This document shows positions 1 to 64,000 of a DNA stretch of 64,000 nucleotides, in pieces. The position numbers and the translations under genes were made by a program. The stretch is from Campylobacterales bacterium (GTDB lineage Bacteria > Campylobacterota > Campylobacteria > Campylobacterales > Sulfurimonadaceae), in NCBI GenBank assembly GCA_026390115.1, contig JAPLGO010000038.1, positions 186,001 to 250,000 on the forward strand, written 5' to 3'. The notes below the pieces were generated by a model. The model saw only the letters and a list, made by a program, of their open reading frames with translations. It searched no databases and had not been told where the DNA came from. Every line of letters begins with the position of its first letter. Position 1 is the stretch's first letter.

Positions 1-212
1 ACCGCACACTTTTCATTCATATTTTCAAGCAAATTGTATATCCTTAGAAGAGATAGATAAGTAAAATAATTCGCAATTATACTCACAAAAACCTATATAA
101 AACTTATGGTATTTATTTGAATAATAAAAGTAATAATCTTCCAAAAACTAAAAAAAAATGTGGAACTGATATTGCTTAATAATAAAAAAATATCCAAAGA
201 GAGGTAGGAGAT

Positions 213-1016
213 ATGGAAATTGTTTTACGCAATAATCTTATTCTTATCACTACGGGATTTGATACACTCAATGCGAAATGGATGACCAATTTTTTAAATC
301 ATCATGCCCGTGGTATGCTTTTTTTACCAAAAGCTGTTCTAGTTTTTAGAAATGAAACATTAAGAGAGATAAGAGAAGAATTTTTACATGAACTCAGTGC
401 TTTTCATGCCAGAACACATGACTTCTCGCACGAGTTCTTTTTGCGTTCTATGTTGCGATACGGTGCACAGCCTATAAAGATTGAGCTAGATAAATTAGAG
501 GAGCCGGAGAGTGTAAAGGTAAATCTTTACGCTTATGACAGAGACACTGTTTTGATATCGCTTAGTGCGCCGAATATGTGGGTTCTCAATTATCTTCGTT
601 CGCAGCTTGAAGTTTATGTAGAGCGAGGTACCGACCAATCTTTGGTGATAGATGTCTCCGACTACAAGGCTAAAGCAAGACTTGAGAGGGCGTTAAACAA
701 GCGACATATTTTGCATTATCAGATTCAATACACATACGACAACCATTTTATGAGTAAACTTTACTCAGATTTTGCAAGTTTCAGTTTTGGCAACTTGTGC
801 AAAGATGAAGAGGAGGATGAGACGATGCAGTTTTACACCGTCTTGGAGTGTCCGGTAGGGGCAAGTCAGGATGCACTCAAAAAAAGTTACAAGAAGCTTA
901 CAAAAGTGTATCATCCCGATAAAATATTTAATGAAAAACCTCATATGATTCAGCATTACACCCAGAAATTTCAGCTCTTGCAAGAGGCATATACGGCACT
1001 TCGCATAGTCTCTTAG
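213..1016 (+). CDS. DnaJ-domain protein
   Basis: 267-residue protein with a J-domain at its C-terminus (about residues 205-265). The J-domain has the hallmark HPD motif in 'KVYHPDK', preceded by 'LKKSYKKL' as in helix II. J-domains stimulate the ATPase of Hsp70 (DnaK), so this is likely a specialised cochaperone. The first 200 residues match no domain I recognise. A strong ribosome site (GAGGTAGGAG) lies just before the ATG. It converges on and overlaps by 4 nt the minus-strand gene that follows. Terminal J-domain architecture is common in Campylobacterota; the client is unknown. Confidence 0.85.
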   Translation: MEIVLRNNLILITTGFDTLNAKWMTNFLNHHARGMLFLPKAVLVFRNETLREIREEFLHELSAFHARTHDFSHEFFLRSMLRYGAQPIKIELDKLEEPESVKVNLYAYDRDTVLISLSAPNMWVLNYLRSQLEVYVERGTDQSLVIDVSDYKAKARLERALNKRHILHYQIQYTYDNHFMSKLYSDFASFSFGNLCKDEEEDETMQFYTVLECPVGASQDALKKSYKKLTKVYHPDKIFNEKPHMIQHYTQKFQLLQEAYTALRIVS

Positions 1017-1957
1017 AGAGTCAAAAAGTTTTCTTCTTGTTCTTCTTTTGAGCTCTGTTTTACGAGTGCCTCAAACTCCTTTGAGCTATAGAGTGCTAAC
1101 TCTTTGCCCTTCATGCTCTCAAGCTCTTTAGAAAATCCTCTTTTTGAGAAGAGAACTATTTGTGTTGGTTTTATTTCTAAGCTTTCACATTTTTGCATGA
1201 GTTTATGCAACTCTTTTTTGTTTACTCTGTGATTCGTCCATTTGCACTCTGCGACATATATCTTCTCGTCGTTTGTAATCGTCAGAATATCTATTTCTAC
1301 TTTTGCGTCCCAGTAGCTTCCGGAGCTTACTATCTGCGAATCTCTAAGGTGATAGTTGAGCAGAACCTCTGAAAGCTCTTCAAAAACCAGACTTGTATAA
1401 GCGTTCTGTTTTATCAGAAAATTGTTTATACAATTTTCAAACTTTTTCTCCCCTATCTCTTTATTGAAGGGAGCTATAAAGTAAAACCAGAATCTTATAA
1501 ATGGGTGCACAAAGAGAACTTTGTGAGAGATTCTATGTCTTGCAATCTCTCGTTTTAGTTTGCCATGCGGATTGAGGCTTCGAGCAGGCTCTTCCCTTGA
1601 GAACTCTATTTGAATGAGACCCTTCTCTTGCAAAAAGTTGAGTGCGGATCCTCCGTTAGCATTATTGAGACTCGCCCTGTTAAAGGCAGAAAATATCTTT
1701 CTATCGCCAATAGCCAAGGCTCTCAAAAGTCTTTTGTTGTTTTTATCTCCAAGGGTGAGCTCTTCTATCTTCTCATTTAAAGCATCAAATCTTTTTAAAA
1801 TCAGTTCCTCAATAAGGAGTTCAAGGGGTTTGCTTGTATCTATCACCCAGCCAAGACCGCCGAAGACAGAAAAATACTCAATTTGGAGCTCCATGTCCTC
1901 AGGATAGTTCCTAAAATAGAAGGAGCGGAATTGATTGATGAGTTTGCTGTTTGTCAT
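1013..1957 (-). CDS. DUF234-type protein with PD-(D/E)XK-like nuclease fold
   Basis: 314 residues. The C-terminal third holds 'EIDILTI..DEKIYVAECKW', the E/D...E-x-K arrangement of PD-(D/E)XK nuclease-like folds. This is the signature of the DUF234 module that usually sits behind an AAA ATPase domain. No Walker A motif is visible here, so it is either a stand-alone DUF234 protein or one that has lost its ATPase half. The middle region ('HPFIRFWFYFIAPF') also matches this family. It ends 4 nt inside the convergent DnaJ-domain gene and lies directly downstream of dinB on the same strand (9 nt gap), so co-transcription with dinB is likely. The cellular role is unknown. Confidence 0.65.
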   Translation of the reverse strand: MTNSKLINQFRSFYFRNYPEDMELQIEYFSVFGGLGWVIDTSKPLELLIEELILKRFDALNEKIEELTLGDKNNKRLLRALAIGDRKIFSAFNRASLNNANGGSALNFLQEKGLIQIEFSREEPARSLNPHGKLKREIARHRISHKVLFVHPFIRFWFYFIAPFNKEIGEKKFENCINNFLIKQNAYTSLVFEELSEVLLNYHLRDSQIVSSGSYWDAKVEIDILTITNDEKIYVAECKWTNHRVNKKELHKLMQKCESLEIKPTQIVLFSKRGFSKELESMKGKELALYSSKEFEALVKQSSKEEQEENFLTL

Positions 1958-1966
1958 GCGGAGATT

Positions 1967-3241
1967 CTAGCATAATTCGCTTCCCCATTTCAATGTGTCG
2001 ATACCGTATTTTTCTCTTAGGTTTTGTGAAAAGTCCGTCAGTTTTTTCATCTTCTGCTCCTCTGCAAAGCCTATGAGCGAGAGCTCTTTTTTGGAGTCTC
2101 TTGTAAAGCTTGAGCAGTTTATGCTCAATCTGATTGCATGGAGCCTTCTCTGATTATCGGCTTCATTAAAAAGAACCAAACACAAAGAGTCAAACTTTTT
2201 TTCTGTAAATATTTCACAAAGGGAGATGTTTTTATGGGATTTTTGATTCATCTCATAGCTTATGCTCAGATGAAAAACAGTCGGAATCACTTCAAGTTTT
2301 AAAATTGCAAAGCTGAGATGGCGCGCCAAAACATGTACTCTTCTTCGCAGCTCCGCCCTATCGTAAAGGGGGTCGAAAGTCCGTGATATCCCTATAGATT
2401 TTCTTTTATGCGAGGTTTGAATGGGTGCATCACTCTCTCCGTTCACCCTTTTGTAGAGCTCTTTTGCATAGGGTCCCCATGACTCAACCGTGCCTCTTCT
2501 TGCTTTTAAATCTCCAAGTGTATGGATTTGAGCCGATTTTAGTCTCTCGCTCATGCTTCTGCCAATCCCTGCAAAACTATCCACTTTTATGGGATTTATA
2601 AATCTGTTTTCATCATGCGGATAGATGGTTTTGCACCCAAAGGGTTTGGCGTAGGTGGTTGCAAGTTTTGCAATGTAGCGGGTGTTTGCCGCACCGATGG
2701 AGACGGGAAGTTTCAGCTCTTTTTTTATCTTATGGCGGAGCGAATCTATAAACTGAGGAATGTCCTCATCACTTATCCAGCCGCTCAAATCGCCGTAAAA
2801 CTCATCAATACTTGCCTGCTCAATCAGAGGAATTCTGCTCTGCAAAAATTCGTGAAGCTCATGGGAGAGCTTTTGGTAGAGTGACATGTTGGGAGCTTTT
2901 ATGATGAGTTTCGGGCACAAAACCAGAGCCTCTTTGATGCTCATAGCGGTTTTTACGCCATAGGCTCTTGCCTCGTAACTGGAGGTGGTCAGAATCCCTC
3001 GAATCCGTCCATCTGCATCTTTAAAAGAGTCTCTGTCGTCGTCGCTCTCCTCATAACTTTTAAAAAAAGTAGGAACAAAAGAGCCTGAATTCTCCAGATT
3101 TACACTCTGGTTTTTGGCGGTACTATCAAAAATTTGCGTATCACTTCTACCGCCGATTGCAACAGGCTTATTCTCAAGTGAACTATCAATAATGCGAGCA
3201 GCTGAGACAAAAAAGCAATCGATATCTATATGTATTTTCAA
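1967..3241 (-). CDS. dinB: Y-family DNA polymerase (DinB/UmuC-like)
   Basis: 424-residue translesion polymerase. It begins with the 'HIDIDCFFVSAA' catalytic palm motif and has 'SSYEARAYGVKTAMS', 'QASIDEFYGDLSG' (second metal-binding acidic pair) and the helix-hairpin-helix 'VDSFAGIGRSMSERL'. It copies damaged DNA with low fidelity. The open reading frame now begins at a TTG (bases 3239-3241), because a mobile element has inserted in the first codons. The native ATG, with a synonymous copy of the first codons, is stranded at 30182. An AGGG about 9 nt before the TTG and a TATAAT at 3288-3293 (read on the minus strand) could serve as replacement expression signals. The product appears intact, so it is probably still functional. 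Confidence 0.88.
   Translation of the reverse strand: MKIHIDIDCFFVSAARIIDSSLENKPVAIGGRSDTQIFDSTAKNQSVNLENSGSFVPTFFKSYEESDDDRDSFKDADGRIRGILTTSSYEARAYGVKTAMSIKEALVLCPKLIIKAPNMSLYQKLSHELHEFLQSRIPLIEQASIDEFYGDLSGWISDEDIPQFIDSLRHKIKKELKLPVSIGAANTRYIAKLATTYAKPFGCKTIYPHDENRFINPIKVDSFAGIGRSMSERLKSAQIHTLGDLKARRGTVESWGPYAKELYKRVNGESDAPIQTSHKRKSIGISRTFDPLYDRAELRRRVHVLARHLSFAILKLEVIPTVFHLSISYEMNQKSHKNISLCEIFTEKKFDSLCLVLFNEADNQRRLHAIRLSINCSSFTRDSKKELSLIGFAEEQKMKKLTDFSQNLREKYGIDTLKWGSELC
3222..3240. repeat. attL core (19-bp direct repeat)
   Basis: Identical to 30163-30181. It lies across the start region of dinB (codons 2-7 on the minus strand). Similarity continues on the dinB side: the 13 bases before the repeat match 10 of 13 at the other end, and every mismatch is synonymous in the dinB reading frame (IDCFF). 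This is typical of an attachment site that mimics host coding sequence. Confidence 0.8.
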
Positions 3242-3289
3242 TTTATAAATCCCTACTTATATGGATTGCACAAGGTATTAATATTTTAT

Positions 3290-3332
3290 TATACACATTT
3301 TTATACACTTCATATTGTTTTAAAGTGGTTTA
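3290..3332. repeat. Left arm-type repeat of the element end
   Basis: This 43-nt segment matches 30013-30055 at 38 of 43 positions without gaps and in the same orientation. Each copy contains TATACAC twice. The left copy starts 49 nt inside the core repeat and the right copy ends 107 nt inside it. Paired repeats just inside both ends are expected for integrase or excisionase arm sites; the binding protein is inferred. Confidence 0.55.
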
Positions 3333-3416
3333 TTTTAATCATTTTTTCTGGTGATTTAAAGAATTATAAAGGATAAATATATGAAGAGGTATTTATATGA
3401 CAAATTGTCAAACTTT

Positions 3417-3890
3417 TTATCTATGTCCATTTTCAAACCATTGATCAACTTCTTTGACATTATAAATAATTTTTCCACCTTCATTTTTTTGATGGTAAGG
3501 AAGTTTGTCATTTATTCTACCTCGAAAATTTTGCTGTGAGGTTTTTGACACATTATATTTTTGTTCAAACTCTCTGACTGTTAAATATTGTTTACAATGT
3601 ATCATTGCCATCTTTTTTTCAATTTCTATTACTTCACTAATCTTTTCATTTTCACTCAAAAGATTATTCAATTTAATTAATGGAATATCAAAATCTGATA
3701 CAAACTCATTCCAGATTTCTTTTTCATCTTTTGTTTTTATTTCAAGAATCTCTTTCCATGCACTATTCGTATGTGCTAAATCATCTGAGTAGCCTTTTTC
3801 AATAAGAGTCTCTATAAGCTCATCATATTGTTTTTGTCTCAGTTGTATCAAATCTTCTATAACTTCTTTTATTACCGCTTTTTTATTCAT
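3417..3890 (-). CDS. Hypothetical protein with C-terminal helix-turn-helix
   Basis: 157 residues from the ATG at 3890, which follows AGGGG by 8 nt; the frame extends upstream but without a ribosome site. The C-terminal 50 residues ('YLTVREFEQKYNVSKTSQQNFRGRI...KIIYNVKEVDQWFENG') look like an excisionase or MerR-like winged helix-turn-helix that reads DNA. The N-terminal part is helical and charged. It is the first gene inside the left end of the element, so it could be the excisionase or an element regulator. No family is recognised with certainty. Confidence 0.5.
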   Translation of the reverse strand: MNKKAVIKEVIEDLIQLRQKQYDELIETLIEKGYSDDLAHTNSAWKEILEIKTKDEKEIWNEFVSDFDIPLIKLNNLLSENEKISEVIEIEKKMAMIHCKQYLTVREFEQKYNVSKTSQQNFRGRINDKLPYHQKNEGGKIIYNVKEVDQWFENGHR

Positions 3891-4122
3891 ATTCAACCCC
3901 TGAAAATATAGAACTAATTGCATTTCTTGAAAACTATAAAAACATTATAGCTATGTAAGAGTTAAATTTATAATTTATTTTAAAGTATAACATATACTTA
4001 TCCTAACATTCTTTTGAATATTAAACAAGTAAATTACAAAAAAAAGGTAAAATAGACGCAAAATTATTTATTAGACTTCTTGCATAACCAAAAAAGCGGT
4101 TCTAAAATTGCTTTTGAGGAGT

Positions 4123-4581
4123 ATGGAAAAATATGAACGATTGCAAAAGATGAAACCACCCGAGTTCAAACGGCTGGTGGGTGTAAAAAATGAGACATTT
4201 AAGGCAATGCTTGAAGTATGCGAAGAGCATCATAAAGAGAAAAAGCGTCGAGGCGGGAAACCGAATATCTTATCAACTGCAGATCAATTATTACTAATGC
4301 TGGGATACTATCGAGAGTATCGAAGTATGGCACATATTGCATTTGACTACGGGGTGAGCGAAGCAACCGTTTCAAGAGTGATTCAAGAGATGGAGAGTGT
4401 ACTGATACAATCAGGTAAATTTTCACTACCTGGTAAAAAAGCTTTATATGAAGATGGAGGAATTGATCTTGAGTATATCGTTATCGATGCGACAGAATGT
4501 TCAGTGCAACGCCCAAAAAAAGACAATATCGATGCTACAGCGGAAAGAAAAAGCGACATACTGTCAAAGGACAAATTGTGA
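4123..4581 (+). CDS. IS5-type transposase, N-terminal frame (orfA)
   Basis: 152 residues. It contains a helix-turn-helix ('YGVSEATVSRVIQEM') and the first catalytic Asp region ('IVIDATECSVQRPKK') of IS5/DDE_4-type transposases. The ATG is preceded closely by GAGGAG; a TTG at 4108 is a possible earlier start. The frame runs through an A7 tract (4515-4521), where a -1 shift joins it to the following frame. The family's conserved 'CSVQRPKK-x-(R/Q)-YSGKKKRHT' block is restored only after that shift. Confidence 0.8.
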   Translation: MEKYERLQKMKPPEFKRLVGVKNETFKAMLEVCEEHHKEKKRRGGKPNILSTADQLLLMLGYYREYRSMAHIAFDYGVSEATVSRVIQEMESVLIQSGKFSLPGKKALYEDGGIDLEYIVIDATECSVQRPKKDNIDATAERKSDILSKDKL

Positions 4582-4952
4582 TTGATAATATTTGTACAGC
4601 GGTAAGCGTGAGTAATATTCATGATTTTAAACTGTTCAAACAATCAAGATTGCCAATCAAAAAAGAGACCAATGTAAAAGTAGATACTGGCTATCTCGGG
4701 ATTAATTTTCTGCACAGTAATAGCGATATTCCAAAGAAAAAAACCAAACTTCATCCTCTCACAAAAGAAGATAAGCTTGCCAATAAAATGAAAGCATCTG
4801 CACGTATAACCGTCGAACATGTCAATGCAAAAATAAAGACGTTTAAAATACTGGGAGAAAAATACCGTAACCGTCGAAAACGATTCGGCTTACGTTTTAA
4901 TCTGATATGTGCTTTAATTAATTCTGATCGAAGATTTGGAGTAAAATGTTAG
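4497..4952 (+). CDS. IS5-type transposase, C-terminal frame (orfB)
   Basis: Reached by -1 frameshifting on the A7 tract at 4515-4521. It carries the rest of the DDE domain: 'YSGKKKRHTVKGQIVID', 'VDTGYLGI' (second Asp region) and 'ITVEHVNAKIKTFKILGEKYRNRRKRF' (the Glu region). It ends at the first base of the right inverted repeat. Programmed frameshifting is known in several IS5 subgroups; a plain inactivating mutation at a homopolymer cannot be excluded from the sequence alone. The ATG at the frame's start is unlikely to be used. Confidence 0.75.
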   Translation: MFSATPKKRQYRCYSGKKKRHTVKGQIVIDNICTAVSVSNIHDFKLFKQSRLPIKKETNVKVDTGYLGINFLHSNSDIPKKKTKLHPLTKEDKLANKMKASARITVEHVNAKIKTFKILGEKYRNRRKRFGLRFNLICALINSDRRFGVKC

Positions 4953-4955
4953 GTT

Positions 4956-7025
4956 ATGCAAGAAGTCTATTATAAAAGAGAAAATTTGGAAATTAAAGAG
5001 CTTCAACCAATCGTCAATTTTATTTACTCAGTCGCGGATGATGTGCTGGTAAATTACTATGAAAAAGCAAAATACAAAGATATTATTTTACCTATGACGG
5101 TTATTCGTCGTCTTGATGTAGTTTTAGAACCTACGAAAGAAACAGTAGTTAAAATCTATAACGAACATAAAGACCAATTTGATAATATGGATGATTTGCT
5201 TGGCGGTAAAAACGGCTCAAATCTTGGTTTTCATAATCACTCGAATTTCACTCTTAAAATGCTACTTGATGACCCATCTAACATTAGAAGTAATTTTGAA
5301 AACTATCTCAATGGCTTTAGTGCAGATGTTCAAGATATTCTCGAAAAATTTGAGTTTAGAAATCAAGTTGCTAAATTGGAGCGAACGAATGCTTTATATG
5401 CAACAATAGGCAAGTTTTGTTCATCATCTATCAATCTTTCACCAAACGATATAAAGGATGAAAATGGAAAAATCATTTATCATGGATTATCAAATCTCGG
5501 TATGGGGTATGTATTTGAAGAACTTCTCAGACGATTTAACGAAGACGAAAATGCACAAGCAGGAAAGCACTTTACACCAAGAGAGATAATATCTCTTATG
5601 ACTAATCTTGTATTTGTTCCATTAAAAGAAGAAATCAAGCAAGGAACTTATTTTATTTATGATAATGCTTGTGGTTCAGGTGGAATTTTAAGCGAAGCAA
5701 AACAGTTTATTACTGATAGAGATGGAGAAATAGCCTCCGAAGCGACCATTAAAACATTTGGGCAAGAGGCTTCAGATGAGATTTTTGCTATTTGTAAATC
5801 GGATATGATGGTAAGAGGTGAAAACCCTAATAATATTAAATACGGCTCAACTCTATCAAATGATCAGCTTGGAGATATGACATTTGATTTTATGCTTACA
5901 AATCCACCGTTTGGAACACCGTGGAAGATAGACCAAACAGAGTTAGGGATAGAAGGAACTGGACAAGATAAAAAGTTAGACAGCTGTAACGATAGCAGAT
6001 TTCATATAGGTATAACAGATGTCGGCGACGGACAGATGATGTTTATGCAAAATATGCTTTCTAAAATGAAGAGAGTTACAAAAGATACACCTCTTGGAAG
6101 TCATATTGCCTCAATCCATAACGGAAGTTCATTATTTAGTGGTGACGCAGGAAGTGGGGAAAGCAATATCCGAAAATATATCATAGAAAATGATATGCTT
6201 GATGCAATCATAGAACTTCCAAGAGATATGTTTTATAATACAAATATCTCTACTTATATTTGGTTAGTTACAAATAATAAAAAGAATAAAGGCAAAATAA
6301 AACTTATCAACGCAGGTGGAGAAGATTTTTATAAAACAATGTCAAAAAGTTTAGGTAAAAAAAGAAATGAGATGAAACCATCCCAAATAACTAAATTGAC
6401 AGAACTTTTTATGAGTAACCAAGAGAGTAATTATGTAAAAATATTTGATAATGAAGATTTTGGATACTCAAAAGTTACAATAGACAGACCTCTAAGACTT
6501 GAATATAAAGATATTGAATCTAATATTGACTTATTTAAAGCGACAAAAGAGTTTGAAAAATTAAAAGATGATAGACCACATGAGTTATTAAAAGCTCTTA
6601 GAACTGTAACTGAAAGCATTAATGATACAGAGTTTTTTAAAGCACTTGCAAAACAATTATCATTTAAATTAAGCAAAGGGCAAGTAAAAGCTATAAGAGA
6701 TATTTTTGGCAAAGTTAGCAAGGAAGCTTCCGAAGTTTATAATGACCCATTTGACACAAAAAAAGGTATTCTTGCTGATAGCAATTTGAGAGATAGTGAA
6801 AAAATACCATTAAAACAAGATATACAAGAGTATTTCGACAAAGAAGTCAAACCCTTTGTTTCTGATGCTTGGATAGTTTGGGATAGCATCAAAGTAGGAT
6901 ATGAGATACTGTTTAACAAATATTTTTATGAGTATAAAGCACCTCGACAACTGGATGAGATTTTCAAAGACATAAAAGCTCTTGAAGAGAAAACTGAAAA
7001 CCTTTTAGAAAAGATAATATCATAA
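4956..7025 (+). CDS. hsdM: Type I restriction-modification DNA methyltransferase (M subunit)
   Basis: 689-residue adenine-N6 methyltransferase. The SAM-binding motif DNACGSGG is at about residues 236-243, preceded by GKHFTPRE. The catalytic NPPF is at about 316-319. With HsdS it methylates the recognition sequence; with HsdR it forms the restriction complex. The N-terminal helical domain ('LQPIVNFIYSVADDVL') is intact. The ATG lies inside the IS right inverted repeat. A TTG at 4986, preceded by AAGAG, could be the native start, since the family normally begins close to this point. Its native promoter appears to have been displaced by the IS. The stop overlaps the hsdS start by 1 nt. Confidence 0.92.
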   Translation: MQEVYYKRENLEIKELQPIVNFIYSVADDVLVNYYEKAKYKDIILPMTVIRRLDVVLEPTKETVVKIYNEHKDQFDNMDDLLGGKNGSNLGFHNHSNFTLKMLLDDPSNIRSNFENYLNGFSADVQDILEKFEFRNQVAKLERTNALYATIGKFCSSSINLSPNDIKDENGKIIYHGLSNLGMGYVFEELLRRFNEDENAQAGKHFTPREIISLMTNLVFVPLKEEIKQGTYFIYDNACGSGGILSEAKQFITDRDGEIASEATIKTFGQEASDEIFAICKSDMMVRGENPNNIKYGSTLSNDQLGDMTFDFMLTNPPFGTPWKIDQTELGIEGTGQDKKLDSCNDSRFHIGITDVGDGQMMFMQNMLSKMKRVTKDTPLGSHIASIHNGSSLFSGDAGSGESNIRKYIIENDMLDAIIELPRDMFYNTNISTYIWLVTNNKKNKGKIKLINAGGEDFYKTMSKSLGKKRNEMKPSQITKLTELFMSNQESNYVKIFDNEDFGYSKVTIDRPLRLEYKDIESNIDLFKATKEFEKLKDDRPHELLKALRTVTESINDTEFFKALAKQLSFKLSKGQVKAIRDIFGKVSKEASEVYNDPFDTKKGILADSNLRDSEKIPLKQDIQEYFDKEVKPFVSDAWIVWDSIKVGYEILFNKYFYEYKAPRQLDEIFKDIKALEEKTENLLEKIIS

Positions 7026-8350
7026 TGCTAAAAGCTAAAAAATATGAGAATTATAAGCCATCGGGAGTAGATTATATTACTGATATTCCAAGTCATTGGG
7101 AAGTGAAAAAGTTAAAATATGTAGCTACTTTAATTAAAACTGGTTCTACACCTTCTGCAAAAAAAGGTGATTATTTTACTGATGGCATTATAAACTGGTA
7201 TTCCCCAAGTGACTTTAATGATGATTTTTATTTAAAGAGTTCTACAAAAAAAGTAATATCAAAAGCAGTGGAAGACAAGGAAGTTGCAATATATGAGAAA
7301 GGAAGTATCCTTTTTACAGGTGTTGGTTCTGTTGGTAAAGTGGGAATGATAACTGAAAAAGCAAGTTGTAATCAACAAATAAATATTATAGAATTAAATC
7401 GTGATTTTTCAAATATATATGCGATGTACTTACTTTACATTATAGGTTTAGAAGTCAAAAAATATGCAAAAGCTACAATATTACCTATATTCAATCAAGA
7501 TGAAACAAAATCTTTAAATATTACAGTGCCACCAATTTATGAACAAACAAAAATAGCCGACTTTTTAGATATTAAAAATAAAGAGATTGAAGAGTTTATA
7601 TCTTATAAACAAAAGCAAATAGCACTTCTTGAAGAGCAAAAAGAAGCCATTATAAACAAAGCAGTTACAAAAGGCTTAAATGAAACGATAGAGTTTAAAG
7701 ATAGTGGTATTGAATGGATTGGGGATATTCCAAAGCACTGGAAAGTTAAAAAACTTAAGTTTTTAGCTGATGTTATGGGTAGTAATGTAGATAAATTGAC
7801 CAAAGAAGATGAGATACCAGTATTGTTATGTAATTATACAGATGTATATAAAAATGATGTTATTACAAATGGTATAGATTTTATGGAAGCAACAGCAACA
7901 GATTTGGAAATCGCAAAATTTTTAATTAAAAAAGATGATGTGATTATTACAAAAGATAGCGAGACAGCTGACGATATGGCAGTGCCAACATATGTAGCAG
8001 AGAATTTTGATAATGTATTGTGTGGATATCACTTGTCATTGATTAGAACATATGGAGAATTACAGGGTAAATTTCTTTATTATCTTTTTACAGCAAGAGA
8101 TTTTAATATTAGATTTGAACTTCATTCAAATGGAGTTACAAGGTTTGGATTAGGTTCAGGTGTGATAAAAAATACATTGATTGCCTATCCCTCACAAAAT
8201 GAGCAAGAGCAGATAATAGAGTTTATTCAAATAGAATTATTAAAAATTGATGAGATTATAAATCAAATTGAAAAAGAGATAGACCTAATAGAAGAGTATA
8301 AAATCAGCTTGATAAGTGAAGTTGTTACTGGACAGATTGATGTTAGATAA
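7025..8350 (+). CDS. hsdS: Type I restriction-modification specificity subunit
   Basis: 441 residues with two target-recognition half-domains, each opening with the family signature: 'DIPSHWEVKKLKYVATLIKTG' near residue 22 and 'DIPKHWKVKKLKFLADV' near residue 236. Each is followed by a helical spacer rich in Lys and Glu ('YKQKQIALLEEQKEAIINKAV' and the C-terminal 'IEKEIDLIEEYK'). The two halves read the two parts of a bipartite DNA site. Its start overlaps the hsdM stop and its stop region overlaps the next small gene, so translation is coupled. Confidence 0.92.
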   Translation: MLKAKKYENYKPSGVDYITDIPSHWEVKKLKYVATLIKTGSTPSAKKGDYFTDGIINWYSPSDFNDDFYLKSSTKKVISKAVEDKEVAIYEKGSILFTGVGSVGKVGMITEKASCNQQINIIELNRDFSNIYAMYLLYIIGLEVKKYAKATILPIFNQDETKSLNITVPPIYEQTKIADFLDIKNKEIEEFISYKQKQIALLEEQKEAIINKAVTKGLNETIEFKDSGIEWIGDIPKHWKVKKLKFLADVMGSNVDKLTKEDEIPVLLCNYTDVYKNDVITNGIDFMEATATDLEIAKFLIKKDDVIITKDSETADDMAVPTYVAENFDNVLCGYHLSLIRTYGELQGKFLYYLFTARDFNIRFELHSNGVTRFGLGSGVIKNTLIAYPSQNEQEQIIEFIQIELLKIDEIINQIEKEIDLIEEYKISLISEVVTGQIDVR

Positions 8351-8375
8351 TAATATGACACAAGGAATAGAGTAT

Positions 8376-8561
8376 ATGAAACTGATACATACAATCGTGA
8401 ACAATGACTGGTTTTTACTATTTGCAGGATTGGCAAGTATTATTTCTTTTGGTATGGCTTTCTTTGCTGTTAGTAAAGTTAAAAATATTGATAAAAGTTT
8501 TCATCAAAAACAGAATGGCACAAGCAATAAACAAGCAGGCAGGGATATGAATAATGCTTGA
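8376..8561 (+). CDS. Small membrane protein with C-terminal 'NKQAGRDMNN' motif
   Basis: 61 residues from the ATG at 8376, which follows GGAATAGAG; earlier in-frame ATGs at 8340 and 8355 are alternatives. One transmembrane segment ('WFLLFAGLASIISFGMAFFAV') is followed by a short polar tail ending in 'NGTSNKQAGRDMNNA'. A very similar motif ('GNQQAGGNINN') opens the next protein. This suggests the two interact or read the same ligand. It is the first gene of a cassette inserted between hsdS and hsdR and overlaps the next gene by 8 nt. The function is unknown; a membrane sensor or effector is an inference. Confidence 0.55.
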   Translation: MKLIHTIVNNDWFLLFAGLASIISFGMAFFAVSKVKNIDKSFHQKQNGTSNKQAGRDMNNA

Positions 8562-9078
8562 TAATAATGGGCAGAGACAGGATGGACAAGGTAATCAACA
8601 AGCTGGTGGGAATATAAATAATACAACACATAACCACTTTGATGATGCTGTAAGTTTTGATTTAGTGGAAACCGAAAAGATTATCACTGACCTCTATGAA
8701 TTATCTGAAAATATAGAGACAAAAGCAGACTTCACATATGATAGAATAAAAATAGAAGACAAAAATAAACAGAACCAAATGGAAGATTATTTCAGAGCAA
8801 AGATAGAAGAAGATATTGTTTATTTTAAAGAAATTCAACAAGTACTTTATTTGAATGATGAGGATTTTACCGATAGGTTTAAATATATAATTAGAACTAT
8901 AAAAGGTGCAATAATTGCTATAGATAGTAAAGAGGACTTAACTCCAATAAAGATAAATAAAATTATGGGACAATTTTATAAACAAGGTTGGGATTATAAA
9001 AAGAAATTAAAAGCTGAGAGATTGATACATTTTATGTATTTTTCTTGCTTTATAGGAAAAAAAGAGGTGTCAGAATGA
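8554..9078 (+). CDS. ABC-three-component-like protein with N-terminal Q-A-G-G-N motif
   Basis: 174 residues. The N-terminal 30 residues are Gln/Asn/Gly-rich with 'GNQQAGGNINNTTHNHFDD', followed by a helical domain. Its place before a short middle-component-like protein and a DUF2326 ATPase matches the order of ABC-three-component conflict systems described by comparative genomics, where the first protein carries the variable sensor or effector part. It overlaps the next gene by ATGA. The family call rests on context and general pattern, not on a diagnostic motif. Confidence 0.5.
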   Translation: MLDNNGQRQDGQGNQQAGGNINNTTHNHFDDAVSFDLVETEKIITDLYELSENIETKADFTYDRIKIEDKNKQNQMEDYFRAKIEEDIVYFKEIQQVLYLNDEDFTDRFKYIIRTIKGAIIAIDSKEDLTPIKINKIMGQFYKQGWDYKKKLKAERLIHFMYFSCFIGKKEVSE

Positions 9079-9317
9079 TTTTAGCTAATCCATTTGAAGA
9101 CACAAAAAAAAGTGTATTAAATAGTTCTGCAAAAATAATTGATATTGTTTCAAATAGGAAGATATATCAATTTGAGAGGGTTGTGTCAATTGTTGAAAAT
9201 GAGCTGCAAGTCACTTACGATAAAGTTATTTTAGCAATAAATTTTTTATTTATGGTTGGTGCATTAGAATATGATATGCTTGCTGATATGTTGAGTTTAA
9301 AAAATGAAGCTCAGTAA
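9075..9317 (+). CDS. ABC-three-component system middle-component-like protein
   Basis: 80 residues from the ATG at 9075, preceded by AGAGGTG; the frame is open upstream, but this start couples to the previous stop (ATGA). The pattern 'MILANPFEDTKKSVLNSSAKIIDIVS...AINFLFMVGALEYD' is that of the short winged-helix-like middle component (MC6-like) of ABC-three-component systems: a Leu/Ile-rich helix, a basic turn, then 'hhALsFLFhLGhhEh'. These small proteins link the ATPase to its partner. The gene overlaps the ATPase start by 14 nt. Confidence 0.6.
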   Translation: MILANPFEDTKKSVLNSSAKIIDIVSNRKIYQFERVVSIVENELQVTYDKVILAINFLFMVGALEYDMLADMLSLKNEAQ

Positions 9318-11052
9318 ATTATATTCCTCTGATAGTCGTTTTGAAGCGATAATTTTTAATACAAATAATATTAATGCAATATTAGCAACTGGCACAAAGC
9401 CTCATTCTGTTGGAAAAACTACACTTTTTAAGCTTGTGGATTATTGTCTTATAAAAAAGAGTAAGCCAACATTTCTTGAGGCTTCTGTTTTTGAAGATTT
9501 TACTTTTTATCTTGAACTTGAATTAGCATACAATAGTTATATCACTATACGAAGAAAAGTTAAAAAAAGAACAAAAATAGCTATTAAACTGCATAGTTCT
9601 AAAGAAGATTTCACATTATTAGAAGACAGTGAATTTGATATTATAGATGGGTATGACAATGTATTGGCATTTTTCACAGAGAAAATTAATTTTTTAATTA
9701 ATGATAATAATATAGCAAAATATAGAAATTACTTAAGTTATTTTCTTAGAGAAAAAGATGATTTTAGTCACCCATTTATGCTGAACAAATATAAAAAAGG
9801 AACAGATGTAGAATGGAAGACGATAGTAGCATCAATGGTTGGGCTTGATGCTACTATAGTTAGAAGCAAATATAACATAGAAAAAGAGATAGAAAATCTT
9901 GAAAGTGAAATAGCATCGTTAGAAAATAATAGTCATTTTAGTTTATCTGATATAGAGGTAGTTAAAGAAACTCTATTAGTTTTGCAAAATGAATTAAATG
10001 AGAAAGAAACTCTATATAAAAATTTTGATTTTTATTTAAAAGAACATCATATAAATAAAGAACTTGTTGATGAAGTAGAAGAGATAATCGCAAACTTAAA
10101 TAAAGAAAGATATTCATTAGATAAAAAGCAAAAATTAATAGAAAAATCATTAGTAAAAGAGCAAGAGATAGATTTAAAAAAAGTTAAAAAACTGTTTAGT
10201 GAAGTTCATATTCATCTTAGTGAAATGTTAGTGAAAAGTTATGAAGATGTTATTGAGTTTAATAATAAAATCACTAAAGACAGAGAATTATATCTACAAG
10301 CCGAACATCAAAGGATATTAAAACGATTATCTGACATTGATGATATTCTATTAAAAGAGAACAATAAAAGAAAAGAACTTTTGTCTGTTCTTACAGACAC
10401 AGACACATTTCGTAAATTTAAAAACATTGAACAAGAAATTGTAACTATAAAAACAAATATAAATTTAATTGAAGAAAAATATAAAAAACTAAGAGAATAT
10501 AAATGTAAATTGAAAAGAGTTAAAATTTTGAAGAAGCGAAAAAATAAATTGGTTACGAAGCTTGACCACAGCATTAAAATACCAAATGATACGCTGAAAA
10601 CTATTAAAGCTACTTTTAAAAAATTATCAAGAACAGTGCTTGGAGTTGATGCAATGTTAAATATAGCATTGAATAGTAATGATAATTTAGTTTTTGAAAC
10701 CAAAGTAATAGATACTACTGTGGTTCTTGATAATTCCATAGAAGAGGGAGAAGCTTATTCAAGAATGTTCTGTTTTATTTTTGATGCTTCAATAGCTTTA
10801 GCCTATAAAAATCAAAACTTTTTTCATTTTATAGCACACGATGGTTTATTTGACAACTTGGGAGTTGAGTATAAAAAAGGTATTGTAGATGTATTGAATT
10901 TATTAGTTCAAAATGGACTGCAATACATTTTTACATCTATTGAAGATGAAATAGATAATGAAGCGTTTTTATCTTTATGTAAATCTGAGTATTTAGTAAA
11001 AGAACTTGCAGATACAAATACACAAAGATTATTTAGAATGGATACATTTTGA
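9304..11052 (+). CDS. DUF2326 ABC/SMC-type ATPase of an ABC-three-component system
   Basis: 582 residues. The N-terminus ('MKLSKLYSSDSRFEAIIFN...INAILATGTKPHSVGKTTLFKLVDYCL') has the compact Walker A 'HSVGKTT' typical of DUF2326 ATPases. A long coiled coil runs from about residues 190 to 430. The C-terminal part ('FHFIAHDGLFDNLGVEYKKGIVDVLN') carries the D-loop-like 'AHDGLFD' that takes the place of Walker B in this family. By analogy with SMC/RecN proteins it should bind DNA ends or unusual DNA and transmit the signal to its partners. It is very A+T-rich and overlaps its upstream neighbour, consistent with one transcript. Confidence 0.75.
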   Translation: MKLSKLYSSDSRFEAIIFNTNNINAILATGTKPHSVGKTTLFKLVDYCLIKKSKPTFLEASVFEDFTFYLELELAYNSYITIRRKVKKRTKIAIKLHSSKEDFTLLEDSEFDIIDGYDNVLAFFTEKINFLINDNNIAKYRNYLSYFLREKDDFSHPFMLNKYKKGTDVEWKTIVASMVGLDATIVRSKYNIEKEIENLESEIASLENNSHFSLSDIEVVKETLLVLQNELNEKETLYKNFDFYLKEHHINKELVDEVEEIIANLNKERYSLDKKQKLIEKSLVKEQEIDLKKVKKLFSEVHIHLSEMLVKSYEDVIEFNNKITKDRELYLQAEHQRILKRLSDIDDILLKENNKRKELLSVLTDTDTFRKFKNIEQEIVTIKTNINLIEEKYKKLREYKCKLKRVKILKKRKNKLVTKLDHSIKIPNDTLKTIKATFKKLSRTVLGVDAMLNIALNSNDNLVFETKVIDTTVVLDNSIEEGEAYSRMFCFIFDASIALAYKNQNFFHFIAHDGLFDNLGVEYKKGIVDVLNLLVQNGLQYIFTSIEDEIDNEAFLSLCKSEYLVKELADTNTQRLFRMDTF

Positions 11053-11061
11053 GGTTATGTT

Positions 11062-11745
11062 ATGAGTAATTATAAAATATTTTGTGACGAGAGTTGCCAT
11101 TTACAAAATGACAGTTGGGATATTATGTCATTGGGAGCTGTTAAACTTCCTGCTGATGAGTATGAAAAAATCAAAAATGATATAAAAGAGATAAAACTAA
11201 AACATAAAAATCCATTTGAGATAAAATGGACAAAACTTTCTTATAGCAGAATGCCCTTATATAAAGAACTAATAGACTATTTTATAGACTCTCACATGTC
11301 TTTTAGAGTTGTAACGATTATCAATAAACAAGATTTAAATCACAATGCTTTTAATCAAACGCATAGTCAATTTTATTATAAAACTTACTATTTAGTGTTA
11401 AAGAAGATAATGAATGAAAATGATAAATATCAAGTGTATATGGATTTAAAAGATACGAGAGGCAAAGAAGCACTCATAAATCTCATAGAAGTATTTCAAA
11501 AATCACACGAACTTCCAACTCCATTTATGCAACATATAAGAGCGGATGAGTCTCAACTGTTGCAATTAACTGATTTATTTACTGGTGCAGTTTCTTATAA
11601 AATGAGAAATCTAAAAGGTAGTAAAATAAAATTAGAGATAATAGAGTACATTGAAAAACGCTTAAGCATACAACTAAATACAACATCAAGTTATGGTTAT
11701 GAAAAATTCAATAGATTTATTCAAGACCCAAAAAAGGTTAAATAG
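11062..11745 (+). CDS. DUF3800 protein (RNase H-like fold)
   Basis: 227 residues. The family's acidic positions are present: 'FCDES' near the N-terminus, 'YMDLKDTR' in the middle and 'ADESQLLQLTDLFTGAV' near the end. DUF3800 is predicted to adopt an RNase H-like fold and is frequent in defence islands and mobile elements. A GAGG ribosome site precedes the ATG. It directly follows the DUF2326 ATPase (9-nt gap) and overlaps the next gene by one base, so it belongs to the same cassette. Nuclease activity is inferred, not shown. Confidence 0.75.
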   Translation: MSNYKIFCDESCHLQNDSWDIMSLGAVKLPADEYEKIKNDIKEIKLKHKNPFEIKWTKLSYSRMPLYKELIDYFIDSHMSFRVVTIINKQDLNHNAFNQTHSQFYYKTYYLVLKKIMNENDKYQVYMDLKDTRGKEALINLIEVFQKSHELPTPFMQHIRADESQLLQLTDLFTGAVSYKMRNLKGSKIKLEIIEYIEKRLSIQLNTTSSYGYEKFNRFIQDPKKVK

Positions 11746-12275
11746 TGCAAGATTTGCCTTTGATACTTAGCGATGAAACGAAAATCAATGCCGTTGATAT
11801 TGAAACACTCTATAAAATATTTAAGAAAGACTTTATAGATAATCAAGCTATTTTAAACATCAACTCCATTAACTATATTATAACTGTTAAGCCTGAAATT
11901 AATTGTGATTGTCCATTTGCTATGGGCAATAAGCCTGAGCGATTTTGGCACATTATTACGAAAAAAGAATATGACTCAAAAAAAAGAAACAACCCTTGTC
12001 CAGAAGACAAGGAAAAAAATAGAGTTTATTCTGCATCAAGAGCAAAAAGAATTCATTGGATAAAACAAACTATTGATAATGTTGCAAATGAGCATATAAA
12101 ATATTTTTTTGAAGATTATGGAGAGCCAACACATTTTATTTGGGATACTAAAAGATTTTTTATTGTTTTAATTAAACATCTTGGGCTAACCAACAATTTA
12201 CTTGTAACGGCATATCCAGTTCATAAGAATAAATATAGAGATTATAAGGCAAGGCTTAAAAAATATGAAAGCTGA
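11745..12275 (+). CDS. Unknown protein, possibly BECR-fold RNase-like
   Basis: 176 residues with a GTG start overlapping the DUF3800 stop (TAGTG). The C-terminal half reads 'ASRAKRIHWIKQTIDN....EPTHFIWDTKRFFIVLIKHLGL.NNLLVTAYPVHKNKYRDYKARLKKYE'. A basic 'R-x-x-W-I' helix followed by strands ending in 'LLVTAYPV' resembles phage-type Barnase-EndoU-ColicinE5/D-RelE (BECR) nucleases. The N-terminal half contains 'CDCPF' and 'NPCPEDK', which hint at a bound metal. This would make it a toxin-like effector of the cassette. The family is not certain. Confidence 0.4.
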   Translation: MQDLPLILSDETKINAVDIETLYKIFKKDFIDNQAILNINSINYIITVKPEINCDCPFAMGNKPERFWHIITKKEYDSKKRNNPCPEDKEKNRVYSASRAKRIHWIKQTIDNVANEHIKYFFEDYGEPTHFIWDTKRFFIVLIKHLGLTNNLLVTAYPVHKNKYRDYKARLKKYES

Positions 12276-12438
12276 TGAAGAATTTAACATCGCATTGGTA
12301 CGGCTGGGCGATGTTATCCAGCCACCTGCGGGTGAATATCTAAGAGATATTCCCCTATACCATTTGGTATATCAAGATGTGGCATTGTACTGTAAAAAAA
12401 TTAAAGAGTTACTGATGTATTTATATTACATTCTTTAA
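12265..12438 (+). CDS. Small ORF between unknown gene and hsdR
   Basis: 57 codons from the ATG at 12265, which overlaps the end of the preceding gene by 11 nt; AAGG lies about 10 nt upstream. The predicted peptide runs from 'MKADEEFNIALVRLGDVIQPP' to 'YQDVALYCKKIKELLMYLYYIL', with a basic hydrophobic tail. The stop is 33 nt before hsdR. The tight overlap in an operon of overlapping genes favours a real gene, possibly an immunity partner for the preceding protein, but no family is recognised. Confidence 0.4.
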   Translation: MKADEEFNIALVRLGDVIQPPAGEYLRDIPLYHLVYQDVALYCKKIKELLMYLYYIL

Positions 12439-12471
12439 TGTGTAAAAAAGAAACATTAAAAAGGCGAAAGC

Positions 12472-15447
12472 ATGACAGAACTTAAAGAAATTAACTTAGA
12501 AGAATTTATTGAAAATCATCTGCTTGATGCGAATAATCAGAGAGATGAAAAACACAGATATGAAAAAAGAAATTATCATGACTACAACAGAGAACTATGT
12601 TTAGATAGTGAGCTTTTGTTTAGATTTTTAGAAGATACTCAAAATGACGAGCTGAATAAACTAAAAACTATCTATGGTAATGCTTATAAAACTAATATTA
12701 TGAGACGGCTTTTTAAGCAGATACAATCTAAAACTATTGTTGAAGTGCTTAAGGATGGCATCAAAGATAATGGCATCAAGCTTATCTTAGCTTATGATAA
12801 ACCTAACTCTATTTTGAATGAAGAGACGCAAGTAAAATATTCTAAAAATATATTTTCAGTTATGAGACAAGTGCATTTTAGTCTGAAAAATGAAAAATCT
12901 CTTGATATGGTTCTGTTTTTAAATGGGCTACCAATAATTACTCTTGAACTTAAAAATGAGCTTACTGGTCAAAATGTTAATGATGCAAAAACACAGTATA
13001 AAGAGGACAGAGATCCAAGTGAAGAGCTTTTTAAATTTGGCAGGTGTCTGGTTCATTTTGCAGTAGATACGAGTTTAGTATTTATGACAACTAAACTTAA
13101 TGGTGCTAAAACATTTTTCTTACCATTTAATAAAGGCTTAAATGCTGGAACAGCTGAAAAAGGTGTAAAAAGAGGTGCTGGTAATCCACCAAGTGACGGT
13201 TTAAAAACAGCATATCTTTGGGAAAATATATTTCATAAAGACACATTGATAGATATAGTTAAAAACTACACTCAGTATATAGAAGAAAAAGACAAAGACA
13301 CTAAAAAAATTAGTAAAAAAATTATCTTCCCAAGATTTCATCAACTTGATGTTGTGACTAAACTGCTTAATCATACAAAAGATAAAGGTGTAGGAGAAAG
13401 ATACCTTATTCAACACTCCGCAGGCTCAGGTAAGTCAAATAGTATATCTTGGTTAGCTCATAAGCTTGTTAGCCATATGGATACATCTAATACTAAACCC
13501 ATATTTGACAGTGTTATTGTAGTAACAGATAGAACAATATTAGATAAACAGATACAAGACAATATTTCGTCTTTTGCAAAAATTAAAGATGTCGTAGAAC
13601 CTATTACAAATGGGAGTAAGCATTTAAAGCAATCGTTAAAAGATGGCAAGAAAATTATTATCTCTACAATACAAAAATTCCCATACATCGTTAATGACAT
13701 TGGCGATTTGTCTGATAAGAACTTTGCCATTATTATAGATGAAGCTCACAGCTCAACAAGTGGTTCAACTATGCAAGGTATGGGCAAATCAATTTCAAAT
13801 TCAGATGAAGAAGAACTTACCCTTGAAGATGAAATAGTCGCAATTATAAAAGCTAAAAAGCTACAAAAAAATGCTTCTTATTTTGCTTTTACAGCTACAC
13901 CAAAAGAGAAGACCTTGGAACTTTTTGGCACAAGAACAGATGACGGCGAATATGTTCCATTTCATTTATACAGTATGAAACAAGCTATAGAAGAAAACTT
14001 CATACTTGATGTTTTAAAAAACTATACAACATATGACAGTTATTATAAATTACTTAGTGCAATAGAAAATGACCCTAAATATGACAGAAAAAGAGCTTCT
14101 CGAAAGTTAAAGCATTATGTAGAAACTCAAAATATAACCATTGATAAAAAGATACAGATAGTTGGTGACCATTTTTTTGATAATGTAATTAAAAAAATAA
14201 AAGGTCAAGCAAAGGCTATGATAGTTACGCAGTCAAGACAAGAAGCTGTTGAATATTTTATGTCACTCAACAAATACCTAAAAGATAACAATCAACCTTA
14301 TAAAGCAATAGTTGCATTTTCTGGAACTGTAAAGCTTGATGATGAAGAATATACAGAGGGCAAATTAAATGGTTTTGGTGATGCTAAAACAAAAGAGGAA
14401 TTCGATACGGATAAATATAAATTTTTAGTTGTAGCTGATAAATACCAAACTGGATTTGACCAGCCAAAATTACACACGATGTATGTATTTAAAAAACTTG
14501 GTGGTGTTAAGTGTGTTCAAACACTTTCACGACTTAATCGTGTTATGCCAAATAAAAATGAAACATTTGTTCTTGATTTTTACAATAATCACGATGATAT
14601 TTATGAGTCATTTAAAGATTATTATGAGATGACATCATTAGAAGGCAAAACAGATCCCAATAAGCTGTTTGATTTAGTAGATACATTAAACAAATTCAAT
14701 GTTTATGATGATGAATTGGTTGAAAAATTTGTCGAGGCAATTTTGACGAATAAAAAAGAAGATGTAATACATTCACTTTTGGATAGTGCCGTTGAAAAAT
14801 TTATAGAGTTAGATAAAGATACAAAGATAGAGTTTAAAGGCAAGGTTCAATCATTTTTGCGACTATACTCATTTTTAGTTCAAATTATACCTTTTCAGGA
14901 TGAAAATATTGATATTGAAAAAAGATATATGCTGTTAAGTAAGCTTTATTCAAAGTTAGAGATTGAAAAGGATGAAGACCTCTCAAAAGGGATCCTTGAC
15001 AATATAGATTATGACAGTTATAGAATACAATTAAATGATATAAAAAATATCGGACTTGGTGGCGATGGAGTGCTAAAGCCTATGACCACTGACGGCAGTG
15101 GTGGAACAGGAGAAGTTGAAATAGATGTGTTATCCAATATTTTACAAACATTTAATGATAAATTTGGAAATATAGATTTTGGGGAAGATGATAAAGTTAA
15201 ACGACTTGTTCAAAATATAAGTGATGATATTAGAACTAATAGTGACTTTGTAAAAGCAACAACAAACACGGATAGACAAAACATGAAAGTCGTATTTGAA
15301 GATGTAGCTACCGATACAATTCAAGACTATTTTATGGGTGATGGATTTAAAATTTATAAAGAATTTACAAATAATGATGAGTTTAAAAAAGTGTTTTTAG
15401 CTCAACTTTTTGAAAAAATTTCTTATGATATGGGAATAATAAGATAG
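12472..15447 (+). CDS. hsdR: Type I restriction enzyme, R subunit
   Basis: 991 residues. The N-terminal nuclease domain has D145 and 'ITLELKNELTGQ' (E-x-K at 159-161) of the PD-(D/E)XK fold. The superfamily-2 motor has Walker A 'SAGSGKS' (about 316-322), 'IIDEAHSS' (near 421), 'FTATPKE' and 'QTLSRLNRVMPNK'. It translocates DNA and cuts unmethylated targets in complex with HsdM and HsdS. An AAAGGCGAAAG site precedes the ATG. The seven-gene insertion separating it from hsdS is unusual, but the M-S-R order is intact and all subunits are full length. Confidence 0.92.
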   Translation: MTELKEINLEEFIENHLLDANNQRDEKHRYEKRNYHDYNRELCLDSELLFRFLEDTQNDELNKLKTIYGNAYKTNIMRRLFKQIQSKTIVEVLKDGIKDNGIKLILAYDKPNSILNEETQVKYSKNIFSVMRQVHFSLKNEKSLDMVLFLNGLPIITLELKNELTGQNVNDAKTQYKEDRDPSEELFKFGRCLVHFAVDTSLVFMTTKLNGAKTFFLPFNKGLNAGTAEKGVKRGAGNPPSDGLKTAYLWENIFHKDTLIDIVKNYTQYIEEKDKDTKKISKKIIFPRFHQLDVVTKLLNHTKDKGVGERYLIQHSAGSGKSNSISWLAHKLVSHMDTSNTKPIFDSVIVVTDRTILDKQIQDNISSFAKIKDVVEPITNGSKHLKQSLKDGKKIIISTIQKFPYIVNDIGDLSDKNFAIIIDEAHSSTSGSTMQGMGKSISNSDEEELTLEDEIVAIIKAKKLQKNASYFAFTATPKEKTLELFGTRTDDGEYVPFHLYSMKQAIEENFILDVLKNYTTYDSYYKLLSAIENDPKYDRKRASRKLKHYVETQNITIDKKIQIVGDHFFDNVIKKIKGQAKAMIVTQSRQEAVEYFMSLNKYLKDNNQPYKAIVAFSGTVKLDDEEYTEGKLNGFGDAKTKEEFDTDKYKFLVVADKYQTGFDQPKLHTMYVFKKLGGVKCVQTLSRLNRVMPNKNETFVLDFYNNHDDIYESFKDYYEMTSLEGKTDPNKLFDLVDTLNKFNVYDDELVEKFVEAILTNKKEDVIHSLLDSAVEKFIELDKDTKIEFKGKVQSFLRLYSFLVQIIPFQDENIDIEKRYMLLSKLYSKLEIEKDEDLSKGILDNIDYDSYRIQLNDIKNIGLGGDGVLKPMTTDGSGGTGEVEIDVLSNILQTFNDKFGNIDFGEDDKVKRLVQNISDDIRTNSDFVKATTNTDRQNMKVVFEDVATDTIQDYFMGDGFKIYKEFTNNDEFKKVFLAQLFEKISYDMGIIR

Positions 15448-15555
15448 ATGGATTTCAGAAATTTATAAAAGTAGGTACCATGATTTAGTTGCAGAAATTA
15501 TGGTGAAAAATATTTTATGATTTAATTTCTTTCAAAAATTATCTTCATTCATTCA
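15448..15555. other. Short A+T-rich spacer after hsdR
   Basis: About 100 bases between the hsdR stop and the first structured leader. No ORF, hairpin terminator or repeat stands out. It marks the change from the defence half to the transfer half of the element. Confidence 0.4.
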
Positions 15556-15978
15556 AAAAAAAGGAGCAATCCCCTTTTAATCCCCAAAAGCATCTTCGAT
15601 GATCTAAAACGCTACGCTCCGACAAAGAGCAAAATCTAATTTACTCTATTTTTTTAACAAAAAGACTAAACACAATTTAATCAAATCTTCATTCATGCAA
15701 ATGCATCTTCTGTTAGTCAAAGCTTTGAGTCATTTAACTTTAATTTATTTAAACTGAATTATTTTCTGAAATTGTTACTCAATTTATAGAAATAATCAAG
15801 TTGTAAAATATTACATACAATCCTCGAAAGCCCGAAGAACTAACAGAAGAAGCAAAGCTTCAATGAGAGAAAAATTTGAGGAAAAAGGTATTTAGTCTTT
15901 TTAAAAAATAGAAAGATTAGATACAAGAAACCCTCAGAATCTTCAAAAAAAGCAAATCAAATCAAAAAGGATTCAGAA
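15556..15978 (+). promoter_or_regulatory. Structured leader C (upstream of ArdC-like gene)
   Basis: Long non-coding leader. In order: a CCCCTTTTAATCCCC box with a small hairpin (CATC-TTC-GATG at 15591-15601); an outer 11-bp perfect stem CTTCTGTTAGT (15707-15717) pairing with 15839-15849; inside it an A+T-rich hairpin (about 15757-15774 with 15781-15797); then a 13-bp stem 15888-15900/15912-15924 (two G-T pairs). It ends with the box ACCCTCAGAATCTT (15929-15942) before the gene's ribosome site. Leaders A and B share this architecture with different paired bases. It is either a single-stranded-DNA promoter or a structured RNA. Confidence 0.5.
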
Positions 15979-16380
15979 ATGAACACAAACACAAATACAC
16001 CAGTAGTAGAAACAACAGTTGCTCCAGTAGCTCAAAGACATTACAAAAAAACAGTAATCGAAATGTACACAGAGGCGGTTGACAAAGCAGTATCAAGCAA
16101 AAAAAGTGCTACACAACTAAGTGCGTCAGGACATGAATATTCAGGCTTAAATAAAGCAATTCTAAATGAAGCAAAAGCTGAACTTGGCTTCAAAAGCAAC
16201 AAATGGTTCTCCACAAAACAGATGCAAGAAGCAAACTTAGTTGCAAAATTTGAAAATGACTTTGGAGTAATCTTGTTCTCGACCATTCTAAAAGAGATAG
16301 AAGGCTCTAAGAAAAAAACAAAAGTTATCAAATACTATCGTGTGTTCAATGAAGATTCATTGGAAAATCTACCACTTTAA
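15979..16380 (+). CDS. Hypothetical accessory protein with ArdC-like terminal pattern
   Basis: 133 residues, ATG preceded by AAGGATT. A Thr/Asn/Val-rich N-terminus (about 18 residues) is followed by a basic helical part. The C-terminus ('FGVILFSTILKEIEGSKKKTKVIKYYRVFNEDSL') resembles the 'KK-x-K-h-x-Y-Y-x-V-F-N' segment of ArdC-type single-strand DNA-binding domains. That fits a role in protecting incoming DNA, as for ArdC encoded later in the element, but the zinc-protease half is absent. A short terminator follows. Confidence 0.4.
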   Translation: MNTNTNTPVVETTVAPVAQRHYKKTVIEMYTEAVDKAVSSKKSATQLSASGHEYSGLNKAILNEAKAELGFKSNKWFSTKQMQEANLVAKFENDFGVILFSTILKEIEGSKKKTKVIKYYRVFNEDSLENLPL

Positions 16381-16381
16381 G

Positions 16382-16400
16382 CCCCATACTTTGGGGTTTT
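16382..16400 (+). terminator. Intrinsic terminator-like hairpin
   Basis: CCCCA at 16382-16386 pairs with TGGGG at 16392-16396, followed by TTTT. It sits right after the stop of the preceding gene, so it is a weak intrinsic terminator candidate. Confidence 0.5.
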
Positions 16401-16432
16401 ACATTCAAAAATTAAAACTAAAAGGGTTATAA

Positions 16433-16720
16433 ATGAGTTTACTTACACAAAAACAAGCGAGCAGAGTTCCAGCACTTTACACTCAGGAAGATGTCAAAGA
16501 TCCAATCGTTTATTTAAAAATTAGTTGCCTTCATAGCTTTTGGCTCATCACAGAATTAGATGCGAACAAAGAACTTGGCTTTGGATTCTGTCAAATATTT
16601 GAAGGTGGTGGAGAGCTTGGATATGTGAGCCTCAAAGAGATAGAAGATTTGCCATATCCAATAACGATAGTAGAGATGGAAAAACCGCTATCAGCTCTAA
16701 AAAAGGAACTCAACCTATGA
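16433..16720 (+). CDS. DUF2958 domain protein
   Basis: 95 residues beginning 'MSLLTQKQASRVPALYTQEDVKDPIVYLKIS', with 'FGFCQIFEGGGELGYVSLKEIEDL' in the middle. These are the signature segments of DUF2958, a small single-domain family typical of conjugative and mobilizable elements, often near ArdC-type antirestriction genes. Its biochemical role is unknown. An 8-bp perfect hairpin spans the stop codon (16705-16712 with 16718-16725). Confidence 0.75.
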   Translation: MSLLTQKQASRVPALYTQEDVKDPIVYLKISCLHSFWLITELDANKELGFGFCQIFEGGGELGYVSLKEIEDLPYPITIVEMEKPLSALKKELNL

Positions 16721-16770
16721 GTTCCACAAAGGAGATATGTAAAACGCATTTCACATACCAGAAAATTATC

Positions 16771-17133
16771 TCTAAGCCCATCCCCTTAACCCTACCATAG
16801 TCATGCAAGCATGACAAAAAATCTTTATTAATTTAAATTTTTAAACAGAAAAAGTCTCAATCAACTTGCTTAACAATCCATCATAGTTATCAGTTATGTT
16901 TTTAAGTGTTTCACTTTACATCAAGAAAACTTATAAGAAAAATCAATATTCATTAATTTTTTTCTAAGTTTTTTGATAGCTCAACACAGCATAAAAAGCA
17001 TACCTGAGAAACTAAAACGGAAGAAAGTTAAGCAAAAGAGAGGTTCTGACTTTTTCTTGAAATTTGAATTAAGAAAGAGGAAAAAGCACCCTTCAAAATC
17101 TTAACAAAAGAAAATTCAATTAAGGAAGAGAAG
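16771..17133 (+). promoter_or_regulatory. Structured leader A (upstream of DUF7222-like gene)
   Basis: 413 bases separate the flanking genes, and most of them fold. In order: a CCCCTTAACCC box; a small hairpin GTCATG-CAAG-CATGAC (16800-16815); an outer 9-bp stem TTGCTTAAC (16866-16874) with 17027-17035; inside it a stem CAGTTATGTTTTT with 16994-17006 and a long imperfect A+T-rich stem (about 16921-16942 with 16956-16976); then a tail hairpin (17050-17058 with 17071-17086); finally the box CACCCTTCAAAATCTTA. It aligns with leader B along its whole length, with compensatory changes in the stems. Confidence 0.55.
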
Positions 17134-17529
17134 ATGAAAATCAAAAATCTAAAAAATTACAAAGCGACAACGGAATTGGAAAAAGAGGTTATTAAAATAA
17201 TTATAGACGAAGCAAGCGACTATGAAACTTTTGAATCATATTTGAGTGATTTATTATCAAATGGATGTGTTAGCGGAATGGTTGGAGCATTGATTTACTA
17301 CACAGATACACAAGCTTTTACAAAAAGACATGCAAGCGACATAAATGAACTTTTGGCAAATACACTCTCTATGTGTGGTTTCAATAGTTCAGTTGAATTG
17401 TTTGGCAAAAAATGGGATGCAGAAGATAGTTTATGCCTATCTCAAAATAATCAAAACTTGATGGCATGGTTTGCACTTGAAGAAACTGCAAGAAATATTG
17501 GAATTAGTTTCGATTTAGATGTGGCTTAA
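17134..17529 (+). CDS. DUF7222-like accessory protein
   Basis: 131 residues; GGAAGAG precedes the ATG. The core 'YETFESYLSDLLSNGCVSGMVGALIYYTDTQAFTKRHASDINELL' matches the 'GC-x-SGM-h-x-x-LIYY-x-D-T' pattern of a small family found with antirestriction and mobilization genes. It is preceded by one of the three long structured leaders, which suggests that it and ArdC are controlled together. The function is unknown. An inverted repeat GTGGC/GCCAC spans its end. Confidence 0.5.
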   Translation: MKIKNLKNYKATTELEKEVIKIIIDEASDYETFESYLSDLLSNGCVSGMVGALIYYTDTQAFTKRHASDINELLANTLSMCGFNSSVELFGKKWDAEDSLCLSQNNQNLMAWFALEETARNIGISFDLDVA

Positions 17530-17562
17530 ATGCCACTTCTTACAAAACAAGGAGAGTATAAA

Positions 17563-17814
17563 ATGAGATTAGAAGATAATGCAGAGCTATTAAAAAGAGC
17601 TGGTTATGTGGAAATTACAGATGGAAATCACTTGATATATATTCAAGAAAATTCAAATGGTGGATTCGATGGAAGCGTGTATATAGAAAAAGATTACACA
17701 GAAGATAATGATATTGACTGCATAGATGGCGGAGTGTTTGAAGATGATTCAGCCGTAGATGCTATCAAGTTTTTTATAGAAATGGCTGAAGATTTAGTAA
17801 AAGGAGGCAATTAA
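17563..17814 (+). CDS. Small acidic hypothetical protein
   Basis: 83 residues from the ATG at 17563, which has a good ribosome site (GGAGAG, 7 nt). The frame is open back to an ATG at 17530 that would add 'MPLLTKQGEYK' but lacks a site. It is acidic, with 'EKDYTEDNDIDCIDGGVFEDD' in the middle. No family is recognised. It is part of a run of small accessory genes left of the candidate oriT. Confidence 0.5.
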   Translation: MRLEDNAELLKRAGYVEITDGNHLIYIQENSNGGFDGSVYIEKDYTEDNDIDCIDGGVFEDDSAVDAIKFFIEMAEDLVKGGN

Positions 17815-17815
17815 A

Positions 17816-18064
17816 ATGCCCCTTCTAACACAATCAAAAGTCATGAATGATATTGCAAAATTTCAGAACGAATGGAAAAATGAAGACTGGTGGTATGGCT
17901 CAACAGACTCATACAACAATGCAATACATGGTTACGATGTAAGCGTACTACATGATGAAGATACAAATAAAATTGAAGCGGTGGTTTATGAATTATTTAG
18001 GAATGATGAGGATGAATTAGAAATTGGCGAAGTTTTATTTAGAGTAAATATATGTGGGAAATAA
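17816..18064 (+). CDS. Small acidic hypothetical protein
   Basis: 82 residues with a strong AAAGGAGG site 8 nt before the ATG; it starts 2 nt after the preceding stop. It begins 'MPLLTQSKVMND' and is rich in Asp, Glu and Trp ('NEWKNEDWWYGSTDSYNN'). The 'M(P/S)LLT' start is shared with the DUF2958 gene and with the upstream extension of its neighbour. Acidic small proteins in leading regions often mimic DNA to block restriction enzymes; that is only a possibility here. Confidence 0.5.
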   Translation: MPLLTQSKVMNDIAKFQNEWKNEDWWYGSTDSYNNAIHGYDVSVLHDEDTNKIEAVVYELFRNDEDELEIGEVLFRVNICGK

Positions 18065-18129
18065 ATGTTCACTTATATTGTGGAAGTTCCCAAAGGAATA
18101 ATTAAGGTAATAATCGCTATACTTCTCTT

Positions 18130-18146
18130 GTCAATAAGTTATTGAC
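18130..18146. promoter_or_regulatory. Perfect palindrome, candidate operator
   Basis: GTCAATAA-G-TTATTGAC, an 8-bp inverted repeat around one central base, flanked further out by ACTTCT (18121-18126) and AGAAGT (18161-18166). It lies about 35 nt before a start codon, where a repressor site or 5' hairpin would act. Confidence 0.4.
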
Positions 18147-18181
18147 CAACTTTTAAAAATAGAAGTTGTAAGGAAGAGAAA

Positions 18182-18583
18182 ATGAATTTTGATGATATAA
18201 GAAAAAGAAATTTAGACCATATTCAATATTGTATAGATGAATATGGGTTGAAGATGAGCATCGATGATATATTAGCGTTTGCAAATGTTTATGCTCAAAG
18301 TGATCTCAACAGAAGGACAATTCGTTTAATTGGAGAAACGAAAGGAAGTGTTGATCAAAAGGTTAAATATACAAAAGTAGTTTTGTTTAGTTTAACCCAA
18401 AAATATCAAAATTTTATTACCGAAGAAGTAGTTAATAAAACTTTTCAAGATTTTAGTTTGATAGCTCCATATCATACGCAACTGAAATATATGAATAAAA
18501 TTGAAGAGTTAGAAGGTGATCAGGTAAAAACCTGCTTGAATTTATTAACAATTTTTGCAGATAGACCAGTGATTAAAATATAA
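18182..18583 (+). CDS. Hypothetical protein
   Basis: 133 residues, predicted all-helical from sequence pattern, with AAGGAAGAG before the ATG. No motif or family is recognised. It has its own upstream palindrome and is followed by a clear terminator, so it is probably a separate transcription unit inside the accessory region. Confidence 0.5.
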   Translation: MNFDDIRKRNLDHIQYCIDEYGLKMSIDDILAFANVYAQSDLNRRTIRLIGETKGSVDQKVKYTKVVLFSLTQKYQNFITEEVVNKTFQDFSLIAPYHTQLKYMNKIEELEGDQVKTCLNLLTIFADRPVIKI

Positions 18584-18620
18584 GAGACATTTTCTAAGAC
18601 AAAATGCCTCTTATTCTAAT
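18582..18620 (+). terminator. Intrinsic terminator
   Basis: A 12-bp stem with one mismatch (AAGAGACATTTT at 18582-18593 with AAAATGCCTCTT at 18601-18612) is followed within a few bases by a run of seven T. It starts at the stop codon of the preceding gene. Confidence 0.75.
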
Positions 18621-18671
18621 CTTTTTTTGCGGAAGTTCCAAGAGGAAGATTTAAATCAAAAAGATTCAGAT

Positions 18672-18884
18672 ATGAAAAACAAAATATCAACAAAGAGTTT
18701 AACAATAGAATTGACAGAACTTGAATACTATGAATTATTAGCTAAGTTAGCTAATGAGCTTGAAGTTTATCAAGATCAAGCATCAACTGATTTAGAAACT
18801 GTATTCACAAAAATTTATAAATCTAATTTATATCAAAGTGAACAAACAAGCTTAGTGCAAAAATTTATAAAAAAATTAGATTAA
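18672..18884 (+). CDS. Small hypothetical protein
   Basis: 70 residues from the ATG at 18672; the frame is open upstream to a TTG at 18627, but that part reads like leader sequence. Pattern: 'TKSLTIELTELEYYELLAKLANELEVYQDQASTDLETVFTKIYKS', a strand followed by helices, as in small ribbon-helix-helix or related proteins. No family is recognised. The ribosome site is weak. Confidence 0.35.
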   Translation: MKNKISTKSLTIELTELEYYELLAKLANELEVYQDQASTDLETVFTKIYKSNLYQSEQTSLVQKFIKKLD

Positions 18885-18970
18885 TCAAAAATATACAAAA
18901 GGTGTTCCAATAAGTTTTTGGAACTGGTTTAAAAACTAATAGCCCATTAGCAAATGGCGAAGAAGGAAAT

Positions 18971-19624
18971 ATGAAAACATTAGAAATTAACATAATCAAA
19001 AAAAATAGAAAATACTTCAAAATTGCAATTAATAATTACACATGCAAATTATTAATTGATGATAATTCTCAAAACTTAGACTTAGGAATTCAAACCTTAG
19101 TTGTAGAAGATATTAGTGTTGTCACAAAATTTGGAACAGATGTAATATATAAAGTAGCCGCTTCCATCGAGGAACAAAAAAATGCTGGCATAACAACTAT
19201 TCATACCCCATTTTATAATGTAAATTTAATTAAAAAATGTAGAAATCTTGGTGGACAATGGGATAAAAACTCATCTTCTTGGGTGTTTTCTACAATCGTT
19301 GAGGATGAAATTGAACAATTAAATGAGATTTGGAATTCTGAACTCATCACAGTTAATTTAAAATTTGAGAATAGTTCATATGGAGATCGTGATAGCATAT
19401 ACTTCAAAGGGTTTGTGTTGGCAAAAGCAACAAGCAGGGATTCCAAAGCAGTATTAGGCTCAAATGTGTTGTTAATTGAAGGTAAAATTGGTAGTGGTGG
19501 ATCTGTCAAAAATTGGACAACAAATATACACCCAGAAACTATTTTAAGGCTTCAAGTTCCAAAACTTGTTTTAACAGATAAAGAATTAAAAGAGTTGGAA
19601 GAAACAAATTTTATTGTTATTTAA
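18971..19624 (+). CDS. Hypothetical protein with GG-x-WD motif
   Basis: 217 residues; GAAGGAAAT precedes the ATG. The segment 'NLIKKCRNLGGQWDKNSSSWVFS' (about residues 90-112) matches the short 'K-x-LGG-x-WD-x-x-x-x-x-W' module seen in plasmid and phage proteins that handle DNA. The rest has no recognised domain. It is the last gene before the candidate oriT. Confidence 0.45.
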   Translation: MKTLEINIIKKNRKYFKIAINNYTCKLLIDDNSQNLDLGIQTLVVEDISVVTKFGTDVIYKVAASIEEQKNAGITTIHTPFYNVNLIKKCRNLGGQWDKNSSSWVFSTIVEDEIEQLNEIWNSELITVNLKFENSSYGDRDSIYFKGFVLAKATSRDSKAVLGSNVLLIEGKIGSGGSVKNWTTNIHPETILRLQVPKLVLTDKELKELEETNFIVI

Positions 19625-19647
19625 ATAACAATAATAAAATCTTATTT

Positions 19648-19755
19648 GAGATTTTCTATCGATTTCTACGAAATCTCATTATTTAGAGGGGGACTACTGT
19701 CACTTTGTGATAGTAAAGTCCTAAGAGCTTTTAAGCCCAACAACAGGGCTTAAAA
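19648..19755. other. Candidate oriT (hairpin cluster in 328-base gene-free stretch)
   Basis: Three inverted repeats lie within 108 bases: GAGATTT/AAATCTC (19648-19654/19671-19677), GGACTACTGTCAC with 19707-19721 (one interruption), and a perfect 10-bp stem TTTTAAGCCC/GGGCTTAAAA (19729-19738/19746-19755). None is followed by a T tract, so these are not standard terminators. The rest of the gap (to 19953) is A+T-rich with no other feature seen. The position, just before the mobilization protein and coupling protein genes, is where oriT is expected. The nic site cannot be identified by eye. Confidence 0.4.
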
Positions 19756-19953
19756 CGAGTGTAATTTTATCTTTTTATAATCCTCTATTTCACGACAATT
19801 CATTTCAAGAACAACACCCCCACAAACACCTAAATCACGCATAGTTTCACACTTATAAATAATCTTTACCAAAAGCCTTAGATTTTTTCATCTCTTCACC
19901 CTACAACATAACAAGCATTATCAATAATGCTATCTAAATCAAAGAGGTAAAAG

Positions 19954-20247
19954 ATGCGGAAAAAAAGAACAGTAGGATTCTACCTAACACATGCAGAAGC
20001 AGAAAAATTCAATGAAGTTGTCGAATCCACAGGGCTTCAAAAAATCCAACTATTTCGACAAAGAATGCTTGAACAAGATAAAGTTTTGGAGCTTATCAAT
20101 ACTAAATTTGATACCCAAAGCCGTGAAATAAGTCACTCTATTGAGTGGTATATTGAGCAAGCGATAAATAATTTATTGCTTTCAGAGCTTAAAGAGATGA
20201 AGGAAATTATGGTTTCCATTCAAGAGAGATTGAGAGGTGCAAGATGA
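19954..20247 (+). CDS. Mobilization accessory protein (ribbon-helix-helix-like)
   Basis: 97 residues, with AGAGG before the ATG. The N-terminus 'RKKRTVGFYLTHAEAEKFNEVVESTGLQKIQLFRQRML' has the basic strand plus two helices of MobC/TraY-type ribbon-helix-helix proteins. A helical C-terminus follows. Such proteins bind oriT and recruit the relaxase. It is the first gene of a three-gene overlapping set ending in the coupling protein, which supports the role. Confidence 0.6.
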   Translation: MRKKRTVGFYLTHAEAEKFNEVVESTGLQKIQLFRQRMLEQDKVLELINTKFDTQSREISHSIEWYIEQAINNLLLSELKEMKEIMVSIQERLRGAR

Positions 20248-20684
20248 AAATAGATGATATTTACAGAAAAATACGAGTGAAGAAATTCTTAGATATTGAA
20301 CCAACAGATGTCATCGAAGATGCAAGAATGATCGGCTACTTTGTCACTGGTGCACATGCCAATAATCTTACAGCGGTTAGAATCCCAGATTATGAAGAGA
20401 TAGTGATAATGGATTTTGAAGAGATTAAAAACACTTATCGTACTGACACAACCTATCAACCTTTCTTTCTTCAAAGAGCCAAATTTGATATTTCTGACTT
20501 CTCAAAATATCAAATTTTAGATGTAATAATCGATAAATCACAAAAAGCTTGGCTTGTAAAAGAAGTAAAAAATGATGAAATTATGGTGCAAAAATATCCG
20601 TTATTAAACAAGGATAATGTTTTGTATAAGGTGAATGCCAAAAATACTCCTCAAATAGAGAGTGTGTGGGAGGTTACATTATGA
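20244..20684 (+). CDS. Hypothetical protein of the mobilization operon
   Basis: 146 residues, overlapping the previous gene by ATGA and the coupling-protein gene by ATGA. Alternating strand pattern ('NLTAVRIPDYEEIVIMDFEEI'; 'AWLVKEVKNDEIMVQKYPLL'). No signal peptide or membrane segment is seen. The strict coupling on both sides implies a job in the transfer complex. No family is recognised. Confidence 0.5.
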   Translation: MKIDDIYRKIRVKKFLDIEPTDVIEDARMIGYFVTGAHANNLTAVRIPDYEEIVIMDFEEIKNTYRTDTTYQPFFLQRAKFDISDFSKYQILDVIIDKSQKAWLVKEVKNDEIMVQKYPLLNKDNVLYKVNAKNTPQIESVWEVTL

Positions 20685-22462
20685 GAGAAGAGCAATATAG
20701 TATTTATGAAAAATATAATCTACTAAAAAACTCAATGGTACTCTCTGCTCCTTTAATTATATCGAATTTACTAATTTCAATCACTGGCGGTATTGTCTCT
20801 ACGCTTGTAATTGTAAACAGTTTTGAGAAAAGCTTACCATTAAGTTATGACTATGTAAAACTTTATACAAGAGCAATGTTTACACTTGCATCATCTATCA
20901 ATGTCAATGGAAGTGAAGTTTTAGCGATTGATATTCTAAGACAACTTGAACCAAAAATGTCTGATATGTATTTGTATCTATCATTTTATTTCATGATTGG
21001 ATTTGTGGCAAGTGGAATGGTTGCGTGGTACATTATTAAAAAAATATCGGATGAGCATTCAAATCAAAAGTTAAAAGACACGCATCTTAGAGGCACAACC
21101 ATACTCTCTCAAAAAGAGTATTCCATCATCTCCAAAAAAATAGATGGTTACTCTCTTGCAAAAGATACAGTTCTATCAAGAGAACATGATACCAAACACT
21201 TTATGATAATGGGAGCAACTGGAAGCGGTAAGACTAATCTCATTATAAGAAGCATCCATGCACAAGCCAGTTATCCAAAGAACATAGAAGTTGGTGCCAA
21301 GTTCATCATCCATGATTTAAAGCCCGACTATATTCAAAAAATCTACAACCCAGATACAGATTTGATATACAATGTTTCAGACCAGCGAAGCATCTATTTC
21401 AATTTTTTTAATTATCTGTATGATGCAAATGGCAATTTAGATGAAAAAGCCTTAATCAATATATGCCATACCATCATCCCAGACTCTAACTCCAAGGATC
21501 CGATTTGGGATGTATTGGCTCGTAATGTTTTAGAGTCAATTTTAACTTATTGTATGCTTACAGAAAACAGATCTCTAACTTTTGTAAACGATATGATTCA
21601 AAAATCGCCCTCTGACTTAATCAATATTTTTAATAGCGTTGAAGGATGCAATAAGGGAGTTCAAGCTCTTACAGGTGGAGAGAATACAGTTGGTTCAGTC
21701 ATGGTAACTCTGGCAGCAAATGCAAGATATTTTGAGGGATTGAATGAGAAGTGCCATAGTCATAAAGAGAGCTTCATTATCCAAAAATGGCTCAATGATG
21801 GAAAGGTTTCTAAATTATTCTTAATCAATGATGTGGCAAATAAAGATTTCAACGCTCCAAAAATTGCAGTGTTTGTGAACACATTGATAAAAGAGATTTA
21901 TGCAATGAGAGAAAATCCAAATCGAAGAATCTATCTCTATCTTGATGAGTTTGGAACTATGAGTAAAATTCCAGCCATCCCAGAGGCAACGGTTGTGGCA
22001 AGAAGCTTTGGATTATCTATCATTCTTTCTACACAAGAGTTCGCACGCATAGATGAAATCTATGGACAAAATTTGAGAAAATCGATGCTAAACTCTTTGA
22101 CGAATAAAATCATTATGAGACAGACCGACCCAGAAATGGCGAAATACTTCTCTGACATGATTGGCGAAAAAGAGATTGAGCAGTCCAGCTCTGGTGCTTC
22201 CATTGGAATACAAGCGATGAAAAATGGAGTCAATTTTAACAAGAGTGTCAAAAAAGAATTCACTGTGATGCCTTCCGAAATTATGGAGTTGAGGGATTTT
22301 GAGTTTTTTGTTAAACAACCAGATGTGAAATGGGGAAAGATACAATGTTCCTATATGCCAGAAGTTGATGGTAAAAGTTTGAACAATCCAGCCCTTGTTT
22401 TATGTAAAAACATAGGGATTATCCTTCCGCCTAAAAAGGAGTTGCGTGAGATTTTTGGATAG
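20681..22462 (+). CDS. Type IV coupling protein (VirD4/TraD-like)
   Basis: 593 residues from the ATG at 20681 (GGAGG 7 nt upstream; a GTG at 20666 is a less likely start). Two N-terminal membrane segments ('LIISNLLISITGGIVSTLVIV' and 'LSFYFMIGFVASGMVAWYII') precede a cytoplasmic ATPase with Walker A 'GATGSGKTNLI' and Walker B 'IYLYLDEFGTMSKIP'. It also has 'STQEFARIDEIYGQ' as in TrwB/TraD. It links the relaxase-DNA complex to the mating channel. No channel genes accompany it, so the element presumably uses those of a co-resident element. It converges on the relaxase gene. Confidence 0.88.
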   Translation: MREEQYSIYEKYNLLKNSMVLSAPLIISNLLISITGGIVSTLVIVNSFEKSLPLSYDYVKLYTRAMFTLASSINVNGSEVLAIDILRQLEPKMSDMYLYLSFYFMIGFVASGMVAWYIIKKISDEHSNQKLKDTHLRGTTILSQKEYSIISKKIDGYSLAKDTVLSREHDTKHFMIMGATGSGKTNLIIRSIHAQASYPKNIEVGAKFIIHDLKPDYIQKIYNPDTDLIYNVSDQRSIYFNFFNYLYDANGNLDEKALINICHTIIPDSNSKDPIWDVLARNVLESILTYCMLTENRSLTFVNDMIQKSPSDLINIFNSVEGCNKGVQALTGGENTVGSVMVTLAANARYFEGLNEKCHSHKESFIIQKWLNDGKVSKLFLINDVANKDFNAPKIAVFVNTLIKEIYAMRENPNRRIYLYLDEFGTMSKIPAIPEATVVARSFGLSIILSTQEFARIDEIYGQNLRKSMLNSLTNKIIMRQTDPEMAKYFSDMIGEKEIEQSSSGASIGIQAMKNGVNFNKSVKKEFTVMPSEIMELRDFEFFVKQPDVKWGKIQCSYMPEVDGKSLNNPALVLCKNIGIILPPKKELREIFG

Positions 22463-22463
22463 A

Positions 22464-22486
22464 AGAGTCTCCTCTATGGAGGCTCT
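22464..22486. terminator. Terminator between coupling protein and relaxase genes
   Basis: A 9-bp stem (AGAGTCTCC at 22464-22472 with GGAGGCTCT at 22478-22486, one G-T pair) is followed by GATTTT. It lies between convergent genes, so it could end transcription from the coupling-protein side. Confidence 0.65.
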
Positions 22487-22490
22487 GATT

Positions 22491-25400
22491 TTATATTGAC
22501 CTACCTGCATCAACAGCTTTAACACTCTCTTTTTGTGCTATTTTTTCGTTTGATGTATTTTCAACTTTTTGAATTTTCGGCTCAACTGAATCATATTGAA
22601 GTGTTGAAGTCTTCGTTTGCTCTTTGGTGACTTGCGTTTTTAGCTCCACTACATCATCCGTGAACACTTCTGATTTTAGCTTCTGCCTTGTTTGTTGCAC
22701 ATGAAAATCATTGAGGTTTGTTCCCTTCTCCGTGTTGACATGCGTTTGAGTTCTCTCTATTGAAACACCTTGACTGCTACAATTTGTTCCTGAAAATCCG
22801 TGGTTAAGTCCATGTTGCTTTGTAGCATCCAGCTCTTTAATATTTCCATTCCCAAAATCAACCTTCATCATAGATTTTTCTTTATCAACACCAATCACAA
22901 TCCCACGATCTGAGTTGAGTAATTTCTCTTTTTTATCTGTAATAGTGATAACTACGATGTCGCCCTTTGTAAAGTTTTTTGTTTCATCTTTTGTTATGCT
23001 CAACTTTCCAGCTGCATCTTTGAGATTCACTTTTCTAAACTGATCTTTGCCATTGCTACTCGTATGCTTTAACATAAGTTCGTTGGTGTTTCTATTTAAT
23101 TTTAAAATCTCATACTCTTTGCCTTTGTCCATCCCTTTGACATTTTGAAAGGTGCTCACTTTTTGACCTATTGCATAGTTGTCCGCTATGACTTGATTCG
23201 ATGGACTCATATTAATTGGTACTTTTACTCTCATCTCTATGCCATCATTTTTATTGATTTGACCGCTTTCATGAAGTTTGTCACGCACCAATTCATTCAG
23301 TTTTGCAACATCATCTTTTCGTGATGTTAGAATTAAATTACTTGTATAATCTATCTGCTTTGAGAAGGTACCGTTATGATTTGTGCCACTGAGTATTTCA
23401 ATTTTAACGGCGGAGTCGGCTACTGCATTTAGTCTTGTAGCTTCATCTTTTATTTCGTGTATTTTGTTTGACCTGTGCAGCTCTTTGAAAGTTCTCTCAA
23501 GTGTTTGAGTATCTCTTGCGTTGTGAGCTATCTCTTTTTCTGATGGATTTTGCTGTCGTAGTATCTCTTTCATTTCTATGACATTGCTATTGGATGAAAC
23601 TTGCTCCAATCCTTTTCCAGCAGAAATCGCTTGTAGCTGTTTGGAATCACCCATGAAAATAATTTTTATATTATTCTCTTTTGCATGTTTCATAATAGCG
23701 TTGACATCTTTTGAGCTTAACATACTCGACTCATCTATAATCAGCATCTTATTCGTTTTTGAAGTATCCGATCTTATCTTTTGAGTCTCTTCTTTGCTTA
23801 GAGTGGCATTTATTTGAGACTCTTTTGATTCTTTCGTGGTATAGTCGAATGAAGAGTTTTGTATCCTAACATCGTTGTTTTTTGGCTCATCTTTTGAGGT
23901 TTGAGCGAGGATTTCTGTTTTTAGTGATTTATCCATAAATGAGAACTCTTTTGTGGTTTTTGAGGCAATGATGTTTCCCCTATCGTCTTTTATCTCTTCA
24001 TTTGTGATTTTGGAAGAGAATCCGAGGATAGACTTCTTAATCGAGTTGCTGTTTTTCTCTTTTGTAGTGATGCGTGACTCTTCTATGGAAGCTATTTTTG
24101 CAAAACTGATACTGCTATTTGTTTGACTCATATCTGCATTTTTGGCTTCACTGTAATTTTGTTTAATTCCAAACTTTGCTTTGATGCTGTTAGTGTTGGA
24201 TTCTTTGGATTGAAAAGAGTATTGTGAGCCGTCTTTAAATGTGGTCTCTGATTTATAAGTAGTCTCTCCATTTTTACTGCTTAACTTCTCTTTTCTGATT
24301 GCACCATCATTCAGTTTTGTTTGGCGAGATGTACTTGTGTTAGAGTTATCTTTTAAACTTATTGTGGCTACTTTTAAAGCATCCTTGCCAGAGGTTACAT
24401 ACTTTTGTGCATCTATCTGTTTGCCAGATGTTTCACTATGAGCATTTGCTTGTTTTGAGTCGAGGATAAATTTTGTGGTGGTTTTTGCTTCAAATGATTT
24501 TCCGCTTTGAAGCGTTGACTCTTTCTTGGCTCCTTGTGAAGCTCTATGTGTGCTTGATAATAATGTGACTTCTACTTTTGAATTATGATACTCTAAGGAG
24601 TGGTTGAGAGCTTGAAGCATAGTTGTTTTTCCTGATCCAGCATATCCCTGAATCACGAGTGTTCCATCGTTTGATGATAGAATTGTTTTGGCACTCTCAA
24701 ACTGTCCTTCCGTTAATTTGAAATTCTTTGACTCAAAATCTCTCAACGCTTCGGTTGCATCTTTTTGACTCATGAGTGCTTTTGAGGTATGGTTTTGAAC
24801 CAGCTTTATGTTCTCTCTCTCGATGTCGTGAATCTCTTTTGTGGTGTATGTTTTTTCGCCCTTTTCATTTTCGCCCAGAGACTTGACCTCATAGTTTTCT
24901 GTTTGTCCTATCTTCTTTACTTGATCCAGCTCTTTTTCTAAATCACTGTACGAAAACTGACCCAGAGAGATTTTTGATGAGATATTTAGGAGTTCTTTTT
25001 TAGTAAAGGTTGATTCGTTTTCAGAAAGTAAGCTTGCACCTTTTTCTATCGCTTCTTTTGCATCTTTGAAGTAAAAATCCGTCTTGCCAAGTGCTGATTC
25101 TCGCAAATCTGCAAAGCTTGCGTAGCCAACTTCATTGAGCTTTTTATTCCAATTTTCTCTTAGCTCTTGTTCTGTAAAATCAACTTTATCAGATTTGAGT
25201 TTATGTTTTGTGATCATCTCTTCTTTTTTGCTCATGCCTGCTGTTTGAGCTTCTATCTCTTTGGATCTGGAAGAGAATTTATCTATCACTTCTTGTGGCA
25301 TCTTGATGTCGAATCCATGCTTTTTATCTTCGAGTTGGTATCCAAGTGTAACAATTTCTTTGGCTAACTCTGATTTATAGATTGCGTTGAGGGTACTTTG

Positions 25401-25970
25401 ATTTTTAAATAGCTCTTGTGCCGAGAGAGCTTTGAATTTTTGAGTCTCTGCATTATAAACTTGATTGAAAAGTACAGCATGGGTATGGAGATGAGCATTG
25501 GGTGTTGGATCTTCTTTTGTAGCTCTTGCAACACTGTGGTTGGCACGAGCAACTAAGATGTTTCCATGATTCACATCATCTCTATTTGCACCCTCTTGTG
25601 TGTTGGCAAAGTTTTTCTCTGCATATTCGAGAGCTTTTGTGACGGCTTTATCGTGTGCTTCAATTAATCTCTCATCGCCGTTTAGAGCCAGCAGAGAAAC
25701 GGATTTATTGCTTGCAAACACCATGTCGTAACACGAAACGGATGATCCAGTTGCATTGTTTGTATCTCTTAGAGTCGTTTCGCCATCCGCACTTTTTCCA
25801 TTTAATAGGTTCTCAAACTGCTCCTTGGACACCTGAGCCTCTAAGCCCAGCATCTCTGCTTGTTTCCCAAACCATGTGAGATTATTGTTTGCACCCTCTT
25901 TATTGAAGAGTGGATCTTTTTCATAGTAATACTCTTTTGCTTTGCCAGCACTTATTTTTGCGATAACCAT
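22491..25970 (-). CDS. MobF conjugative relaxase-helicase (TraI/TrwC-like)
   Basis: 1159 residues; a perfect GGAGG stands before the ATG. The N-terminal relaxase has a run of three tyrosines (14-16) near the start and the metal-binding triad H160-x-H162-x-H164 ('AHLHTH'). It nicks oriT and stays bound to the strand. The helicase has Walker A 'GYAGSGKTT' (442-450), 'IIDESSML' (744-751), 'GDSKQLQAISAG' and 'NCSSQGVSIERTQ'. Between Walker A and Walker B lies an extra block (about 504-738) rich in Ser, Thr, Lys and Asn, not expected in this family. The gene is alone on the minus strand, opposite the coupling protein. Confidence 0.88.
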   Translation of the reverse strand: MVIAKISAGKAKEYYYEKDPLFNKEGANNNLTWFGKQAEMLGLEAQVSKEQFENLLNGKSADGETTLRDTNNATGSSVSCYDMVFASNKSVSLLALNGDERLIEAHDKAVTKALEYAEKNFANTQEGANRDDVNHGNILVARANHSVARATKEDPTPNAHLHTHAVLFNQVYNAETQKFKALSAQELFKNQSTLNAIYKSELAKEIVTLGYQLEDKKHGFDIKMPQEVIDKFSSRSKEIEAQTAGMSKKEEMITKHKLKSDKVDFTEQELRENWNKKLNEVGYASFADLRESALGKTDFYFKDAKEAIEKGASLLSENESTFTKKELLNISSKISLGQFSYSDLEKELDQVKKIGQTENYEVKSLGENEKGEKTYTTKEIHDIERENIKLVQNHTSKALMSQKDATEALRDFESKNFKLTEGQFESAKTILSSNDGTLVIQGYAGSGKTTMLQALNHSLEYHNSKVEVTLLSSTHRASQGAKKESTLQSGKSFEAKTTTKFILDSKQANAHSETSGKQIDAQKYVTSGKDALKVATISLKDNSNTSTSRQTKLNDGAIRKEKLSSKNGETTYKSETTFKDGSQYSFQSKESNTNSIKAKFGIKQNYSEAKNADMSQTNSSISFAKIASIEESRITTKEKNSNSIKKSILGFSSKITNEEIKDDRGNIIASKTTKEFSFMDKSLKTEILAQTSKDEPKNNDVRIQNSSFDYTTKESKESQINATLSKEETQKIRSDTSKTNKMLIIDESSMLSSKDVNAIMKHAKENNIKIIFMGDSKQLQAISAGKGLEQVSSNSNVIEMKEILRQQNPSEKEIAHNARDTQTLERTFKELHRSNKIHEIKDEATRLNAVADSAVKIEILSGTNHNGTFSKQIDYTSNLILTSRKDDVAKLNELVRDKLHESGQINKNDGIEMRVKVPINMSPSNQVIADNYAIGQKVSTFQNVKGMDKGKEYEILKLNRNTNELMLKHTSSNGKDQFRKVNLKDAAGKLSITKDETKNFTKGDIVVITITDKKEKLLNSDRGIVIGVDKEKSMMKVDFGNGNIKELDATKQHGLNHGFSGTNCSSQGVSIERTQTHVNTEKGTNLNDFHVQQTRQKLKSEVFTDDVVELKTQVTKEQTKTSTLQYDSVEPKIQKVENTSNEKIAQKESVKAVDAGRSI

Positions 25971-26039
25971 CTTTGATACCTCCTATATATTTACTATGTA
26001 GTAAGGCATCAAATCTTTTTTATAGAGATTATTTAAACT

Positions 26040-26882
26040 TTATACATTTAGCCCTGCTATAAGTAGTGTTCCATTTTGGATTGGTATGTTACTACCGAAT
26101 ATTGGCGAGTCAAAATCTATAATATGTAATTCATGTTTTATCGTGTCTTGCCATTTTTCCGCATTACTCATCTTGTTTTTTGGAATAATTACTTGCTTTT
26201 TAGGAGAGTTTATACTAAATGTTACATGTTGCACAGTTTGATATTTCAAATGCTCATAGATAGAAATTGTTAGTGTAGTATTCTCATTAATTGATTTGAT
26301 GGCAGGATTTAGAATTCTATTTTTGAAGTGACTATATCTTTCATATTTGTCTTGTAAATTGAGTATCTTATAAATATTTCCAAGGTGCATTACGAACTCT
26401 TTGCCAGTTGAAAACTGTTTCATCAAGAGGTAGAGGCGTTTTGTGTAAACACTTTTAAATGATAGAAATTCTTTGAGTGAAGCGACTGTGTATTTTGTTC
26501 TTTGATCTATTACAATATCTGTTAGAGTATTATTGAGTTTGAATTGTATTGTGCCACCATCGTATTCAAAGGTTGACAATAAGGGTGTACTTATTTGTTT
26601 ATCCTCCATCTTAAATTCAAAACTAATATCAAGAAGCTCTTGCCCTGCTTGTTGCATACTCTCTTTTTTAATTCGTCTTGCAAATCTTCTTTGAATCTCT
26701 GCTAATGATGTTTCATATAAAAATAGTTCATCATCTTCTTTTGTTACTTGTGTAACAAGTAAAAAAAATATATCCAATGCCAATTGGCTTAATTGTGATT
26801 GTGTTTGGTTGAAAGAGCTGTGTATTGAAAATGCATCTCTATTTGAGAGGGTGTGGGTTGTGCGATTGTATTTATACTTCAT
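26040..26882 (-). CDS. Plasmid replication initiator (Rep_3 family)
   Basis: 280 residues. The two winged-helix halves of Rep_3/RepB initiators can be followed: 'FSIHSSFNQTQSQLSQLALDIFFLLVTQV' at the front, 'SLKEFLSFKSVYTKRLYLLMKQF' in the middle, and 'EFVMHLGNIYKILNLQDKYERYSHFKNRILNPAIKSINENTTLTI' in the second half. It binds iterons to start theta replication. An iteron-like array lies about 200 bp upstream of its start. Its presence in an integrated element implies that the excised circle can replicate, or that the element descends from a plasmid. Confidence 0.85.
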   Translation of the reverse strand: MKYKYNRTTHTLSNRDAFSIHSSFNQTQSQLSQLALDIFFLLVTQVTKEDDELFLYETSLAEIQRRFARRIKKESMQQAGQELLDISFEFKMEDKQISTPLLSTFEYDGGTIQFKLNNTLTDIVIDQRTKYTVASLKEFLSFKSVYTKRLYLLMKQFSTGKEFVMHLGNIYKILNLQDKYERYSHFKNRILNPAIKSINENTTLTISIYEHLKYQTVQHVTFSINSPKKQVIIPKNKMSNAEKWQDTIKHELHIIDFDSPIFGSNIPIQNGTLLIAGLNV

Positions 26883-27083
26883 TTTTTACTTCCTTTTATA
26901 TTTTGTTCTGTGGATCCTTAATAGGGCTACTATTGCCAGTTTAAATTTTTTTAACCATTTGTCAATGCATTGAAAGCTATTAACAAATTGATAGTATCTA
27001 ATATCAACTTAATTAAATCTTAATACTTCTATATTTACTTGTTTATTATTTCTGTATTTTCCAAAATATACGAAACTCAATAA
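26883..27083. other. A+T-rich region upstream of rep
   Basis: Gene-free and strongly A+T-rich, between the rep start and the iteron-like array. It fits the melting region of an iteron-controlled origin. No repeat or ORF stands out. Confidence 0.35.
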
Positions 27084-27205
27084 GTGGCTTACGCACACTC
27101 CTTGTGGCTCATTCTTACACAACATGTAGCTCACTTTCACACAAAAAGAGGCTGGTATTTACACTCTTTGTGACTACACTCAACTCAATGTATGGCTTGT
27201 AATTC
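27084..27205. repeat. Iteron-like array, candidate oriV
   Basis: Six degenerate units start at 27084, 27104, 27126, 27148, 27170 and 27190, giving spacings of 20, 22, 22, 22 and 20 bp (about two helical turns). Units begin GTGGCT or close variants (GTAGCT, GAGGCT, GTGACT) and most contain TTACAC or TCACAC. They lie upstream of a Rep_3 initiator gene, where iterons are expected. Confidence 0.6.
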
Positions 27206-27339
27206 TTTTTATCTTCGTACCATAGGAGCTTAACGGGGATGCTAAAAGCTTTAATCTAATAATCTTAAATTAAGAAGCTTAATAAGAATCCTCCTAAAAG
27301 AAATATGAATTCTTATGAATCTTTTTTTTTATACTTTAT
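27206..27339. other. Spacer with an inverted repeat
   Basis: Non-coding. It holds an imperfect inverted repeat around 27249-27283 (AAGCTTTAAT ... ATTAAGAAGCTT). Nothing else is seen. Confidence 0.3.
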
Positions 27340-27433
27340 GATCCCCATCTTGAATTTTTATAACCGTTGAGATTACCTTGGGATTTTAATAATTTAAGAG
27401 AAGAGAATATATTGGACGAGTTGACTTGTCAAT
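27340..27433 (+). repeat. 94-bp direct repeat, copy 1
   Basis: Aligns without gaps to 27474-27567, 77 of 94 identical. Both copies keep TTTAAGAGAAGAGA and a CCATC-TGAATT box. The sequence has no reading frame. The position between the iterons and a structured leader suggests a regulatory or origin-related duplication. Confidence 0.65.
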
Positions 27434-27473
27434 TCACATAAACTTCTCTAAGCTCATCATCATGAACTTTATT

Positions 27474-27567
27474 GATTCCCATCGTGAATTGTTATAACGG
27501 TTGTAATTGCCTTGGTAATTTAATTATTTAAGAGAAGAGAGTATGTTAGACAAATTGATTTATCAAT
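27474..27567 (+). repeat. 94-bp direct repeat, copy 2
   Basis: Second copy, 134 bp downstream of the first. It is followed immediately by structured leader B. Confidence 0.65.
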
Positions 27568-27579
27568 AATTATAAAGTT

Positions 27580-27929
27580 TTTAAGCCTAACCCTTAACCC
27601 AGCCATAGCACTCCATGAGTGCAAGCATCTCTCTTTTTCAAATTTCTTAATCAGAAAAAACCACTCCAATATCTAACAATCCATTGCATTATCAGTATGT
27701 TTTAAGTGTTTAAGTATGTATTCAAATCAACTGATAAGAAAATCACCAGTAGCCAATTTTCTTCTAAGCTGTTTTGATACTCAAACACCCTGTAAAACAT
27801 ACCCGACAACTCAATGGAAGAAAAGTTAGATAAAGGAAGTGAGTTTGTTTTTTCTTGAAAATTTGAAAAAAAAGAGAGAACAAAAAAACACCCCTCGAAT
27901 CTAATAAAAGAAAAATTAAAGGACTTAAA
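27580..27929 (+). promoter_or_regulatory. Structured leader B (upstream of ArdC)
   Basis: Aligns with leader A over its whole length. In order: CCCTTAACCC box; small hairpin GCACTC-CAT-GAGTGC (27608-27622); outer 8-bp stem TATCTAAC (27670-27677) with GTTAGATA (27825-27832); inner stem GTATGTTTTA with TAAAACATAC; a long imperfect stem (about 27723-27742 with 27757-27776); a tail hairpin from about 27843; final box CACCCCTCGAATCTA. Stem bases differ from leader A while pairing is preserved. See leaders A and C for the shared interpretation. Confidence 0.55.
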
Positions 27930-28781
27930 ATGCAATTAGAAGATGTAATGCAAAGACTCATAGATAAAATCGAAAACAGTAATGGAGAATGGATTAAACC
28001 ATTTAATAATTCAATGCCAATGAATTTTGTGAGCAACACGGAATATGTAGGGATTAATATTCTTAATTTATGGATGGAGGCAGAGGAAAAAGGTTATAAC
28101 ACAAACAAATGGGCTACATTCCAACAAATAAAATCAAAAGGTGGCACAGTAAACAAAGGCGAGAAAGCGACAACCATTTTTTTCTTCAAACCATTGAAAA
28201 TTAAAGAAATAGATGAGACAGGCGAAAAGTTAGAAAAAACAGTGCCAATGCTTAAAACATATTTAGTATGGAATTTGGCACAAACAAATTTAAAAGAGGA
28301 GACAAATATAAACAGCGAGATCGTAGGATTAGAAGAGTTTGTGTCAAATATAGGGGTAGAGATAAGAACAAGCAACTCAGGTGCATTTTATCATCCAATT
28401 TTGGACTATATTAATATGCCAAACATTAACACTTTCATTAATTCTGAATTCTATTATGCAACGCTACTTCATGAATTGGCTCATAGCACAGGACATAAAA
28501 CACGACTTGATAGAGATTTCAGCGGAAAAATGGGCGGAACCGAGGAACAGCTTATCTCTTATGTGAAAGAAGAGCTAATTGCAGAAACGGCACGCTCATT
28601 TTTACAAGTAAAACTTGGACTAAATTCAACGAGAATGGAACAACAAAACGCTCTGTATTTGAAAAGTTGGCTCAAACCGCTCAAAGAGAATCCAAAAATT
28701 CTTTGGAGTATTTTTTCGGAGGCTTCAAAAGTGTATGGGTATGTTTTGGGGGAGAATCAGAGAAGGGAAGTGGTTGCTTGA
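27930..28781 (+). CDS. ardC: ArdC-type antirestriction protein (ssDNA-binding plus zinc peptidase)
   Basis: 283 residues. The N-terminal single-strand DNA-binding domain has 'WIKPFNNSMPMNFVSNTEYVGINIL', 'WATFQQIKSKGGTVNKGEKATTIFFF' and 'YLVWNLAQTN'. The C-terminal metallopeptidase has HELAHSTGH (about 186-194) with a downstream 'VKEELIAETA' glutamate. ArdC proteins protect incoming single-stranded DNA from host restriction. The 'GTVNKGEKA' and 'NIL-x-L' segments are family hallmarks. It is preceded by structured leader B, which suggests expression early after DNA entry. It converges on the integrase gene. Confidence 0.88.
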   Translation: MQLEDVMQRLIDKIENSNGEWIKPFNNSMPMNFVSNTEYVGINILNLWMEAEEKGYNTNKWATFQQIKSKGGTVNKGEKATTIFFFKPLKIKEIDETGEKLEKTVPMLKTYLVWNLAQTNLKEETNINSEIVGLEEFVSNIGVEIRTSNSGAFYHPILDYINMPNINTFINSEFYYATLLHELAHSTGHKTRLDRDFSGKMGGTEEQLISYVKEELIAETARSFLQVKLGLNSTRMEQQNALYLKSWLKPLKENPKILWSIFSEASKVYGYVLGENQRREVVA

Positions 28782-28836
28782 AGATAGCACTCCCTTTTTT
28801 ATATGATGAAAGTTTTTTAGATATATTAGATATTTT

Positions 28837-29961
28837 TTAAGTATCCAATAAATCAATTAATTTTGCTTCTTCTCGAATCAATTGCCAATATTTTTCAAAA
28901 GCTTCTTCAATATCTTTATGTGTATAGAACAAATAAGATTTTATTGTTCCTTTTTGAGCATGAGAAATACACGAATCAGCAAGAGTAGCATCTATTTTAC
29001 ATTTTGTAATCATTATTGACATCAACAATCTTCGTGTGTCATGTAATGACAAACTTTTTTCATTATAAAATTTTATATCTGTTAAATTTAATAATCTTAT
29101 AAAAATTGCATGAAGAGAACTTCTTTTTAAAGTTGGAAACAATAACCCACTTTCTATACTTTGTATATAATCTAAACACTCAGATGGAAATGGAAAATGG
29201 TATTCAGTATTTGTTTTTGATATAGAAGCTTTTGATATTATTTTCATTTCTTCAATAATAACATCTTCTTTTTTTAGTTTTAAAACTTCACTTACACGAC
29301 GTGAAGTCAACAAAACAAAATACAAATATGTCTTAATTTCTTGTTCTTGTGCTCTACAATGAACTTTATAAAATGAAATAGCATTATATATTTTAGCAAC
29401 AATCGATAGTGGATCTTCACTTGTTCGTTTCTCAATATTTTTGTTATTATTTGATTTATATCTCTTTAAATCGTTAGTTATATTCTCTTGAATAACTTTA
29501 TCTCTCACCGCTTGATCGAAAATTGGATACAACAACTTTTTTACAATATTTTTTGTTGAAGCTTCTTTGTCTGACAGATTTTCCGTGATTTTATTTAAAT
29601 CATTAATTGTAATTTTTTCAATTTTTTTATGACCAATAATTTTTTTGATATGTTTATTATAATAAAGAATATAACTCTCTTTTGTTATCTCTCTCCAATC
29701 TCCACTTTTTACCTGATCATCAATTCTTTTTTTCCATAGCTCGTCAAATGTAACAACTGTATTTACAAATGGATTCTTCCCTTGTGAAATCAACAACTTT
29801 ACTTCATTTAATTTGTCATAAGCTTGTTTTTCTGTATTGCAACCAAATTGCTTTGTAAAATTTTTAACTGGATATGTTGTGTTTAAATACTTAAATCTTA
29901 CAAATATTGCAGTAGAACCATCTTTCATTACTTTTTTAGTAATACCATTATATTTTCCCAT
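28837..29961 (-). CDS. Tyrosine recombinase / integrase
   Basis: 374 residues. An N-terminal arm-binding part and a SAM-like core-binding domain ('TFDELWKKRIDDQVKSGDWREITKESYILYYNKHI') precede the catalytic domain. That domain has 'LLTSRRVSEVL' (first Arg), 'LHDTRRLL' (H-x-x-R), 'SHAQKGTIKSYLFYT' (His and the nucleophilic Tyr). All catalytic residues appear present. It lies beside the right end of the element and should catalyse integration and excision at the 19-bp repeat in dinB. Confidence 0.9.
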   Translation of the reverse strand: MGKYNGITKKVMKDGSTAIFVRFKYLNTTYPVKNFTKQFGCNTEKQAYDKLNEVKLLISQGKNPFVNTVVTFDELWKKRIDDQVKSGDWREITKESYILYYNKHIKKIIGHKKIEKITINDLNKITENLSDKEASTKNIVKKLLYPIFDQAVRDKVIQENITNDLKRYKSNNNKNIEKRTSEDPLSIVAKIYNAISFYKVHCRAQEQEIKTYLYFVLLTSRRVSEVLKLKKEDVIIEEMKIISKASISKTNTEYHFPFPSECLDYIQSIESGLLFPTLKRSSLHAIFIRLLNLTDIKFYNEKSLSLHDTRRLLMSIMITKCKIDATLADSCISHAQKGTIKSYLFYTHKDIEEAFEKYWQLIREEAKLIDLLDT

Positions 29962-30012
29962 TCAGATCCTTTATTTTTCATGATGTAATCATATCAAAAA
30001 GAATCTAAAATA

Positions 30013-30055
30013 TATACACTTTTTTATACACTTCATAGTGTAATAAAATGGTTTA
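30013..30055. repeat. Right arm-type repeat of the element end
   Basis: Counterpart of 3290-3332 (38 of 43 identical, same orientation), between the integrase start and the right core repeat. Probable recombination arm site. Confidence 0.55.
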
Positions 30056-30092
30056 AAATGCTTCAAATTGCATTGTTTGGTATTTTCATAAT

Positions 30093-30182
30093 TCACTTAT
30101 AAGCCATAAAATAGGGATTTAACAAAAGTTTTGAGCTTATATGATAAATAAAAAAACAGTCTATATCTATATGTATTTTCAT
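30093..30182 (-). pseudogene. 5' remnant of dinB stranded by the insertion
   Basis: Starts with the native ATG and encodes 'MKIHIDIDCFF', the same first 11 residues as dinB, then runs on into element sequence and stops after 29 codons. Codons 7-9 differ from the intact gene only at synonymous third positions (ATA/ATC, GAC/GAT, TGT/TGC). TATAAT (minus strand, 30190-30195) lies 7 nt before the ATG, so the native transcript may have been leaderless. Confidence 0.7.
30163..30181. repeat. attR core (19-bp direct repeat)
   Basis: Identical to 3222-3240. Marks the right limit of the element and lies within the first codons of the dinB remnant. Confidence 0.8.
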
Positions 30183-30280
30183 AGTTTGGATTATACAGAG
30201 TTTCACATGCCGAGGTTGAAAACTTGGCAAATTGAAAAATATTTTTTCATTTATTGTTTTATATGTATAGTAAATATGTA

Positions 30281-30312
30281 TGCTATAATACTCACAATTA
30301 AAGGAGTATTGT
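30281..30312 (+). promoter_or_regulatory. Promoter of the toxin-antitoxin operon
   Basis: TGCTATAAT (extended -10; TATAAT at 30284-30289) is followed by a short leader with AAAGGAG 6 nt before the antitoxin ATG. No convincing -35 is seen, which is usual in Campylobacterota. The rest of the 350-base gap from the integrase to here holds the attachment site, the dinB remnant and the old dinB promoter. Confidence 0.6.
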
Positions 30313-30546
30313 ATGACAATCAGAAAAAACTTTTTACTCGATGAAGAGATTGCAGAGCATTTGGAAAAAATGGCGAAACAGAGAGGTATTACGCAGACTG
30401 AAGTGGTGAAAAATCTTATAGAACAAGAGTATGAAGAGTATTCAAAAGAGGAAAAACTTGAAGCTATTTATCAGTTTGCCGGAAGCGGTTCCGGACTTTG
30501 GGGTGATTTAACCATTCAGGAAGTCAAGGCAAACTGGGATGTATAA
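30313..30546 (+). CDS. Ribbon-helix-helix antitoxin
   Basis: 77 residues. 'MTIRKNFLLDEEIAEHLEKMAKQRGITQTEVVKNLIEQEYEEY' is a ribbon-helix-helix DNA-binding domain (strand, helix, GITQTE turn, helix). The short C-terminal tail ('IYQFAGSGSGLWGDLTIQEVKANWDV') would bind the toxin. It overlaps the toxin gene by 8 nt, the classic antitoxin-first order, and likely autoregulates the operon. Confidence 0.8.
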   Translation: MTIRKNFLLDEEIAEHLEKMAKQRGITQTEVVKNLIEQEYEEYSKEEKLEAIYQFAGSGSGLWGDLTIQEVKANWDV

Positions 30547-30979
30547 GAGTGTTTTTTTGGATGCCAATATTTTTATAGACGCAAATGACAACAGCAGAGT
30601 AACTTACGAAAAAAGTTTGTCCCTCCTTGTCTATCTTGCAGAAAAACAGATTAAAATGTACACAAGCTGCGACTTCATAACTACAATTTACTACATTCTT
30701 TCAAAAAAAGATAAACAAAAAGCACTGAGCAGTATTGAGCAGATTAACAAGTTTTGCAAGGTTATAGAGTTTTCAAACAAAGAGATTGAAAAAACATGTA
30801 TATTAATGAGAGAAAAGCCAGAGTACAGTGATTTTGAGGATACTTTGCAATATGTTTTGGCTAAAAAACAAAACTGTGAACTTATTATCTCAAATGATAA
30901 AAATTTTTACAGTGATGATTTAGCTCTTATGAGCAGTGAAGAATTTTATAAGAGAGAGATAGAAGGAAAGAATGGATGA
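30539..30979 (+). CDS. PIN-domain toxin (VapC-like)
   Basis: 146 residues. It has the PIN acidic positions: 'VFLDANIFIDAND' near the start, 'SDFEDTLQYVLA' in the middle and 'ELIISNDKNFY' near the end. PIN toxins are Mg-dependent RNases. It is paired with the RHH antitoxin and overlaps the following lipoprotein gene by ATGA. The RNA target is unknown. Confidence 0.8.
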   Translation: MYKSVFLDANIFIDANDNSRVTYEKSLSLLVYLAEKQIKMYTSCDFITTIYYILSKKDKQKALSSIEQINKFCKVIEFSNKEIEKTCILMREKPEYSDFEDTLQYVLAKKQNCELIISNDKNFYSDDLALMSSEEFYKREIEGKNG

Positions 30980-31449
30980 CAAAAGTATCTTATTTATTAG
31001 TTTTAGCTCTTCTTTTTAGTGCATGTAGTGTAAAAAATTACGAGCAGACCAAAACAAAAGTTCTCATTATAAAATCGCCAAAAATCAAGTTTGCAGATAT
31101 CGGCTACATCCGAAACAGCAACGAAAAGATTGAGCTTGAACTCTTTATTGCCGGAAAATGTATAGATAGGATAAGCGTAAATACTCTTATCTGCGTGAGC
31201 GACGGCTGCATGAGTAAAAGCAGTTTTAACAAAGATTATTTGAGTGCTTTTTACGATGAGGATGTTTTGCAAAATATACTCCTAGGCGCACCAATCTTTG
31301 GTGGCAAGAACAGAGTGAAAACCGAGGATGGGTTTGAGCAAAATATAAGTGATGCAAATATGGAGATAAGCTACAGAGTAACTTCGCATGCGGTCTCATT
31401 TAAAGATAAAAAAAACAGTATCATTTTTAATATAAAAGATACGGAATAA
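30976..31449 (+). CDS. Predicted lipoprotein
   Basis: 157 residues; signal sequence with lipobox 'LALLFSAC' (Cys at about residue 17). The mature part has strand-rich segments and two further cysteine pairs ('GKCIDR', '[11 protein letters not shown]'). It should be anchored in the periplasmic face of a membrane. Translation is coupled to the PIN toxin gene by overlap, though the function is probably unrelated. No family is recognised. Confidence 0.65.
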
Positions 31450-31459
31450 GGAAATAATA

Positions 31460-32308
31460 ATGAGTAGTAAATTTGTAGGAGCACATGTCAGTGCGAGCGG
31501 CGGGGTTTTTAATGCGGTTACAAATGCGGTTGCAATCGGTGCAAAAGCTTTTGCACTTTTTACAAAAAACCAGAGACAGTGGAATGCAAAACCGCTTGAT
31601 GCAGAGACGATAGATAAATTTAAGAAGGCTTTGGCAGAGAGCGGAATTTTACCTCGTCATGTACTTCCTCATGACAGCTATCTGATAAATTTAGGGCATC
31701 CTGAGGATGAGGCAAGAGAAAAATCTATGGAGGCTTTTTTGGATGAGGTGCAGAGATGCGAGCTTTTGGGGCTTGACAGGCTGAATTTTCATCCGGGAAG
31801 CCATCTCAAAAAAATAAGTGAAGAGGCATGTTTGAGTAAAATTGCAGAGGCTATAAATTTCACGCTTGATAAAACAAGCGGAGTTTCTCTTGTTCTTGAA
31901 AACACTGCAGGGCAGGGAAGTAACCTCGGCTGGAGATTTGAGCATTTGGCACAAATAATCGATAAAATCGAAGACAAATCCCGTGTGGGTGTTTGCATCG
32001 ACACCTGTCACATGTTTACCGCTGGGTACGACATAAGAACAAGAGAGGCTTACGACAAAACATGGGCAGAGTTTGAAAAAGTGGTTGGTTTCAGATACTT
32101 GATGGGAATGCACATCAACGACTCCAAACCGGATTTGGGAAGCAATGTGGACAGGCACCACTCTCTGGGGCAGGGCAAAATCGGGCTGGATGCTTTTAAA
32201 TTTATCATGAACGATGAACGAATGAACAACATTCCTTTGATACTTGAGACGATTGATGAGGCGCTTTGGAGTGAGGAGATAAAACTTCTCTACTCTTTTG
32301 AAAATTAA
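31460..32308 (+). CDS. nfo: Endonuclease IV (AP endonuclease)
   Basis: 282 residues, the usual length. Zinc-site motifs of the family are visible: '[11 protein letters not shown]', 'NFHPGSH', '[10 protein letters not shown]', '[15 protein letters not shown]', '[23 protein letters not shown]' and 'LILETIDE'. It cleaves DNA at abasic sites during base-excision repair. AAGGAAAT precedes the ATG, 10 nt after the lipoprotein stop. Confidence 0.95.
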
Positions 32309-32355
32309 GTCTATCTTGTGTAGTATGGGCAAATATAAAAAATTAGGGGTATCCG

Positions 32356-33633
32356 TTGACAAAAATTAAAATTCTGTACAATAAATCACTTAATGGGTTA
32401 TGTAAAAAAATTGTGTTGCTTTCTATGTCGAGCACTTCCGTTTTAATGGCAGGAGGGTATAAAATACCCGATACTTCTTTGAACGGAATCGCACTCTGCG
32501 CGGCAAATGTAGCCCATGCAAGCGGAGCCGATGCAGCCTATTACAATCCTGCAAATATGAATTTTATGCATGATGAGAACACTTTAGAAGTGGATACAAT
32601 GAGCATTGCTCTGAGCGATATCAATTATCAAGGTTCCTACACGAGCAGTGCAGGTGCGACTACAACCGGACATAACTTGGATTCCCAAAAAGAGAATTTT
32701 TTTATTCCCACGCTTCACTATGTTTCAGCCAACATGAGCGGCACCCGTTTTGGATTGAGTATATTGTCTCCTGCCGGTTTATCCAAGAGATGGAATGCGC
32801 AACCTGCGCAGAGCAGTGCAGAGGAGTTTACACTTAAGGTTGTTGAGATAAATCCGAGCGTCTCTTTTTTGGTGAGTAATAAAGTCTCTGTCGGGTTGGG
32901 ATTTAGAGCGCTCTATTCGGAGGGTGCAGTAAAAGCTTCTTATCCTACCGTTTACTCGCAAGACATGAGCGGAAACTCTATTGATTATGGATACAACGCA
33001 GCACTCTCCTACAAACCAACACATGAGTTAGACATAGCTTTCACATACAGATCACAAGTGAATCTAACGGAAGAGGGAAGTGCAACTCTCTTTTATGATG
33101 CGAACGGTCCTGCTGCCGGCGGTGTTGCTCTTAATAGTAAATATAATACGAGCGTCAAAATTCCGATTCCCGCAACCGCTTCGCTAGCGGCGGCATATAC
33201 ATTTCCAACTAAAACAACGCTAGAGTTAGTTTATGAGAGAAACATCTGGTCTGCTTACCGTGAACTGAATTTCAATTATGCAAATCCGACTGCTGAAGCT
33301 GTGTTTGGCAGCGCAAAGCAAAAAAAATGGAATGACACAAATACATTTCGTTTGGGTATTACGCAAAAGTTAGATGAAATCACTCTCATGGCGGGTGCAG
33401 TTATAGATAAAACTCCCGTTCCCGTTGAAACAATCGGTTTTGAACTGCCTGATTCAAACTCCCTTTCGGTATCACTTGGCGGCAGATACCAGATAGCAAA
33501 GAGTGTCAACATAGGTTTAGCAACACTCTACTCCATGCGAGAAGATAGAGAAATCTCCAATGCAAGCCTAACAGGTAAATTTACAAATTCAAAAGTACTC
33601 GCCCTATCAACCGGGTTAGAATATAAATTTTAA
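32356..33633 (+). CDS. Outer-membrane transporter, FadL/OmpP1 family
   Basis: 425 residues from a TTG start at 32356. An N-terminal signal region ends near 'SVLMAGGYKIPDTSLNGIALCAANVAHASGADAAYYNPANMNFM', which is the FadL hatch signature (GADAAYYNPA). It continues with alternating strands and ends in Phe ('GLEYKF'), as outer-membrane barrels do. It should take up hydrophobic compounds. A TTG start is supported only by frame and spacing; an in-frame start further in would lose part of the signal. Confidence 0.85.
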   Translation: MTKIKILYNKSLNGLCKKIVLLSMSSTSVLMAGGYKIPDTSLNGIALCAANVAHASGADAAYYNPANMNFMHDENTLEVDTMSIALSDINYQGSYTSSAGATTTGHNLDSQKENFFIPTLHYVSANMSGTRFGLSILSPAGLSKRWNAQPAQSSAEEFTLKVVEINPSVSFLVSNKVSVGLGFRALYSEGAVKASYPTVYSQDMSGNSIDYGYNAALSYKPTHELDIAFTYRSQVNLTEEGSATLFYDANGPAAGGVALNSKYNTSVKIPIPATASLAAAYTFPTKTTLELVYERNIWSAYRELNFNYANPTAEAVFGSAKQKKWNDTNTFRLGITQKLDEITLMAGAVIDKTPVPVETIGFELPDSNSLSVSLGGRYQIAKSVNIGLATLYSMREDREISNASLTGKFTNSKVLALSTGLEYKF

Positions 33634-33641
33634 GGAAATTT

Positions 33642-35378
33642 TTGAAAACATTAGTTAATTTTTTATCGCAAAAGAAGATTGAAGAGTCTGAAATATTTGT
33701 ACATCTTAAGTGTAGCCAAGACGAGGCTTTGATGCTTCAGAATTTGACTAAGAAGTATGTTGAGGGTCAGGATGATATTCTGATTCTGGAACTTCTGCAA
33801 GATTTGTACCCGACTGAAAAATATAAGCATTTGAGCCATTTGAAAGAGTTGAAAAATCTCTTGGAGCTGGGTTGGCTGCATCAGCAGAGTTTTACCCCCA
33901 TGAAAATGTCAGAGGTTACTCCGCTGGAGCTTTTAAATACCGCAATAGGGCTAACTCCGTCATTCTTAAAACTTCTTCAAGACGGAACGCTTGAGAGCGA
34001 ATTGCCGGACATTAAGCCCTACGGCGACCATTTGGAGTATCTGCAGGACCAGTTTTTTAGAATTGAGTTGTATCAAAAGATGAGTGTGATTCGTCAAAAC
34101 ACGCATGAACACTCTCTTGGAATTGACAGAATTCAAAATAAACTCAAACTTCTGGAAAAACGGATTGAAGACCGCATTGCACAAACCTCGGAGAGTTTGG
34201 TTTTGGATAAATTTTTTAAACAGAAGAAGATGACGAACTACGAGCAGGTGATTTTTATTGCACTTCTTCGTGAGGAGTACAGTTCAACCGACTCTTCCCT
34301 TCGAGAGATGAATACCCTGATAGATTTAATTTCTTTTGATGAGTATGAACGCATAAAAAATCGCTCACTTTTGGAAGATGGCTCAAATCTTATAAGTTCC
34401 GGAATTATTGATTATGAGGAAATGTTGAACCCTTTCGGTGGAATTTCCAGAGCGTTTTACATAGTGGATGAGATTCTTCAGAGCATAATACATCCGCAAA
34501 AAAATAAAAAAGTCCGCCGTCTGAAGTTAAATGCACTTATGGATGAGCAGGATATTTTTGAGCTTATAGAGCCTGAGACTTCTCTCTCGGATGTTGTTCT
34601 GAATAAAAAAACAGAAGAAACCCTGCAAAACCTGATGAGACAGGTAGACAAAGAGGTTATAAACCGTCTTGTTGAGTGGGGCGTAAAAGACAAAAAGAGC
34701 GGAATTGATGCAAGGATTATCTTTTACGGAGCCGCCGGAACAGGAAAAACCATGACGGCTTATTCGCTGGCAAAGTCTTTGAAAAGACAGGTTTTAGCCT
34801 TTGACTGTTCAAAAATTCTCTCCATGTATGTTGGAGAGAGTGAAAAAAATGTAAGAAAAATCTTCGATACATTTTACGATTTATGCGAAAAAACAAAATC
34901 AGAGCCGATACTGCTCTTAAATGAAGCAGACCAGTTTTTAAGCTCCCGCTCCAGCGGCATAAGCTCGAGCGCCGACCAGATGCACAACCAGATGCAAAAC
35001 ATCTTTTTAGAGCAGATAGAGAAGTTTAAGGGGATGTTAATCGCTACGACAAACCTGCTTGAAAACATAGATAAAGCCTTCTCAAGAAGATTTAACTACA
35101 AGATAGAGTTTAAGAAACCCGATGAAGCACAAAGGGCAGAACTGTGGAAAAAAATGCTCCCGATTGATGCTCCGTACGAAAAAGATTTTGATGCTACACC
35201 TTTGTCAAAATACTCTTTGACAGGCGGACAGATAAATCTTATTATAAAAAACACAGCCTATAAAGTGGCTGTAAGAAAGAAGCCGATATTTACATTAACT
35301 GATTTTGTTGAAGAGATAAACAGAGAAAAAGATGCGAATTTTGACAGCGAAAAATCGATGGGGTTTTTGAATAAGTAG
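33642..35378 (+). CDS. AAA+ ATPase
   Basis: 578 residues from a TTG start with AAGGAAA upstream, 8 nt after the previous stop. The C-terminal AAA module has Walker A 'YGAAGTGKTMTAYSLAK' (about 364-372), Walker B 'ILLLNEADQFL' (with Asn in place of the usual Asp before Glu), 'ATNLLENIDKAFSRRF' (arginine finger) and a sensor-2 region. The N-terminal 300 residues form a helical domain of unknown role. It is similar in layout to stand-alone AAA+ remodelling proteins. The substrate is unknown. Confidence 0.8.
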   Translation: MKTLVNFLSQKKIEESEIFVHLKCSQDEALMLQNLTKKYVEGQDDILILELLQDLYPTEKYKHLSHLKELKNLLELGWLHQQSFTPMKMSEVTPLELLNTAIGLTPSFLKLLQDGTLESELPDIKPYGDHLEYLQDQFFRIELYQKMSVIRQNTHEHSLGIDRIQNKLKLLEKRIEDRIAQTSESLVLDKFFKQKKMTNYEQVIFIALLREEYSSTDSSLREMNTLIDLISFDEYERIKNRSLLEDGSNLISSGIIDYEEMLNPFGGISRAFYIVDEILQSIIHPQKNKKVRRLKLNALMDEQDIFELIEPETSLSDVVLNKKTEETLQNLMRQVDKEVINRLVEWGVKDKKSGIDARIIFYGAAGTGKTMTAYSLAKSLKRQVLAFDCSKILSMYVGESEKNVRKIFDTFYDLCEKTKSEPILLLNEADQFLSSRSSGISSSADQMHNQMQNIFLEQIEKFKGMLIATTNLLENIDKAFSRRFNYKIEFKKPDEAQRAELWKKMLPIDAPYEKDFDATPLSKYSLTGGQINLIIKNTAYKVAVRKKPIFTLTDFVEEINREKDANFDSEKSMGFLNK

Positions 35379-35535
35379 CTCATGCTACGTACTTTTTCGT
35401 TTAAGTGCGTAACATATTAGTGTATAACTTAACGAAACATTATGGCAAGATGATTATTTTTTAAGCACTATAAATTATTTTATTGAAAAAAAATCAGATA
35501 TACTAAATGCCAGATTTAAATCAGGAGAAAATATA

Positions 35536-36966
35536 ATGGGAAAATTTGTTAATAGTGTTGAAGAGTTCTTTTCGTTTTGTGAAGACAATGATGTTCAGTT
35601 TGTAGATTTTAGATTTACAGACATTAAGGGTACATGGCACCATGTTACTTACAGAATGAGTGCTGTAACTGCCGGTCATTTTGAAGGCGGTTTACCATTT
35701 GATGGCTCATCAATTGATGCATGGCAGCCAATTAACAAATCTGACATGCTTCTAAAGCCTGATGCTGGTTCTGCATTTATGGATCCATTCACTGCTGATC
35801 CAACTATCATCGTTTTCTGTGATGTTTATGATATTTACAAAAAACAAGCTTATGAGAGATGTCCTCGTTCAATCGCAAAAGCTGCTCTAAAACATGCTGA
35901 GTCTTTAGGGATTGCAGATGCTGCATATTTCGGACCTGAGAATGAATTCTTTGTATTTGATGATGTAAAATTTATTGACAATATTAACGAAGCCGGTTAC
36001 AAAATCGACACTGAAGAGGGTGGATGGAATTCTAATACTACTTATCCGGATAGCTACAATAATGCACACCGTCCAGGAACAAAGGGCGGTTACTTCCCAG
36101 TAGCTCCAACAGATACAGGCGTAGATATGCGTGCTGAGATGATGATGATTATGGAACAAATCGGTCTTGAAGTTGTTCTCGGTCACCACGAAGTTGCACA
36201 AGGTCAGCATGAAATCGGTATCGTTTTCTCTGACATCATCGGTGCAGCAGACAATGTTCAAAAATATAAATATGTTGTAAAAATGGTCGCGCACCTTAAC
36301 GGTAAAACTGCTACATTTATGCCAAAACCAATGTTTGGAGATAATGGTAACGGTATGCACGTTCACCAATCATTATGGAAAGAAGGCAAAAACCTTTTCT
36401 ATAAAGAGGGGAACTATGCAAATATCTCTGAAATGGGACTTAACTATGTTGGCGGTATTTTTAAACATGCGCGTTCAGTTGCAGCGTTTACAAATCCTAC
36501 AACTAACTCATACAAAAGATTGTTACCGGGATTTGAAGCTCCAAGCGTATTAACTTACTCCTCTCAAAATCGTTCTGCATCTTGTAGAATCCCTTATGGT
36601 GCCGGTGAAAAAGCAACTCGTATTGAGATGAGATTTCCAGATTCTACAGCTTGTCCTTACCTTGCATTTGCAGTTATGATGATGGCTGGTCTTGATGGTA
36701 TCCAAAACAAAGAGATTCCAATCGGTCCAATGGATGAAGATTTATATGAATTATCTCTAGATGAAATTCGTGAAAGAGGTATTCCTCAAATGCCACATAC
36801 ACTTCGCGGTTCATTAGAGTCTCTTTTCCGTGATAATGACTACTTAAAACCTGTTTTCACAGATGAGTTTTTAGAAGCATACAGACATTACAGATTTGAG
36901 AGAGATGTATGGCCTGATGAAGGTCGTCCGACTGCGTACGAGTTTAAAACTACTTACCAGTGCTAA
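35536..36966 (+). CDS. glnA: Glutamine synthetase, type I
   Basis: 476 residues, full length. Motifs: 'FDGSSIDAW', '[10 protein letters not shown]', '[13 protein letters not shown]', '[10 protein letters not shown]', '[17 protein letters not shown]' (ATP and glutamate binding) and 'NRSASCRIP'. It makes glutamine from glutamate, ammonia and ATP, the main route of nitrogen assimilation. AGGAGAAAAT precedes the ATG. No sigma-54 (-24/-12) motif was found upstream. A terminator follows. Confidence 0.96.
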
Positions 36967-36985
36967 GCACATTCTTAATTTAAAC

Positions 36986-37015
36986 GCTAAAGGAATTTAT
37001 TCCTTTAGCTAGACT
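36986..37015 (+). terminator. glnA terminator
   Basis: A 10-bp perfect stem GCTAAAGGAA (36986-36995) / TTCCTTTAGC (37000-37009) with a TTTA loop, followed by a T-rich stretch, 19 nt after the glnA stop. Confidence 0.75.
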
Positions 37016-37152
37016 CTTCTTTTACAATAATCTTACAACAGTCAACTATTTAACAATCTCATTCATTTCTATAATTTTAAATTTGATATAATTCCACTTA
37101 AGATAGTTATGTAAGAGTGTACTATCAAATTTCAAGTTTTAAAGGATTCAAA

Positions 37153-38811
37153 ATGAATCAAGCAATGCAAGGTAAATATAAACCTTACCCACAAATAGAT
37201 TTGCCAAATCGAATATGGCCTACAAAAACGATAACAACTGCTCCGGTATGGTGTAGCGTTGATTTAAGAGATGGAAATCAGGCTCTTATCAATCCTATGA
37301 ATATGGAAAAAAAACTTGAACTTTTTACACTCTTACTCAAACTCGGTTTTAAAGAAATAGAGGTTGGTTTTCCATCCGCTTCCAAAGTAGAGTTTGACTT
37401 TTTACGCAAATTGGTTGATGATAAACTTATTCCTGATGATGTAACGATTCAGGTTTTGGTTCAGGCAAGAGAACATCTTATTGCTAAAACTTTTGAAGCA
37501 TTAAAAGGTGTTAAAAAAGCGACTGTTCATTTGTATAACTCCACCTCAGTAGCCCAAAGAAAGATAGTGTTCGGCATGTCAAAAGAGGAGATAATCACTC
37601 TTGCGATGGAGGGTGTTGACTTAGTGAAGAAGTATGAAAAAGAGCATGACGGCAAAATTTTCTTAGAATATTCGCCTGAGAGTTTTACGGGAACCGAGTT
37701 GGAATTTGCAGCGGAGATTTCAAATGCCGTAACGCACAGATGGGGAATTTTGCCGACAAGAAAAGTAATTATCAACTTGCCGGCAACGGTTGAGATGGCA
37801 ACACCGAATATTTATGCGGATCAGATAGAGTGGATGGCAAGGCATTTGGATAACCGTGAAAATGTCATTATTTCAACGCACACGCATAATGACAGAGGAA
37901 CTTCAATTGCAGCGACTGAATTGGCTCTTTTGGCGGGTGCGGACAGAGTGGAAGGGACGCTTTTGAGCAACGGCGAGAGAACTGGAAATGTGGACATTAT
38001 AACTTTAGCACTGAACTTGACAACCCAAGGCGTTGACTCTAAACTAAACTTTACAGATATAAATGAAGTTTTGGATGTGGTTGAGAGATGCACAGAGTTG
38101 CCGACACATCCACGTCATCCTTATGTTGGTGAATTGGTTTATACGGCGTTTTCCGGCTCACACCAAGATGCCATAAACAAAGGTTTAGCGTACCAAAAAA
38201 ACAAAGAGGATAACTTTTGGGAAGTTCCTTATTTGCCAATCGACCCTACAGATTTGGGGCGAACTTATGAGAGCATCATTCGTATAAATTCCCAATCAGG
38301 AAAAGGTGGAATCGCCTATATTTTGGAGAAAAGTTATGGGTATCAGTTGCCAAAAGCGATGCATCCGGAAATTGGTCGCACTGTTCAGGGGGTAACCGAT
38401 GAAAAGGGGAGAGAGTTAGAGCCGCAAGAGATTTTAAAAATATTTGATGACAGCTACTTCAACATGAAAGAGCATATTTCTTTGGTAGATGTAACTCTCT
38501 CATCGGGCAAAAAAGTCTCAACATGCTCTTTGACATACAGCTATAACGGTGCAACTATAACGGCGAACGGAGAGGGGAACGGTCCGATAGATGCATGTAA
38601 AAATGCTCTTATGAAGGATTACAAAAATGAGTTTACAATTAACTCCTACTTTGAGCACTCTCGCGGCGACAAAAGCTCTGCGGAAGCCGTTGCATATATA
38701 GAAATACAGAGTAAAAATATACTCTCATGCTTTGGTGTAGGTGTTGACAGCGACATAACAACTGCCTCTATCAAAGCCATGTTTTCTGCACTCAACAGAG
38801 CATTTTTCTGA
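37153..38811 (+). CDS. leuA: 2-isopropylmalate synthase (long form)
   Basis: 552 residues from the ATG at 37153 with AAAGGA 6 nt upstream; a GTG at 37117 is open but has no site. 'VWCSVDLRDGNQALINPM' opens the TIM barrel, with 'EVGFPSAS', 'STHTHNDRGTS' (metal-binding His) and 'ERTGNVD'. The C-terminal regulatory domain, including 'GNGPIDACKNAL', supplies leucine feedback. It performs the first committed step of leucine synthesis. The other leu genes are not adjacent. Confidence 0.94.
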   Translation: MNQAMQGKYKPYPQIDLPNRIWPTKTITTAPVWCSVDLRDGNQALINPMNMEKKLELFTLLLKLGFKEIEVGFPSASKVEFDFLRKLVDDKLIPDDVTIQVLVQAREHLIAKTFEALKGVKKATVHLYNSTSVAQRKIVFGMSKEEIITLAMEGVDLVKKYEKEHDGKIFLEYSPESFTGTELEFAAEISNAVTHRWGILPTRKVIINLPATVEMATPNIYADQIEWMARHLDNRENVIISTHTHNDRGTSIAATELALLAGADRVEGTLLSNGERTGNVDIITLALNLTTQGVDSKLNFTDINEVLDVVERCTELPTHPRHPYVGELVYTAFSGSHQDAINKGLAYQKNKEDNFWEVPYLPIDPTDLGRTYESIIRINSQSGKGGIAYILEKSYGYQLPKAMHPEIGRTVQGVTDEKGRELEPQEILKIFDDSYFNMKEHISLVDVTLSSGKKVSTCSLTYSYNGATITANGEGNGPIDACKNALMKDYKNEFTINSYFEHSRGDKSSAEAVAYIEIQSKNILSCFGVGVDSDITTASIKAMFSALNRAFF

Positions 38812-38818
38812 TGTAACG

Positions 38819-38903
38819 CACTAAAACGAACGCGTCCGTTTTAGTGGCAGGGACGATTCGTCCCTACAACCCCCTAAAGCTTCCCCTATCTTCCGGATAG
38901 GGG
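38819..38903. repeat. Three consecutive hairpins (REP-like)
   Basis: Perfect palindromes: a 10-bp stem CACTAAAACG/CGTTTTAGTG (38819-38828/38837-38846), an 8-bp AGGGACGA/TCGTCCCT (38849-38865) and an 8-bp CCCCTATC/GATAGGGG (38883-38903). They lie between convergent genes and are more G+C-rich than their surroundings. They may serve as a bidirectional terminator or be a repetitive extragenic palindrome element. Confidence 0.5.
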
Positions 38904-38923
38904 AGAAAAAAGCTGGATAAAAA

Positions 38924-39268
38924 TTAATCCCACAAAACCGTTACGCCATACTCTTCATGAAGTGCTATAAATTTGTTGTAGTGTATTTTTTTGCCGTATT
39001 TTTTACTCAAAAACTTTACCTCAATCTCTTCGCCCAACAGCAACTCTCTCACCTCTTTATAGGAGAGCCACTTTCCATATTTTGCAAGTGCATTCTGCCA
39101 GATTTTAAAGTGGCAAGTAGCGTTCTCAGTGAGTTCATACATCTCACCGTCTTCACTTTTCCATGAAGCGTTTGAACAGGCGTAGAGTTTTACCTTTTTA
39201 CCTCGAACTTCCTTCTCTCTTACTTCAATAGCTCCATCGCTGCAATAGGGACATTTTCCTAAAATCAT
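38924..39268 (-). CDS. Zinc-ribbon protein
   Basis: 114 residues from the ATG at 39268, preceded by GAGGAAGAG; the frame is open to another ATG at 39319 without a site. The N-terminus 'GKCPYCSDGAIEVREKEVRGKKVKLYACSNA' plus a later Cys ('ATCHF') looks like the zinc ribbon of topoisomerase I C-terminal repeats. The C-terminal half is basic. It may bind nucleic acid. No specific family is recognised. Confidence 0.6.
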   Translation of the reverse strand: MILGKCPYCSDGAIEVREKEVRGKKVKLYACSNASWKSEDGEMYELTENATCHFKIWQNALAKYGKWLSYKEVRELLLGEEIEVKFLSKKYGKKIHYNKFIALHEEYGVTVLWD

Positions 39269-39364
39269 CTCTTCCTCATCTTTTTTATTGTTTATATGGT
39301 ACAAAATAAATCTCTTCATTTAGAAAAAGATGGCAAATTGACATCTTTTTGCTAAAATTCGCGC

Positions 39365-40642
39365 ATGAATTCATATATAGATAAATTTAACAATGCAACC
39401 AAAAATACACTCTTTGAAAAACTCCCACATGCAGAGCAGGCGTTTATAAAAGAGAAAGCACACCAACTCAAGTTTTCCCATCAAGAGCTGAAGCAGATAA
39501 TTGATATGGCAAGAGACCTCGGCATGTGGAATGAGAAAAGTATAATAGAGATATTTCCAGAGCATGAACAAAAGAAGGTTGTTTTTACAAGACTCAGACT
39601 TAGTTATGAAGAGATACGGAATAGACCAAACTCTTATGATAATTTTGAATTAAAAAATATTCCGCTAGAACAAAAATACAGTTTCAAAACAGAAGAAAAA
39701 GAGGGCTTCGGTCTGGGTCTTTGCCCAGTTGCAAGCGAAAAAACAAGATGCTGCAATCTTCTCACTTTGGATGCTGTTGAGAGTTGCGGATTTGACTGCT
39801 CCTACTGTTCCATACAGAGTTTTTACAAGCAAAATACCATCACTTTTGACAGCGGGTTTAAAGAAAAACTTCTCAATCTCAATCTTGATAAAAACAAGAG
39901 TTACCACATCGGAACAGGGCAGAGTTCAGACTCTCTCATGTGGGGAAACCGTGAGGGAATTTTGGATGCTCTTTTTGATTTTGCCCGAAAATATCCAAAT
40001 GTGATTTTGGAGTTTAAGACAAAATCAGACAATATAAAATATTTTCTCGAAAATGAAGTGCCAAAAAATATCCTCTGCACATGGAGCCTGAACACCCCTA
40101 CAATTATAAAAAATGAGGAGCATCTTACCGCTTCGCTTGAAAAACGGATAGATGCAGCAAGAGCTTTGGCAGACAAAGGGGTAAAAGTAGGCTTTCATTT
40201 TCATCCGATAGTGGAGTATGAAAACTATCTTGACGAGTATCAAGAAGTTTACAAAAAACTCCTACTAAAATTCGAACCTAATGAGGTTGCCCTTGTGAGT
40301 TTTGGAACACTCACCTTTATAAAGCCTGTAATTAAAAAGCTTCGTGAACGAGAGTTCAGAACAAAAATTACGCAGATTCCACATGCTGATGCAAGCGGAA
40401 AAAGCTCATATGGGCATGCCACAAAACTAGAGATGTTTAAGCATGCTTATGAGAGTTTTGCACCTTGGCACCGTAAAGGCACTTCCCATGAGGAGAATAC
40501 AGATGTTTTTTTCTATCTCTGCATGGAGGAGCACGGCATGTGGAAAGAAGCATTTGGGTATGAGTACGCAACAAACAACGATTTTGAGCAAGCCATGCTG
40601 GGTGCATATTGCAAAAAAATTGGACAAGACTATTTAATCTAG
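39365..40642 (+). CDS. Radical SAM protein, spore photoproduct lyase-like
   Basis: 425 residues. The cluster motif 'CGFDCSYCSIQ' (C-x3-C-x2-C) binds a 4Fe-4S cluster that cleaves SAM. 'HIGTGQSSDSLMWG', 'VILEFKTKSDNIKYFL', 'WSLNTPTIIKNEEHLTASLEKRIDAA' and 'VGFHFHPIVEYE' follow the SplB family order. Such proteins occur in non-sporing bacteria, where the substrate is not established. No ribosome site is obvious; the start is chosen by frame. Confidence 0.8.
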   Translation: MNSYIDKFNNATKNTLFEKLPHAEQAFIKEKAHQLKFSHQELKQIIDMARDLGMWNEKSIIEIFPEHEQKKVVFTRLRLSYEEIRNRPNSYDNFELKNIPLEQKYSFKTEEKEGFGLGLCPVASEKTRCCNLLTLDAVESCGFDCSYCSIQSFYKQNTITFDSGFKEKLLNLNLDKNKSYHIGTGQSSDSLMWGNREGILDALFDFARKYPNVILEFKTKSDNIKYFLENEVPKNILCTWSLNTPTIIKNEEHLTASLEKRIDAARALADKGVKVGFHFHPIVEYENYLDEYQEVYKKLLLKFEPNEVALVSFGTLTFIKPVIKKLREREFRTKITQIPHADASGKSSYGHATKLEMFKHAYESFAPWHRKGTSHEENTDVFFYLCMEEHGMWKEAFGYEYATNNDFEQAMLGAYCKKIGQDYLI

Positions 40643-40651
40643 GACGCTAAA

Positions 40652-41851
40652 ATGAAATTTCACGAACAAGTAAAAAAACAAAACTACTTTTTATCTCAAC
40701 CACATCAGCCATTTTTTATTTTAGGAATAGCTGCTTCAATAGTTATGATGCTGTTATTCGCCCTTAGCTATAAAGGTGTTTTTTCGCTTCAAATGGAGAG
40801 TATAAACTTCCATGTCTATTCACTTATATTTATAGTTCTTACAAATGTTTTTACAGGCTTTTTGTTTACAACATTTCCAAGATTTTGCCAATCAGAGGTA
40901 ATCTCTAAGAAGTACTATACAACTGTTTTTTACCTCAGTATTGTCGGTTCACTCCTTTTCTTGCTAGGTTCATTTATGAGTCACGCTCTTTTAGTCGCAG
41001 GAATGGCAACTCTCTTTTTATCTCAAATATTTATAGTTTCAAAATTACAAAATATTTATAAAACCGGTATTATGCCAATGAAAGAAGACCCATTCTGGAT
41101 TCTGACTGCTCAATATTTTGGGCTTTTTGGACATCTTTTATTTATGCTGATTGAGATAAACCGATATGTTGGAGTAGAGATTAACCTACTCAGTATTGCT
41201 GTAAACTTCTCTTTTTACATGTACATTGTTTTTCTGGGATTCAGCGTAGCTCAAAGAATGATTCCATTTTTTTCTCACTCACATGCGGCTAAAAATGAGC
41301 AGTTTATTAAAATAGTTTTTGCACTTTTTCTACTGAAAGCAGTGTTGAGTGCTTATGAGATAAAAATTGCTGAGATTATTATAGATATTTTGCTGGCTTC
41401 ATACATGTTAAAAGAGTTTTTAAGATGGAAGCTTTCTCCATTCTCTTCACCTGCGATTTTATGGGTACTTCACATGGCTCTCTTTTGGCTTCCTGCTGCA
41501 CTCTATCTATCTGCACTTAGTTTAACTGCAGAGCTGTTGCTGGAGACAAGCTTTTACTTTTTAAATATACATCTCATCGCCATAGGATTTATAACTACGG
41601 TTTTGATTGGTTTTGGAACAAGGGTTACTCTCGGTCACTCGGGGCAGAGTCCACATGCCGATAAATTTGCAACAAATATATTTTGGTCTATTCAGGTAGT
41701 GGTATTGCTTAGAGCATTATACAGCCTCAATATGGCTTTTGGTTGGAGTCTTAATTTTTTGTTCGATATCTCTTTTACAGCATGGATACTTCTTTTTCTG
41801 GTTTGGGGAGGAAGATATGCGAAGGTGTTGATTTTTGGAACTAAACTGTAA
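40652..41851 (+). CDS. nnrS: NnrS family heme- and copper-containing membrane protein
   Basis: 399 residues with about twelve hydrophobic segments. Family features: 'HQPFFILGIAASIVMMLLFALSYKG' at the start, 'FTGFLFTTFPRF', 'HLIAIGFITTVLIGFGTRVTLGHSGQSP' late. NnrS is tied to nitric oxide stress and denitrification in other bacteria. It starts 9 nt after the radical SAM gene, so it may be co-transcribed. Confidence 0.88.
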   Translation: MKFHEQVKKQNYFLSQPHQPFFILGIAASIVMMLLFALSYKGVFSLQMESINFHVYSLIFIVLTNVFTGFLFTTFPRFCQSEVISKKYYTTVFYLSIVGSLLFLLGSFMSHALLVAGMATLFLSQIFIVSKLQNIYKTGIMPMKEDPFWILTAQYFGLFGHLLFMLIEINRYVGVEINLLSIAVNFSFYMYIVFLGFSVAQRMIPFFSHSHAAKNEQFIKIVFALFLLKAVLSAYEIKIAEIIIDILLASYMLKEFLRWKLSPFSSPAILWVLHMALFWLPAALYLSALSLTAELLLETSFYFLNIHLIAIGFITTVLIGFGTRVTLGHSGQSPHADKFATNIFWSIQVVVLLRALYSLNMAFGWSLNFLFDISFTAWILLFLVWGGRYAKVLIFGTKL

Positions 41852-41857
41852 TAACTT

Positions 41858-42082
41858 CTAGCTCGCTCTTAAATAGCCTACATTTTTTTTATCAAGTGCA
41901 ATATCAAGCATCAACATAAGAGCCTCTTTATTGCTGTTTGCATACTGTTTAATAATATTTGTGGGTTTTTTATGGTGGGTAGCGCCATACTCTTTCTGGA
42001 TTAAAAAATCTCCAAAAAGAGTTGGATAAATATTGATTTTGTAGTAACTCACCCTGTCTTTTGTATTTTTAAATAAAATCAT
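41858..42082 (-). CDS. Small WGR-like domain protein
   Basis: 74 residues. 'YYKINIYPTLFGDFLIQKEYGATHHKKPTNIIKQYANSNKEALMLMLDIALDKKNVGY' follows the WGR fold pattern (aromatic strand, 'LFG-x-x-h-h-x-x-x-Y-G', basic turn, C-terminal helix). WGR domains often bind nucleic acid. The canonical Trp-Gly-Arg is replaced by Tyr-Gly-Ala. Confidence 0.55.
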   Translation of the reverse strand: MILFKNTKDRVSYYKINIYPTLFGDFLIQKEYGATHHKKPTNIIKQYANSNKEALMLMLDIALDKKNVGYLRAS

Positions 42083-42139
42083 ACGCCTTCAACCCTCTTT
42101 AAATAGTATCTAAAGATTAGCAAAAAGCATTCCTAGTTG

Positions 42140-42493
42140 TTAATTACTAGGTTGATTTCCTCTTTTACCCTTTCTGCTAGGTACACACTCTACAAGTTGA
42201 TCTTTTGTAGTTGCCTTGTTTACGCATTCCTGTGCCGTTTTTATTGCTACTGCTCTTTTTTCAAGATTAGTAGTCATCCTAGTTTTCATCTGCTCAAAAG
42301 TCATACTGTCGCGCATCGCTTGACCTCTTCCGCTTTGGCCTTGACCCATCATCTGTCCTTGACCTTGACCCATCATTTGACCCATTGGAGTTTGAGCCAC
42401 TGGAGCAGCAACGGCATTAACATCCGCCGCTTGAGTAAATGTAGCCATCATAGCAGTTGCAACCAAAGCCATAGTAATTTTTTTCATCTTCAT
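42140..42493 (-). CDS. Secreted small protein with MGQ-rich segment
   Basis: 117 residues from the ATG at 42493, with AAGGA 7 nt upstream; the frame is open to 42520. A signal peptide ('KKITMALVATAMMATFTQAAD') is followed by a Met/Gly/Gln-rich repeat ('MGQMMGQGQGQMMGQGQ') and a charged helical part with two Cys ('QECVNKATTKDQLVECVPSRKGKR'). It should be periplasmic. Met-rich segments can bind copper, which is speculative here. Confidence 0.65.
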   Translation of the reverse strand: MKMKKITMALVATAMMATFTQAADVNAVAAPVAQTPMGQMMGQGQGQMMGQGQSGRGQAMRDSMTFEQMKTRMTTNLEKRAVAIKTAQECVNKATTKDQLVECVPSRKGKRGNQPSN

Positions 42494-42595
42494 TTCGTAA
42501 TCCTTTTTTTTGATTTGCAAAAATTATACACAAAGTTTGGAAACTTAGACACTATATTTAATTAAAATTAGTGAGATATAAATATTGTCTATGAA

Positions 42596-43669
42596 TCACT
42601 GTATTGAACTCATAATTTTTGCTAAATTTATCTTTCCATAGCCATAATAATCATTCCTTTCATTTCTGTCATAGCTTAGAGTTCCTATCTTGTCGCTTGT
42701 GTTTTTTAATAGAGTATCTATTTGAACTCTTGTTAAATCAGGATTTTTTTCAAGCATTAGGGCAACAACTCCACTTACTATGGGAGCCGATGCAGAGGTA
42801 CCGATAAATGAGTTATTATCGTTATACAGAATATAATTTTCATCCAGAGTTGCGATACCATTGCTCCCCATCTCATCAAGTGTTGTTATCCCTATATCGT
42901 ACCCACCGGGAGCAACGATATCAAGATTCGAGCCATAATTGCTATACCAAGTTCTTAAATTATCTTTTTCGGTTGCACCGACTGCTATTACCTCAGGGAT
43001 CGCGGATTCATCATTTCCCATATCTTGGTCATCATTTCCGGATGCAAAAACTATAATAATCCCTTTGCCTTTTCTACCATTGATGCTCAAGTCTTGAATT
43101 TTGGCTTTAACGGCATCTGAAACATCATAAGTGCCCCAGCTGCAATTAATTATGTCGGCACCAAACTCCTCGGCTTTGCTAAAAAGTTCCACGGTTTCAC
43201 TATCGCTCATGCTCTCTTTATACTTTAAAAATATGATTTCACTGCTGCTTGCTACACCTTTGATTCCTTTATTGTTTACTCTCGCCCCAATTATTCCTGT
43301 TACCGCCGTACCATGGTTATCAGTTTTATTTATATGAGCTACATCTATACTTTTTGTTACTGTGTCATAAGTATGAATGATTGCACCCTCTAAATCTTCA
43401 TGCGTAACATCTAGCCCATCATCAATTACTGCTATTTTTACTTTTTTACCACTATAAATTTTCAATAAATTATCTGCATGTATATTGGCATTTGCATCTA
43501 TGGCGTTTTGAGTATAAAAGGTTTCGTTTTTATCTAGGTACCACTGTTGATAGTAGTATGGTTCTGGGGATGAAATCACATCTGCTATATCATTAATGCT
43601 CTTACTACTGCTTTCTTCGCCACAGCCGATAAAAAACAGTAAAAATAATAAAAGGAGAATCTGAGTCAA
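42596..43669 (-). CDS. Subtilisin-family serine protease, lipoprotein
   Basis: 357 residues from a TTG start directly after the preceding gene. A lipobox ('LLFFIGC') predicts a lipid-anchored exported protease. The catalytic triad is complete: Asp in 'AVIDDGLD', His in 'NHGTAVTG', Ser in 'GTSASAPIVSG', plus the oxyanion Asn in 'FASGND'. It lacks its own prodomain; the gene 4 nt upstream encodes a protein resembling one. Confidence 0.85.
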   Translation of the reverse strand: MTQILLLLFLLFFIGCGEESSSKSINDIADVISSPEPYYYQQWYLDKNETFYTQNAIDANANIHADNLLKIYSGKKVKIAVIDDGLDVTHEDLEGAIIHTYDTVTKSIDVAHINKTDNHGTAVTGIIGARVNNKGIKGVASSSEIIFLKYKESMSDSETVELFSKAEEFGADIINCSWGTYDVSDAVKAKIQDLSINGRKGKGIIIVFASGNDDQDMGNDESAIPEVIAVGATEKDNLRTWYSNYGSNLDIVAPGGYDIGITTLDEMGSNGIATLDENYILYNDNNSFIGTSASAPIVSGVVALMLEKNPDLTRVQIDTLLKNTSDKIGTLSYDRNERNDYYGYGKINLAKIMSSIQ

Positions 43670-43673
43670 AATA

Positions 43674-44066
43674 TTATCTGCTCACTCTTTTTTTAATGAA
43701 ATCCGGATGAGCATATTCGACACCATTCTTTTCACTTAGTCTATTTGATATATCTATAGTTAATCTTTTATTTTCTGCTTTTAAGAGATAAAGATTTTTA
43801 CCCAACTCTTTTTCAATGGTTGCATTAAATTCATCCAGATATTTTTTTATATCGGAATCACTATTTAATTTTACGATGATTTTGTCAGTAACGCCAACAA
43901 TAACTCCATTGTCAGTTTTATAATAATCTATTGTTGAACTGCCTCTATATGAGCCAGTAGTCGAAACTTTGGTAATTGTCACTCGCTGACCACTTTTGTA
44001 ATAATAAGTATCATCTGCACTGCCATATTGCAATAACACCATAAAAAAAATTATTAAATTTTTCAT
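43674..44066 (-). CDS. Secreted prodomain-like protein, partner of the protease
   Basis: 130 residues with a signal peptide ('NLIIFFMVLLQYGSADD'). The C-terminal 80 residues ('GVTDKIIVKLNSDSDIKKYLDEFNATIEKELGKNLYLLKAENKRLTIDISNRLSEKNGVEYAHPDFIKKR') match the fold pattern of subtilase N-terminal prodomains, which end just before the catalytic domain in '-YAHPDF'. It is encoded separately and 4 nt before the protease, in a different frame, with both products exported. It probably acts in trans as folding aid and inhibitor. Confidence 0.65.
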   Translation of the reverse strand: MKNLIIFFMVLLQYGSADDTYYYKSGQRVTITKVSTTGSYRGSSTIDYYKTDNGVIVGVTDKIIVKLNSDSDIKKYLDEFNATIEKELGKNLYLLKAENKRLTIDISNRLSEKNGVEYAHPDFIKKRVSR

Positions 44067-44304
44067 TTATTTTTCACTTCTTTGCACCGATGGGTGCCAT
44101 TTAATTATCTATGTATTGCAATTATATTATTATTTTTACTAAGTTTCTATTTTTCTATAATAAACTTATATGTTTTATTTAGTTATTTAAAGTTATGATA
44201 AAGTCTTCAGCTTGTTTGATATACAATTGTCTGTTGGCATAAATTGCAAAGCTTTTTATGAGATGTGGGTTTTATTGAAAATATTTAAAAAAGAAGGAGT
44301 TACT

Positions 44305-44529
44305 ATGAAAGTGGTACATGTGGTTTTATTCATTGTTTTTTTCATGTTTATTGGTTGTAGCGGTGGAGGCAACACACCGCAAGATACTAACGATACAAAT
44401 ACGACACCTGTTGTGGTTTCATCAGAGAAGCCTGTAGCAAATGCCGGAGTGGATAGAATTGGTATGGTTTCTAAGAACATAAGCTCTTCGACTACGCAAG
44501 AGATTCTTTATCTTGACTGTTCATCTTAA
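44305..44529 (+). pseudogene. Truncated lipoprotein with PKD-like start
   Basis: 74 residues from the ATG at 44305 (AAGGAG 7 nt upstream). A lipobox ('FFMFIGC') is followed by a Thr/Asn linker and 'KPVANAGVDRIGMVSKN...LYLDCSS', which is how PKD/Ig-like repeats begin ('ANAG-x-D ... h-x-LD-x-S-S'). The frame stops just after that point, so this looks like the surviving front of a longer surface protein. It could also be a short functional lipoprotein. Confidence 0.4.
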
Positions 44530-44858
44530 TGGGATAGAAAGGCTAATGGGTCTTCTTCCCATTATATTCGGTTGCGTAGTCGCCTATGTCAGCTTTTTAA
44601 AATTAAAAAAATAGTTTAGTGCGTAACATCAATAACATTAGTGAGAACTACACCTGATGCCACAACAACCATTGCTAGTTGAATCACTCATGGCAATTAC
44701 AAAACTGTTTTAGGCTTCTTGAATTTTAAATTCAACTCTTTTTCTACGACTACTTTAAACATACCCATCCTTTAAAAATTTCGTAATATTATCGTAATGT
44801 ACTTTTTGTATACTTACGGGTTTTATACAAAATATATTTTAAGGATTAGGGAACATCG
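44530..44858. other. Gene-free stretch upstream of arsB
   Basis: No convincing ORF. Bases 44781-44820 hold CGTAAT twice and a CGTAATGTAC ... GTATACTTACG imperfect inverted repeat, a plausible ArsR-type operator and promoter region. Nothing else is seen. Confidence 0.35.
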
Positions 44859-44906
44859 ATGAAAAAAGTTTTAATTTTATATACAAAAAGTTGGGATTTT
44901 AGATGA
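44859..44906 (+). CDS. 15-codon mini-ORF resembling the start of arsC
   Basis: 'MKKVLILYTKSWDFR' has AAGGATTAGGG upstream and overlaps the arsB start as ATGA. Thioredoxin-type arsenate reductases begin 'MKKVLILCT(G/H)NSCRS', so the first ten codons look like a remnant of arsC whose body was deleted. It may now simply couple translation to arsB. Confidence 0.4.
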   Translation: MKKVLILYTKSWDFR

Positions 44907-46156
44907 TTTTAGCCTCTACAATTTTTTTAATCACTCTTATTTTAATAATCTGGCAACCTCGTGGTATTCAAATAGGCACAACAGCAATTGCCGGGGCATC
45001 AGTTGCTCTTTTGGTCGGAGTTGTTACTCTTAATGATGTCGGTATTGTTTTTAACATTATCTGGGACGCGACTCTTGCTTTTATAGGCATTATTATTTTT
45101 TCAATGGTTTTAGACGAAATAGGCTTTTTTGAGTGGGCAGCACTAAAAATGGCGAGACTTTCACGTGGAAGCGGTCACCTTATGTTTATTTACTCCATCC
45201 TTCTCGGTGCAGTCGTCTCGGCACTTTTTGCAAATGATGGGGCAGCACTTATTTTAACCCCTATTTTGCTTGTAAAAATGAATATCTTAAAACTTAACAC
45301 AAAAACAATTTTGGCATTTTTACTGGCAGGCGGTTTTATAAGCGATAGTGCCTCCTTGCCGTTTGTATTTTCCAACCTTACAAATATAGTCACGGCAAAC
45401 TATTTCGAAATTGGTTTTGAGCAATTTTTTGTGCATATGGTTGTTCCGTTTATTGTAAGTGTTGTTGCCAGCATGGTTGTTCTGTGGTTAGTTTTACGTA
45501 AAGAGATACCTTGGCATGTGGATATAAATCTTTTAAAAAATCCTGAGGATGCTATAAAAAATAGAGCACTGTTTAATTTTAGCTGGCTTTTTTTGGCTCT
45601 TTTGCTTGCAGGATATTTTATAGGCGATGCGTATAAAATCCCAATCTCTGTTTTTGCTCTTGGCGGCGGAGTGTTATTTTTAGCCATAGCTTCGATTAAC
45701 AAAACAGTTGAGCCTCGTCATATCATAAAAAATGCACCTTGGCAGGTTGTCTGGTTTTCTCTTGGGCTTTACATTGTGGTTTACGGGCTTAAAAATGCAG
45801 GATTAACAGATTACATAACAGAGGTATTACTCTATCTTAGCACAAAAGGCGATGTAACAAGCGTTGTAGGGACAGGCTTTTTATCAGCTTTTTTGAGCGC
45901 GTTTATGAACAATATGCCAACAGTTATGGTTATGGATATCGCCATAGAACCTGTTGCTAATGAGGCAATGATTTATGCAAACATTATCGGGTGTAATCTG
46001 GGACCGAAAATGACACCTTTCGGCTCGCTTGCAACTCTTATCTGGCTTCATACGCTTGAGAAGAAAGGGGTAAAAATAGACTTCTGGGCATACACAAAAT
46101 TTGGACTAATCGTGACTCCTCCCGTCCTTTTGATGGTACTTTTATCGCTTACATAA
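44903..46156 (+). CDS. arsB: Arsenite efflux permease
   Basis: 417 residues with about eleven hydrophobic segments. It has the ArsB/NhaD pattern: 'VGVVTLNDVGIVFNIIWDATLAFIGIIIFSMVLDEIGFFEW', 'FANDGAALILTPILL', 'SDSASLPFVFSNLTNIVTANYF' and 'SAFMNNMPTVMVMDIAI' with 'NIIGCNLGPKMTPFGSLATLIW'. It exports arsenite and antimonite by exchange. No arsR or intact arsC is nearby. The start overlaps the mini-ORF. Confidence 0.88.
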   Translation: MILASTIFLITLILIIWQPRGIQIGTTAIAGASVALLVGVVTLNDVGIVFNIIWDATLAFIGIIIFSMVLDEIGFFEWAALKMARLSRGSGHLMFIYSILLGAVVSALFANDGAALILTPILLVKMNILKLNTKTILAFLLAGGFISDSASLPFVFSNLTNIVTANYFEIGFEQFFVHMVVPFIVSVVASMVVLWLVLRKEIPWHVDINLLKNPEDAIKNRALFNFSWLFLALLLAGYFIGDAYKIPISVFALGGGVLFLAIASINKTVEPRHIIKNAPWQVVWFSLGLYIVVYGLKNAGLTDYITEVLLYLSTKGDVTSVVGTGFLSAFLSAFMNNMPTVMVMDIAIEPVANEAMIYANIIGCNLGPKMTPFGSLATLIWLHTLEKKGVKIDFWAYTKFGLIVTPPVLLMVLLSLT

Positions 46157-46269
46157 GAGGAAGTCCAAATCTTTAAAATCTGCAATGAGTACTTCACATG
46201 TCAAAAGAGATATAATGCCAAACACAATTCTCAATACAATTGAGATAGACGGAATCACAAGGAAATATT

Positions 46270-47118
46270 ATGAAACAAAACGAATACTTGGAATTAGGAT
46301 TAATAAACTGTTTACGGGTTGATAGACACACTCCTCATGGCATATTTTTGATGGCCCTTGATGGGAATGATGTGCTTTTACCACAAGCTTATGTAACAGA
46401 AACGATGCTTGAAGATGACTTGCTTGAGGTCTTCTTATACACAGACTCCGAAGATAGGCTTATCGCCACTACATTAAAACCCCATGCCATGCTTGATGAG
46501 TTCGCTCTCTTTGAAGTTGTGGATGTTGCACCTTTTGGGGCATTCGTAAACTGGGGGCTTCTAAAAGATTTAATGGTGCCAAATATGTTTCAAAAAGAGC
46601 CTTTTAAAGTGGGAGACAAAAGATTTCTCAAAGTTGTTTATGATGAGAGAACACACAGACTTGTAGGAACCGAAAAACTGGGCGATTTTTTTGAGAAGCG
46701 GGTAAAAGGTCTTTCCCCAAACAAAGAGGTTAAAATAATAGTAATTGCAAAAACTCCGCTTGGATTTAAGTGTTTGGTTGAAGATAAATATGAGGGTCTC
46801 ATCTATCACAATGAAATTTTTCAGAATGTAGAAATCGGCGACACAAGAACTGCATTTGTAAAAACAATCAGAAAAGATGGAAATATTGATTTGAGCCTTA
46901 GAAAGCCTGGAATCAAATCAGGTTCGGGCACGGGAGATATAGTTCTTGATATGTTGAAAGAGAATAACGGCATTATGCCCTATAACTATAAAAGTGATGC
47001 GGAGCTTATAAAAGATGTTTTTGGCATGAGTAAAAAAGAGTTTAAACGCTCGCTTACGGCTCTGCAAGAGGCTGGCAAGATAGAGGTAAAAGATACAGGC
47101 ATATATATAAAGGGGTAA
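46270..47118 (+). CDS. S1-type RNA-binding protein, CvfB/YitL-like
   Basis: 282 residues built from successive OB folds: 'LGLINCLRVDRHTPHGIFLMALDGNDVLLPQAY' at the front, 'FEVVDVAPFGAFVNWGLLKDLMVP' as the S1 domain, 'ARTPLGFKCLVEDKYEGLIYHNEIF'-like third fold, and a C-terminal winged helix ('LLKENNGIMPYNYKSDAELIKDVFGMSKKEFKRSLTAL'). CvfB proteins affect virulence and expression in Gram-positives through RNA binding; the role here is unknown. An AAGGAAAT site precedes the ATG. Confidence 0.82.
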   Translation: MKQNEYLELGLINCLRVDRHTPHGIFLMALDGNDVLLPQAYVTETMLEDDLLEVFLYTDSEDRLIATTLKPHAMLDEFALFEVVDVAPFGAFVNWGLLKDLMVPNMFQKEPFKVGDKRFLKVVYDERTHRLVGTEKLGDFFEKRVKGLSPNKEVKIIVIAKTPLGFKCLVEDKYEGLIYHNEIFQNVEIGDTRTAFVKTIRKDGNIDLSLRKPGIKSGSGTGDIVLDMLKENNGIMPYNYKSDAELIKDVFGMSKKEFKRSLTALQEAGKIEVKDTGIYIKG

Positions 47119-47121
47119 AAG

Positions 47122-47331
47122 ATGGCAATAAAAAAGAAAAGCGTAGAACTCTCAGAGAAAAATATAACTTTTAAGATAGATAAAATATCCTATAAAGTTA
47201 TCCGTTTTTATCCCTCTGCCATGTCCCTTGATGTGATGGTTCATGATGAAAACGGAGTTAAAATAGGTGTACAGAATATTCCTTTTGCACACATAACCAA
47301 AGATGTAAAGAAATTAATTAAGCCAAACTAA
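47122..47331 (+). CDS. Small conserved-looking hypothetical protein
   Basis: 69 residues, 3 nt after the S1 protein gene, so almost surely co-transcribed. Basic start ('AIKKKSVELSEKNITFKIDKISYKVIRFYPSAMSLDVMV') followed by strands. No family recognised. Confidence 0.6.
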   Translation: MAIKKKSVELSEKNITFKIDKISYKVIRFYPSAMSLDVMVHDENGVKIGVQNIPFAHITKDVKKLIKPN

Positions 47332-47420
47332 CAAGTTTTAAAATTCATAAGTCGAAATTGATACTATCTTAATTATAATAGCCCCGAATTTAAATTATTT
47401 AAAAAAAGGGTTATTCAATT

Positions 47421-48638
47421 ATGGAAAAAAGTTATTTAGAATCACATCCGGATGAGAACGGATTTTTTGGAAAATTTGGAGGTTTGTTTATACCTCCTAT
47501 TTTAGAGCAGCCGTTTGCCGACATTACAAAAGCGTATAAAGAGCTTAAAAATTCACCTGCTTTTATAGAAGAACTCAAATATGTTCGAAAGCACTACCAA
47601 GGTCGCCCTACACCAATCTCTTTTGCTAAAAATCTAACCGAGCATTGCGGCGGGGCAAAAATTTATCTCAAAAGAGAAGATTTAAACCATACCGGCGCAC
47701 ACAAACTAAACCACTGCATGGCTGAAGTAATTTTGGCAAAATACCTAGGAAAAACAAAAGTAATTGCCGAAACTGGTGCTGGGCAACATGGAGTAGCTCT
47801 TGCGACTGCTGCAGCCTATTTTGGACTTGAGTGCGAAATCCACATGGGTGAAGTTGACATCGCAAAAGAGCACCCGAATGTTGTGAGAATGAAGATTCTA
47901 GGTGCTAAGGTTATTCCTGCGACACATGGACTCAAAACACTTAAAGAAGCAGTTGACAGTGCATTTGAGAGCTATGTTCCTCAGGCTGAGAGTGCTATTT
48001 ACTGCATTGGTTCTGTAGTTGGTCCGCATCCATTTCCGATGATGGTGAGAGATTTTCAGTCTGTTATCGGTTTTGAATCTAAAGAGCAATTTTTTGAACA
48101 TGAAAACTCTCTTCCGGACAATGTGGTTGCGTGTGTAGGCGGTGGCTCAAACGCTATGGGAATCTTTTCTGCTTTTATAGAAGAGGAGAGCGTTAATCTT
48201 TACGGTGTTGAGCCTATGGGAAGAGGTGACAAAATTGGGGAACATGCAGCGACGCTCACTTACGGAACTGAGGGAATAATGCATGGTTTTAATTCTATCA
48301 TGCTTAAAGATGAAAATGGGGAAGCAGCTCCCGTTTACTCTATCGGTTCCGGCATAGATTATCCATCAGTTGGACCTGAACATGCATACCTCAAAGAGAG
48401 CGGAAGAACAAAAGTCGGTCTTTGCAATGATGAAGAGGCGGTGGATGCTTTTTATAAACTCTCACAACTTGAAGGAATTATCCCTGCTCTTGAATCTGCA
48501 CATGCTGTTGCATTTGCCATGAAACTTGCAAAAACATTAGATAAAGACAAAACCATTCTTGTAAATCTAAGTGGCAGAGGCGATAAAGATATAGATTTTG
48601 TAATTGAAAATTACCCTATTCCAAACGCTAAGTTTTAA
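47421..48638 (+). CDS. trpB: Tryptophan synthase beta subunit
   Basis: 405 residues. The PLP lysine is in '[10 protein letters not shown]'; the phosphate-binding glycine loop is '[10 protein letters not shown]'; also '[17 protein letters not shown]' and '[10 protein letters not shown]'-type end. It joins indole and serine to tryptophan. trpA is not adjacent, so this copy stands alone here. A good AAAAAGGGTT site and a strong terminator frame it. Confidence 0.93.
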
Positions 48639-48641
48639 TTC

Positions 48642-48677
48642 TTAGCATGTGGATTTCCACATGCTAAATTTTCTTTT
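48642..48677 (+). terminator. trpB terminator
   Basis: A 12-bp perfect inverted repeat TTAGCATGTGGA/TCCACATGCTAA (48642-48667) followed by ATTTTCTTTTA, directly after the trpB stop. Confidence 0.85.
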
Positions 48678-48776
48678 ATATTTCAACAGATTATAAATTG
48701 ATTCCTAGATATTGCTTTAAATCAAAATATAAAAAATATAAAAGCATATAATTCCTCATTATTATAAAGGAAAAAA

Positions 48777-49760
48777 ATGAGTGAATTTTTAGGTCAAAAT
48801 CCATCTTCAAGTCTGCCAGAAGGTCATCCGATAAAAGTTTATCTGGATGAAAACAAATTAATCAGAGAATTAATATTCAAAATCAATAGCATAAATATCC
48901 AAGAGAAGAATGAAGAGTTTACAAAACTCTTCGCAAAACTTTGTCTTGTTGAAAAACATTTTGCCAGAAAAGAGAATCAACTCTTTCCATACCTAGAAAA
49001 ATATGGTTGGACAACTCCCAGCCAGAATATGTGGGCTTTTCATGATCAAATCAGAGATGAAATCAAAGCTGTTCATGGTGCAATAAAATCTCAAAACACA
49101 CTCCACATAAGTCAAAATTTACATCGGGTTTTTGAAAGTTTAGAGCATATTTTACAGGTTGAAGAGGTAAGGCTTCTGCCAAGAGCTTTTAGTATGCTCA
49201 GCAGTGAAGATTGGGAAGAGATGAGAGGCGGTGATGAAGAGATAGGCTGGATGTTTGATGAAGCACCTCCCGCTTTTCCTGCTATTAACGAACAGGAGTA
49301 TATACATCCAAGTCAAGATACAAAAAGAAGAAAACTTCCTTTCTCTCTTGACAATAGAATTAAGCTTGATGAGGGCTACATGCTCCCTGATCAGATTAAC
49401 TGGCTCCTTAAATTCATGCCCGTTGATATAACTTATGTGGATGAAAACGATATAGTACTTTTTTATAATCGTGGCGACAACAGAGTATTTCCAAGAAGTG
49501 CGGGCATTATAGGCAGAGAAGTGAAGTTTTGTCATCCTCCTAAAAGTGTTGATCAAGTTTTATTGATACTAAGAGAGTTTAAAGCCGGAAGAAGAGATGA
49601 AGCGGAATTTTGGATAACATTTAAAGGTAAATTTATTCATATAAGATACTTCGCTATTAGAGATGACGCGGGCACATACAAAGGGGTAATAGAAGTAAGT
49701 CAAGATGTCACACATATCAGAGGTCTTGAAGGTCAACAAAGATTACTTGATTGGGAATAA
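48777..49760 (+). CDS. Hemerythrin-PAS protein (DUF438-like)
   Basis: 327 residues. The first half is a hemerythrin-type four-helix domain with His and Glu at the expected points ('EGHPIKVYLDENKLI', 'LVEKHFARKENQLFPYLEKYGW', 'FHDQIRDEIKAV', 'ILQVEEVRLLPRAF'), which bind a di-iron centre sensing O2 or NO. The second half is a PAS domain ('LLKFMPVDITYVDENDIVLFYNRGDNRVFPRSAGIIGREVKFCHPPKSV'). It is likely a cytoplasmic redox or gas sensor. AAAGGAAAA precedes the ATG. Confidence 0.8.
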   Translation: MSEFLGQNPSSSLPEGHPIKVYLDENKLIRELIFKINSINIQEKNEEFTKLFAKLCLVEKHFARKENQLFPYLEKYGWTTPSQNMWAFHDQIRDEIKAVHGAIKSQNTLHISQNLHRVFESLEHILQVEEVRLLPRAFSMLSSEDWEEMRGGDEEIGWMFDEAPPAFPAINEQEYIHPSQDTKRRKLPFSLDNRIKLDEGYMLPDQINWLLKFMPVDITYVDENDIVLFYNRGDNRVFPRSAGIIGREVKFCHPPKSVDQVLLILREFKAGRRDEAEFWITFKGKFIHIRYFAIRDDAGTYKGVIEVSQDVTHIRGLEGQQRLLDWE

Positions 49761-49820
49761 GTAAAAATCAAAACAATAACAATTTACGAAACATATATAA
49801 TTTATAGTCTAATTTTTTAA

Positions 49821-49845
49821 TAAAAAATCCCAGTGGAAACTGGGA
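49821..49845 (-). terminator. Intrinsic terminator on the minus strand
   Basis: Stem TCCCAGT (49828-49834) / ACTGGGA (49839-49845) with a GGAA loop on the plus strand. Read on the minus strand it is followed by TTTTTTATT. No minus-strand gene lies to its right, so the transcript it ends is unexplained. Confidence 0.55.
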
Positions 49846-50040
49846 TAACGAAGTATAATCTTTATGAATGAGGTAAAAGACCATACAAGGAGAATCGTAG
49901 TAACATTGTATATTTAATTTGTTACAAAATTGTTAACAGATTTATATCTATTTTTTGATAATATACATAGTCTAATATATATTAGGCAAAAAAAGAAAGA
50001 AATATTTTCTAATCTATCTCAAGCACTATAAAGGATGAAC

Positions 50041-50334
50041 ATGAAAGTTTATAAATCATTGGAAGAAGTGAGACAAGATATAGACATACTCGATACTAAG
50101 TTAGTTGATTTAATAGCGGAGAGAAGTCAGTTAATACGCCAAGTTGCCAAGTTTAAGAATAGCGTTGAAGAGGTAAAGGCTGAGGATAGAATTGAGTTTA
50201 TATTACAAAAAGCCAGACAACAGGCTATAGAACTTGGACTATCTCCAAATTTGATATCGGAACTATTTACGATTATGATTAATGAAATGGTTGAGACAGA
50301 AATTTCAGAGTTTAGAAATAAACAATCTTTTTAA
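50041..50334 (+). CDS. aroQ: Chorismate mutase, AroQ type
   Basis: 97 residues from the ATG at 50041 (AAAGGA upstream; the ATG at 50035 sits too close to that site). 'LEEVRQDIDILDTKLVDLIAERSQLIRQVAKFK' is the all-helical AroQ start with catalytic Arg and Lys, and the helices continue with 'EDRIEFILQKARQQAIELGL'. It rearranges chorismate to prephenate for Phe and Tyr. It stands alone, without prephenate dehydratase. The stop is followed by a bidirectional terminator. Confidence 0.85.
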   Translation: MKVYKSLEEVRQDIDILDTKLVDLIAERSQLIRQVAKFKNSVEEVKAEDRIEFILQKARQQAIELGLSPNLISELFTIMINEMVETEISEFRNKQSF

Positions 50335-50341
50335 TTTAGAT

Positions 50342-50370
50342 AAAAAGAGGTTATTCCTCTTTTTATTTAT
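50342..50370. terminator. Bidirectional terminator
   Basis: AAAAAGAGG (50342-50350) / CCTCTTTTT (50356-50364) with a TTATT loop. It has a T tract on both strands and lies between the convergent chorismate mutase gene and infA, ending both operons. Confidence 0.85.
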
Positions 50371-50581
50371 ATCTGTAAGTGATTCGTCCCTTATCAAGAC
50401 TATAGGGTGTTAGCTCCAGTTTAACACGGTCACCTGGAAGTATTTTGATATAGTGCATACGCATTTTACCTGCGATATGACATAAAATAATATGTCCATT
50501 TTCTAATTCAACACGAAATGTTGCATTTGGCAAAGCCTCTATAATCTTGCCATCAACTTCGATAACATCCGATTTAGCCAT
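50363..50581 (-). CDS. infA: Translation initiation factor IF-1
   Basis: 72 residues, the standard length. '[70 protein letters not shown]' is the full OB fold. It binds the A site of the 30S subunit during initiation. It is the last gene of the ribosomal operon, 18 nt after map. Confidence 0.97.
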
Positions 50582-50599
50582 TATATATTCCTTACTTCT

Positions 50600-51358
50600 C
50601 TATGCAAGAGATAAAATTTCAGCTTTACCGTTGATAACTGCAACAGTATGCTCATAGTGTGAACCGCGCAAACCATCGGCACTAACAACATCCCACTTAT
50701 TTTCTAAAATAATTGGTTTTGAATCTTTTTGGCAAATCATAGGCTCAAGACAAAAAACCATTCCGTTTTTAATCTTTGGACCAGCCTTAGCATTTTTTCC
50801 GTCTAAATAATTCGGTATTTCAGGCTCTTCATGAGGTTTTCTTCCTATTCCATGTCCGCAAAAACTATGAAGTGGGACAAAACCTCTTGCTCTTATGAAA
50901 TTTTCCATTAATAAAGAGAGCTCTTTAAATCGCATCCCTTCTTTTATCTCACTTATCGCATAGTATAAGGTATCTTTTGCACATGCAATTAAATTTTCAT
51001 CTTCTTGGCTTATTTTTCCAACTGCTATCGTAATGGCAGCATCACCGAAATATCCTTCAAGTTCGGTTCCGATATCATAACCTATAACATCTCCTTCTTG
51101 AAGCCTATACTCTGTTGGAATACCATGAATAATTACTTGATTGAGTGAGGTACAAACAGCATTAGGAAAACCATAGAGACCTTTAAAAGATGGATTTGCA
51201 CCATGAGAGCGGATAAAATCCTCTGCCATGGCATCAAGTTCTTTAAGTGAGATTCCTACTTTTGTATTTAAACGCAGAAGTTCCAAGGCACCGCCAACAA
51301 TTTTGTTAGCAGCCCTTAATTTTTCAATTTCATCAGATTTTCTAAGCACAATGGCCAT
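50600..51358 (-). CDS. map: Methionine aminopeptidase
   Basis: 252 residues, type I. Metal ligands are in 'GYDIGTELEGYFGDAAITIAVG' (two Asp), 'CGHGIGRKPHEEPEIPN' (His), 'FCLEPMIC' (Glu) and 'HYEHTVAV' (Glu). It removes N-terminal Met from new proteins. It follows secY by 2 nt. Confidence 0.96.
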   Translation of the reverse strand: MAIVLRKSDEIEKLRAANKIVGGALELLRLNTKVGISLKELDAMAEDFIRSHGANPSFKGLYGFPNAVCTSLNQVIIHGIPTEYRLQEGDVIGYDIGTELEGYFGDAAITIAVGKISQEDENLIACAKDTLYYAISEIKEGMRFKELSLLMENFIRARGFVPLHSFCGHGIGRKPHEEPEIPNYLDGKNAKAGPKIKNGMVFCLEPMICQKDSKPIILENKWDVVSADGLRGSHYEHTVAVINGKAEILSLA

Positions 51359-51360
51359 TT

Positions 51361-52623
51361 TTATAGACCAACCGCACTTAGTGTTTCATATTTGCTCATA
51401 TATACTTGAGCTTCTATTTTTCTCATGGTGTCAAGTGCGACTTGAACAACAATTAAAACTGCTGTTCCTCCAAAGAAGAATGGCACGCCCATTCCCTTAA
51501 TAATCATAAAGGGAAGTGTTGCAACAAGACCAAGGTAAAGAGCTCCTGTAAATGTTAATCTACTGGCAGTTTCATTTAAAAATTCTTTTGTAGCTTCACC
51601 TGTGCGAATACCTGGAATAAATCCACCCTGTCTTTTTAAATTATCAGCGATATCTTTTGCATTAAATGTAATTGATGCATAAAAGAATGCAAAAAATACA
51701 ACAAAAACAAATGTTAGAAAGTTGAAAAAGTAGCTATTCGGATGTAATAAATCAGCAATACCTTGAATAGTAGGATTAGTACTACTCGATAAAACTGTCA
51801 TAGGAAACATTAATAATGCACTTGCAAAAATAACAGGAATAACACCGGCTAAATTCACTTTAATTGGAATATAGTTCATAACTCTTTTGTTTTGGTTTTG
51901 CATCATAGTCTTTTTAGCATAAGTAATAGGAACACGACGCTCACCAAGCTCAACATAGATTATTATTGCAACTGTTCCTAGTATAAGCGCCAAAATGGCG
52001 ATTACAGTTAAGAAATTCATAGCTCCCGTATTTACCATAGTTACAGTTTGCCCTATAGCATTTGGGATTGCAGAAACAATACCGGCAAAGATAATTAAAG
52101 ATATACCATTACCGATACCGCTTTGCGTAATCTGTTCACCAATCCACATTAGAAGCATTGTTCCTGCGAGCATAGATACAGCAGAAAGAAGAATAAAAGT
52201 AGTATGATCAGCTAATATTGCACTATTTCCACTTGGTCCGGTTAAGCTTTGAAGTCCAACACTCACACCAACAGCTTGAATCAGAGTAATAACAATAGTT
52301 GCATAGCGGATAATTTGCATATACTTCACCATACCGTCGCGCTCTTTTTTCATTTGCCCTAAAGTAGGAAATGTAGCAGCTAAAAGCTCCATAATAATTG
52401 AGGCAGTAATGTAAGGCATAATTCCAAGGGATATAATAGATAATCTCTCAACAGCCTTACCGCTGAACATATTAAATAGACCTAGTGCATCTGCTTGATG
52501 TGAGTTGAAGAATGAAGCTATAACAGCAGTATCTACCCCTGGTACTGGCACATAGGCCAGTAAACGGTAGATAAATAAAAACCCTATTGTAATAAGTATC
52601 TTATTAACCAGATTTTTATTCAC
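51361..52623 (-). CDS. secY: Preprotein translocase SecY
   Basis: 420 residues with ten membrane segments. 'RLLAYVPVPGVDTAVIASFF' opens it; 'LGIMPYITASIIMELLAATFPTLGQMKKE' is the plug region and 'GERRVPITYAKK' a cytoplasmic loop for ribosome and SecA docking. It forms the channel of the Sec system with SecE and SecG. It follows rplO by 2 nt. Confidence 0.97.
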   Translation of the reverse strand: MNKNLVNKILITIGFLFIYRLLAYVPVPGVDTAVIASFFNSHQADALGLFNMFSGKAVERLSIISLGIMPYITASIIMELLAATFPTLGQMKKERDGMVKYMQIIRYATIVITLIQAVGVSVGLQSLTGPSGNSAILADHTTFILLSAVSMLAGTMLLMWIGEQITQSGIGNGISLIIFAGIVSAIPNAIGQTVTMVNTGAMNFLTVIAILALILGTVAIIIYVELGERRVPITYAKKTMMQNQNKRVMNYIPIKVNLAGVIPVIFASALLMFPMTVLSSSTNPTIQGIADLLHPNSYFFNFLTFVFVVFFAFFYASITFNAKDIADNLKRQGGFIPGIRTGEATKEFLNETASRLTFTGALYLGLVATLPFMIIKGMGVPFFFGGTAVLIVVQVALDTMRKIEAQVYMSKYETLSAVGL

Positions 52624-52625
52624 GA

Positions 52626-53024
52626 TTAGTTACCAGTTGTAGTAATGTTTTCGTCTTTAATTTTTGATGCTAAATCTTTTGCAGTAGCACCAACCAATTT
52701 AACTTTAGTAACCATAGCGCTGATTTTATGAACACTACGGATTGTTTCCATAGTAATTTCAGCTAATTCAGCGATAGCACTAATTCTTTCAACATTGATT
52801 ACATAAGGCTTTACGACACGAGAAGTAAATCCAATTTTAGGTAATCTTCTTGCAAGTGGAGTTTGTCCACCTTCAAAGTTTCTTTTTCTTGAACTACCAG
52901 AACGAGCAGTTTGACCCTTTCCACCACGAGTAGAAGTCTTACCCATTCCAGAACCTTGTCCGCGACCAACACGCTTACGAGAAGATGTTGAACCCTCAGC
53001 AGGTGTTAAATTTTCAATACCCAT
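52626..53024 (-). CDS. rplO: 50S ribosomal protein L15
   Basis: 132 residues. '[41 protein letters not shown]' is the Gly/Arg-rich L15 extension, with '[17 protein letters not shown]' following. L15 binds 23S rRNA late in 50S assembly. Part of the spc operon, 3 nt after rpsE. Confidence 0.97.
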
Positions 53025-53027
53025 TTT

Positions 53028-53468
53028 CTATCCTTTTATACGAGACAATGCTTCGATTGTAGCACGTACTAGTGTGTTTGGATTGTTAGAGCCTATTGAT
53101 TTAGTAAGAATATCTTTAACACCAGCAAGCTCAAGAACATGACGAGCAGCTCCACCAGAAATAACACCGGTACCTTCTGATGCAGGTTTCAATAAAACAC
53201 GGCTAGCGTTATATTTATGCTCAATATCATGTGCAATTGTTGAACCTTTTATCTTAACAACTGTTAAGTTTTTAAAAGCGTTATCAACTGCTTTACGAAT
53301 AGCATCTGGAACCTCTTTAGCTTTACCAACTCCATATCCAACAGTACCTTTTTTGTTACCTACAACGATAAGTGCAGTAAAACGAAAACGGCGACCACCT
53401 TTTACAACTTTAGTTACACGACCAATATTTACAATTGATTCTTCAAATTCATCTCTATTGATTTCCAT
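53028..53468 (-). CDS. rpsE: 30S ribosomal protein S5
   Basis: 146 residues. The dsRNA-binding-like N-terminal fold ('[48 protein letters not shown]') and the C-terminal domain ('[26 protein letters not shown]') are both complete. S5 influences decoding accuracy. Typical spc order. Confidence 0.97.
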
Positions 53469-53476
53469 CTTGGCCC

Positions 53477-53833
53477 CTAGAACTTAATTTCGTTAGCACG
53501 AAGTGCGTCACCAAATGCAGCGATTACGCCATGGTATTGGTAACCATTACGGTCAAATACAATTTCAGAAATATTAGCTTTTTTTAGCGTAGCAGCAAAT
53601 GCCGCACCAAGTGCAGCTGCACCTTCTCTGTTTGATTTATGACCAGTTGACTTTGAGTGAAGTGCAGCCACAGTTGTAGCAGTTACATCATCAATAGCTT
53701 GTACACTTATATAACGATTTGAACGAAATACAGAAACACGAGGAAGTGAAGCACAACCAGATATTTTTGCACGAATACGACGCTTACGCTTTAAGCGATT
53801 AGCAACTTTGCTTTTTAATACTTTAGCATTCAT
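53477..53833 (-). CDS. rplR: 50S ribosomal protein L18
   Basis: 118 residues. '[34 protein letters not shown]' and '[22 protein letters not shown]' are L18 hallmarks. It binds 5S rRNA with L5. It lies between rplF and rpsE. Confidence 0.97.
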
Positions 53834-53846
53834 TTATACTCCCCCC

Positions 53847-54383
53847 TTATTTCTTAGAAGTTTTACCGGCTTTACGCGCGATATGCTCTTCCATGTATTT
53901 AACACCTTTACCTTTATAAGGCTCTGGTGGACGGAAAGAACGAATTTTAGCAGCAACTTGACCTAGAGCTTGTTTGTCATGACTTTTTATAGTAATAACA
54001 TTTTTCTCTACAACTGCTTCCATACTTTCTGGCAACTCATAGTTAATATCATGAGAATAACCTAACTGAAGATTAAGTACATTGCCATTTACAGCAGCAC
54101 GGTAACCAACACCATTGATTTCTAACTGCTTTGTATAGCCAGTCACTAAACCAGTCACAATATTTGCAGCTAAAGCACGGTAAGTTCCCCAAAAAGCTCT
54201 ATGAGTTTTTGCTTCAGACAGATTAGTAAAAGTTAATGTATTTCCTTCAATAGTAAAAGCAACATTTCCTTTTGTATCTAAATCAACACTGTTTTTGCCT
54301 TTAGCAAAAGTTATAACATTTCCATTTGAACTAACATTTATATCAGCAGTAAATTCTACCGGTAATTTTCCAATTCTTGACAT
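53847..54383 (-). CDS. rplF: 50S ribosomal protein L6
   Basis: 178 residues. 'SRIGKLPVEF' opens it; the late 'PPEPYKGKGVKYMEEHIARKAGKTSKK' is the conserved rRNA-contacting end. It sits near the GTPase centre of the 50S subunit. Confidence 0.97.
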   Translation of the reverse strand: MSRIGKLPVEFTADINVSSNGNVITFAKGKNSVDLDTKGNVAFTIEGNTLTFTNLSEAKTHRAFWGTYRALAANIVTGLVTGYTKQLEINGVGYRAAVNGNVLNLQLGYSHDINYELPESMEAVVEKNVITIKSHDKQALGQVAAKIRSFRPPEPYKGKGVKYMEEHIARKAGKTSKK

Positions 54384-54392
54384 GCTATCTCC

Positions 54393-54788
54393 CTACCAAA
54401 CCGTACACATAACTTCGCCACCAATGCCAAGCTCATACGCTTTGTCATTTGGTAGTACGCCATGTGATGTACTTACTATAATAGTGCCGTAACCATTTTT
54501 AAAACGCTTAATCTCTTCTTTACCTTTGTAAACACGACGACCAGGTTTAGAAATTCTTTTAAGCTCATTAACTACAGTTTTACCCTGTTCATTGTACTTA
54601 AGCACAACTTTAATAGTTTTTTTAACGCCATCTTCAACAACATTACAGCTCTCAAGATAACCTTTGTCAACCAAGATGTTTGCAACTGCTTCAACACTCT
54701 TAGAGTGTACTAAAGTAGTAACATTCAATCTTCTCATACCAGCATTACGAATACGTGTTAAAGCATCCGATACTAAATCATTAATCAT
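54393..54788 (-). CDS. rpsH: 30S ribosomal protein S8
   Basis: 131 residues. '[19 protein letters not shown]' and the end '[31 protein letters not shown]' are characteristic. In E. coli S8 also represses the spc operon by binding its own mRNA; whether that holds here is not visible. A 71-nt gap separates it from rpsN. Confidence 0.97.
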
Positions 54789-54859
54789 ATATTTTCCTTG
54801 CTTGTGACTATTTCAGCGAGCTAAAATAATTACTAATTATCAGAAGTTTCCTCTTGGAC

Positions 54860-55045
54860 TTACCAAGAAGACTTTCTAACACCTGGGATTAATCCCTCAT
54901 TTGCCATTTTTCTAAAACAAACACGGCATATTCCAAAGTCACGAATAACAGAGTGTGGACGACCACAAATCTGGCAACGTGTGTAACCACGAACTTTAAA
55001 CTTTGGCTCTCTTGCTGCTTTAGCGATCATTGACTTCTTAGCCAT
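54860..55045 (-). CDS. rpsN: 30S ribosomal protein S14 (zinc-binding type)
   Basis: 61 residues with '[38 protein letters not shown]', the four-cysteine zinc form. It starts directly at the rplE stop (1-nt overlap). Confidence 0.97.
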
Positions 55046-55590
55046 TAGTTGCTCCCTTTAGTAAAAGGCATACCCATTTTCTCTAAAAGAGCAAAACCAG
55101 CCTTATCAGAATCAGCAGTTGTAACAACTGTAATATTCATACCATGAATTTGCATGATTGAATCATAAGTAATCTCTGGAAAAATCAATTGCTCTTGCAA
55201 TCCAAAGTTGTAATTACCACAACCATCAAAACCATTTCTAGGAACACCACGGAAATCTTTTACACGAGGAAGTGCAATAGAAATCAAACGGTCTAAAAAG
55301 TTGTACATGTTTTCACCACGAAGTGTTACACGAATACCAACTGGCATACCTTCACGAACTTTAAAACCTGCAACAGATTTTTTAGCTATTACAGTAGTCG
55401 CTTTTTGACCGGCAATTGCTGTAATCGTATCTTCAATATTTTTAATAAGTTTATTGTCTTTCATTGCAAAACCGGCACCAACAGAGATTATGATTTTATC
55501 TACTGAAGGAACTTGCATAGGATTTTTAATACCTAAATCAGCTTGTAATTCAGATTTTAAACTTAAATATTTTTCTTTAAAACGAGCCAT
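55045..55590 (-). CDS. rplE: 50S ribosomal protein L5
   Basis: 181 residues. '[25 protein letters not shown]' and '[41 protein letters not shown]' are family markers. It binds 5S rRNA and contacts the P-site tRNA. Confidence 0.97.
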
Positions 55591-55594
55591 CTAA

Positions 55595-55825
55595 TTATGC
55601 CTCCACTTTTCGTACATTTGAAACATCTATTGGCATCTCTTTATTTAAAAAGCCGCCTTTCGTGTTCTCTTCAGTTGGTTTAATAGCTTTTTTAGCTATT
55701 TTACAACCCTCAACGATTACCTTGTTTTTCTTTGGCATAACTGCTAAAACAGTTGCCTTAGTTCCACGGTCATCTCCAGCGATTATCTCTACAGTATCGC
55801 CTTTTTTGAAATTAAACTTTGCCAT
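55595..55825 (-). CDS. rplX: 50S ribosomal protein L24
   Basis: 76 residues, a short version. It has a KOW motif ('[35 protein letters not shown]'). It starts 50S assembly. It overlaps rplN by one base. Confidence 0.96.
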
Positions 55826-56193
55826 TAAACAACCTCCGGTGCAAGAGATACGATTTTCATAAATCCAGCGTAACGAACTTCACGACCAATTGGTCCGAAG
55901 ATACGAGTACCGATAGGCTCTCTCTTGTCATCAAGTATAACAGCTGCATTGTCATCAAAACGGATAAGAGAACCGTTTTCACGCTGAATCTCTTTTCTAG
56001 TTCTAACTATAACAGCTTTTACCACTTTACCTTTTTTAACTTTAGAAGTCGGTGCCGCTTTTTTTACAGAAGCAATGATAACATCACCAACAGTAGCGTA
56101 GCGACGCTTTGAACCTCCAAGTACCTTAATACACATAATCTCTTTTGCACCTGTATTATCAGCTACATTTAGACGAGTAAAACCTTGTATCAT
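55825..56193 (-). CDS. rplN: 50S ribosomal protein L14
   Basis: 122 residues. '[27 protein letters not shown]' and '[26 protein letters not shown]' are near-invariant. It forms an intersubunit bridge. Confidence 0.98.
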
Positions 56194-56444
56194 TATTGTG
56201 CTCCTGATACTACTGTTTTAAGTCTAAAAGATTTAGTCTTAGAAAGTGGGCGACACTCGATTGCAATAATCTCGTCTCCTACTTTTACTTCATTTCGTTC
56301 ATCATGCACTAAGTACTTTTTGAAACGCTTTACAACTTTATGGTAACGAGGGTGCATTACACGACGTTCTACCAGTAAAGATACCGTTTTATCGCCTGCA
56401 ATTTTAACTACACTACCTTGAATTTCACGCTTATGTGTCATCAT
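56193..56444 (-). CDS. rpsQ: 30S ribosomal protein S17
   Basis: 83 residues. OB fold with '[44 protein letters not shown]' and '[19 protein letters not shown]'. Primary 16S rRNA binder. Confidence 0.97.
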
Positions 56445-56450
56445 CAGCCC

Positions 56451-56639
56451 CTAGTTTGCTACTGCAGTAAGTGCAGTATTGATTCTAGCAATGTCTTTTT
56501 TTGTAACACTTAATTCATTAGTGTTTGTCAATTGCATCATCTTTTGTTTAATTTTTAAAGTAAAAAGTTCAGTCTTTTTTGCTTTAAGCATAGCTTGAAG
56601 TTCTGCTGAATTTTTATCTGCTAAATCAGAATATTTCAT
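56451..56639 (-). CDS. rpmC: 50S ribosomal protein L29
   Basis: 62 residues. Helical hairpin ('[55 protein letters not shown]'). It lies at the peptide exit tunnel. It overlaps the end of rplP by 14 nt. Confidence 0.95.
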
Positions 56640-57051
56640 TGTTCATCTCCGCAGTGATTATTTTTGTTTTAAATGGCAATTTGTGCATTGCAAGAGTTAA
56701 TGCTTCACGAGCAAGCTCTTCCGGCACACCAGCCATTTCAAAAATGATACGACCCGGCTTAATGTTCATTACCCACGAATCAACTGAACCTTTACCCTTA
56801 CCCATACGAGTTTCAAGAGGTTTTGCAGTTAATGGTTTAGCTGGGAAAACACGAATCCAAATCTTACCACTTCTTTTTATGTGACGCGTTGCAGTAATAC
56901 GGGCCGATTCAATCTGACGAGAATTGATACGACCAGCTTCTACAGCTTTAAAAGCAATGTCACCAAAAGCTAACTTGTAGCCACTACGAGCATAACCACG
57001 ATTACGCCCCTTCATAACTTTACGATATTTCGTTCTTTTTGGCATCAACAT
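56626..57051 (-). CDS. rplP: 50S ribosomal protein L16
   Basis: 141 residues. '[24 protein letters not shown]' and '[38 protein letters not shown]' are typical. It helps place tRNA in the A site. It starts 2 nt after rpsC. Confidence 0.98.
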
Positions 57052-57053
57052 GA

Positions 57054-57776
57054 TTATTCAGCCTTTGCGCTATCGCGTCTAGGAGCACGCTTCGGACGAC
57101 GCGTCTCTTTATTTGTATTTTCTTCTTTTACTTCTGCAGGAATACCTTTAGTAAGTACTTCACCTTTGAATATCCACACTTTTACACCAATACAACCATA
57201 AGTAGTATGCGCTTCAGCAAAACCATAATCAATTTTAGCACGTAAAGTATGAAGTGGAACACGTCCCTCTAAATACCATTCAGTACGAGCCATCTCTGCT
57301 CCACCTAAACGGCCAGAAACAGAAACTTTGATACCCTTCGCGCCAGAGCGTTGTGCACCTTGCATAACTTTTTTCATAGCACGACGAAATGCAACACGAC
57401 GCTCTAGCTGAGTAGCAACATTCTCAGCAACTAATTGCGCTGAAGTTTGAGCTTTTTTCTCTTCTTTGATATTTACAGCTACATCTTTACCTATAAGGTT
57501 TTGAAGAGAAGTTTTGATTTTCTCAATGTCAGCACCTTTTTTACCAATAATGATACCAGGACGAGCTGCAACGATAGTAACACGAAGTCTCTTAACTGTT
57601 CTTTCTATAATGATGTTAGCAACACCAGCATAGTAAAGTTCTTTTTTTAGGTATGTACGAATCTTGTGATCTTCACCTAAAGCTGCCGGAGCAGTTTTAA
57701 AATTAGGAAACCAACGGCTTTCCCAATTTCTGTTGATACCAAGACGTAAACCAATAGGATTAACTTTTTGACCCAT
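57054..57776 (-). CDS. rpsC: 30S ribosomal protein S3
   Basis: 240 residues, slightly long, with an Arg/Lys/Glu-rich tail ('[23 protein letters not shown]'). '[22 protein letters not shown]' opens it; the KH domain has '[17 protein letters not shown]'. It contributes to mRNA entry and helicase action. Confidence 0.98.
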
Positions 57777-57777
57777 A

Positions 57778-58095
57778 TTATTTACCCTCTACTTCTACTA
57801 ATATATGTGCTGTCGGCTTTCTGATTCCTGATGCCATACCACGAGCTCTCGGACGAAATCTCTTAAGTACTGGACCATTGTCAACACGACATGAAGTAAC
57901 AACACAATCTTCAGCTTCACTACCACTATTAGCAACTGCAGATGCAAGTACTTTAGCGATAATTTTTGCTGCTTTGTTTGGAGTAAATTCTAAAGCTGCT
58001 AATGCTTTTTCAGCATTCATACCTTGAATCTCTCTAGCAATTAGACGAGATTTAATAGGTGAAACACGGATGAATTTTAATAATGCTCTAGCCAT
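57778..58095 (-). CDS. rplV: 50S ribosomal protein L22
   Basis: 105 residues. '[50 protein letters not shown]' and the tunnel loop '[21 protein letters not shown]' are present. The loop lines the exit tunnel. Confidence 0.98.
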
Positions 58096-58097
58096 GA

Positions 58098-58376
58098 TTA
58101 ACCTACCTTTTTCTGTACAGAACCTTTATGGCCCTTGAATGTACGAGTTGGTGCGAATTCACCTAATTTATAACCAATGTGGTTCTCTGTAACATATACA
58201 GGAACAAATTGGCGACCATTATGAACATTGAATGTTAAACCAATCATGTCAGGCAGAACTGTACTTCTACGAGACCATGTTTTTATTGGTTTTTTGTCAC
58301 CTGCTGCTTTAGCAGAAAGAACTTTTTTCATCAAGTGATCATCTACAAATGGACCTTTTTTTACTGAACGAGCCAT
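58098..58376 (-). CDS. rpsS: 30S ribosomal protein S19
   Basis: 92 residues. '[17 protein letters not shown]' and '[17 protein letters not shown]' are characteristic. It sits in the 30S head with S13. Confidence 0.98.
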
Positions 58377-58378
58377 TA

Positions 58379-59224
58379 TTAACCTACCCTTTTAGCGTTT
58401 GGTTTACGGCGAGTAATAATAAGTTTATCACTTGCTTTCTTACGACGAGTTTTAGCACCCTTCGTTGGTTTACCCCATGGAGTAACTGGGTGACGACCTG
58501 AGTTCGTTTTACCTTCACCACCACCATGTGGGTGATCAACAGGGTTCATAGCAGAACCACGAGTCTGAGGACGAATACCCATATGACGAGAACGACCAGC
58601 TTTTGCTATAACAATGTTAATATACTCTTCATTTCCGACAGTTCCAACAGTAGCTAAGCACTCACCTAAAACTAAACGCATTTCAGAAGATGGCATACGA
58701 AGTGAAACATACTTTCCATCACGACCCATAATTTGAGCTGAAGTTCCAGCAGAACGAACCATTTGTCCACCCTTGCCAACTTTTAACTCAATATTGTGAA
58801 CCACAGTACCGACAGGAATATTCATTAATTTCATTGCATTGCCCGGTTTAACATCTAGACCAGTTTCAGCTGAAGAAATAACATCACCAACATTTAAACC
58901 TTTTGGCTGAAGAATGTATCTTTTTTCACCATCAGCATAGTTGATAAGCGCTATACGACAGTTACGGTATGGATCATATTCGATTGCTGCCACTGAACCT
59001 GAGATACCGAATTTATTTCTTTTGAAATCTACGATACGGTAAAGTTTTTTAGCACCCGCTTGTTTATGGCGAGATGTGATACGACCATGGTTATTACGAC
59101 CTGCACTTGCAGGAAGTTTTACCAATAGTGAACGAACACTTGCTTTTGCAGTGATGTCAGAATTATCAACATTTGTGTAAAAACGACGACTTGGTGTTGT
59201 TGGTTTATAAGTTTTTATTGCCAT
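58379..59224 (-). CDS. rplB: 50S ribosomal protein L2
   Basis: 281 residues. '[16 protein letters not shown]' opens it, '[15 protein letters not shown]' follows, and the peptidyl-transferase-proximal '[34 protein letters not shown]' is intact. Confidence 0.98.
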
Positions 59225-59225
59225 A

Positions 59226-59507
59226 TTACACCGCCAAACTTTCTATTTGTGCACCTTCTGGCAATTTAACATAAAACTTTTTAAAGTTATTTTGTTTACC
59301 AGATACACCACGGAATTTTTTAACTTTTCCGCTTTGATTAAGTGAGTTAATATTCGTTGGAATAATTCCAAAGTACTCACGAAAAACTTCTTTAAGACCC
59401 ATCTTAGTCATACGAGGAGATGTTTGAACAACGATTACGCCATCTTCTTGCATAGCAAGAGTCTTCTCTGTATATATTATTGACTTTATATCTGTAATAT
59501 CTGCCAT
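59226..59507 (-). CDS. rplW: 50S ribosomal protein L23
   Basis: 93 residues. '[58 protein letters not shown]' matches the family. It docks SRP and trigger factor at the tunnel exit. Confidence 0.96.
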
Positions 59508-60121
59508 TATTTAGCCTCACTTACAAGATTTTCCCAAACCGCTTTTTCGATCACAACTGAACGATAATTTGCAGCCAAGAAAGCATTTAATTCATTAGAC
59601 TCAATTACATATGAAGCAGCGATATTTTCAAACGCTAAATATGTTGGTTCATCTAAAACAGACTTAACTAAAAGTACATCTCTTTGATTAAGAAGTTTAA
59701 ACATTGCGAATGCATCTTTAGTTTTACCAGATGCGATTTCAATACTGTCAACTATAAAAAGCGTGCCGTTTTGTGCATGCTCATTCAAAGCGAAATGTAA
59801 AGCAAGTTTTTTTTGCTTTTTATTTACTTTTAAATCATAATTGCGGTTGTTTGTAGGACCAAAGGCCTTACCACCACCAACAAAAACAGGAGAACGACGA
59901 GAACCTGCACGAGCACGCCCGCCACCTTTTTGAGCCCATGGTTTTTTACCACCGCCTCTTACACCTGCGCGAGTTAAAGCAGATGCACTGTTAGCACGTT
60001 GTGCTGCCTGAGCTGATTTAACATACAAGTAAAGGTTATGCGGGTTAATACCTGCAAAACTCTCTGGCAACGCTAATTCAGAAGCTCTTTGCATTTTTTC
60101 ATTTAGAACAATTGCATTCAT
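59507..60121 (-). CDS. rplD: 50S ribosomal protein L4
   Basis: 204 residues. The tunnel loop '[39 protein letters not shown]' is diagnostic. In E. coli it also represses the S10 operon; no such leader structure was found here. Confidence 0.98.
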
Positions 60122-60696
60122 TATCTAGCTACCTTTAAACGACCTAAAGCACCATTAGCACCTGAAACAGAACCAGCTACTACTAAGATTTTATTCTCAG
60201 CATCGTAAGAGATTATTTCATTTTTAACACTATTTTTTGTGTTACCGTATTGTCCAGGCATTTTTTTACCCTTCATTACACGACCTGGCCACTCAGCATT
60301 ACCGATTGAACCTGTTCTACGACCAAATCTATGACCGTGTTCAGCAGGACCACCACTAAAATTCCAACGCTTCATAGCACCTGTAAAACCGCGACCTTTT
60401 GTATTAAAAGCCACTTGAATTACTTTTGCTTCGATTAATGGAGCTAGCTCTAAATCACCAGCTTCACTATTTGCTACACTCATTGTAGCAAAACGATTAA
60501 ACTCAGTTGAAAGGCTATACTTTTTCTGTTGACCTTCAATTGCTTTATTCATTCTTTTACCACTATTGTAAGCTACAATCGCAGTACCTTCGTTCACTTC
60601 ACATACCTTAGCATCTAATACTCTTAAAAGAGTAACAGCTTTACTCGGAACTGTGATAGTACGGCTCATACCGATTTTTTCAACAATATATTCCAC
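60121..60696 (-). CDS. rplC: 50S ribosomal protein L3
   Basis: 191 residues from a GTG at 60696, with GGAGT 5 nt upstream. This gives the family's usual start '(M)[12 protein letters not shown]'; the longer open frame back to 60750 overlaps rpsJ and is not used. '[52 protein letters not shown]' is the L3 core near the peptidyl-transferase centre. Confidence 0.96.
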
Positions 60697-60706
60697 GCCC
60701 GACTCC

Positions 60707-61018
60707 TTACTTATCCATAGAGCGGACTTCGACATCCACTTCCGGTGCAAGATCTAGTTTCATTAGAGAATCAACAGTTTCTGGCGTAGCAGAAATGATA
60801 TCGATAACTCTAGCGTGCATACGGATTTCAAACTGCTCACGAGAACTTTTGTTAATGTGGGGAGATTTTAATACCGTATATTTACGAATCTTTGTTGGCA
60901 AAGGGATTGGACCACGAATTACCGCGCCTGTACGCTTTACAGCCTCAACTATTGATGCAACTGATCTATCAAGAACACGATGATCGTACGCTTTCAATTT
61001 TAAACGAATTTTTTCCAT
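60707..61018 (-). CDS. rpsJ: 30S ribosomal protein S10
   Basis: 103 residues. '[72 protein letters not shown]' is complete. It is the first gene of the operon; AGAAGGAAAT precedes its ATG. S10 also pairs with NusB in antitermination. Confidence 0.98.
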
Positions 61019-61073
61019 GTATTTCCTTCTAAAGAACTCGTCAGGTCTAGCCTAACTATTTTAAGGGACGAGA

Positions 61074-61102
61074 ATTGTAGCAAAAGAAAGAGTAATATTC
61101 AA
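61074..61102 (-). promoter_or_regulatory. Promoter of the S10-spc operon
   Basis: On the minus strand TTGAAT (61097-61102) and TACAAT (61074-61079) are separated by exactly 17 bp, with an extended TG before the -10. The start would give a leader of about 50 nt before rpsJ. Confidence 0.65.
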
Positions 61103-61194
61103 GGTTTTAGGGAGCAAAAAGTGAAATAGCGTAAAATTTACTTCCTTTTAATAAGGAAACGATAAAATGGCAGATATTTTTTTAAGGAGTTATT

Positions 61195-62310
61195 GTGGAA
61201 ATATTATTGGAAGAGTTTTATAAAACAGATATATATTTAGAAAAATTTCATTACAGAAAAGTATTTCTTGAGGAACCTATATATAACTCAGATGTTACTA
61301 ACAAGAATAAAACAATTATTTCTGCAAAAAGTTACCAGATAAACGGAATTACTCAAAGCGGAAAAACAAAGTTCATAAAAAATTATCTTTTGTCACTCAA
61401 AAAAAGCTCCTACCTCTATATTGATTGCAGCGATATTAGAATAAATATTGAGGAGCTAAACAGAACTCTTTCAAACTTTTGCAACGAAAATAAAATAGAG
61501 GTACTTACTCTCGATAACTACACTAAAGAGATAAAATTTGCAAATGTATCTCAACTAATTATAAGTTCGCAAACTCATCTTGATATAGATTTTTTGGAAT
61601 CACTTTGGCTCTATCCGCTTGATTATGAGGAGTTTCTTGCATATGAGCATAAATATGATTCCAGTGCTTTAAATCACTTCTTTAAGCTTGGGGGGTTCCC
61701 ATCCATGCACAAAATTCATTCAGATGAGAGAGCTCTGTACATACAAAAAGCACTCAGATATGCCCTTGATGGAACGGAGTTTGACATTCTCTGTTTTTGT
61801 GCAAAGATGGTGTCACAGAAAATTTCCCCCTTTACAATTTACGAAAGACTCAAAAGTAGTAGAAAAATATCAAAAGACAAACTTTATAAATCTTATGAGA
61901 ATTTAGTTGAAAAAAAATACATTCATCTTCTAGAGAAAGTTGACTATCCAAAGGCTACAAAAAAACTTTATCTTTGCGATATCTCTTTAAAAACGGCACT
62001 TACCATTGATAAGCATTTTGGACGTCTTTTTGAAAATATGATATATCTTGAGTTGTTAAAGTCAAACAGAGCGTGCTATTATGATGACGGGATTGACTTT
62101 TACCTTCCGGATACCGAGGAGATTGTGCTTTGCATGCCTTTTACGGATGAGCGGGCGCTTTTTAAAAAAATGGAACAGATTGAGGCATTTATATTTAGTT
62201 ATCATGTAAAAAAAATTACGGCAGTAACTATGAACCATGAGGGAAGGGTTTCTCATCCACTCTCAAAAGTAGAGATGATTCCTTTTGATTTATGGGCGTT
62301 AAGTGACTGA
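61195..62310 (+). CDS. AAA-type ATPase with DUF4143-like C-terminus
   Basis: 371 residues from a GTG with AAGGAG 5 nt upstream. Walker A is 'INGITQSGKTKF' (about 50-58). 'LESLWLYPLDYEEFLAYEHKYDSSALNHFFKLGGFPSMHKI' is the segment that follows the ATPase core in the AAA_14/DUF4143 group. The C-terminal part ('KHFGRLFENMIYLELLKSNRACYYDDGIDFYLPDTEEIVLCMPF') resembles their nuclease-like fold without an obvious catalytic E-x-K. No strong Walker B is seen. The function is unknown. Confidence 0.7.
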   Translation: MEILLEEFYKTDIYLEKFHYRKVFLEEPIYNSDVTNKNKTIISAKSYQINGITQSGKTKFIKNYLLSLKKSSYLYIDCSDIRINIEELNRTLSNFCNENKIEVLTLDNYTKEIKFANVSQLIISSQTHLDIDFLESLWLYPLDYEEFLAYEHKYDSSALNHFFKLGGFPSMHKIHSDERALYIQKALRYALDGTEFDILCFCAKMVSQKISPFTIYERLKSSRKISKDKLYKSYENLVEKKYIHLLEKVDYPKATKKLYLCDISLKTALTIDKHFGRLFENMIYLELLKSNRACYYDDGIDFYLPDTEEIVLCMPFTDERALFKKMEQIEAFIFSYHVKKITAVTMNHEGRVSHPLSKVEMIPFDLWALSD

Positions 62311-62392
62311 TTAAAAATATTTCAGTTTTGAGAGTAAAATGAGAATGATTTTTGCTACAATTGCCAAAATATCTAACAAAAGGCTTTATTTC

Positions 62393-63703
62393 ATGTTTTT
62401 TTCAAGCAAAAACGATAACCATAAGACAAAAGAGTTAGAGGATAGAATTGAATCTCTTCAACAGGAGTTGGATTTTTATAAAGAGGCTGCAACTTTTTCT
62501 CAAGAAGAGATGCTGGTTGCCTTTGATAGCAGGGGGGAATTAAAATTTCAAAATGAAAAAGCATCCATTGCTATAAAAAATCCGGATGCTCTCTCGTCTG
62601 AACTCAAACAGGGCGGCAATGTAGTTGAACTGAATGATTGTACCGGTAGGGTTGTGTCACGTAGAACCAAAGACGGTACAACGCTCTACAGAATAACCAA
62701 GACCGATATGAGAGACACAAGAGACAGTAATATTTTAAGCCTTCATCAAAATGCTATAACAATTGCTTTAGCCGACACACAAAAAACTTTTTCACAGATG
62801 CTTGATGAGTTAAAAGTTATGAAAAGTGAATCTGTATCAATCGCCGATGAGTCCAAGCAGGGTCTTGTGTTAATAGAACAATCTGAACATGCTATGGATT
62901 TGTTAAGTCAGCACATGGAGGAGAATATGCAGGGCATGCACTCGCTCAATCAGAGAAGCGGCGAAATATCTACTGTTATAGCGCTTATTCAAGGTATCGC
63001 AGACCAGACAAACCTGCTTGCGCTCAATGCTGCCATCGAGGCGGCCCGAGCCGGTGAACATGGAAGAGGCTTTGCCGTTGTTGCAGATGAAGTACGCAAA
63101 CTTGCAGAAAAAACAGGAACTGCCACAAAAGATATCTCCTTGGTTGTCAAAGCCATGCAGCAGGAAACAAATCAGGCAGAGACGAACACAACCGAAGTAA
63201 ACACAATTGTACTAGAGACAAAAGAGAAGATAGAAGATTTAAATATTAAAATTAAATCATTCGAAGCAAACGCTTCTCGCAGCCAGTATGAAGTGGAACA
63301 TATCAGCGATAAAATCTTTACTTCTTTGGCAAAGATTGACCATGTAATCTATAAACATAATGTATATGCACTTATCTTCGGCGAAGAGAATAGCTTTAAA
63401 TCTACCGCTCACACCGAGTGCCGTCTTGGAAAATGGTACTCTCAGGGAGTAGGTAAAGAAAATTTCTCAAACATGCCATCCTATCCTAAACTCGATGCTC
63501 CGCATGCAATTGTACATAATCAGGCAAATCTGCTTGCGAGCGAATGCGGCGGTGACAAAGTTTTATGTTCGAAAGAAATTATAGAAGAACGCATCAATGC
63601 AATAGAAGTTGCAAGCAAAGATGTATTTAAATATCTCGATGCGCTCGTAGATGAGAGAGCAAATGAAACCATGCACAAAGCTGCAAAAAATCTATTTAAA
63701 TAG
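62393..63703 (+). CDS. Soluble chemoreceptor with C-terminal zinc-binding (CZB) domain
   Basis: 436 residues from the ATG at 62393 (AAAGG upstream; a start at 62339 is also open). There are no membrane segments. A coiled N-terminus and a PAS-like part are followed by the methyl-accepting signalling hairpin ('[46 protein letters not shown]'). The CZB domain at the end has its His/Cys set ('[19 protein letters not shown]', '[16 protein letters not shown]'). It should signal cytoplasmic cues, such as oxidants or zinc, to CheA. A response regulator gene follows 11 nt later. Confidence 0.88.
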
Positions 63704-63714
63704 GGAGTATTACA

Positions 63715-64000
63715 ATGAGCCAAACACAAAAAATAGTAGTGATTATAGATGATGAGAATGATATTTTATTGATGCTAGAAAAATATCTTACTCGTGAGTG
63801 CGGTTACAAAGTTCAAACATTTAATAATCCGGTAGTGGCGATCTCTTCCCTTCCTAAGGAAACAGATTTAATACTGCTCGATATTATGATGCCGCAGATG
63901 AACGGTTTGGACGTACTTCCTAAACTGCTCGAAAAAAATCCTAAAACAAAAGTGCTAATGATGACCGCCTACTCTACGCTGGATAAAGTTCTTAACGCAC
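63715..64000 (+). CDS. Response regulator receiver (partial, runs off the window)
   Basis: Begins at the ATG at 63715, preceded by AGGGAGT; 95 codons are visible. 'VVIIDDENDILLMLEKYL' has the acidic pair, 'ILLDIMMPQMNG' the phosphorylated Asp, and 'VLMMTAYSTLDK' the conserved Thr region. The output domain lies beyond the window. Adjacency to the chemoreceptor suggests a shared pathway. Confidence 0.85.
   Translation, partial: MSQTQKIVVIIDDENDILLMLEKYLTRECGYKVQTFNNPVVAISSLPKETDLILLDIMMPQMNGLDVLPKLLEKNPKTKVLMMTAYSTLDKVLNA

Follow-up and report, generated by a model that had tools for sequence, protein, structure and literature searches.

The closest known counterparts of the sequences reported here are Frpo1 and Frpo2 of plasmid F and ssi of ColIb-P9. 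As outlined in PMC9849209, Frpo1 and Frpo2 give early expression in vivo. To judge from the descriptions in PMC11541004 and PMC12826799, the usual way to detect promoters of the Frpo type is to look for resemblance to one of a few known sequences or for a -35/-10 consensus. The ardC gene of R388 is required in the recipient, not in the donor, according to the account in PMC7213743.

The window (the whole 64,000-nucleotide stretch of a Campylobacterales bacterium that was analysed) contains an integrated element of ~27 kb of a Sulfurimonas-group bacterium. Three structured leaders (A, B, and C) lie on this element, directly 5' of the ORF starts at 15979, 17134, and 27930, respectively. They are probably single-stranded-DNA promoters of the Frpo/ssi type, which would express anti-restriction genes on entry into the recipient.

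The element and its genes

The insertion is bounded by an exact direct repeat of 19 bp, with the left att core at 3222–3240 and the identical right att core at 30163–30181. The two flanks are adjacent in the relative G132, which represents the empty site. A gene for a Y-family polymerase (1967–3241, minus strand; Pfam IMS) has its 5' end at the left core. The element encodes a tyrosine integrase (28837–29961, minus strand; Pfam Phage_integrase, E 1.1e-6), a coupling protein of TrwB/TraD type (20666–22462, plus strand; Pfam TrwB_AAD_bind, E 5.1e-63), a MobF (TrwC/TraI) relaxase-helicase (22491–25970, minus strand; Pfam TrwC, E 7.5e-58, and TraI/TrwC chains in PDB), and a Rep3 replication initiator recognised by a profile match (26040–26882, minus strand). 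Where TrwA would be expected, the element encodes a small protein (19954–20247, plus strand) that resembles the NikA-like RHH proteins weakly, below the cut-off (E 0.0099). The probable oriT is at 19640–19953 and, like that of R388, precedes the genes for the RHH protein and the coupling protein; it contains a hairpin at 19729–19755 that is kept in a relative with compensatory changes.

Leader A precedes a protein with the ArdcN domain only (15979–16380; Pfam ArdcN, E 9.8e-8), which is followed by a DUF2958 protein (16433–16720; Pfam, E 1.6e-9). Leader B precedes a DUF7222 protein (17134–17529; Pfam, E 2e-18), and further small genes directed to oriT follow at 17530–19624 with no Pfam match over the cut-off; all of these genes are on the plus strand. 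Leader C precedes a full-length ArdC (27930–28781, plus strand; Pfam ArdcN and MPTase-PolyVal), in which the ssDNA-binding domain and the zincin-like metallopeptidase domain are both present and which matches the ArdC of PDB 6i89/6sna with E about 2e-44. In the circular form, leaders A–C and their genes are all on the plus strand and face the probable oriT at 19.64–19.95 kb. Leaders A and B adjoin this oriT-like region on the side corresponding to the leading side of R388. Leader C is distant from it in the order of transfer, about 19 of 27 kb by arithmetic on the coordinates.

Anatomy of the leaders

Each leader is a single imperfect hairpin of ~250–290 nt that ends shortly before the start codon. 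The sequence-only reading had described a long-range outer stem in each leader, and these stems are present exactly: CTTCTGTTAGT/ACTAACAGAAG in A (15707–15717/15839–15849, gap 121), TTGCTTAAC/GTTAAGCAA in B (16866–16874/17027–17035, gap 152), and TATCTAAC/GTTAGATA in C (27670–27677/27825–27832, gap 147). All three leaders also have the small hairpins and both boxes. The sequences of the stems and small hairpins had been listed correctly, but in the order B, C, A and not in that of the leaders. The "outer" stem is not the outermost one: pairing spans 15634–15922 in A, 16822–17078 in B, and 27628–27879 in C, and the minus strand forms 108, 99, and 101 pairs, respectively. Because the pairing extends beyond this stem, what had been called inner stems and a tail hairpin are mostly segments of one long hairpin. 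We place the long hairpins on the minus strand at 15634–15922 (A, based on the fold and shuffle z-score), 16822–17080 (B, based on the fold, covariance model, and shuffle z-score), and 27628–27879 (C, based on the same three and on self-complementarity). Over 252 nt, leader C is 68% identical to its reverse complement.

The 5' C-rich boxes, seen in the sequence of the plus strand, are at 15571–15585 (A), 16782–16792 (B), and 27590–27600 (C), and the 3' boxes are ACCCTCAGAATCT at 15930–15942 (A), ACCCTTCAAAATCT at 17088–17101 (B), and ACCCCTCGAATCT at 27890–27902 (C). Both boxes give G-tracts on the minus strand, and a G-quadruplex between these tracts is conceivable. A three-way pairing between the 3' box and the right arm, a possible switch, looked suggestive by eye and was discarded: it was not better than shuffled tails in 10 of 11 leaders, and in the sole exception, C61, the longest match fell on another segment.

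Relatives, covariation, and strand preference

Clear copies of the leader number 11 in five genomes, and each is 5' of an ArdC, ArdcN, or DUF7222 gene. Seven of them (C, C58, C60, B, B72, A60, and C61) were aligned by MAFFT from sequence alone. RNAalifold finds 61 pairs in this alignment, 23 of which include at least one change on both sides. Among the core pairs, 32 of 100 show more than one Watson–Crick type, against 6–20 in the control in which the partners were slid by 1–3 columns. A covariance model trained on C, C58, C60, and B recovered A60 (61.6 bits) and C61 (41 bits) from outside the training set. The claim that compensatory changes reveal a selected structure thus holds on the relatives, in the alignment, the pair types, and the model hits. 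The proposed kinship of the three leaders is supported for B and C by the models and covariation. The models do not find leader A (9.9 bits with filters off), and its kinship therefore rests on anatomy, boxes, and gene context; A72 was likewise not recovered. Model searches also miss known copies, as the R1 search matched three of 135 genomes of the genus but missed G053, in which A62 and B62 are found. One model match, in G111, was discarded for its position inside an ORF.

The near-palindromic sequence and the several copies per element would also suit inverted repeats of transposons or MITEs, spread among elements as palindromic debris. This explanation is hardly credible, as all 11 leaders are at one position relative to the gene, and A, B, and C of one element are strongly divergent with the pairing kept.

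The hairpin is absent from most ArdC homologues in the order: a template-strand z-score below -5 was seen at only five of the 19 ArdC-homologue loci scanned, including C, C58, and C60. Two Clostridia MAGs contain comparable hairpins 5' of DUF7222 genes. Leaders B and C have no blastn match in the plasmid collection, and the search of genome contigs with ArdC alone gave no confirmed match. Of 21 comparisons between leaders, 16 show greater similarity in the right arm and two in the left, with three ties. In G050 the right arm and the 3' box are kept 5' of ArdC without the long hairpin.

Based on 60 dinucleotide shuffles and DNA energies, the z-scores of A, B, and C are -6.1, -6.6, and -12.5 on the minus strand and -5.6, -5.7, and -10.3 on the plus strand. 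The ranges across 11 leaders are -6.1 to -12.5 for the template strand and -4.8 to -10.3 for the plus strand; by z-score, all 11 have the stable long stem-loop in the template strand that characterises Frpo/ssi. The template strand tends to fold better, being the better-folding strand in 11 of 13 leaders (B62 and G336 show the opposite bias). It is more stable in 9/9 control stretches from the leading regions of F, ColIb-P9, and R388, against 21/63 ordinary upstream regions. Compared with expectation from composition, the bias exceeds 2 SD in only five of 11 leaders (C, C58, C60, C61, and B72), is absent in B and A60, and is reversed in B62. G.T cells number 392 for the template strand against 255, in the same direction with 7/7 choices of reference. 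The mismatches of Watson–Crick-only folds include 27 G.T on the template against 8. Applied to whole pairwise alignments, the wobble test is weak: four close pairs give 34 G.T on the template and 18 on the coding strand (both directions summed), and all 18 rows, including distant and partly misaligned pairs, give 126 and 95. The folded species favoured by the evidence is the minus (template) strand of the DNA; the sequence-only reading had left RNA or single-stranded DNA open.

A structured mRNA leader, in which the plus strand is transcribed from an ordinary upstream promoter and the RNA hairpin controls attenuation, stability, or translation, is unlikely. The plus strand does fold far better than its shuffles, the leaders adjoin start codons, and conservation is higher on the side of the right arm and 3' box, which persist in G050 without the hairpin. 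However, the strand bias is in the opposite direction, the window contains no Rfam match at gathering scores, neither of the two regions scanned has a terminator-like site on the plus strand, and the genes in common serve establishment rather than a single pathway.

Long imperfect hairpins are typical of the sso of rolling-circle replication, and Frpo was reportedly named as both promoter and primer site by Masai and Arai in 1997. The leaders could accordingly be single-strand initiation sites only, which prime the second strand like sso or primase sites, with the proximity to genes incidental. We consider this very improbable: gene expression fits better with three copies in this one element, each directly 5' of a separate establishment gene in one orientation, and with the pairing of hairpin and gene repeated in relatives.

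In the preferred reading, as promoters of the Frpo/ssi type, the leaders would act during conjugative transfer, when the minus strand of the element would enter the recipient as ssDNA. The motif that we take to be the R388 nic motif was located on the strand opposite the R388 leading genes. If nicking at oriT follows the R388 pattern, the template strand of the leaders, namely the minus strand, would be the transferred strand. The leader in the entering strand would fold into a duplex-like hairpin of ~250–290 nt. Host RNA polymerase would bind it, presumably start within the hairpin, and transcribe the ArdcN, DUF7222, or ArdC gene from the ssDNA template, and the right arm is the side that would be transcribed. 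It counts against this reading that two scans showed no excess of promoter-like sites (3 against 3.1 expected, and 3 against 5.5) and that no conserved -35/-10 pair is seen among the leaders. Expression would be early, with the anti-restriction proteins made before the second strand. The leader transcript may also prime second-strand synthesis.

Comparison with known systems

It can be speculated, with doubt slightly outweighing confidence, that the leaders represent a class of ssDNA promoters with no sequence kinship to Frpo, present in A+T-rich Campylobacterota elements and, independently or by descent, in Clostridia. Such promoters would lack a classical -35/-10, would be recognised mainly by the hairpin shape and an unpaired stretch, and would make ArdC- and DUF7222-type genes zygotically expressed across phyla. 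Leaders that fail both usual means of detection yet show strand-specific covariation would offer a similarity-free route to such promoters. The same route could predict the transferred strand and the side of oriT, and could reveal early-acting anti-defence genes, for which DUF7222 and ArdcN-only proteins are candidates. Such promoters and genes have hardly been examined so far in the phyla concerned.

The sso of rolling-circle plasmids and ICEs are similar to the leaders as strand-specific long hairpins acting on incoming ssDNA, but are not sited 5' of each of several genes. Frpo1 and Frpo2 of F and ssi of ColIb-P9 share with the leaders a template-strand hairpin that is long and imperfect, the occurrence of several copies on one plasmid or element, and the place 5' of establishment or anti-defence genes directed to oriT (the probable oriT in the present element); the F Frpo1 and Frpo2 regions give similar long hairpins on folding. 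The leaders differ in being A+T-rich, in having no recognisable -35/-10 pair, and in their Campylobacterota host and genes (ArdC, ArdcN, and DUF7222). They have neither a significant blastn match nor a covariance-model match in the leading-region stretches of F, ColIb-P9, and R388 that were compared.

The Frpo-like candidates of Samuel et al. (Nature 2024; PMC11541004) are likewise predicted ssDNA promoters with anti-defence genes of leading regions, as far as that report describes them. Unlike the leaders, they were detected via resemblance to any of five known Frpo/ssi sequences or via a -35/-10 consensus, and the main text of that report contains neither "Campylobact" nor "ArdC". R388 differs in that TTGACA-16-CATAAT can be seen by eye 5' of ardC, whereas no such pair stands out in the leaders. 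In the account of its leading region (PMC7213743), R388 resembles the present element in the MobF relaxase, the TrwB coupling protein, and ArdC in the leading region (here the putative one), and the order is the same: leading genes, oriT (here the probable one), the place of TrwA, and TrwB.

Structured leaders before ArdC-type and DUF7222 genes

The sequence-only reading placed structured leaders at 15556–15978 (A), 16771–17133 (B) and 27580–27929 (C). These coordinates are correct: the ORFs at 15979, 17134 and 27930 begin directly after the leader ends. Each leader contains a long imperfect hairpin, folded on the minus strand, at 15634–15922 (A, 108 pairs), 16822–17078 (B, 99 pairs) and 27628–27879 (C, 101 pairs). 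Each long hairpin is preceded, as described there, by a C-rich box plus a small hairpin and is followed by a 3' box that reads ACCC(C)TYnnAATCT. The outer stems are present too, although they had been listed in the sequence B, C, A rather than in leader order. On the minus strand, the two boxes of every leader (15571–15585 and 15930–15942 in A) are G-tracts on either side of the hairpin.

The covariation claimed for these leaders is recovered by RNAalifold: a sequence-only alignment of seven leaders gives 61 pairs, 23 of them changed on both sides. Several pair types are seen at 32 of 100 Watson-Crick core pairs, against 6–20 once slid as a control.

Among 398 genomes of the order, ArdC homologues are seen in 16, DUF7222 in four (three above the cut-off) and an ArdcN-only protein in six. 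Leader copies, lettered by type, precede ArdC-, ArdcN- or DUF7222-type genes in G032 (C58, C60, A60), G046 (C61), G053 (A62, B62) and G315 (A72, B72). The covariance-model search proposed earlier does find new copies: model R1, trained on C, C58, C60 and B, matches A60 (61.6 bits), C61 (41 bits) and B72 (151 bits), all outside the training set. Weak model matches (14.6–19.3 bits) at the correct place and strand are seen in genomes G474 and G336 and at A62 and B62; neither A nor A72 is recovered by the models. Across 396 genomes of the order, model R2 matches in five, three known plus G050 (before ArdC, E 0.03) and G111, where the match is false. Only five of the 19 ArdC loci scanned, including C, C58 and C60, have a template-strand z below -5; in this order, then, the hairpin is missing from most ArdC homologues. 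The G050 ArdC leader (L017, G050:C20, about 1245–1474) keeps the right arm and the 3' box AAATCTAACAAAG and has no long hairpin. It may be a decayed copy, or may hint at a separate role for the right arm.

DUF7222 is also found in three Clostridia MAGs, at five loci. A long hairpin lies upstream at four of these (L114, L116, L117 and L119, in two MAGs), with template-strand z of -6.2 to -9.7 and the template as the more stable strand in all four. At the fifth locus, L115, a leader of this kind is missing, and in the best window there the balance is towards the coding strand. Alignment of the four gives 28 pairs, seven changed on both sides; the best E of R2 on the Clostridia loci is no better than 0.3. 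At L119 the hairpin (5410–5669) is directly followed by a small ORF at 5677 and then DUF7222. Matches to PcfJ (above the cut-off) and PcfK (just below) point to a conjugative element. The L119 region contains TTGACA-17-TATGTT; such sites are no commoner than in shuffles.

The element around the leaders

The leaders lie in an element of about 27 kb, delimited by a 19-bp repeat (3222–3240 and 30163–30181) and an inner 17-bp repeat (3298 and 30021). Both flanks are adjacent in the relative G132, overlapping in the 19-bp core. The flanks are likewise adjacent with core overlap in G004, at lower identity. Insertion took place at the 5' end of a gene for a Y-family polymerase (Pfam IMS). Based on Pfam, the element encodes an ArdcN protein (15979–16380), a DUF2958 protein, a DUF7222 protein (17134–17529), a TrwB-type coupling protein (20666–22462), a TrwC relaxase (22491–25970, minus strand), a Rep3 initiator, a full ArdC (27930–28781) and a tyrosine integrase. 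PDB searches match the relaxase to TrwC/TraI and the ArdC to 6i89 and 6sna. No mating-pore gene is seen among the proteins scanned, which represent part of the element's ORFs.

At 4497–7025, a type I methylase gene (HsdM), part of the cargo, is adjoined by a DDE transposase-like ORF. Directly outside the element lies a toxin-antitoxin-like pair of RHH and PIN-domain genes (30313–30979). The Rep3 gene is separated from leader C by a stretch with two 107-nt direct repeats, 79% alike (27339–27445 and 27473–27579), which are probably the replication origin; the stretch is conserved in G032 too. Two small leading-region genes are each preceded by a repeated GGAAGTTCC small hairpin (18072–18105 and 18621–18654).

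Strand asymmetry and the predicted transferred strand

Both strands of leaders A–C have energies far lower than dinucleotide shuffles, and in all three the minus (template) strand is lower by energy and by z (A, -6.1 vs. -5.6; B, -6.6 vs. -5.7; C, -12.5 vs. -10.3). The template strand is more stable in 11 of 13 leaders, the exceptions being B62 and G336. The same is seen in 21 of 63 ordinary upstream regions, taken as 300-nt windows that are shorter than the leaders and sometimes extend into the preceding gene. The template strand is also the more stable one in 9/9 stretches upstream of leading-region genes on F, ColIb-P9 and R388; by position, two of these contain Frpo1 and Frpo2 as published, and the others were picked by gene context. 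G.T cells, a strand-neutral count, number 392 for the template and 255 for the coding strand, and all seven references agree in side. When composition is controlled for, C, C58, C60, C61 and B72 show a clear asymmetry (>2 SD) and A, A62 and A72 a slight one; B and A60 show none, and in B62 it is reversed. Because the leader copies are related, the counts are not independent, and the template-strand bias is a tendency rather than proof.

In the circular form, all three leaders face the stretch at 19.64–19.95 kb. It is 83% conserved in G032 and contains a hairpin with compensatory changes (TTTTAAGCCC/GGGCTTAAAA in the window, ATTTCAAGCCCA/TGGGCTTGAAAT in G032). The sequence TTTTTATAATCC at 19772–19783, conserved in G032 and located 5' of the RHH and coupling-protein genes, is likely an ordinary promoter. 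R388 shows the same gene order as the element (leading genes, oriT, trwA, trwB), and its leading genes and nic motif are on opposite strands. This synteny predicts that the window's minus strand is the one transferred.

Comparison with single-stranded-DNA promoters

Rfam gives no match in the window, and the compared Frpo stretches of F, ColIb-P9 and R388 show no significant similarity to the leaders. No -35/-10 pair stands out in the leaders. The accessible portions of the open-licence literature on Frpo and single-stranded-DNA promoters yielded no account of leaders like these from Campylobacterota.

Expression from Frpo1 and Frpo2 of F in the recipient is reported to be early and transient (PMC9849209), an anti-CRISPR in the leading region behind Frpo shields transfer (PMC11541004), and R388 ArdC is required in the recipient, not in the donor (PMC7213743). 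Given these precedents and the combination of a long template-strand hairpin, ArdC-type genes, a single direction and a MobF element, which resembles Frpo/ssi, the leaders are likely single-stranded-DNA promoters of this type. On the incoming single strand, they would drive expression of anti-restriction proteins, and perhaps prime the second strand as well. By sequence, the leaders fall outside the Frpo stretches compared; what they are proposed to share with Frpo is the way of working.
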